This document shows, piece after piece, positions 1 through 26,212 of a stretch of 26,212 nucleotides of DNA. The stretch comes from a virus: the IMG/VR virus record IMGVR_UViG_3300020185_000229, positions 1-26,212 of that record. The stretch is one strand, 5' to 3'. Both the position numbers and the translations under genes were made by a program. Under the pieces are notes generated by a model. That model saw only the letters and a program-made list of their open reading frames with translations. It was not told where the DNA came from and searched no databases. Numbering within the stretch: position 1 is the stretch's first letter; each line of letters opens with the position of its first letter.

Positions 1-32
1 ATTGCTTTTGGTAAAAAATCTTCTGGCTTCAC
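1..32 (-). CDS. Possible start of a gene cut by the left edge
   Basis: A GTG codon at 30-32 lies 5 bases after the stop of the preceding gene and is followed by an open frame to the window edge, reading MKPEDFLPKA. A GAAGAG stretch 8 bases before it could serve as ribosome binding site. Only ten codons are visible, so neither product nor reality of the gene can be judged; the tight spacing matches the rest of the cluster. Confidence 0.3.
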   Translation of the reverse strand, partial: MKPEDFLPKA

Positions 33-37
33 GGGAT

Positions 38-673
38 TTACTCTTCGCTAACCTTAGCCTTGATTGCATCTACGTGGCCCTGGATATAGTCATGCTCGTC
101 TTCCATGCCTGCCATTTCAGCCATCATCATGATAGTATCTGCAACTACCTGTGCCATTACGGCATCTTCTGGTACGTGCTTGCGATCAGGATCTTTTTCC
201 ATATAGTATAGCACATCCTGCAACATTGCATTACGAACTGATAGTTCATCAGCATCGTCCATGTCTCCATAGAGTGCAGTTGCGGCTGGGCACATGTCAA
301 AGTGGCGTGTCTGATAATCACCAACCATAACTTCTCCAGTATCTGGATCGTTATCGGGATCGTCATCCTCGCCTACAAGCACAGCTTCTCCTGCTTCAAG
401 TTTAATATTCATCATTACATCATCGGCAGAAGACGTATCAATTTTAGGTAAATTTTTATATTTGTTAACCTGTGCCTGTGTTGCTTTTCTACGCAACTCG
501 TCTTGAAGTTTTTTATTTGCGGCAGTTGTAGCGGTCGTTGTGTTTAATGAATCCTTATCAGTGATACCCTTGCTTAACAATTCTGCTGTTGCAAGGGATT
601 TCATCGCAGAAACATCATCTTGTGCTTCAGTTAATTGTTTAAGTTTATTAAGTAAATCTCTAATATCGCTCAT
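38..673 (-). CDS. Putative virion-internal protein (211 aa), marine phage family
   Basis: Function unknown. I place the start at the ATG at 673 (MSDIRDLLNKLKQLTEAQ) because upstream in-frame codons run into the previous gene and neighbours open with the same kind of peptide. The first helix ends in L-T-E|A, a match to the T4 prohead-protease consensus at residues 14-17. The rest is acidic, with D/E-rich stretches near residues 100-115, a segment around DYQTRHFDMCP, and a Met-rich helical C-terminus. It follows the 48-aa gene by 4 bases. By neighbourhood and N-terminus it is probably a capsid-interior or scaffold-associated protein; this is inference, as no enzymatic motif is visible. Confidence 0.75.
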   Translation of the reverse strand: MSDIRDLLNKLKQLTEAQDDVSAMKSLATAELLSKGITDKDSLNTTTATTAANKKLQDELRRKATQAQVNKYKNLPKIDTSSADDVMMNIKLEAGEAVLVGEDDDPDNDPDTGEVMVGDYQTRHFDMCPAATALYGDMDDADELSVRNAMLQDVLYYMEKDPDRKHVPEDAVMAQVVADTIMMMAEMAGMEDEHDYIQGHVDAIKAKVSEE

Positions 674-677
674 TTGT

Positions 678-824
678 TTATTCCTCGCCAACTTTACGGC
701 ATTTTGTCAATGCGCCACTCGCGTATGCGCTGGGCCATACTTTATATCGTGATTTTACCTTACGATAGAGTGCTTGCTCTTCAAATTCGTTTAATTTGTT
801 AAGTAAAACTCTTATATTATCCAT
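678..824 (-). CDS. Small basic protein (48 aa) with KVWPSAYASGAL motif
   Basis: A short gene opening MDNIRVLLNKLNEFEE, clearly the same N-terminal helix as the 211-aa neighbour, then a basic segment RYKVWPSAYASGALTKCRKV and a stop. From memory, this second segment recurs inside many T4-like marine phage proteins, where it is basic and often sits in packaged or DNA-associated proteins. The ATG at 824 is preceded by AGGAAA. The protein is little more than a targeting-like helix joined to one basic module, which supports the view that this cluster is built of interchangeable parts. It could be a remnant of a longer protein. Confidence 0.7.
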   Translation of the reverse strand: MDNIRVLLNKLNEFEEQALYRKVKSRYKVWPSAYASGALTKCRKVGEE

Positions 825-861
825 TACTTTTCCTAGTCTAGATTATTATATTAGTTGCAAA

Positions 862-1530
862 TCACTCGTCATCGAATGTGGAAGGCATAGAATACATATT
901 AGCAGTTTCAAGTGCTTCCATTGCTTCATTGAGCTTGGCAAACGCATCAGTAACGTAACTGTTATCTCCACCTTCACGGTCTACCATTTTACTAAGAACG
1001 CCGCCTTCAGCAGTTATCTTCATAAGACGATCCATCATGTTAAACATTTTGTCAAAGCTGTCACTAATAGCACTAGCTGTACTTGTGCCTTCTTCTACTG
1101 CACTAGTAACACTGCCTAGTTCATTTCCCTGAGCAACTTCATTCTTAAGGAAGTCTGCATAGCGTAACCTGATATCAGATACAACATCCTCATTTTGTGA
1201 TGTTTCTTCAGCTTCTCTAACTTTTCTAACTTTTTTCTTTCTGCCGTATGAACCTTCGTCAACTTCGTCTTCGTCTTCGTCTTTGTCCTTGACAGCCTTC
1301 TTCATTGGCTCTTGTTTGTCACCGTCACCATCAATATCTAGGAAGTCTGGCTTAGAAGCTTCTTCAAGTTTATCAAATATATGAAGTAAATTAGCAGTAT
1401 CTTTAGCACCATTTACTGATTCACTAGCTGTTTGAGTATACGGAGTCACGTCTACAGATTCGGACAACATGTTGTCATCGGAAATTGAATTTAGTTTTGC
1501 AACTAAATCTCTAAAATTATTATCACTCAT
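862..1530 (-). CDS. Putative virion-internal/scaffold protein with EF-hand-like loop (222 aa)
   Basis: Start is the ATG at 1530 (MSDNNFRDLVAKLNSI), which overlaps the stop of the upstream gene by one base (TAATG), a sign of translational coupling. Candidate prohead-protease sites are LSE|S near residue 24 and LEE|A at 57/58. Just after the second lies DIDGDGDKQEPM (65-76), an EF-hand/dockerin-like calcium loop, then a highly acidic stretch and a basic patch GRKKKVRKVRE near 96-106. The C-terminal third is predicted helical and acidic. The charge pattern resembles scaffold or internal head proteins. No catalytic motif is visible and the function is unproven. Confidence 0.75.
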   Translation of the reverse strand: MSDNNFRDLVAKLNSISDDNMLSESVDVTPYTQTASESVNGAKDTANLLHIFDKLEEASKPDFLDIDGDGDKQEPMKKAVKDKDEDEDEVDEGSYGRKKKVRKVREAEETSQNEDVVSDIRLRYADFLKNEVAQGNELGSVTSAVEEGTSTASAISDSFDKMFNMMDRLMKITAEGGVLSKMVDREGGDNSYVTDAFAKLNEAMEALETANMYSMPSTFDDE

Positions 1531-2093
1531 TACTTTTTGCCCCAATCGCTGAATTTACTGTCATTAGTTTTACCCTTGTTTGCAGCAGCGGCGGCGGCGC
1601 CAATACCATCAGCAGGGTTGCCTGTTGTGCGGTCACGTTCCATACCTGGGTCTTTCTTTGCAGGCACTGGGGGCTTTACCTTTGGCCTTGGGACACTGGT
1701 AACATCCTTTACAAGGTTGTCCATCCCTCGACGTTCTGCATCACTATAGCCTGCCTCTTCTACACTCTCAGCAGCAAGATCAAATGCCATGTCATCCATC
1801 TGGTCGGCTTCATAATTAACTGGATTCATGTCACTCATTGCATAATCCATATTATGGTAAACACTGCCTAAATAGTCAGCAGCCTTTGTTATCTTACTCT
1901 GTTGCCAGCCTTCGATGCCCTGTACTTCACTAACACTTTTAAGCATGTCATGTAGTTTAATTGCATACTTTGCAATCTTGTATAAGTCTGCACGAGCCAT
2001 CTGAACCTCATGATCAAGTTCAACACGATCAGCTAGTTCTCCCAAGTGTCCTTCGTTTAAAATATTATCAAGTTTGTTTAGTATGTCTTTCAT
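1530..2093 (-). CDS. Putative virion-internal protein (187 aa), marine T4-like family
   Basis: The ATG at 2093 (MKDILNKLDNILNEGHLGEL) is chosen over an in-frame codon at 2114 because it sits one base after the upstream stop and restores the short helical N-terminus shared across the cluster. L-N-E|G near residue 14 fits the prohead-protease consensus. A helical central part contains GWQQSKITKAADYLGSVYHN, a segment I recall from many marine T4-like phages without assigned function. The C-terminus is a Pro/Ala/Lys-rich tail with a poly-Ala run, likely disordered. Probably a capsid-interior protein; inference from context. Confidence 0.75.
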   Translation of the reverse strand: MKDILNKLDNILNEGHLGELADRVELDHEVQMARADLYKIAKYAIKLHDMLKSVSEVQGIEGWQQSKITKAADYLGSVYHNMDYAMSDMNPVNYEADQMDDMAFDLAAESVEEAGYSDAERRGMDNLVKDVTSVPRPKVKPPVPAKKDPGMERDRTTGNPADGIGAAAAAANKGKTNDSKFSDWGKK

Positions 2094-2094
2094 T

Positions 2095-3087
2095 TTATGT
2101 ATCCACTTGCCCATCTCTTTGTTGGCGGGCGATACGCAATTCCTCTCGTTTGGACGGGCTTATCCAGTTAAGAGCGGCCCGTCGACGATCTGCTGGGCTT
2201 CCTCCTCCAAACTCTCCACCTGCTCCGCCTGTTTGTGCTGGAGTACTTGGTGCTGCTGGTCTTGCTGGTCCTCCTCCAAACTCACCACCTGCTCCGCCTG
2301 TTTGTGCTGGAGTACGTGGTCTTGCTGGTGCTGGAGCTGCTGGCTTACTTTGGCCAATGCCATATTTCTTCATCGCTGCACGAGTATTTGGGCCCATAAG
2401 TCCGTCTGCTTTAATATCAGCACCTGCCGCTTTAAGTCTTTTCTGTAATTCTAGTGTGCGATTTGGTCCAACGGATGTTGGATTCTTAACATATTTTTCA
2501 CCCTTGATATTTGTCTGATATTCTTTGCCTTTGTAGCTAAATTTACCACCTGGGCCACCTTGTGCCTTACGTGCCGCTGCAAATGCTTGTCCAAAACTTT
2601 GTTCTCCACCAGGTTTTGGTGCCTTAGGTGTTGGTGCCTTTGGTGAAGTCGCGTCGACGGGCTTTCTCGGACTAGCATCTGCATCATTTTTATTATCACC
2701 TGTTAGTGCATCATATGCTACTACTCCTCCTACTCCTAATGCTGCTGGACCAGCGTATTTTCCTTTTCCTTTTGGAACGGGTGTAGCACCTGGTGCAGGA
2801 CGTCGTATTTCAGGCGCTGGACGGGGATCATTCGGCGACCGACCTTTACCACCTTTTAAAGGTAACTCGCCTTGTTTTGGTTTACCTTTAAAAAGGCCTC
2901 GGCCTTTTTTGAGTAACCATTGGCCAGCTGGCAAAGCCAGCTTGTCCCATATTCCTTCATCTAGCTGATTTTCATTAATATAATTTACCATCTCTTCTTT
3001 AGAAATTTTACCTTCTAAGAAGTTACGTAGCATGTCTTCTGCTACTTGCTCTTCGGTTAATTGCGGTTTAAATTCATTAAATTTCAT
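2095..3087 (-). CDS. Modular virion protein with peptidoglycan-binding-like segment (330 aa)
   Basis: N-terminal helical prodomain (1-45) ending in Q-L-D-E|G, a good prohead-protease match, and similar in layout to the prodomain of the next gene upstream. Then come a basic Gly/Lys/Pro-rich linker (60-115), a short hydrophobic stretch (111-127), the phage segment QSFGQAFAAARKAQGG with KGKEYQT (163-192), a peptidoglycan-binding-like helix pair LELQKRLKAAGADIKADGLMGPNT (211-235), and a Pro/Gly-rich tail built from two near-identical 23-residue units. It may bind cell wall during entry or fill the capsid. AAGGAA 10 bases before the ATG is the likely ribosome binding site. Confidence 0.75.
   Translation of the reverse strand: MKFNEFKPQLTEEQVAEDMLRNFLEGKISKEEMVNYINENQLDEGIWDKLALPAGQWLLKKGRGLFKGKPKQGELPLKGGKGRSPNDPRPAPEIRRPAPGATPVPKGKGKYAGPAALGVGGVVAYDALTGDNKNDADASPRKPVDATSPKAPTPKAPKPGGEQSFGQAFAAARKAQGGPGGKFSYKGKEYQTNIKGEKYVKNPTSVGPNRTLELQKRLKAAGADIKADGLMGPNTRAAMKKYGIGQSKPAAPAPARPRTPAQTGGAGGEFGGGPARPAAPSTPAQTGGAGGEFGGGSPADRRRAALNWISPSKREELRIARQQRDGQVDT
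2201..2320 (-). repeat. In-frame tandem repeat, 69-bp period
   Basis: Two 51-base copies (2201-2251 and 2270-2320) differ at only two positions and start 69 bases apart, exactly 23 codons. They encode the repeated TPAQTGGAGGEFGGG stretch in the tail of the 330-aa protein. Such near identity points to recent duplication or slippage. Confidence 0.85.
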
Positions 3088-3100
3088 GTTACTATTTTCC

Positions 3101-3661
3101 TTAAAATCTGTCCACTGCTCTACCAGCTATGTTTATAGAAGAATCGATAGCTGGAGTTGCCGCGGCTGTCCTTCCAGCCGCCTTTACTGTATTGACACCA
3201 ATTTGTTTATTTGTTAAAGCAGCTTTTGCGGCAGCTTTTTTGGCTTTATCTGCCGCTAGTTTTTTACCTAGAACAGTTGCACCTTTTTTAATTGCAGTTT
3301 TACCTAATGCTCTGCCAGCAACAGCGCCTAATCCAACGCCAGTTGCACCAACTGCTGCAGATGTGCCAATACTAGCCCAGTCACCTTTGCTCCATTTTAA
3401 TGGATTAAGACCTTTATCAGCTGCAACGGCAGCGGCGCCAATAGCGCCACCAGCGAGAGCAGTAAATGGTGCCCAAGCTATTTCTGTAACCTGGTCTCTA
3501 CTAAGTTTGGCTTCGTCTATTTTATTTAAAAATTCTTGTTTGGTAATATCCCCGATATAATATTCATTTAGCCACTCGTGAACCTGATATGCTTCACTTT
3601 CGGTTAAAACAGAACTTGATGCATTTTCTATTAAATTAATGTGATCACGTATCGATTTCAT
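3101..3661 (-). CDS. Ala/Gly-rich putative virion protein with protease-processed N-terminus (186 aa)
   Basis: The first 50 residues are helical and end in K-I-D-E|A, with an earlier V-L-T-E|S at 21/22; both fit the T4 prohead-protease consensus. The layout (MKSIRDHINLIE, then a helical block to residue 50) mirrors the 330-aa protein downstream. The remainder is Ala/Gly/Lys-rich with two hydrophobic stretches (about 64-80 and 97-115), suggesting a membrane-active or glycine-zipper-like region, perhaps used when DNA enters the cell. It has its own late promoter (3692-3699) and AAGGGAAG as ribosome binding site. Family not recognised. Confidence 0.72.
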   Translation of the reverse strand: MKSIRDHINLIENASSSVLTESEAYQVHEWLNEYYIGDITKQEFLNKIDEAKLSRDQVTEIAWAPFTALAGGAIGAAAVAADKGLNPLKWSKGDWASIGTSAAVGATGVGLGAVAGRALGKTAIKKGATVLGKKLAADKAKKAAAKAALTNKQIGVNTVKAAGRTAAATPAIDSSINIAGRAVDRF

Positions 3662-3691
3662 GATAAAACTTCCCTTAAATCTTAATAATAG

Positions 3692-3699
3692 TATTTATG
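3692..3699 (-). promoter_or_regulatory. T4-type late promoter CATAAATA
   Basis: On the minus strand CATAAATACTATT matches the T4 late -10 element and its downstream context. It lies 30 bases before the ATG at 3661. Its TAA is also the stop codon of the gene ending at 3695. Confidence 0.7.
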
Positions 3700-3919
3700 C
3701 AGACTGCACTCTTTTAATTACATTTCCCATAACGTTATCGTCTACGTCAAGTGCATTTTTTACAGTTCCATTGGGGTTTAATTTTTGTGGAGCCACAGGA
3801 ATACCGTTCTTATCCGTTTTAAGTTTTTGATTAGATTGTATTGGAGTTGCTAGAGTAGCAAAATTACCTGAGCTTGTTGCACCTGCACTTGCTGCTTCTG
3901 TTATTTCTCTGATTTTCAT
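3695..3919 (-). CDS. Small putative packaged protein with capsid-targeting-like N-terminus (74 aa)
   Basis: Begins MKIREITEAASAG, where I-T-E|A is a clean prohead-protease site at residues 8/9. T4 internal proteins begin MKTYQEFIAEA with cleavage at the same place, so the first eight residues resemble a capsid-targeting sequence. The rest is short, polar and probably disordered, ending VIKRVQSA. The ATG overlaps the upstream stop by four bases (ATGA). The stop codon lies inside a late promoter. No domain is recognisable. Confidence 0.7.
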   Translation of the reverse strand: MKIREITEAASAGATSSGNFATLATPIQSNQKLKTDKNGIPVAPQKLNPNGTVKNALDVDDNVMGNVIKRVQSA

Positions 3920-4371
3920 CTTGGTTTTCCAGGTTGTCCTGTTAGCTGACTTGTGGGTACGGTTGCTTGTTGTGGCGTTTGTCCTGGTACTTTCCTGGTT
4001 ACAGTTGCTTGGTTAGGATTAGCACTAGACATATCTCCTGAAGCAGGATCTATGTTAGTAGTCTGTTGAACACCAGCAACCCTGGGTGTTTGCTTCTGAA
4101 TAGTTTGGTTTGATCTGTTAGTAGTAGCTGTGCCCGTGGCGTCACTGGTTCGGGTTTGCCCTGTAACCTGACTACTTGCTGTTTTAACACCAGCATCACT
4201 TGTACTCTTACTGGTAATACTGCCTCTGCCGCCCTGAACATCGCTGGGCGTAAAATCAACACCAGACTTGGGTGCAGTGGTAGCAGGTCTTGCTGCTGGT
4301 GGTGGCTTAGTTTGACTAGCACTTGCTGGGCCGTTTCCTGGAGTTGCCTCCATTATTTCGCTAATCTTCAT
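3916..4371 (-). CDS. Pro/Thr/Gln-rich putative packaged protein (151 aa)
   Basis: The ATG at 4371 (MKISEIMEATPGNG) is preferred over the in-frame codon at 4392: it has GGAG five to nine bases upstream and yields the MKIxEIxEA peptide shared with the downstream gene, with I-M-E|A as cleavage site. The body is almost entirely Pro, Thr, Ser, Gln and Gly, so it is likely disordered. It overlaps the upstream stop by 11 bases. If cleaved, the mature product would be a long flexible peptide inside the capsid. Function unknown. Confidence 0.68.
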   Translation of the reverse strand: MKISEIMEATPGNGPASASQTKPPPAARPATTAPKSGVDFTPSDVQGGRGSITSKSTSDAGVKTASSQVTGQTRTSDATGTATTNRSNQTIQKQTPRVAGVQQTTNIDPASGDMSSANPNQATVTRKVPGQTPQQATVPTSQLTGQPGKPR

Positions 4372-4594
4372 TTGACAACTCCAAATTTTCATATGTAAAT
4401 GTTACATCTTGCAGAATGCTCTCTATATTTACCTCTGCTTGTTCACAGTCTAACTGAGAACTAAACTTATAATGGCTAAATTCATCACTGGGAATAACAA
4501 AGTCATGCTCTGCCATTAATTCTCCATTTATCCATACTCTATACGCAGGTTGATTTGTATAATCACTGCATTTTATATCAAAACTTACTTTCAT
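4361..4594 (-). CDS. Small beta-rich protein, possibly carbohydrate-binding (77 aa)
   Basis: Reads MKVSFDIKCSDYTNQPAYRV and continues with alternating hydrophobic residues typical of a beta sandwich. The phrase AYRVWINGELMAEHDF resembles the small ligand-binding beta-sandwich proteins seen next to marine phage structural genes, and the protein at 8058-8489 has a similar flavour. I cannot name the family firmly. It starts four bases inside the end of the upstream gene (ATGA) and overlaps the downstream start by 11 bases, so it is translationally coupled on both sides. No cleavage peptide is visible, unlike its neighbours. Confidence 0.65.
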   Translation of the reverse strand: MKVSFDIKCSDYTNQPAYRVWINGELMAEHDFVIPSDEFSHYKFSSQLDCEQAEVNIESILQDVTFTYENLELSNED

Positions 4595-4917
4595 TTACTG
4601 TCTCTCATATTAAATGCAAAACTAACTTGCCTAGCCAACTGTATGCCACGTTGGCGTTCATCTTTACGTGTGCTCTTTTTCATTTTATTTGCTTTAGCAC
4701 GTAGCTTTTTTAGTTCTGCTCTGCTTAGTTCTTCACCTGCACCTTTGCCTAAATATTGTGCGGCTTTACGCTTTAAACTTCCTGGACGACTACCTGGGGT
4801 TGCTTTCCTAGTAAAGTCTTCACTAAGTTGTTCCAATTCTTTAATACATCGTTGTAATTGTTCATCATATATTTTCTCCTCCTTGAGGTTAAGTTGTGAA
4901 ATAATTAGGGTATTCAT
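4591..4917 (-). CDS. Basic, probably nucleic-acid-binding phage protein (108 aa)
   Basis: An N-terminal helix (about residues 10-32) precedes L-S-E|D, then ATPGSRPGSLKRKAAQYLGK, a motif I recall from marine phage proteins of DUF5872 type, and a long Lys/Arg-rich helix ending in RGIQLARQVSFAFNM. The charge suggests DNA binding, fitting a packaged internal protein, though no defined DNA-binding fold is visible. GGGAGAA before the ATG at 4917 is a good ribosome binding site. A 31-base gap separates it from the upstream gene. Confidence 0.68.
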   Translation of the reverse strand: MNTLIISQLNLKEEKIYDEQLQRCIKELEQLSEDFTRKATPGSRPGSLKRKAAQYLGKGAGEELSRAELKKLRAKANKMKKSTRKDERQRGIQLARQVSFAFNMRDSK

Positions 4918-4948
4918 CTTTATTCTCCCTGTCTGATGATAATATTAA

Positions 4949-5416
4949 TTAAGCGCCTTGGTCATTGTCTCCTTCTCTGGGTATAATACTCCAACGCCCA
5001 AATAGATCAACTGCTTTCCAAGCAGCATATATTTTCCAAGCTGGCACACTAGGACTTGCATCTTGCATTGCAACTTTAAACACAAGGTCAGCGGTCTTTT
5101 TTGCATCTGCCACAATTTTCATGTCTGGTTCTGGCTTTGCACGATACTGACGTATACGTAAATATAGTAAATCATGTATAATAGCAGCTCTTGCTACATC
5201 CCAGGGAGCAATAACATTCCATAGGATTTTTGGTGTACTAGCCAGATCTGTAATAAACCCTTTTTTGCATTTAATTTTACTACCAGTAGTGACTACACCA
5301 ACTAGTTCTAGTGCTGACATATCAATATCTGTGTTTTGATATGATAATGCGCGGCTTAATACCCACTTTTTAGGCGGGGTAAACTCTGCCTCGATTTTAT
5401 TATTGAATGTTCCCAT
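4949..5416 (-). CDS. DUF1353-family protein (155 aa)
   Basis: The central signature GFITDLASTP (about residues 53-62) followed by a Pro-containing linker and AAIIHDLLYL (77-86) is characteristic of DUF1353, a small family common in phages and prophages. Its biochemical role is not established; the conserved Asp, Ser, His and Asp residues have led to suspicion of an enzymatic or virion-associated function. AAAGGAAG eleven bases before the ATG is the ribosome binding site. It sits between the polyprotein gene and the internal-protein genes, so a virion role is plausible. Confidence 0.8.
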   Translation of the reverse strand: MGTFNNKIEAEFTPPKKWVLSRALSYQNTDIDMSALELVGVVTTGSKIKCKKGFITDLASTPKILWNVIAPWDVARAAIIHDLLYLRIRQYRAKPEPDMKIVADAKKTADLVFKVAMQDASPSVPAWKIYAAWKAVDLFGRWSIIPREGDNDQGA

Positions 5417-5440
5417 TATGTCTTCCTTTATTCGCTTCTT

Positions 5441-8050
5441 TTACGTCTTTGGGTAACGTATCATTGTCTCTCTATAACGAAAGTCTTTATTACGTCCTTT
5501 GTTGGGGACAAAACCAAAACTCTTATAAAATTGTATGAGTCTGCCTTTACTGCCACCAAATGCTGTATCAGGTGTTAGCGCAATAATCGCGCCTTCCATA
5601 TCTGCTTTGTTGATTAAATCCTGCATTATTTTAGAACCTACACCAGTGCCACGCAACTCCTTGGGTACTACAATCTTACTTAGTACGTAGCCCTTTTCAG
5701 CATTACCAGATATATCAACTTCAACATTTTCGTTATAACTCAATTTTCCAGGCGTGCTCTTCTTTATTTTAAGTTCACGATGAGGTGCTATGCCAACAAT
5801 TATGCCATTACTGAGCGGCACTCCAATACTGCCTCGTTCCGTTAACTGCCCTTCTGCTAGATTGCTTGCATCAACTAGCCAAACTTTTGCTTTGCCATAT
5901 GTAGTAATAAGTCCTATTAGTCGAGTATTTCCAGCAACTAGGCTATATGATCCATCTGATTGCTTAACTACTATGGGCATCTCAATAGTGCCTGCATCCA
6001 TTGCTTGTTTAAGTCTAGCAACTTTTTCTGGCTCTAAGTCATCCAATGCCTCACTGCCATCAGCACCAGTATTCTCAATATTTTTTACACTATTTGTATT
6101 AACAGTTATTACTTTACCTGCACCAGCAAGTTCTTCCCAACCTGCTTGTCCTAATTTTTCTAAGTATGGATAGCGATTTGCTTCTTCCCATTCTACATCA
6201 AACTGTGGCTTTACGTAGTCTACTGATTCTGTTAGTCCAAGATTAAACAGTGTATTTGGATCTGAGTTCTTGGCTGCTTTTGTATGTAGGAGTGGTGGAC
6301 GCCCGCCCTTGTCCACCTTAAATCCCATCTTGTTTGCCTGTACTTTAATTTCATTTGGTCCTACGTCAGGCGTGGTGTTTACACCTTTAACAATTATGCC
6401 ATCTTCGGCAATGTCTTGGGCTTCTTCTTTCATACCAGCATGCATCGCTGCCATATGATTCTTGTACTTTGTAGTACCTTTTTTGTGTGGGCTTTTACCT
6501 TCTGCAGGCATCAATTTCTTTACACGCCCTTTGAATATTTGCTGTTCGCCTTTGTCTGTTACTGCTACAGGTTGGTTATGTTTGTCCTTAGTAAAATCTT
6601 TAATAGTTGCCTTGCGGTTCTTAAACTTGCCCACCATTAGTTCATCACCAGTCTCTAGGTCTGGCAGATTTAATTTTGCTTCGTACTTTGCACTCCAGGA
6701 TTCTAATACTGACTTTAATTTGTTTTTTACATTTTCATTTAATGGTTTCACTTCATTTAATCTACGGAGTGTTCCCGTGACCTGAATAATTCGGTCTAGG
6801 CTTTCCATCATACCATCTGCTTCTTCAATATCTTCTTTTTGGGTTTTAATCCAGTCAATAGCATCTCTTTTACTACCAACTGTCCTATCCCATCCCCAAT
6901 CGTCTCTGTCCTTCATAAAAATTTGCCACTCACCAGATGGTCGGTCATTACGATTCAATCGTGGTGATATTTTATATTCTGTTTTACCCTGCTTAATTAT
7001 GTAAGCACCAGGTTCTCCTAGAACTTTTTTGGCCATTTCATCAAGTTCAACTTCTTCGATAGGAACATCATCCATAAATGCTCTTAGATCTGGATGTCTT
7101 AACTGTCTTAGTACTTTAGCCAGGCGTTGTCTAATTACTTCTCGAGTTACTCCCATCGCTGTTGCTATTTGATCTAATGTATAACTTTTTTCAAACTTTC
7201 CTATACCAAAGTATGCCTGTACAACCTGCTTGTTTTTATCATTGCCGAGACCGTCTATTAATCTAGCAACGGTTTTTTTAAGTTTAGCTGTGTCGAGACT
7301 ATCAAAATCAAATTCATATGGCTCGTCTGGCATATCAACTTGCTTAAACCTTTTAGTAATATCATTAGGCTTGGAAGTATTACTTGTAGGCAAGCGTCCA
7401 CCAGTTGTTGTATATCTAAAACTTTGTGTGTCTCCTGACATTGATCGCTTGTTAACTGCATCAGCTTCTGGAACAGGCTCTTGATCTTTAATACCCATGC
7501 CATTGCGTACAGCATCATACATACTCTGTGCCATGTCTGGATTGGGTGTGCCCGATTTAAATGCTTCAAATTCACCAGCGGCGGCGGCTGCTCGCATCTT
7601 ACTTGCGCTCATACCCTCAGCACCTTCTGCATCTGGGTCACGCTCGCCAGCACTTACCACTTGAATACTATCAAAAGTATATTGGTCTTCTTGACCGTTG
7701 TATTTGTTAATTAGGTCTGTAAATTGGTTTACTCTATCACTGCCAGCAACATATACGAGATCTGTATATCCCATATTATATACTTTTATTAATGCGTCAA
7801 ATATAGTACGTACTTCAGGGTCACCTACACTTACGCCGGGAAAGAAAGCCTTTGCAAAGCCTAGTTTTTGCTCAAAACTAAGAGGATCAGTCTTTGGCTT
7901 TTGACTTTGGCTAAGGAATATGTAAGGATCTCCACCCTGGCTTTTAACAACTTCAACAACTTTAGCATGGCCAATTGTAGGAGGATTCATTCTCCCAAAG
8001 GCAATAGTAGCTGTACGTCGTGGTGCTTCTGTAATCTGGTGGATCCTCAT
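5441..8050 (-). CDS. Multidomain putative capsid polyprotein: nucleotidylyltransferase, sigma region 4, ParB-like, GNAT (869 aa)
   Basis: Starts at the ATG at 8050 (MRIHQITEAPRRT); upstream in-frame codons lie inside the previous gene. I-T-E|A at 8/9 matches a capsid-targeting cleavage. Modules in order: nucleotidylyltransferase (13-185; GRMNPPTIGH with TIGH at 25-28 and SASKMR at 148-153), sigma-70 region 4 (253-328; HTH YTLDQIATAMGVTREVIRQR then LRHP), a small alpha/beta segment (348-405), a basic KOW/SH3-like part (440-515), the phage motif KYKNHMAAMHAGM (528-540), a segment with GPNEIKVQANKMG (564-577), a ParB/sulfiredoxin-like domain (640-730; AGNTRLIGL), and a GNAT acetyltransferase (775-865; RGTGVGSKIM). 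Candidate protease sites between modules include PE|A 195, IEE|A 410, LTE|S 608 and LAE|G 733. A TATAAATA box ends four bases before the ATG. Confidence 0.85.
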   Translation of the reverse strand: MRIHQITEAPRRTATIAFGRMNPPTIGHAKVVEVVKSQGGDPYIFLSQSQKPKTDPLSFEQKLGFAKAFFPGVSVGDPEVRTIFDALIKVYNMGYTDLVYVAGSDRVNQFTDLINKYNGQEDQYTFDSIQVVSAGERDPDAEGAEGMSASKMRAAAAAGEFEAFKSGTPNPDMAQSMYDAVRNGMGIKDQEPVPEADAVNKRSMSGDTQSFRYTTTGGRLPTSNTSKPNDITKRFKQVDMPDEPYEFDFDSLDTAKLKKTVARLIDGLGNDKNKQVVQAYFGIGKFEKSYTLDQIATAMGVTREVIRQRLAKVLRQLRHPDLRAFMDDVPIEEVELDEMAKKVLGEPGAYIIKQGKTEYKISPRLNRNDRPSGEWQIFMKDRDDWGWDRTVGSKRDAIDWIKTQKEDIEEADGMMESLDRIIQVTGTLRRLNEVKPLNENVKNKLKSVLESWSAKYEAKLNLPDLETGDELMVGKFKNRKATIKDFTKDKHNQPVAVTDKGEQQIFKGRVKKLMPAEGKSPHKKGTTKYKNHMAAMHAGMKEEAQDIAEDGIIVKGVNTTPDVGPNEIKVQANKMGFKVDKGGRPPLLHTKAAKNSDPNTLFNLGLTESVDYVKPQFDVEWEEANRYPYLEKLGQAGWEELAGAGKVITVNTNSVKNIENTGADGSEALDDLEPEKVARLKQAMDAGTIEMPIVVKQSDGSYSLVAGNTRLIGLITTYGKAKVWLVDASNLAEGQLTERGSIGVPLSNGIIVGIAPHRELKIKKSTPGKLSYNENVEVDISGNAEKGYVLSKIVVPKELRGTGVGSKIMQDLINKADMEGAIIALTPDTAFGGSKGRLIQFYKSFGFVPNKGRNKDFRYRETMIRYPKT

Positions 8051-8054
8051 GCAG

Positions 8055-8062
8055 TATTTATA
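8055..8062 (-). promoter_or_regulatory. T4-type late promoter TATAAATA next to polyprotein start
   Basis: A perfect TATAAATA on the minus strand ends four bases before the polyprotein ATG and contains the TAA stop of the upstream gene. By T4 spacing transcription would begin at or inside the start codon, so it would give a leaderless message or none that is useful for this ATG. No Shine-Dalgarno sequence is visible. Confidence 0.5.
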
Positions 8063-8489
8063 GGTTTTCCAGTATCCAGATGTATGCAGGAGACTGTATA
8101 GGCATAGTCCAAACGCCACGTGGTCCTAACTCCATGCACTCCTCGAGCTGATAATCTTCTATATATTTTTCGTTGGGATCAATATTAAATTTACTGTGAT
8201 TATATGCAATTTCTGTAACATCAATGCCCTCTATTTTAACACTATCTACAGTAACAGTTACAGCATTTATAGGCATTCCCTCATCATTTAAAATTAAGTC
8301 TGCAGGGTTATTTCCAGCATAGTCAATGTTTAAATTAAAGTTATCTAGAACACTAGCAGAAAATTTTACTGTTTGTTCTCCTAGGACTTCACCATTAAAG
8401 TATTCAGTACTATCAATACCAATTTTAATACTAGGACAATTATCTATAGTATTAGATAATAGTTTGATTTCAAAATCCAGTTCTTCCAT
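8058..8489 (-). CDS. Beta-rich virion-type protein, possibly carbohydrate-binding (143 aa)
   Basis: MEELDFEIKLLSNTIDNCPS is followed by alternating hydrophobic strands, with KIGIDSTEYFNGEVLGEQTV and a repeat of short beta segments through residue 95. The pattern resembles calcium-dependent carbohydrate-binding beta sandwiches encoded by marine phages next to glycan-active genes. Asp and Asn residues in the loops could bind a metal or sugar. The ATG overlaps the upstream glycosyltransferase stop by one base (TAATG). A tail or capsid decoration role is likely but not shown. Confidence 0.65.
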   Translation of the reverse strand: MEELDFEIKLLSNTIDNCPSIKIGIDSTEYFNGEVLGEQTVKFSASVLDNFNLNIDYAGNNPADLILNDEGMPINAVTVTVDSVKIEGIDVTEIAYNHSKFNIDPNEKYIEDYQLEECMELGPRGVWTMPIQSPAYIWILENL

Positions 8490-9148
8490 TATATTTCCTC
8501 TAACATAGCACTATCCCCTGGAAAGCGCCAATAGCCAGTGTGCGTTAAATTTATAGTCTTGTCCATGAAGATTGAGAACCCTGCACGTCTTACACTATGA
8601 CAAAAACTATAATCTTCTGTGAGATATTGTCCGCTTTCTACTGTACAATTAAAAAAGTCGTATTGGTTAGCATTTGTTTCAGCATCTAACCCAATATCAT
8701 CATGGTACTTGGTTGCTCCTTTTTGGATAAGACGCTCAAACACATTGCGACTAATAAGCATAAAGCCTGTGCCAGCACTGTCTACTTCTACTAAATCGCC
8801 TTCACGCTCGCCGTCTTTTGTTACATTTACTACATACTTTGCTGGCATTGTCTTCTGAGGATAAGCACCAACTACAATATCACGTTCATGATTTACTAGT
8901 TTAACAACGTCAACAGGGTTCCAACCAATATCAGCATCCACAAACATTAGGTGTGTGCAGTCGCCTTTGAGGAATTTTGCTGCACAACTGTTACGTCCTC
9001 TATTAATATTACTTTCATTGCTTAGTGTGTCTACAGTAAATGCAAGATCGTTTTGCATTGCTAGTATGGTCCACTGCAAATAGCTTTGAAAACAAACTTC
9101 ATTGATCTGTCCTCCGTAGCATGGTGTTGCGAAATGTATAGCGGGCAT
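8489..9148 (-). CDS. Glycosyltransferase, GT-A fold (219 aa)
   Basis: Transfers a sugar from a nucleotide donor to an acceptor, judging from the fold; the substrate cannot be told. Visible motifs are the opening beta strand IHFATPCYGG (4-13), SNINRGRNSCAAKFL (46-60), the metal-binding D-A-D in LMFVDADIGW (67-76), and TEDYSFCHSVRRAGFSIF, where the E-D supplies the usual catalytic acid region. The length is typical of small phage GT-A enzymes. It is coupled by one-base overlaps to the genes on both sides, including another glycosyltransferase-like gene. Possible roles are modification of virion proteins, phage DNA or host surface glycans. Confidence 0.82.
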   Translation of the reverse strand: MPAIHFATPCYGGQINEVCFQSYLQWTILAMQNDLAFTVDTLSNESNINRGRNSCAAKFLKGDCTHLMFVDADIGWNPVDVVKLVNHERDIVVGAYPQKTMPAKYVVNVTKDGEREGDLVEVDSAGTGFMLISRNVFERLIQKGATKYHDDIGLDAETNANQYDFFNCTVESGQYLTEDYSFCHSVRRAGFSIFMDKTINLTHTGYWRFPGDSAMLEEI

Positions 9149-10353
9149 TAGTATTCCAGTTTGTTTAGATAGTTTTTGATACGCTGGGTTTTAGGCTTTA
9201 AAAAATGACTTTGATTGTATTCAAGTATTTCTTTCATTAATTCTATCATATTTTTTTGGTCTTTATCACTACGACTTGCGATGCTGTAGAACACTGTTAA
9301 TAGTTCCCGCATACGGTCTGTTGGATTAACTATTTCGTCATAATCTTCACTGATAAAATCACCAAATGTTTTGTAACCCAATTGCTTGAGCATTTTTATA
9401 CTATAAGGATTCCCCACAAGAATAAAAGGTTGCATATTAAGTATAGGCTTAAATGTCTTTTCTGTTAAGAAAATAGTCTGTTGTTTAAAGTGCGTCTCTA
9501 CAACTATATTCCAATATGCGTTTGTATAAAAATCTGTATTAATTAATTTATGATTGTTGCGATCCGCATCTGATAAATCGTCACAATAATATGGTGCCTG
9601 TAAATCAAATGCTGCAATATTACTTTTTAAATCGTCATCCAAGGGCAACCACTCTTCAATTGTCTCAGTATCTTCGCTGGGCATATCATACGTTGACCCA
9701 GTATAACTAAAGTAACTATCGTCGAATAGATTAAGACTGTGCATTGTACTACAAAATACCTTGCGCCACACTTTATCCATTCTATTCAAGCATGTAAAAA
9801 GTTTATCTCTGCTTTCCAGGTTTACTTGTTTGACAAAGTTACTTTTAAATGCATGCAAATACCTGTAGTATAGTTCATCATCAGGAAAGTATACAAACGG
9901 ATGTTCGTCACCAATTAGTCCATTAGCAGTAGTAAACTTAACATTATCCAGGTCTACATTATGTGCTTTACACATTGTGACTAGACTGTCAAGGATTCCA
10001 AGCAGAGGATCATCTCCTTCGCTATAGTAAAACAAAACTTTAAGTCTACCTTGTTTGAGCATAGTTAAACTAGCTATATCCATATAACTAAAATAGTCTA
10101 TACTGGTGTCATAGTAATTAAGATTTATAGGATAATAAGCAGGTCCTTCCCAGATGTCAGAGACAAGCGCCGCTCGTTGCGGAATCTTATCCAACATACA
10201 ATATCTTAGAAAACGAAACTCGTATGCATATGGTTTGGTAATACACAGGTCCCACCATTCACTACTACCAGGAACAAGTGTTTCGTCTTTAATTAGATTG
10301 GGCAAAAAGCCGTGTTTATTGCGCCGATCGAATAACCATGTTATTGTCGTCAT
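9148..10353 (-). CDS. Probable glycosyltransferase-like protein (401 aa)
   Basis: Cytosolic, no signal peptide. The C-terminal half carries YWNIVVETHF and FLTEKTFKPILNMQPFILVG with a following LGYKTFGDF, the arrangement of nucleotide-sugar-binding sites in GT-B enzymes (E-K-x-F...P), and one I recall from marine phage proteins of unassigned glycosyltransferase type. The N-terminal half has no recognised motif. Its stop overlaps the start of the GT-A enzyme by one base and its own start overlaps the upstream stop by one base (TAATG), so three genes are co-translated. A role in building or attaching a glycan is likely. Confidence 0.68.
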   Translation of the reverse strand: MTTITWLFDRRNKHGFLPNLIKDETLVPGSSEWWDLCITKPYAYEFRFLRYCMLDKIPQRAALVSDIWEGPAYYPINLNYYDTSIDYFSYMDIASLTMLKQGRLKVLFYYSEGDDPLLGILDSLVTMCKAHNVDLDNVKFTTANGLIGDEHPFVYFPDDELYYRYLHAFKSNFVKQVNLESRDKLFTCLNRMDKVWRKVFCSTMHSLNLFDDSYFSYTGSTYDMPSEDTETIEEWLPLDDDLKSNIAAFDLQAPYYCDDLSDADRNNHKLINTDFYTNAYWNIVVETHFKQQTIFLTEKTFKPILNMQPFILVGNPYSIKMLKQLGYKTFGDFISEDYDEIVNPTDRMRELLTVFYSIASRSDKDQKNMIELMKEILEYNQSHFLKPKTQRIKNYLNKLEY

Positions 10354-10727
10354 TAATGACCTAGTAGGACTGTGTTAATAGTTCCAGAAGTGAAGTTAGT
10401 AACAGCAACTCTGATCCATACATAGTTGCCAGTAAAGTTAGTTAAATAACCATTGGTGATAGCTGTTGAGCCATCACCATTAACAACAGTTTCAATATCA
10501 ACCCAGTCTGCATCAGTTGGTGTTGTAGCCAGTGTTGCTTGAAGTTTAACTGTTGCAATTAATGCAGTAACACGGGACTGCACAGTGTGCACGCCATCAG
10601 CAAACCCATAATACCCATCCCCTTTAACTTTGTCACTGTTAAAGCTGGTTGCTGATCCATCATAGTTGCCAGTTTCCGAACCAACTGTGGTTGTTGCTAG
10701 TAGAGTAGTTGTTGTGATTGCTGCCAT
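10353..10727 (-). CDS. Thr/Gly-rich virion structural protein (124 aa)
   Basis: Opens MAAITTTTLLATTTVGSETG and is rich in Thr, Ser, Gly and Val with alternating strand-like segments, including WVDIETVVNGDGST and NYVWIRVAVTNFTSGTI. This is the composition of phage head-fibre, decoration or tail-tip beta proteins. It has no enzymatic motif. It follows the 54-aa gene by four bases and is coupled to the glycosyltransferase-like gene, so the glycosyl genes might act on this or another surface protein; that link is speculative. Confidence 0.7.
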   Translation of the reverse strand: MAAITTTTLLATTTVGSETGNYDGSATSFNSDKVKGDGYYGFADGVHTVQSRVTALIATVKLQATLATTPTDADWVDIETVVNGDGSTAITNGYLTNFTGNYVWIRVAVTNFTSGTINTVLLGH

Positions 10728-10731
10728 TTAA

Positions 10732-10896
10732 TTATTCTTTAATTATTTCTACGAGCTTATCTGGACCAGCTAGTTCTTGAATTACTGCCTCTAGACTGGC
10801 TTGCATTTCAGGATCTAACATAGCGACAATCTCTTCGCTGTCTTTTAGTAGCTTGCTGATTTTAATGACTACCATTTCTTCATTGAGTTTTGCCAT
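10732..10896 (-). CDS. Small acidic helical protein (54 aa)
   Basis: Reads MAKLNEEMVVIKISKLLKDS and continues as one acidic helix to an EIIKE end. The ATG at 10896 is preceded by AGGAG seven bases upstream and by a late promoter at 10916-10923. It ends four bases before the structural gene. Such small acidic proteins often act as chaperones or tail-assembly partners, but nothing specific can be read here. Confidence 0.72.
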   Translation of the reverse strand: MAKLNEEMVVIKISKLLKDSEEIVAMLDPEMQASLEAVIQELAGPDKLVEIIKE

Positions 10897-10915
10897 ATTA
10901 TACTCCTATATAGAG

Positions 10916-10923
10916 TATTTATG
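10916..10923 (-). promoter_or_regulatory. T4-type late promoter CATAAATA
   Basis: CATAAATACTC on the minus strand, 19 bases before the ATG at 10896, with AGGAG in between. Its TAA is the stop codon of the gene ending at 10919. It would drive the run of genes from 10896 down to the glycosyltransferases. Confidence 0.72.
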
Positions 10924-11188
10924 CAAGTTGTTTTGCCTTGCGGCCTCTTTTTTTGTATGTTGTTACATTGCCGTCAGGCTTGATATTATAGCTTTTAGCA
11001 AACCTTTCTGGATCCATGCCTTCAATATCAATAATCTTTTCTGCAACAATTCCTGGATGCCAGTGAATATTTTTTACGGCTTCATACCAGGCTAGATGAA
11101 ATCCCTGTGCTGGCACATGTGCTTTTACAACTGTGTTTTCATTAATAAGGTTACGTTCTACGAGTGTAGCTAATAGGTTATTGTTCAT
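10919..11188 (-). CDS. Hypothetical protein (89 aa) with basic tail
   Basis: Not recognised. MNNNLLATLVERNLINENTV begins an amphipathic N-terminal part; a central segment has WYEAVKNIHWHPGIVAEK with two His and two Trp; the C-terminus TYKKRGRKAKQLA is strongly basic like an AT-hook or nuclear-type tail. The start overlaps the upstream gene's stop by 11 bases. A nucleic-acid contact is possible from the tail, but no fold is assignable. Confidence 0.68.
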   Translation of the reverse strand: MNNNLLATLVERNLINENTVVKAHVPAQGFHLAWYEAVKNIHWHPGIVAEKIIDIEGMDPERFAKSYNIKPDGNVTTYKKRGRKAKQLA

Positions 11189-11804
11189 TCTCGACCTCTG
11201 TAATTAGTTGGTAAGTAGTTTCTTGTACAACTGATTCTGCAAAAGAAAATAGGAAATAGTTTTTTAATGTTTCGTCGTTAAATCTGTAGTATGTATGATT
11301 GTAAGTATCAGACCTTTGATTAGAGTAAAAACTCCTACGATAGCTGTCTCTAATGTTGGTCTCTGGATATAACTCTAAATTAGTGTTCTTGTCTAACAGT
11401 AACTGATCTCTATTTTTATCTACAAAAACTCTTATTCTGTCTTTGTCCACACCGGCCTTTAATTTGATTCCCCACTTAAATTTTGTGGGCTTTTTTCTGA
11501 TTAGTATATTTTTACCTATATTATCAGGGAACCAGTATATACCCCATACATCACCACCTGCATTTTTTATAATATTGATTACGTCTGCAGCAGTATCAAT
11601 ACTATTAGTGTAATAGTTAATAGACCAACGTTCTGCTCTAACACTGTCATAGTTTACTTTTGCCAGTTTGCGTAGATTAGTTACTACTGGCGGGTTGATT
11701 GAGTTGATCCTACTATAACTACCAATTTCTATCTTGTTTCTGAGCGTACTTGTTACTTTAATATTATATTTTCTAAAAAATTTTTTATCACTACTAAGTA
11801 GCAT
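11178..11804 (-). CDS. Hypothetical phage protein (208 aa), Lys/Tyr/Asn-rich
   Basis: Family not recognised. I choose the ATG at 11804 (MLLSSDKKFFRKYNIKV), four bases after the clpA-like stop, over an in-frame ATG at 11852 that would overlap clpA by 44 bases; a longer start is possible. The middle has RWSINYYTNSIDTAADVINI and DVWGIYWFPDN, an alpha/beta pattern, and the C-terminal part is rich in Asn, Tyr and Arg. No signal peptide or membrane segment is visible. It follows the chaperone genes and overlaps the next by 11 bases, so it may belong to the same early transcript. Confidence 0.65.
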   Translation of the reverse strand: MLLSSDKKFFRKYNIKVTSTLRNKIEIGSYSRINSINPPVVTNLRKLAKVNYDSVRAERWSINYYTNSIDTAADVINIIKNAGGDVWGIYWFPDNIGKNILIRKKPTKFKWGIKLKAGVDKDRIRVFVDKNRDQLLLDKNTNLELYPETNIRDSYRRSFYSNQRSDTYNHTYYRFNDETLKNYFLFSFAESVVQETTYQLITEVENEQ

Positions 11805-11808
11805 CAAA

Positions 11809-14076
11809 TCATAATTCGACGCTAACTTCTTTAACGCGATCGGTGGTTCCATCTACCATATTCTTTTTAATAAATTTTATAATCAGTCCTTTACCATCAT
11901 GGGAGGCCCTTATCTTTATTTTACACTGGTTTGTCGTTTTGTCTACCATTATTGACTTGGCAATGGGTGTTCTTAGATATTTGTCTACGGCCCTAGCAAC
12001 AGGTCTGGCTCCCATTTTTTTATCGAACCCTGCGTTAATAAGTGCGTCAATACTTGCTTCATCTATGTTTACTACATACCCCTTAACTCTGAGTTGCTCT
12101 TTAAGTTCATTAACAAACTTCATTACAATCTTACGTTTGGTAATATCATTTAGACCACCAAACTCGATTACCTCGTCAACCCGGTTGCGGAACTCTGGAC
12201 GGAAGAATTTTTTGTATGCATCCTCTTGGTCACCTTCTCTTGCCGCCCTGTTGAATCCGATCGGCTCACGTTCTGCCTCTTCAGCACCCAGGTTAGTAGT
12301 CATAATGACAATTGTATTACGTGCATCTGCTACCTTGCCATTGCTGCTTGTAACATAACCTTCATCCATTAATTGTAGTAGAATATTACTTACATCTGGA
12401 TGCGCTTTTTCAATCTCGTCAAACAGGATAATAGAGTTAGGGTTGCGTTCGATGTCTTTAATTAGAAGCCCTCCACTTAGGTTGCCATCTTCATACCCAA
12501 CATATCCTGGAGGAGCACCAATAAACCTGGCTACACTGTGCCGTTCCTGATACTCACTCATATCATAGCGTAATAGTTTCATGTGTAGTTCTGCACTTAG
12601 TTGCTTGGCTAGCTCTGTTTTACCTGTGCCAGTGGGTCCAGTAAACACAAATACACCAATTGGTTTATCATGTGCACGTAATCCGCTTTTGCTAACATAC
12701 ACACGATCCAAAACCTTGCCAATAGCACTGTCTTGCCCATATAAACGGCTTTTAATTTTACTCTCAATATCAGTAATATTGTTTTCCTCAGGACGTTGTT
12801 CTAATTGGTCCATGGGAATTCCTGTTGACTTGCTTAACTCTGCAACAATTAATTCGCTTGTAATATAAGGGTTAGTATTTTCCATTCTACGCTGACGTGC
12901 ACAAGCACTATCAATAAGATCAAACGCCTTGTCAGGCAACCTTTTATCACGTTGATACTCTACGCTTAAATCTACTGCACTGTTAACTGCTTCTGGGGTA
13001 ATACTAGCACCGTGGAACTTTTCATAGTACTGCATAGTGGCACTGAGTATTTCTTTAGCAACTTTGGGCGTAGGTTCGTCTACTGTGATGCGATAGAACC
13101 GCCGCATTAGTGCACGATCCTTCTCAAATGATTCCGTATACTCTTCCCAGGTAGTACTTGCTACGACTTTCAATGCGCCCTTGCTCAAGTATGGCTTGAG
13201 GATGTTTGCAAAATCAGTGCCACCACCGCCTCCTGCACCAGCCCCTTTAATAGTGTGCGCTTCGTCAATGAAAAGGATGCAATTTCCCTTTTCAATAAGT
13301 GCTTCTAGTACTTCCTTAACACGTTCTTCAAATTGCCCACGATACTGTGTGCCAGCAATTATTGTACCCACCTCTAAATTATATACGGTATAGTCCTTGA
13401 GGTAACTGGGACATTTTTCTAAATGTATCTTAAGAGCAACGCCTTCTGCTATAGCAGTCTTACCAACTCCTGGATCACCCACCATCAGTACATTTGCTTT
13501 GTTTCGACGAGCAAATGTTTGGAATATGTCATCTACAATATCGTCCCTGCCAATGACGGGATCAATTTTATCCTCTTTGCACAGTGTATTTAAATTAGTA
13601 CAGTATTCTTGTAGCAAGCTCTCAAAATAAATTTCTTTTTCTTGCGCACGTAACTTGCTTGCATAATTTTCCTCAATAAATTTGATAAATTCATCACGTT
13701 CTATATTATACTTCATAATAAAGTATTGACTCATTGTATTATCTTCTGCCATAATACCAAGAAACACATCAAATAGATTTAATTTCTCTCTACCACTAAA
13801 GAGTACTTGAGTGTATGCACGATTAAATGATTTCTCTAGTATATGACTACGCTTGGCATCTTTGTCTACCTTGGGAAATTTATCAGTTATGTATTTTACT
13901 AGGTCACTTTCTAACTCGCTTACTTGCACACCATAGTCAATTAAAATACTTCTAAACTCTTTGTCACCCAGCATTGCAATAAGCATGTGTTCTGTAGTCA
14001 CATACTCATGCTTATTGTTTTTGGCTAATTTATCAGCTTTCTGCAGTATACTCTCAATTTGACTGTTCTTTTTCAT
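11809..14076 (-). CDS. clpA: ClpA-type AAA+ unfoldase (755 aa)
   Basis: A two-ring ATPase subunit that unfolds proteins and, in ClpA, feeds them to ClpP. The Clp N domain spans about 1-140 (TTEHMLIAML at 27-36). NBD1 has Walker A VGDPGVGKT (199-207) and Walker B CILFIDEAH (266-274). NBD2 has Walker A TGPTGTGKT (479-487), Walker B IILFDEIEKAHP (549-560) and sensor-2 region KKMGARPVAR (686-695). No ClpB-type coiled-coil middle domain interrupts NBD1 and NBD2, so ClpA/C type. An IGF tripeptide at 606-608 lies where ClpA carries its ClpP-docking loop, so docking on host ClpP is plausible. No phage ClpP is in view. The start overlaps dnaJ by 23 bases. Confidence 0.93.
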   Translation of the reverse strand: MKKNSQIESILQKADKLAKNNKHEYVTTEHMLIAMLGDKEFRSILIDYGVQVSELESDLVKYITDKFPKVDKDAKRSHILEKSFNRAYTQVLFSGREKLNLFDVFLGIMAEDNTMSQYFIMKYNIERDEFIKFIEENYASKLRAQEKEIYFESLLQEYCTNLNTLCKEDKIDPVIGRDDIVDDIFQTFARRNKANVLMVGDPGVGKTAIAEGVALKIHLEKCPSYLKDYTVYNLEVGTIIAGTQYRGQFEERVKEVLEALIEKGNCILFIDEAHTIKGAGAGGGGGTDFANILKPYLSKGALKVVASTTWEEYTESFEKDRALMRRFYRITVDEPTPKVAKEILSATMQYYEKFHGASITPEAVNSAVDLSVEYQRDKRLPDKAFDLIDSACARQRRMENTNPYITSELIVAELSKSTGIPMDQLEQRPEENNITDIESKIKSRLYGQDSAIGKVLDRVYVSKSGLRAHDKPIGVFVFTGPTGTGKTELAKQLSAELHMKLLRYDMSEYQERHSVARFIGAPPGYVGYEDGNLSGGLLIKDIERNPNSIILFDEIEKAHPDVSNILLQLMDEGYVTSSNGKVADARNTIVIMTTNLGAEEAEREPIGFNRAAREGDQEDAYKKFFRPEFRNRVDEVIEFGGLNDITKRKIVMKFVNELKEQLRVKGYVVNIDEASIDALINAGFDKKMGARPVARAVDKYLRTPIAKSIMVDKTTNQCKIKIRASHDGKGLIIKFIKKNMVDGTTDRVKEVSVEL

Positions 14077-14914
14077 TTTCTCTCATTCTCTTTAGGGTAT
14101 TTAACTGATCTTCCGTGAGGGTAGTAGGAATCTTTGTTAGTACAATCACTTTTAGATCTCCGCGTAATCCTGATTGTTTATCTACCAATCCTTTTTGTGG
14201 TATACGCATTACTGTGCCGTGTTGTGTACCTTTGGGAACATTTACTGTGTATTTTTTGTTTTCAACGTCGTATACAGTAACACTAGTTCCTATTATAGCA
14301 TCAATTGCATTGATTGTACAGTTTACATTAACTGTTGAACCATTAATTTCATATTTGTCTATATCTGTAAATGTAACATGCACAACCAGACTTCCTGGAG
14401 GAACCCCAGAAATGCTAGAATCTCCCAATCCGTTATACTTAATACTATCGCCCGGCATTGTTCCTGCAGGCACACTTACCTTTACCATCTTGTGTGTATT
14501 ATCCAGATGTTTAACTTTAATCATTCTATTTTGACATGTCAAACTTTCTGCAAGTGTTAATTGTATTGTAATACTTAGGTCTTTATTCTTTGCCTGTTTG
14601 TGATAACTTCTAGTAGGAGAAAATGGGCCCGTATCTCCAAAAACTGAGTTGAGATCTTTAAAAACATCATAAAAAATGTCATGATCTTTGCCATTAATAT
14701 TAACATGTATGCTACCTTGGGATACGTTTGTGTGATCGTATTGGGCACGTTTAGCCGAATCTTTTAATATATCATATGCATCATTGATTTTTCTAAACTC
14801 ATCAGGATCACCACCCCGGTCAGGATGACTCTGCTTGGCTTTTGTTCTAAAAGCATATTTTATATCGTCAAGGCTTGCTGTAGGCTCTACACCTAGAATA
14901 CTATAATAGGTCAT
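14054..14914 (-). CDS. dnaJ: DnaJ/CbpA-type J-domain co-chaperone without zinc finger (286 aa)
   Basis: Stimulates the ATPase of Hsp70 (DnaK) and delivers clients. J domain at 1-65 with the essential H-P-D at 30-32 (SHPDRGGDPDEF). A short Gly-poor linker follows, then two beta-rich C-terminal domains (about 110-275) with VKVSVPAGTMPGDSI and VNVPKGTQHGTVMRI, as in type II DnaJ. The CxxCxGxG zinc repeats of type I are absent. Its end overlaps the ClpA-type gene by 23 bases, giving a chaperone-unfoldase pair. A near-consensus sigma-70 promoter ends seven bases before the ATG and no ribosome binding site is visible, so translation is probably leaderless. Confidence 0.93.
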   Translation of the reverse strand: MTYYSILGVEPTASLDDIKYAFRTKAKQSHPDRGGDPDEFRKINDAYDILKDSAKRAQYDHTNVSQGSIHVNINGKDHDIFYDVFKDLNSVFGDTGPFSPTRSYHKQAKNKDLSITIQLTLAESLTCQNRMIKVKHLDNTHKMVKVSVPAGTMPGDSIKYNGLGDSSISGVPPGSLVVHVTFTDIDKYEINGSTVNVNCTINAIDAIIGTSVTVYDVENKKYTVNVPKGTQHGTVMRIPQKGLVDKQSGLRGDLKVIVLTKIPTTLTEDQLNTLKRMRENEKEQSN

Positions 14915-14921
14915 ATATGTA

Positions 14922-14949
14922 ATTATACATACCTAAGATGTATTGTCAA
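14922..14949 (-). promoter_or_regulatory. Near-consensus sigma-70 promoter for dnaJ-clpA
   Basis: On the minus strand TTGACA (14944-14949) and TATAAT (14922-14927), both perfect, are separated by 16 bases. It differs from the TAAATA late boxes elsewhere and should be read by unmodified host polymerase early in infection. Predicted start of transcription falls at about 14914-14915, at the dnaJ ATG. Confidence 0.82.
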
Positions 14950-14955
14950 CTGCTA

Positions 14956-15294
14956 TTATTTTTTAGAAGGTTTTGCACTAGGAGCAGGATCGTCAAACTT
15001 TTTACTGCTACCTGTGTATAAACCAAACCATGCTGCGCCAGCACCTACGACAACTGAGATAAGTCCTGCTTGATTCATGTTTGGATCGGGAAGTGCCATA
15101 AACCAAATCACAGTTTTGTACAATAAAATAATGTACACTGTTAGGAAGAGCCTTGGGAAAATTCTCCAAGCGTCTACTGCTTTAGCAAGATCAATAATGT
15201 TCTGATACCGGTTGGGTAGGACAACCTTTTCTGTAGTATCTAGTTCAACTTCTAGTTGGATCGTACGTTTAATTGGTTCTACTTCGTCTGCCAT
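14956..15294 (-). CDS. Two-TM membrane protein, holin candidate (112 aa)
   Basis: Start is the ATG at 15294 (MADEVEPIKR) with AGGAGAG nine bases upstream; the longer in-frame start is rejected because it lies in the leader. Two membrane segments are visible, LFLTVYIILLYKTVIWFMAL (about 50-69) and AGLISVVVGAGAAWFGLYTG (about 76-95), with a charged N-terminus and a Lys/Pro/Asp-rich C-terminus. That architecture and the late promoter fit a holin, but the lysozyme and spanins are 4-5 kb away, so this is a candidate only. It could also be a small membrane protein modifying the host envelope. Confidence 0.7.
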   Translation of the reverse strand: MADEVEPIKRTIQLEVELDTTEKVVLPNRYQNIIDLAKAVDAWRIFPRLFLTVYIILLYKTVIWFMALPDPNMNQAGLISVVVGAGAAWFGLYTGSSKKFDDPAPSAKPSKK

Positions 15295-15322
15295 ATTTGC
15301 TCTCCTGGTCTGCACTGTATGC

Positions 15323-15330
15323 TATTTATC
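15323..15330 (-). promoter_or_regulatory. T4-type late promoter GATAAATA
   Basis: GATAAATAGCATAC on the minus strand, 28 bases before the ATG at 15294, with AGGAG between. Confidence 0.65.
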
Positions 15331-15348
15331 CAGGGAGTAACTGTGTCT

Positions 15349-15768
15349 TTACTTGTTGTTGCTTTTGCCATTTTTTATCTCTTCGATTGCTTCTTGGTTA
15401 CCCAGGATCATTTCTTTGTTATTATGAGGAGCATTATCAAATATTATTTTTTCTAATTTTAAAAATGGAATACGTTCATTAGGTACATAACGCCAGACAT
15501 AATCGCCATCATAGGCGCCACCATCTTTAATAATACCAAACACTGTTTGTATTAATCCAATTTTAACAATTAATGCACGTTCGCCATCTAGTATAACTTT
15601 ATCGCCTTCCTTGAAGGATGAGTTCCTAGCAAATGCAATACCTTTGGCTGCTTTCATACCAAAGTCTTTGATCATTAAACCAATAATAACGATCAGCATC
15701 ATACTAATAAATGGCATTAGTATTTCAGTAATTTGTACCGAGAAACCTGCGGGCGTGGGGATATCCAT
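15349..15768 (-). CDS. MscS-like small membrane protein (139 aa)
   Basis: Start at the ATG at 15768, six bases after AGGAG; a TTG two codons earlier is less likely. One membrane helix (about 17-33, ILMPFISMMLIVIIGLMI) is followed by KGIAFARNSSFKEGDKVIL and strands through residue 100. The phrase FKEGDKVIL...ALIVKIGLIQTVF resembles the beta domain of mechanosensitive MscS channels, which follows the pore helix there. The protein is much shorter than MscS and lacks extra TM helices and the C-terminal domain. It lies between the phosphate permease terminator and the holin candidate, behind its own late promoter. Confidence 0.65.
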   Translation of the reverse strand: MDIPTPAGFSVQITEILMPFISMMLIVIIGLMIKDFGMKAAKGIAFARNSSFKEGDKVILDGERALIVKIGLIQTVFGIIKDGGAYDGDYVWRYVPNERIPFLKLEKIIFDNAPHNNKEMILGNQEAIEEIKNGKSNNK

Positions 15769-15786
15769 ACTCAACTCCTAATTGAG

Positions 15787-15794
15787 TATTTAGT
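15787..15794 (-). promoter_or_regulatory. T4-type late promoter ACTAAATA
   Basis: ACTAAATACTC on the minus strand, 18 bases before the ATG at 15768, directly downstream of a terminator. Confidence 0.65.
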
Positions 15795-15797
15795 CAA

Positions 15798-15819
15798 AAA
15801 AGAGGGGTTTAGCCCCCTG
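15798..15819 (-). terminator. Rho-independent terminator after phosphate permease gene
   Basis: On the minus strand AGGGG-GCTAAA-CCCCT forms a five-pair stem and is followed by CTTTTTTG. It ends transcription of the permease gene and separates it from the late promoter just downstream. Confidence 0.8.
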
Positions 15820-15838
15820 TCTTATACATGAATCACTT

Positions 15839-16798
15839 TTACCACCCGTTGGGTACAACTAGGTAATGTATGAATAAAACTATGCCAACACTAGCGCCTA
15901 GACCAATCATCATTTTTAAGAAGTCTCTGGTTACCAGTGGAAACACCTGCTTCATTTTAGTATTATAAACCGTAGCAATAGCAAGTTCTCTACCTGTTAG
16001 GAGCCCGACGAAAACCCAGGTTGTCGACATTGGAATATTATTAAGTTCCTTAAAGAAGTAGAGTATTACAAAGTACACTAGATCAATTAGCGTAGCCGAC
16101 CTAATATAACGTGTGGTGCTTTTTTCTAACACAATGTTTTGAATCTTGCCGCCACGTTCCTTAAACATCCAACCTAGGCCGCCAACAAAGATGACACTTA
16201 TTACAATCATCATATCTACAGGAATCTGTCTTGGCAAGAAAACTGCAATGTTAGCCATGTCATGACTTAACCAAGTCCACCATAACAAGCCTGTTGTTCC
16301 CCACTGTGCTACACGCCAATAGGGTCTACTCCAGTGATCACCAATTGGTTTCCTTTCATCAATAAGCCTACTAACAATGTGCCATAGAGCATAAGCACTA
16401 ATTGCCGCAATTGCATAGCCCATAATTGATTTCATAAGCATTTTTTCAAGTACAAAACTACTTGCAAATGCACTTAAAACTAAAAAGGACGTACTAACTG
16501 GTACGCCCACTCTGGTCATTAATAATAGGATTGCTGGTGCTACAGCATGATACCACTGAATTTCCTGGAAAGGAATTTTAGTTAGCCGTCCATAGCTGAT
16601 GTCACCTGCGTGTGTGTACCATCCGTACCACAATGCCCATAATAGAACCGCACTAGCCGCGGCCCAAAGAATCTTATAATTAAAACGTTCGTGATTGCTT
16701 GCAAGCCAAGTGCCTAGCGTTTGTACACTGTCATTTGCTATTACTGAATAGGCGGCCATTAAAAAGCCCAAGGCCATCCATAATGTTACTTGATCCAC
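15839..16798 (-). CDS. pitA: PiT-family inorganic phosphate permease (319 aa)
   Basis: An inner-membrane ion-coupled importer of inorganic phosphate (PHO4 family). The two inverted signature halves are present: IANDSVQTLGT (20-30) with VGVPVSTSF (97-105), and WLSHDMANIAVF (176-187) with PMSTTWVFVGLLTGRELA (256-273). Seven or more hydrophobic helices fill the chain. At 319 aa it is shorter than E. coli PitA (about 500 aa), lacking the long central hydrophilic loop, as in compact family members. It starts with GTG at 16798, with GAGGGA upstream, and ends at its own terminator. An isolated unit with repeats upstream suggests separate control. Clearly host-derived and a probable auxiliary metabolic gene. 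Confidence 0.88.
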   Translation of the reverse strand: MDQVTLWMALGFLMAAYSVIANDSVQTLGTWLASNHERFNYKILWAAASAVLLWALWYGWYTHAGDISYGRLTKIPFQEIQWYHAVAPAILLLMTRVGVPVSTSFLVLSAFASSFVLEKMLMKSIMGYAIAAISAYALWHIVSRLIDERKPIGDHWSRPYWRVAQWGTTGLLWWTWLSHDMANIAVFLPRQIPVDMMIVISVIFVGGLGWMFKERGGKIQNIVLEKSTTRYIRSATLIDLVYFVILYFFKELNNIPMSTTWVFVGLLTGRELAIATVYNTKMKQVFPLVTRDFLKMMIGLGASVGIVLFIHYLVVPNGW

Positions 16799-16826
16799 TG
16801 TTTGTGTTCCCTCTGTTATTAGTTGA

Positions 16827-16845
16827 GTATACTATATTTGTATAC
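16827..16845. promoter_or_regulatory. GTATAC dyad upstream of phosphate permease
   Basis: GTATAC occurs twice, separated by seven bases (16827-16832 and 16840-16845), a 19-base symmetric site 29 bases before the GTG start. The spacing and symmetry suit a dimeric repressor, or the AT-rich centre could contribute to a promoter. No known operator is matched. Confidence 0.4.
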
Positions 16846-16857
16846 GTTCTTCAATCT

Positions 16858-16865
16858 TATTTAAA
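16858..16865 (-). promoter_or_regulatory. Possible late promoter TTTAAATA for phosphate permease
   Basis: TTTAAATAAG on the minus strand, 59 bases before the permease start, partly matches the late box. It is weaker than the others. Confidence 0.35.
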
Positions 16866-16884
16866 CAGAAAGGGTCAAAAAAAG

Positions 16885-16902
16885 TGTTACAGGTATGTTA
16901 CA
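16885..16902. repeat. Tandem TGTTACA pair, 11-base period
   Basis: TGTTACA at 16885-16891 and again at 16896-16902, one helical turn apart, next to the stop of the upstream gene. On the minus strand a seven-T run follows at once. Could be a tandem protein-binding site for the permease gene. Confidence 0.4.
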
Positions 16903-16903
16903 A

Positions 16904-17179
16904 TTATTTCTCTAGTTCTTGGATACGCCGCTCAAGTTCGTCTATTTTCGCTGTAATTTTTGGATAACGGTTGCGCCAGGCATCTTCAGGTTGTTCTAAC
17001 CAAGTTAGTCCCCAGCGTTCTACTAGGAAATCAATAATCTTATCAAACTGTGCATATCCCCATAAGCCTATGCGTGTAGTACTTAAATAGGCTAAACATA
17101 CAGCACCTGCTATGCTACCTGCGATACTTGTGTAAATCCATAGGCGATCGCTTGCCATACGTTCAATTAAATCCAACAT
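16904..17179 (-). CDS. Small membrane protein with coiled-coil tail (91 aa)
   Basis: The ATG at 17179 (MLDLIERMASDRLWIYTSIA) is preceded by GAGGAG and lies 11 bases after the upstream stop. One membrane helix spans about 13-35, followed by a stretch with RWGLTWLEQPEDAW and a heptad-like C-terminus KIDELERRIQELEK. It is the last gene of the oxygenase transcript. No family recognised; it could anchor a partner at the inner membrane or be a spanin-like or holin-like accessory. Confidence 0.7.
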   Translation of the reverse strand: MLDLIERMASDRLWIYTSIAGSIAGAVCLAYLSTTRIGLWGYAQFDKIIDFLVERWGLTWLEQPEDAWRNRYPKITAKIDELERRIQELEK

Positions 17180-17190
17180 GTTACTGCTCC

Positions 17191-17502
17191 TCAAATTTGA
17201 ATGCCGTTTAGACGCATCTGCTCCTTGACTTCGTCTGTAACCATGTCTCTGTCCCAGGGCAAATAAAATCCTAGCTCTACATCTACAGTGCCTATGCTTG
17301 GTATAGCACGTAAGCAATCTTTGATGTCTTGTACTAGTCCTCCTGTGCCGGGGCAACCCATGCATGGTATACAAACTTCAACGTGTACATTGTTGTTAGT
17401 GATTGTAATGTCACGCAACATGCCCATACTACTTATCGGAACAGGTACGTGCGGATCGTTTACTTGTTCTAATTTTTGACGTATTTGCTGCTCTGTAATC
17501 AC
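17191..17502 (-). CDS. paaD: PaaD/MIP18-like iron-sulfur assembly protein (103 aa)
   Basis: PaaD works with the phenylacetyl-CoA epoxidase complex and is thought to help mature its metal or Fe-S centres. Here the DUF59/MIP18 core is visible: EQVNDPHVPVPISSMGMLRD near the N-terminus, then VCIPCMGCPGTGGL with the reactive Cys, and LPWDRDMVTDEVKEQMRLNGI, which aligns with the end of the PaaD core (E. coli [20 protein letters not shown]). The C-terminal zinc ribbon of full-length PaaD is missing. I start it at the GTG at 17502, whose GTGA overlaps the stop of the PaaA-like gene, rather than at a TTG at 17520. Confidence 0.82.
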   Translation of the reverse strand: MITEQQIRQKLEQVNDPHVPVPISSMGMLRDITITNNNVHVEVCIPCMGCPGTGGLVQDIKDCLRAIPSIGTVDVELGFYLPWDRDMVTDEVKEQMRLNGIQI

Positions 17503-18419
17503 CAGAGCTCTGTGCCCCAACGTTCTGTTTGTACTTCAGTAATGCTGGGTACTTTATGCTTACTGCCTCGTTTCCAGATAGCTAGTTGTTCTTCCCAGGT
17601 CATAGTATCTTCATAGTCCCATTTACGTGTATCTTCATCTAGACGAATTGGTACTTCATAATCAAATACATACTTTCCAACTTCTGGGTCATAGTGTGCT
17701 GGTACTTTGATACCAACTTCCTCACTAAAAGGCACAACTCCGCTTAACCAAATCTGACGCATTTCGTCATTCGTTCCGCCACGAATTCTGTAAGTCTGTT
17801 GATCTGTTCTTGTCTTATGTTCATCGGGCAAACCAAACCATGCAGCGCATAATGGGAAATAAAAGTCAACGCACTCCTGCACCCTTCGTCTACTGTCTTC
17901 ATCTTTATTCCAAAAGAATTTGGTCCAGCGTTCCCCGTGACCAACATGGAAAGTCTCTTCAAAGTTTACTTTACGTAGACCACGTGCAAGTGGTGCATAA
18001 CTACAGTTCTCTTCTAGGTCCACAGTTGTAATGTAGCCTGCACGATCACCGTAGCACATACTTACTACAGTTTCAATATAGTCCTCATGTGGGAATTCCA
18101 GCATCTGGAATGTCCGCCATTCTTCTGGATCACGCTCAAATAAGAAGTCGTGTGTATCGTATCCAAAATCTTCTAACAGTCTATACATAACCTGTGCATG
18201 GCCAAGTTCGTCTTGACATGCGGCCGCAACTGCTAGTTTATCTTCTAATGTTGGTGAGTTTTTAATAGCAGGGAAATAAGTTGGAAGTGTAACTACTTCT
18301 AAATCTGCTGCTATGTGTATCGTGTTTACTAGGACATCGCGATAACGTGGTGACATTTCGTCTGGATCTTCTATCTTGTATCCTGTTGCTAGTTTTTCTT
18401 GCAATCCTTGCTCATTCAT
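17499..18419 (-). CDS. paaA: PaaA-like diiron monooxygenase/epoxidase subunit (306 aa)
   Basis: In bacteria PaaA is the catalytic ferritin-like subunit of phenylacetyl-CoA 1,2-epoxidase (PaaABCE). The chain aligns end to end with E. coli PaaA from memory: SPRYRDVL...IHIAADLEVVTLP (metal Glu at 41), KLAVAAACQDELGHA (DExxH, E71/H74), VNFEETFHVGHG (E154/E155, H158), then GTNDEMRQIW...VPFSEEVGIKVP and the C-terminal tail. The ligands expected for a diiron site are all present, so the enzyme is probably active. PaaB, PaaC and PaaE are absent from the window; it may pair with host subunits or oxidise another CoA thioester. ATGA-like coupling to the Cys-rich gene upstream and GTGA coupling to paaD show one transcript. 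Confidence 0.85.
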   Translation of the reverse strand: MNEQGLQEKLATGYKIEDPDEMSPRYRDVLVNTIHIAADLEVVTLPTYFPAIKNSPTLEDKLAVAAACQDELGHAQVMYRLLEDFGYDTHDFLFERDPEEWRTFQMLEFPHEDYIETVVSMCYGDRAGYITTVDLEENCSYAPLARGLRKVNFEETFHVGHGERWTKFFWNKDEDSRRRVQECVDFYFPLCAAWFGLPDEHKTRTDQQTYRIRGGTNDEMRQIWLSGVVPFSEEVGIKVPAHYDPEVGKYVFDYEVPIRLDEDTRKWDYEDTMTWEEQLAIWKRGSKHKVPSITEVQTERWGTELW

Positions 18420-18420
18420 C

Positions 18421-18558
18421 TTATCCCCAATCCGGAAACTTTACATCTCCATCTTCGTGTAAGCACCCGCCACATTGGCATTCTGTGCATACTAGTGTAT
18501 CACAGTGACAGGGGTGGTTACAGTTTTTACAATAAATTTTTTGTTCGTCGCTTAACAT
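18421..18558 (-). CDS. Tiny Cys-rich, probably zinc-binding protein (45 aa)
   Basis: MLSDEQKIYCKNCNHPCHCD is followed by TLVCTECQCGGCLHEDG, giving CxxC...CxC...CxxCxCxxC with two His. That is dense enough to bind one or two zinc ions or an Fe-S cluster. Its ATG overlaps the upstream Cys-rich gene's stop, and it ends one base before the PaaA-like start. It is clearly translated with those genes; the role is unknown. Confidence 0.75.
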   Translation of the reverse strand: MLSDEQKIYCKNCNHPCHCDTLVCTECQCGGCLHEDGDVKFPDWG

Positions 18559-18728
18559 CCACTGCTCCCTGGGTGCGGCAATTTTGAGCATTTTTCACAA
18601 CGACAGTGTTTACAGACTTCAATCTGTCCTAAATGTTTGTCCCAACAAGTACGGAAGTCTTCAAGTAAAGGTGCACCGCAATGACTTGTCCGGCCACAGT
18701 TTTGACAATATGGTCCACCCGTGAGCAT
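18552..18728 (-). CDS. Small Cys-rich, probably zinc-binding protein (58 aa)
   Basis: Starts MLTGGPYCQNCGRTSHCGAP and ends VCKHCRCEKCSKLPHPGSSG plus Cys. Nine Cys and four His form pairs of CxxC knuckles, at 8-17 and 39-47, separated by a helix (20-37). It begins two bases after the upstream exported protein and its stop overlaps the next gene's start codon. It resembles its 45-aa neighbour in the second knuckle, suggesting duplication. No named family. Confidence 0.75.
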   Translation of the reverse strand: MLTGGPYCQNCGRTSHCGAPLLEDFRTCWDKHLGQIEVCKHCRCEKCSKLPHPGSSGC

Positions 18729-18730
18729 TC

Positions 18731-19063
18731 TTACTTGTTTTGGTCTGCTTTTGCTTTAGCCGCAGCCTCTTTAGCTTTCTTTACTTCAGCGTTGATCTTT
18801 GCGTAGTTGCGACCTTCTGCTTGAGTTTTCTTATCACCCCATGCACCTAGTCTGTCAGCCACAACTTGAGGAAGAATGCCTTCCTTTGCACAAGCCACTG
18901 CATCGTCCCATGATCCATAAGCATATACTTTGCCATTATTGTGGTAATTTCCACTGGCTGGATCATAGTTACATGTATCTTTAGTAGCAGCGGCGTATCC
19001 AACACTACCTGCTGTGATAATGGCTGCTGTTACAAATCCTGCAATTAAATATGATTTCTTCAT
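18731..19063 (-). CDS. Small exported or membrane-anchored protein (110 aa)
   Basis: MKKSYLIAGFVTAAIITAGS with a following VGYAAATKD looks like a signal peptide with a possible cleavage after AAA, or an uncleaved anchor. The mature part has TCNYDPASGNYHNNGKVYAY, two Cys that could pair (C at about 31 and 58), and a Lys/Ala-rich helix at the C-terminus. The ATG overlaps the o-spanin-like stop by four bases (ATGA). A periplasmic role with the spanins or with the following oxygenase genes cannot be decided. Family not recognised. Confidence 0.72.
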   Translation of the reverse strand: MKKSYLIAGFVTAAIITAGSVGYAAATKDTCNYDPASGNYHNNGKVYAYGSWDDAVACAKEGILPQVVADRLGAWGDKKTQAEGRNYAKINAEVKKAKEAAAKAKADQNK

Positions 19064-19557
19064 TTAAATAATCCTTCTAGTCTGGTTCCTATGCTGTTAC
19101 CAGCTTGTTTGTCTTGGTTATCAATACTTTTCTTTTTAGCGTCTTGGACACCTTTTTCTTGATCGTCAATAGCTTTATTTTGATCTTCGTAATAACGCCT
19201 GTATGCCGCTATTACTGCTTTCTGCTGCTTGACTAGCTTCTGTAGTTTTGCCATATTAACGCTAAGGTCTTCGTAACCTCTATCGGTCAATCCAAAAATT
19301 ACAATACTAAATTTTTTCTTTTGTAGATCTTCCCATACACTCTGAACATTATCTTCAGTCACAATGGTCCAACTTACTTCATCTAACTTCAGCACATCCA
19401 CAGGTGGCAAATCAAGTGGAACACGTTCTAGTGGTGCACTTACTATTTCAATTTGCTTTACAGGCGTGCCACACGCTGCCAAACTAAGGACGAGGAATGT
19501 ACCGAGGATTGGCCACGTCAGGGCACATCGTGTTGATCTGACTTTTCTTTTCAGCAT
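19060..19557 (-). CDS. O-spanin-like outer-membrane lipoprotein (165 aa)
   Basis: O-spanins (Rz1 type) are lipoproteins that pair with i-spanins to fuse inner and outer membranes at lysis. Start at the ATG at 19557 (MLKRKVRSTRC) with GAAGATA upstream. The signal segment WPILGTFLVLSLAACG carries a lipobox L-A-A-C with the lipidated Cys at about 29. The start lies out of frame inside the end of the i-spanin gene, the usual spanin arrangement. At 165 aa it is longer than typical Rz1 proteins; the extra part (about 60-145) has FGLTDRGYEDLSVNMAKLQK and a charged coiled-coil tail. It may have a second function. Confidence 0.75.
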   Translation of the reverse strand: MLKRKVRSTRCALTWPILGTFLVLSLAACGTPVKQIEIVSAPLERVPLDLPPVDVLKLDEVSWTIVTEDNVQSVWEDLQKKKFSIVIFGLTDRGYEDLSVNMAKLQKLVKQQKAVIAAYRRYYEDQNKAIDDQEKGVQDAKKKSIDNQDKQAGNSIGTRLEGLFK

Positions 19558-19972
19558 TATCTTCTTTCTCTGTTCGCGACGCACCACTTAATATCTCAAA
19601 ACAGCGCATTACATTGTTACTGCCTTTATCAATTACCCGTTCGATTAGTTTGGGTTTTACTATAGCACGTTCGCCGATGTCGCGTTGTCCGACAACTTTA
19701 CTTACTTTATTAAATTTTCCTCGTAAATCATCTACCGCTTGTCTGCTTGCTTGAAACTCTTGGTTAAGAGCATTCTTTTCTGCATTAACGACAGCAATGT
19801 CTTTCTTTTGCTGTTCGATGGCTTGTTTTTGTGTTTGTACTGCGATTTCTAACTTAGCATTATTTTCCGCAAGGACACGCATGCGCTCTTGGGTATCTGT
19901 ATAATACCAATAAGCACCTCCGCCCATTGCGAGCATTAGTATAAACATTATGCCTGCTAGCTTAAATCCCAC
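19484..19972 (-). CDS. I-spanin (Rz-like) protein (162 aa)
   Basis: Inner-membrane subunit of the two-component spanin complex that disrupts the outer membrane. One N-terminal membrane anchor (FKLAGIMFILMLAMGGGAYW, about 3-22) is followed by a long coiled coil (about 28-90) and a periplasmic C-terminus with two Cys. The gene starts with GTG at 19972; GGAAT upstream is a weak ribosome binding site. The o-spanin-like gene begins within its last 75 bases in another frame, as in lambda Rz/Rz1. It follows the gene at 19999-20247 by 26 bases. Confidence 0.78.
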   Translation of the reverse strand: MGFKLAGIMFILMLAMGGGAYWYYTDTQERMRVLAENNAKLEIAVQTQKQAIEQQKKDIAVVNAEKNALNQEFQASRQAVDDLRGKFNKVSKVVGQRDIGERAIVKPKLIERVIDKGSNNVMRCFEILSGASRTEKEDNAEKKSQINTMCPDVANPRYIPRP

Positions 19973-19998
19973 TGATTAATTCCAAACTTTACTGCCTC

Positions 19999-20247
19999 TT
20001 ACGTCCAATTTTTATTAATATTATCACCGCTAATGGATAGGAAATACTTGTTCCCAGCATCATTAACGCCGTGCTTAACTGTGTGTCCTGCTGGAATACC
20101 AGCAGTAATAACATTGCGGATATAACCATCCGCATCATTCCATCCGTGTGCAAGTGTGCGATCCTTTGATTCCCACCAAGTATCTATATTTGCTTCTGAG
20201 ATAGATCCTACTGGATCTATCGCGTGTCCTGTTCTCCAATTTGCCAT
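19999..20247 (-). CDS. Hypothetical protein (82 aa)
   Basis: Not recognised. MANWRTGHAIDPVGSISEAN is followed by a Trp-rich stretch (DTWWESKDRTLAHGW), then an alpha/beta-like C-terminus with GIPAGHTVKHGV and NKYFLSISG. No signal peptide or membrane segment. It has a perfect late promoter 26 bases upstream and AGGAG 9 bases before the ATG, so it should be strongly expressed late. Its place between lysozyme and spanins suggests a lysis or virion role. Confidence 0.7.
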   Translation of the reverse strand: MANWRTGHAIDPVGSISEANIDTWWESKDRTLAHGWNDADGYIRNVITAGIPAGHTVKHGVNDAGNKYFLSISGDNINKNWT

Positions 20248-20273
20248 ATTTACAAATCTCCTATGTTATACTG

Positions 20274-20281
20274 TATTTATA
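20274..20281 (-). promoter_or_regulatory. T4-type late promoter TATAAATA
   Basis: TATAAATACAG on the minus strand, 26 bases before the ATG at 20247. It lies in the gap after the lysozyme gene and heads the spanin-oxygenase transcript. Confidence 0.78.
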
Positions 20282-20289
20282 GTATCAAG

Positions 20290-20733
20290 CTATGCTAAGG
20301 ATCTCATTCTTTGAACTAATCGATCTGCACGATTAGTAACTTGTTTGTACCAACCACTGTCGACCATTTCGTCAGCAGCGGCGTTCCAATCACGGGCATC
20401 AACGCCACGCTTCATGCCTTTAAATTTGCTTAACCGTGGTCTACCCATATTGAACATCATGTTTGCAATCACTTGTTGAGCTTCTTCTGGCAACTCATCG
20501 AAGTCTGGATATAGGATGGCGCAGTCTGACAATACTGTTTGGACATCTTGCTCGAAGGCTTCAGCCACTCTAGACTCTGATACTTCTGTACCTGTGGCTT
20601 GGCCATGTTCGGGGTCATCTTCGCGAATAAGATGCCCGATCCCAAAAGTAGGATAGCCAAGATGGTCAAGGTAAATTTCGTATTTAACACCCTCGTCAAT
20701 CTCGAGTTGTTCTCTTAAAACTTGTAAATCCAT
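20290..20733 (-). CDS. e: T4-type lysozyme (GH24 muramidase, 147 aa)
   Basis: Hydrolyses the beta-1,4 bond between MurNAc and GlcNAc in peptidoglycan. LEIDEGVKYEIYLDHLGYPT (10-29) holds the catalytic triad E14, D23 and T29, with the same spacing as E11, D20 and T26 of T4 lysozyme, followed by FGIGHLI. The C-terminal lobe has VIANMMFNMGRPRLSKF and ends near RADRLVQRMRSL. Start at the ATG at 20733 with AGGAG six bases upstream; the in-frame codon at 20766 is rejected. No signal peptide, so a holin must release it, as in T4. It overlaps the gene upstream by 38 bases. Confidence 0.93.
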   Translation of the reverse strand: MDLQVLREQLEIDEGVKYEIYLDHLGYPTFGIGHLIREDDPEHGQATGTEVSESRVAEAFEQDVQTVLSDCAILYPDFDELPEEAQQVIANMMFNMGRPRLSKFKGMKRGVDARDWNAAADEMVDSGWYKQVTNRADRLVQRMRSLA

Positions 20734-21247
20734 CGATGTCTCCTTTTTTTCTTGATATACGTGCACTGTTTAACATACTCTCAAGAACATTTTTGGATTC
20801 TTTTGCTTCCTTGTATGCTCGTGGACTGAGAGGTATAATCTGATTTAAACTTTTTTTGTTTAGTTTGTAAGTAGGGTTACGTTTGTCTTGGAAGTACAAA
20901 ACCTGCCAGTCTTCTGGTTTGTGTTCTGTTAGATTTGAAAGATCACCAATTAAACTAATAAGTTTCTCTGGGTACCAAGTTCTACGTGGACATTCTACAA
21001 ATACAAGATACTCATCTTTGGCAACTTCTCCGGGTGATGTCTCAGCATCAAGTATCCAATTATATCCACGCTCTAGAAAACGTTCTAGGTCATTTGCTGG
21101 ATTCTTACCAAACACTTTAAATGTAGTAACGATAACGTCTGCATCATCGCCCATTTTAGCAGAAAATTCGTCAATATGAATCTTGTTGCTAATTCTACCT
21201 GATAGGTCACTAGCTTGGAGGCTTTCATTAAACTGTTGGTACGGCAT
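20696..21247 (-). CDS. Hypothetical virion-type protein (183 aa)
   Basis: Start at the ATG at 21247 (MPYQQFNESLQASDLSGR) with AGGAG six bases before. The chain is alpha/beta with ADVIVTTFKVFGKNPANDLE and DEYLVFVECPRRTWYPEKLI, segments I recall from marine T4-like phages next to structural genes, without a named function. It overlaps the upstream gene by 20 bases and the lysozyme by 38, so the three are co-translated. A capsid, neck or tail-assembly role is likely, not shown. Confidence 0.72.
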   Translation of the reverse strand: MPYQQFNESLQASDLSGRISNKIHIDEFSAKMGDDADVIVTTFKVFGKNPANDLERFLERGYNWILDAETSPGEVAKDEYLVFVECPRRTWYPEKLISLIGDLSNLTEHKPEDWQVLYFQDKRNPTYKLNKKSLNQIIPLSPRAYKEAKESKNVLESMLNSARISRKKGDIDGFTSFKRTTRD

Positions 21248-21770
21248 CTGGGTCTCCTGGTACTGCACCCGCCTGGGCATCCATTGCTGTAGTATCCTGC
21301 ATGTTCTGGTTGTATGCATCGTCTAGCTCTTGTAAATCAATATCCTGGCCTTCAAGTTCAATAAAGCCTTCTGCAATGTCTTCTATAACTTCTCTGGGCA
21401 TCTGAATCTTAACTGTCCAAACTGGATCTTCTTTGAGTTTTGCTTTTTTAGTACCAGGCCTAAAGTCTGAATAACTTTCAATTTTCACTGGGGTCTTGAG
21501 TGTGTCTTTTATATACTCCACTTTGGCGCGATACTCTAACAGTCTCTTACCTCCATCAGGATCAGGCATAAGTTTTTGAGGCCACATAAATGTGCACTCT
21601 ACCCAGTGTCTGTGACGTACTGGGCCTTCAATAAGCTCACCCTTTTTCCAGTTTTTAAACGCATAGATGTCTAGTTCATCCAATACTCGCTCAAAGTCCA
21701 TAAGCGTTTTTAAACTAGATTCGCTCATATAGATCTTTTTGCTGTTCTCTACAATGTCTTTGATATCCAT
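21228..21770 (-). CDS. Hypothetical virion-type protein (180 aa), marine T4-like family
   Basis: Opens MDIKDIVENSKKIYMSESSL and contains MDFERVLDELDIYAFKNWKK and CTFMWPQKLMPDPDGGKRLL, a pattern I recall as conserved in marine T4-like phages near structural genes. The C-terminus is acidic with an Ala/Pro-rich tail (GAVPGDPDAVPTV). No enzymatic motif is visible. It is the first gene behind a perfect late promoter and is coupled to the next gene. Probably a structural or assembly protein. Confidence 0.75.
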   Translation of the reverse strand: MDIKDIVENSKKIYMSESSLKTLMDFERVLDELDIYAFKNWKKGELIEGPVRHRHWVECTFMWPQKLMPDPDGGKRLLEYRAKVEYIKDTLKTPVKIESYSDFRPGTKKAKLKEDPVWTVKIQMPREVIEDIAEGFIELEGQDIDLQELDDAYNQNMQDTTAMDAQAGAVPGDPDAVPTV

Positions 21771-21788
21771 GATAACACCCTTATAATG

Positions 21789-21796
21789 TATTTATA
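21789..21796 (-). promoter_or_regulatory. T4-type late promoter TATAAATA
   Basis: TATAAATACATTATAAGGG on the minus strand, 18 bases before the ATG at 21770, in the 29-base gap after the small membrane protein. It should drive the virion-lysozyme genes. Confidence 0.8.
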
Positions 21797-21799
21797 CTA

Positions 21800-22021
21800 T
21801 TATAGATACATCCAGGCTAACATTGGAATAATGATTATAAACTGTGGTAAAAAGTTTAAAATCAGTGCTTTTTCGTTCCATTTGTAGCCCACGTAGATCC
21901 AACCGCTAGCACCTACCATTTGTAATAAGCTATTCCAAGGCGTAATGCCTGCGACATGCAGAACCATCGCTATTAGGATAGTCACTGCACTTGTGTATTT
22001 TATTACTGTAATGTGATTCAT
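21800..22021 (-). CDS. Small three-TM membrane protein (73 aa)
   Basis: Three hydrophobic stretches are visible (about 7-25, 32-47 and 51-72), with WNSLLQMVGASGWIYVGY and a final NFLPQFIIIIPMLAW. The pattern resembles small phage or host membrane proteins of unassigned function. Its ATG overlaps the oxygenase stop by four bases (ATGA). Being close to the lysozyme it could be a holin, yet it is transcribed with transporter genes, so it may be part of that module instead. Confidence 0.68.
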   Translation of the reverse strand: MNHITVIKYTSAVTILIAMVLHVAGITPWNSLLQMVGASGWIYVGYKWNEKALILNFLPQFIIIIPMLAWMYL

Positions 22022-22761
22022 ATTTTATAAACTGTATCCTTACTTGCGTTTGCAAATATTTCTCTAGTGAGATCTGTTTTTAACCCTGTGACTTGTAGCA
22101 CAGCTCGTGGAGTATTACTTGCATTTGCAGTTGCATGTGGCACATTAGGCCAATCAAATATATGTGCTTCTCCAGCTTTCCAATTACTATACACTAGATT
22201 GCCGTACATATAAAATTGTCCAGGTCGCCAATCCTCCAACATAATAGTAATACGGGCAACACGTTCTGGATCTTCAGGGCATCTATCCCACAACTTATCA
22301 ATGTGCATGTTAAACATTTGTCCTGTTAACTGTATATGTGCTTGACGTTTGGCCCCACTTACCCTGTCTACTTCTAATCCAAAATAATCCATCATAGACT
22401 TAAGGACAGGATACTCATTCCAATCCTTAAATGTATTTTTATTAGTTAATGTAAGGCCTCTGGGGTCACCGCCAGCTTGTTGAATGTCGTATTCTTCCTG
22501 GGTTAGCATTGGAGGCTCCTCAATGGAGCCTCCGTAATGCTTTCGGGTTGACCAGTTAACTGGGTGTGATGATGCAATTAATGTATCACAGTCAACACTC
22601 CAGTCACCATCAAATGTGCCAATTACATCAAACCAATCACCAGGTTCATCTTGAATACTATCATCAAAATGATATTCACTGTGTTTTACTGTCCAATCCC
22701 AACTACTAGGGTAGTCGTCTGGGTTGTCTAGTGTTTTATTCCACTTGGTTTGATGTTTCAT
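22018..22761 (-). CDS. 2OG-Fe(II) oxygenase-like protein (247 aa)
   Basis: Fits the 2-oxoglutarate and iron-dependent oxygenase (or aspartyl/asparaginyl hydroxylase-like cupin) pattern: H-x-D at 153-155 (FNMHIDKLWD), distal His at 209 (WPNVPHATANAS), and a following Arg at 219 that could bind 2-oxoglutarate carboxylate (TPRAVLQVTG). The N-terminal half has no recognised motif. It starts 3 bases after tctC and overlaps the small membrane gene, so it is co-transcribed with tctCA. The substrate (protein, nucleic acid or small molecule) is unknown. Such oxygenases are common in marine myoviruses. Confidence 0.78.
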   Translation of the reverse strand: MKHQTKWNKTLDNPDDYPSSWDWTVKHSEYHFDDSIQDEPGDWFDVIGTFDGDWSVDCDTLIASSHPVNWSTRKHYGGSIEEPPMLTQEEYDIQQAGGDPRGLTLTNKNTFKDWNEYPVLKSMMDYFGLEVDRVSGAKRQAHIQLTGQMFNMHIDKLWDRCPEDPERVARITIMLEDWRPGQFYMYGNLVYSNWKAGEAHIFDWPNVPHATANASNTPRAVLQVTGLKTDLTREIFANASKDTVYKI

Positions 22762-22764
22762 ACT

Positions 22765-23814
22765 TTACTTAACTAGGTTAGCTTTATAAACGCTCTTAAG
22801 ACCAAGTGCTTCTGTATTAAACTTAACCAGATTACGAAGTGCTTCTTTAGTAATGAATGTCATTAGAACGTCTCGCTGTCGATTTCCATCAACACCAATC
22901 TTCCATTCATACTTACCAACCTTCTTCTGGATATTGGCAATCGCAGTAGCATCTTTACTCATTGCGGTAAGTGCATCCTGCAACTTCTTTGCGTTGGGAT
23001 TATCTTTACGCACCCAAAGAGCCTTTTGCATTCCATCTCGAAAACTTTTTACGAGTTTATATGCATCATAAAACTCACCACTTGGTGCAACGCCGTACTT
23101 ATTTTTAAACAAAATCTCAAACTGCATACCAGGATAGTTTGGGTCATCCATATGTGATGCAGTATTTGCGTCTAGGATACCGTGTGTAAACCACACTCTA
23201 GCATCTGGATTTGATGCAACATGTTTCTTATATGCAGCAGGATTCTCTCTTGTACCATTCAGTTCACCACGTTTGAATGCTAGACGCCGTTCGCCACCAC
23301 TCATACCAGGTACCCAAATAACATTTTTCTTAAAACATTCGGCATACTGATCCATGCTTAACCCAGGCCCGCATAGTAACATAGTCATTGCAAATGCTTC
23401 TGGCACCATTCCTGAACCTGCAGCAAATGAAATCTTATCACCTTCTTTGAAGTCTTTACTGATGCCTGCAATAATGTCCAAGTTCATTAGTCCAATACTG
23501 GTGTAGTCTGCATAATTGTAGTCAACATTTTCTTGCAAAAACGAAACACCGTTTCCGCCATGGGATACCATTACAGTTTTGTCGTCTTTCTGTAGATCAT
23601 TGTGGAACTTATTAAATCCTGGAATATCTCTTGCGCCCGGAATAGTTTTAATAATAATTCTCTCACCGAGGAAGGGGGCAAGTTCTTTAGCAACAATTTC
23701 TGTCCAAACTGTTGTGCCACCACCTGGCTTTTGTGGAACAACGAATGTGTAATCAGCACTCGCTGTTGAAGTCATTCCTAGCACCATTGCTAGACTGATT
23801 AGTAGTTTACGCAT
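22765..23814 (-). CDS. tctC: TctC-type periplasmic carboxylate-binding protein (349 aa)
   Basis: The solute receptor of a tripartite tricarboxylate transporter (Bug family), binding a carboxylate such as citrate in the periplasm. Signal peptide 1-20 (MRKLLISLAMVLGMTSTASA) with likely cleavage before DYTF. The mature start has FVVPQKPGGGTTVW, matching the P-x-x-PGGGT ligand loop of the family, followed by IKTIPGARDIPGFN and a DUF-type two-lobed alpha/beta body. Length is slightly above the usual 320-330 aa. It overlaps tctA by eight bases, so the two are coupled. The ligand cannot be read from sequence. Confidence 0.88.
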   Translation of the reverse strand: MRKLLISLAMVLGMTSTASADYTFVVPQKPGGGTTVWTEIVAKELAPFLGERIIIKTIPGARDIPGFNKFHNDLQKDDKTVMVSHGGNGVSFLQENVDYNYADYTSIGLMNLDIIAGISKDFKEGDKISFAAGSGMVPEAFAMTMLLCGPGLSMDQYAECFKKNVIWVPGMSGGERRLAFKRGELNGTRENPAAYKKHVASNPDARVWFTHGILDANTASHMDDPNYPGMQFEILFKNKYGVAPSGEFYDAYKLVKSFRDGMQKALWVRKDNPNAKKLQDALTAMSKDATAIANIQKKVGKYEWKIGVDGNRQRDVLMTFITKEALRNLVKFNTEALGLKSVYKANLVK

Positions 23815-25240
23815 AATTTAATCTCCTTTTTGTGGTTATACCCCATGCAAACACACCTGTGGTTACTAGTACAAGTATAACAAATATTGGTCGTGTAACC
23901 AGCTGGTCAATTGAATACAAACTGGTCATTTGTAGTGTCAGAGCCTCTACACGCTCTGCTAGTATAAATCCAATAACCATCCCTGGTCTACTAAATTTAT
24001 ATTTCTTACACAGTATGCCTAGAACACTACATACTGCAAAAATAAAGTAATCTTCCCATCCACCTGTGTACTGCACACATGCCCAAGTAATAAACACTAG
24101 CAACAGTGGAAAATAGTATTTGTATGGTACACGGGTAATAGCACTGATGTAACGTGTAAATACCAAACAAAACACACCCACTAGCACCGTTGCCCACATA
24201 AATCCAAATGTTAAACTGTCAAAGAAACGCTCGTCATGTGCTAAGTCTGGTGTACCTAGTTCAAACCCCAAATACATAAACAGTGCCATAATAACCGCTG
24301 CAAATGGTGCGCCGGGAATACCAAACAATACAGTAGGAATCATTGATGTTGCCTTCTGTGCATTGTTAGCACCCTCTGGTCCTATAACACCTTTGATGTT
24401 TCCATTACCAAACTTTTCATTTGGGTGGGCAGCAACAGTTGACCCGTATGCCATCCAATCTGCCATTGCACCACCTAGTCCCGGTAACAAACCAATGAAC
24501 GCACCTATAAAGCCACCGCGCAGTGCATCCCATTTGTTAGTCCATACTGCCCGCACGCCTGCTACAGTTTGCCCAAGTTGATCTGTGCTGTTTGTGGTTG
24601 CAAGTCTGCGCTTTAAGCCATCGACTAGTTCTGGTATTGCAAACAAGCCCGCAACAAACGGCATGAGTTGTATACCTGCACCCAAGTAATCCCAGCCTAG
24701 GGTATAACGATCAGCATTTGTTGCAGGATCAGTTCCAATAAGGCCTAAACCAATTCCCACTGCAATAGCAATCAAACTACGCACCCACCAAGTACTCGAC
24801 ACAAAACCAACAGTGGCAAGGGCAAGCATGGTAAACGCCCAAAGTTCTGGTATACCCAAAATCATCAACAGGTTTATATACCAAGGCAATAGTGCAAAGG
24901 TAAGCGTCCCCCATACTAAACCATTTACAGTACTTGTTGTCACTGCTGCTGTTATGGCGTAGGTTGCTTGACCTTTTTGCGCTAGGGGAAACCCATCTAC
25001 CATTGTAGCGGCGGCACTGTTAGCGCCTGGTATACCAAGTAGTACTCCTGTGTAAGTATCACCTGTTGTTGATGCGGCCACAACAGCCATACAGAATATA
25101 ACACCCAAGTAAGGCTGATCAACGAAATAACTAATAAATCCAAACAATGCCACAAGACCAGTAGTAGCACCAGCACTTGGGATGATACCTATTAGTAGTC
25201 CGTATAATGTTCCTGCTACGAGAGCATAGATTTCAGGCAT
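23807..25240 (-). CDS. tctA: TctA-type large membrane subunit of tripartite tricarboxylate transporter (477 aa)
   Basis: The large permease of the TTT family, driven by an ion gradient. About ten to twelve membrane helices are visible; conserved stretches include IGIIPSAGATTGLVALFGF, STTGDTYTGVLLGIPGANSA with TMVDGFPLAQKGQA, and the second-half GLLPGLGGAMADWMAYG and TVLFGIPGAPFAAVIMALF. These glycine-proline loops mark TctA. Length is near the usual 500 aa. The ATG at 25240 is preceded by an in-frame stop, fixing the start. TctB, usually between or beside TctC and TctA, is not present in the window. A late promoter lies 100 bases upstream. Confidence 0.92.
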   Translation of the reverse strand: MPEIYALVAGTLYGLLIGIIPSAGATTGLVALFGFISYFVDQPYLGVIFCMAVVAASTTGDTYTGVLLGIPGANSAAATMVDGFPLAQKGQATYAITAAVTTSTVNGLVWGTLTFALLPWYINLLMILGIPELWAFTMLALATVGFVSSTWWVRSLIAIAVGIGLGLIGTDPATNADRYTLGWDYLGAGIQLMPFVAGLFAIPELVDGLKRRLATTNSTDQLGQTVAGVRAVWTNKWDALRGGFIGAFIGLLPGLGGAMADWMAYGSTVAAHPNEKFGNGNIKGVIGPEGANNAQKATSMIPTVLFGIPGAPFAAVIMALFMYLGFELGTPDLAHDERFFDSLTFGFMWATVLVGVFCLVFTRYISAITRVPYKYYFPLLLVFITWACVQYTGGWEDYFIFAVCSVLGILCKKYKFSRPGMVIGFILAERVEALTLQMTSLYSIDQLVTRPIFVILVLVTTGVFAWGITTKRRLNYA

Positions 25241-25248
25241 ATGGAATC

Positions 25249-25273
25249 CACAGCGGCTTTAACACCTGCTGTG
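25249..25273. other. Hairpin in tctA leader
   Basis: CACAGC (25249-25254) and GCTGTG (25268-25273) form a six-pair stem with a 13-base loop. On the plus strand it is followed by CCTTTTT, like a terminator, but no plus-strand gene precedes it. On the minus strand it lies 8 bases before the tctA ATG, where it could limit ribosome access. Confidence 0.4.
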
Positions 25274-25341
25274 CCTTTTTAATTTGTTATGGGGGAAATA
25301 CTTCTGAACTTCACGCTATGTCCGTTAGTAGTATTATGTCT

Positions 25342-26022
25342 TTATTTAGTACGCCACACGAAGTACAACCTATTTTTGTGACTGTCAGTTCTGATATCTA
25401 AAATATCTACATTAAGTTGTTCAGCACAATTAACGATAAAGTTCGTATCCCAGGGATAGAAGTAAATCCAGTTTGATTCTGATTTGTCATGTGGTAGGCC
25501 GGGATTAGCACGGAAAAACATTACTGCGCCTGGGTTACACAAGCTCACAGCATGTTCTAGTTCTGCAAAAATTTTATCTGTGCTACCAAAGTTAATTGAT
25601 CCTAGGGCAAGTGTGGCATCATATCGATCTTCAGGATGATAGTCCAACAATTTAACTTCATGATCAGCGTTACTATTATAAGGATCAATACCAACAATGT
25701 TGTTGATTTTGTGTTTAAACTCGTGATAACCACAGCCAATGTCTAGTACCTTACGGGGCTTGAGGCTGTTAATTTCGTCAATGAGTGCAGGACCAGAGTA
25801 TTTGTACTTGGCCATTTCACCTTGCCAGACATTGCGAAAGTATTTGTCTAGTACTTTGTCATCAATGCGATCAACAAGCTCACCGATATTGTTATACTCA
25901 ATATTATCTAGTTCAATATCAAATGTGCCTTGAACGGCCTGTTGCAATGTGTATGAATTACGTAACAACTGTGGACTGATGTGTATCATTTGTTCTAGTT
26001 TATTAAGTATTTTATGATTCAT
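25342..26022 (-). CDS. SAM-dependent methyltransferase-like protein (226 aa)
   Basis: Central Rossmann-type motifs are visible: motif I KVLDIGCGYHEF (about 91-102), motif II IVGIDPYNS (about 108-116), and DATLALGSINFGS in the place of the motif IV/post-I loop. The N-terminal 85 residues are helical and lack known motifs. Acceptor unknown; a role in sugar, protein or small-molecule methylation is open. The ATG overlaps the upstream partial gene by 11 bases. The stop is embedded in the ACTAAATA box of the tctA promoter. Confidence 0.78.
   Translation of the reverse strand: MNHKILNKLEQMIHISPQLLRNSYTLQQAVQGTFDIELDNIEYNNIGELVDRIDDKVLDKYFRNVWQGEMAKYKYSGPALIDEINSLKPRKVLDIGCGYHEFKHKINNIVGIDPYNSNADHEVKLLDYHPEDRYDATLALGSINFGSTDKIFAELEHAVSLCNPGAVMFFRANPGLPHDKSESNWIYFYPWDTNFIVNCAEQLNVDILDIRTDSHKNRLYFVWRTK
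25343..25350 (-). promoter_or_regulatory. T4-type late promoter ACTAAATA for tctA-tctC
   Basis: ACTAAATAA on the minus strand, 102 bases upstream of tctA and identical to the box at 15787-15794. It overlaps the methyltransferase stop codon. A 100-base leader follows, with a hairpin near its end. Confidence 0.55.
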
Positions 26023-26212
26023 TTAAAAGACGTCCTTTTTCTTCGTCGGTATGTAAATTTAACCACATATTATTATGAAAGATGTTATCTTCATTGACTT
26101 TTTCATTGAAAATATCAAGCAATGCTTGGCCTTGTGTGTTTACAACATCTTGTAAACGAATTTGGTAATCGGTATACTCGGCAAATTTAGCTACCTGATG
26201 GTATACCTCGCA
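26012..26212 (-). CDS. C-terminal end of an unrecognised gene cut by right edge (66 aa visible)
   Basis: An open frame with no start in view runs from the right edge to a TAA at 26012-26014, reading helical segments such as CEVYHQVAKFAEYTDYQIRL and a tail HNNMWLNLHTDEEKGRLLNE plus Ser. It overlaps the methyltransferase start by 11 bases, as real neighbours do here. The visible part shows no motif that would identify the product. Confidence 0.65.
   Translation of the reverse strand, partial: CEVYHQVAKFAEYTDYQIRLQDVVNTQGQALLDIFNEKVNEDNIFHNNMWLNLHTDEEKGRLLNES

Follow-up and report, generated by a model that had tools for sequence, protein, structure and literature searches.

The locus described here raises the question of why a marine virus of bacteria should join several unrelated enzymatic domains in a single chain, and of whether that chain acts whole or in pieces. 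The window, a 26-kb fragment (26,212 nt), contains an ORF of 869 aa on the minus strand (5441..8050), with its ATG at 8050 and its stop at 5441. A sequence-only reading had placed an 869-aa chain at these positions, omitting the strand, and had proposed a multi-enzyme precursor that is packed into the prohead and cut. Packaging and cleavage are the best-supported account of this protein because of its T4-type leader, the homologues of one module found in virions, the sites at module junctions, a late-promoter sequence, and a relative that carries gp21 and gp23; the packing of this protein, the cutting, the injection and the activities of the modules are what we infer. The chain is probably a cargo precursor of the polyvalent kind, which enters the prohead by means of its leader, is cut in trans by gp21 at the joints and is delivered with the DNA.

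The chain begins with the leader MRIHQITE/A (residues 1-8, 8027..8050; the slash marks the predicted cut), which, as judged from its sequence and from the leaders of homologues, is similar to the peptide that targets T4 internal proteins to the capsid. The following module (residues 9-195, 7466..8026), which ends in VPE/A, is a putative cytidylyl/NMN-adenylyltransferase-like enzyme with the motifs GRMNPPTIGH and SASKMR. A CTP_transf_like domain was identified at residues 16-114 (Pfam, 1.3e-4, over the cut-off), and the N-terminus falls in the cyanophage "cytidyltransferase" PHROG family (1e-50), in agreement with the nucleotidylyltransferase proposed earlier. This assignment depends on Pfam, PHROG and the motifs, since a phmmer search against PDB gave no meaningful match for the module. 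A piece 85% identical to it in the relative L001 stops at residue 187. The sigma-70 region 4 module (residues 225-325, 7076..7378) was likewise recovered, with Sigma70_r4 at residues 270-319 (7e-10, over the cut-off) and region 4 of RpoD as the best PDB match (1e-7). No sigma-70 region 2 or 3 was detected in the chain, and this part is, by its predicted domain content, a sigma-4-like module rather than a full sigma factor. A search for relatives of the sigma module joined to residues 339-411 confirmed none, so that the sigma module as joined here is without a sequenced relative in the collection searched.

The middle of the chain consists of smaller pieces. Glu338 (7037..7039), at the candidate cut LDE/M, lies ahead of an unnamed alpha/beta module of ~70 aa (residues 339-410, 6821..7036) that ends in IEE/A; the corresponding site is LDE in L001 and IVE in L017, and copies of the module in these two relatives are 81-84% identical to it. 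A helical spacer (residues 411-450, 6701..6820) contains the candidate sites MME/S, LNE/V, LNE/N and VLE/S. The KOW-like part of the earlier reading corresponds to a basic module (residues 458-516, 6503..6679) for which the likeness is weak, consisting of a sub-threshold KOW match (E 0.003) in the L002 homologue. It is followed by a recurrent short basic module, GKSPHKKGTTKYKNHMAAMHAGM (residues 517-541, 6428..6502), and by the recurrent module DGIIVKGVNTT...LFNLGLTE (residues 550-608, 6227..6403), which ends in LTE/S and has a hydrophobic-x-Glu (hxE) motif at its end in 8/9 copies. Two of these recurrent modules, residues 339-405 and 550-605, had gone unmentioned before.

The C-terminal part contains a ParB-like module (residues 609-733, 5852..6226) that ends in LAE/G. 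The sequence score for the ParB-like domain claimed earlier is weak (ParB_N 0.11) and a sequence search against isolate phages gave no match for this part; its predicted fold is that of ParB and sulfiredoxin. An AF2 model of residues 598-736 reached a pLDDT of 88.5, and its leading Foldseek matches all fall in one superfamily (ParB, Noc, PadC, sulfiredoxin and SbnI), although their E values, 0.017-0.06, are modest. The NTR box with its conserved Arg is invariant in 14 sequences. On the strength of the model, residues 609-733 belong to the ParB/sulfiredoxin superfamily, and the folded limits of the module coincide with E608 and E733. The remainder of the chain comprises a short module beginning RGSIGVPLS (residues 734-764, 5759..5851), with LTE/R just before it, and a GNAT acetyltransferase module (residues 765-869, 5444..5758), for which the expected domain was found at residues 788-848 (1.3e-5, slightly below the cut-off) and which is homologous to the GNAT of phage polyvalent (DarB-like/PLxRFG) proteins. 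A profile search detected no peptidase domain in the 869-aa chain. The AlphaFold model of the whole chain was poor, with a pLDDT of 41 even from a cleaner alignment, and only two segments, residues 349-405 and the ParB-like module, could therefore be checked by structure. The proposal that module limits fall at the candidate sites held for these two segments; for the rest of the chain the model is too poor to place limits.

Relatives were collected as 18 loci from a scan of uncultivated viral contigs, in which pieces of the query, with up to 85% identity, turn up in different orders, in different proteins or alone. Residues 1-187 and 413-462 occur together in one L001 protein and residues 328-409 in another, while pieces 733-772 and 746-869 recur in further relatives. 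The ParB-like module (about 609-733) is present in 18/18 loci and forms a separate gene of ~120 residues in L009; with the cytidylyltransferase, which stands alone in cyanophages, it provides the single-module genes for which the earlier reading had proposed to look. Relatives add other modules, namely a 5'-nucleotidase (NT5C), a CCA-adding enzyme and an SLT transglycosylase with LysM, and one further module appears endolysin-like in our own reading of its sequence. At L013 5203-7062 a polyprotein starts with SLT transglycosylase and LysM and continues with ParB-like and NT5C modules, and at L006 5638-8697 another combines a CCA-adding enzyme, NT5C, ParB-like and GNAT modules with one strict site and no leader. 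Since a single chain combines at least two domains that differ widely in biochemical activity, and since architectures are shuffled, the protein is by its architecture a polyvalent one.

The joints between these modules share one kind of site. T4 gp21 cleaves after L/I-x-E, and an Asp in place of the Glu blocks the processing of T4 IPIII (PMC9026906). The candidate residues named earlier, E8, E410, E608 and E733, are all at the positions given for them; the same rule adds linker sites at E195, E333/E338, E416-E450, E542/E549 and E738. The 16 hydrophobic-x-E sites of the window protein are divided between 162 non-module residues, which hold 14, and 707 module residues, which hold two (p 3e-9, or 4e-6 when the helical spacer, as 413-462, is treated as a module). 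Their placement is not chance. Across 17 shuffled proteins, with junctions defined by at least three alignment ends, a window of 6 aa and circular shifts as the null, [LIVMF]xE was found within 6 aa of 47/68 junctions (null 15.4±3.4, 0/5000), a count in which junctions of related proteins are partly non-independent, and [LI]xE near 30/68 (null 7.9±2.5). Counted by boundary type, a site is present in the majority of copies for 11/13 types (p 3e-4, background 0.35). Controls with LxD, LxK, LxQ and polar-xE were at or near chance, and the lack of enrichment for polar-xE and LxD rules out general linker acidity as the cause of the sites. In an earlier, looser run the strict motif gave 36/96 against 8.3±2.7, with mild enrichment of the controls [LIVMF]xD[AGSQ] and [LIVMF]xA[AGSQ]. 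P1' varies widely (S, A, D, N, G) and the P3 residues are encoded by 14 kinds of codon, so that the sites are conserved as protein and not as DNA; a DNA-level recombination motif is ruled out by the same variation. The pattern has a counter-case in the L006-type relative, in which the leader is missing and strict sites are nearly absent.

This pattern suggests cutting, and it also bears on the likeliest rival account, in which the protein is packed, only its leader is removed, the internal hxE motifs are scars of fused leader-bearing genes, and one multidomain chain enters the new host. Leader and internal sites are indeed alike, and a module may follow either of them, as in MKLRELFE/DGRIVKGVNTT of L012 vs DIAE/DGIIVKGVNTT of the window; several polyvalent proteins, such as N4 virion RNA polymerase, TraC1 and ArdC, are moreover packaged or transferred uncut (PMC5512222). 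However, sites are kept at 69% of junctions even though identity between many of the copies is no more than 40-80%, and such sites stand after module ends as well (LFNLG followed by LTE, LAE or LSE), which scars explain less well; with regard to an uncut chain, T4 gp21 requires just a short motif. Because sites persist at both ends of diverged modules, fusion scars are disfavoured, and we consider this account unlikely.

Packaging is suggested by the leader and by homology. The first 10 residues of T4 IPIII suffice for head incorporation (PMC9026906), and the chain, like T4 internal proteins, starts with a short peptide ending in L/I-x-E at about residue 8-10. Such a leader begins 12/13 of the Kyanoviridae homologues examined (S-MbCM6, S-MS29, S-RIM4, S-SM2, ACG-2014f, S-CREM1, S-SZBM1, Melnitz, P-SSM4, syn9, S-H34 and P-SSM2), the types including MKKFSAFLSE/A, MKSFFQFLSE/A, MRFRQFIIE/A (S-SZBM1), MKGFSNFLIE/A and, in P-SSM2, MKSFSQFLTE/T. 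The exception is S-PM2 (L142 880-2052), where an unrelated protein is joined in front of the cytidylyltransferase, which has no leader; in the RaK2 and Paride homologues, also leaderless, the enzyme begins at once. Multi-module homologues occur in isolates, namely the 650-aa protein of the Methylophilales phage Melnitz and SSZBM1_139/140 of S-SZBM1. The S-SZBM1 homologue was found in purified virions by mass spectrometry (PMC9146016 Table 1), and cytidylyltransferase/NMNAT is also present in virions of S-CREM2 and S-SCSM1 (PMC10665884, PMC9602691). Peptide support in these reports is small (two for S-SZBM1_140, three for S-CREM2 ORF154), and the detections cover homologues of one module rather than a full polyprotein of this type.

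The cyanophage authors themselves allowed for carry-over in CsCl (PMC10665884, PMC9602691), which would suit a multifunctional late protein that acts in the infected cell in the ordinary way and is never packaged, its leader likeness and site pattern being incidental; the leaderless relatives (L003, L006 and the stand-alone ParB gene of L009) point the same way. Such a protein would hardly account for a leader kept in twelve Kyanoviridae homologues and missing in two other lineages, for site specificity with negative controls, or for the SLT, LysM and putative endolysin-like modules of relatives, which suit virion proteins, and we regard this explanation as improbable.

Leader-type sites are also clustered in the genes neighbouring that of the packaged, cut precursor proposed here. 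All on the minus strand, these genes carry the leaders MKISEIME/A (3916..4371), MKIREITE/A (3695..3919), MKDILNKLDNILNE/G (1530..2093) and MSDIRDLLNKLKQLTE/A (38..673), or the leader-type sites LTE/S at residue 21 (3101..3661, with ATAAATA upstream) and MLSE/S (862..1530). A strict leader-type site is present in 7/8 genes of the cluster 38-8050 vs 3/26 other genes of the window (p 2e-4); this grouping is post hoc, placing the small site-less genes 4361-4594, 4591-4917 and 4949-5416 among the others, and becomes 7/11 with them included. The eighth gene (2095-3087) has LTE/E, which is not strict. Elsewhere in the window, the region 20696-21770 contains two genes of the PHROG category "virion structural protein", one of which starts with the possible leader MPYQQFNE/S.

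The sequence ATAAATA forms the T4 late-promoter core. One copy (8055..8061, minus strand) lies 4 nt before the ATG of the polyprotein gene and is invariant in the window, L001, L016 and L017. Over 13 loci, 33/44 copies of ATAAATA occur within 40 nt before a start, compared with 7-37% for other AT-rich 7-mers. Directly before gene starts on the minus strand of the window, it is found at 8055-8061, 3692-3698, 15323-15329, 20274-20280 and 21789-21795. Since its spacing to the start is bimodal over the 13 loci (4-5 nt and 17-31 nt), the sequence suggests that late transcripts may be near-leaderless for some genes, the polyprotein gene included.

Neither gp21 nor gp23 is present in the 26-kb window. 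The sole relative long enough to include them, G004 (307 kb), encodes a gp20 portal, a gp21 protease, a gp22-like scaffold and gp23, with these head genes ~165 kb away from its polyprotein. The lack of gp21 and gp23 matches in other relatives says little, because this distance exceeds the reach of those fragments, and it was set aside as counter-evidence. The N-terminal part of the G004 gp23 contains RHLSE/AATSG, with a predicted site RHLSE/A, and the S-SZBM1 gp23 has the same motif in its N-terminal part. Members of phrog_13138, a virion protein family, are encoded by the window and by 10 relatives; in three cases (the window, G004 and G017) the distance to the polyprotein gene is ~13 kb. Other genes of the window include TctA (Pfam 6e-89) with an adjoining TctC-like binding protein assigned by sequence (22765-25240), parts of a tripartite tricarboxylate transporter and a candidate auxiliary metabolic gene set; a PaaA/PaaC-like protein (3e-48) and, after it, a protein with an FeS-assembly P domain (17191-18419); and a ClpA/B-like AAA+ protein (PHROG ATP-dependent protease, 1e-230) adjoining a DnaJ-like protein (11809-14914).

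With gp21 seen in one relative only and a broad P1', the joints could in principle be cut by another protease, either a second phage enzyme or a host Glu-specific one, for instance after injection; for polyvalent proteins, embedded metallopeptidases are the presumed processing enzymes (PMC5512222). The chain has no peptidase domain, however, the P3 preference fits the T4 gp21 rule, and the gp23 proteins of G004 and S-SZBM1 share the motif, which together make this the least probable of the explanations weighed.

The best reading is a protein that functions as T4 internal proteins do but is built like a polyvalent protein (PMC5512222), without an embedded peptidase. With T4 Alt and IPI-III it shares an N-terminal peptide of ~10 residues ending in hxE/A, clustered genes, enzymes as cargo (predicted here) and T4-type head genes, the latter in a relative; T4 cargo proteins, however, have a single activity apiece and are processed at their ends, whereas this chain strings together many modules and has sites where they meet. 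The polyvalent proteins described by Iyer et al. (2017), such as P1 DdrB/DarB and PLxRFG, similarly combine unrelated enzymatic domains in one chain, are shuffled and, as is predicted for this gene, belong to phage late genes; the GNAT and ParB-fold domain families are common to both, with 47-54% identity between the GNAT module and the GNAT inside DarB-like/PLxRFG polyvalent proteins of other phages. In contrast to them, the chain has no embedded metallopeptidase or assemblin-like peptidase (common there but not universal), is presumably cut at its joints by the prohead protease acting in trans, and includes a nucleotidylyltransferase and a sigma region 4 among its modules; the terms "cyanophage", "Myovir" and "sigma" have no match in the text of the 2017 paper (Iyer et al.). 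The cyanophage virion NMNAT/cytidylyltransferases (S-SZBM1_140, S-CREM2 ORF154 and S-SCSM1 ORF91) are homologous to the N-terminal module, and the S-SZBM1 protein and its relatives share the leader, which the portions of those reports considered here do not mention, but they are proteins of 290-425 aa and not an 869-aa multi-enzyme chain. The SPN3US/phiKZ ejection proteins are likewise large protein cargo in heads, cut after Glu by a gp21 relative; there propeptides are removed, and enzyme-by-enzyme release from one precursor is unreported in the part of that source considered (PMC10052503). In the open-access literature searched, no description was found of prohead-protease sites at polyvalent-protein joints or of capsid-targeting leaders of cyanophage enzymes.

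Under the proposed mechanism, the cargo precursor would be synthesized late, and its first eight residues would act as a capsid-targeting peptide that pulls the chain into the prohead core. A T4-type prohead protease (gp21 family, L/I/V-x-E/) would take off the leader and cut the linker sites between modules, freeing the nucleotidylyltransferase, the sigma region 4, the ParB-fold domain, the acetyltransferase and small basic pieces, which would remain with the DNA and go into the next host cell upon infection. Because the joints share one kind of site, modules would be exchangeable without loss of processing, and recombination may exchange them between precursors while processing is kept. On balance, we favour a more general reading, somewhat less firmly than that of the single chain: T4-type marine phages may possess an exchangeable cargo system in which modules flanked by protease sites are recombined behind a capsid-targeting leader, so that each phage packs different, separately released effectors from one gene, among them a sigma region 4 delivered by injection and an enzyme resembling NMN-adenylyltransferase.

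If true, this would explain the repeated finding of nucleotidylyltransferases and other non-structural proteins in cyanophage virions, and the leader together with the joint sites would serve as a sequence rule for predicting which cargo abundant marine phages inject. It would also be the phage equivalent of the polyproteins of eukaryotic viruses, with the head protease doing the cutting in trans.
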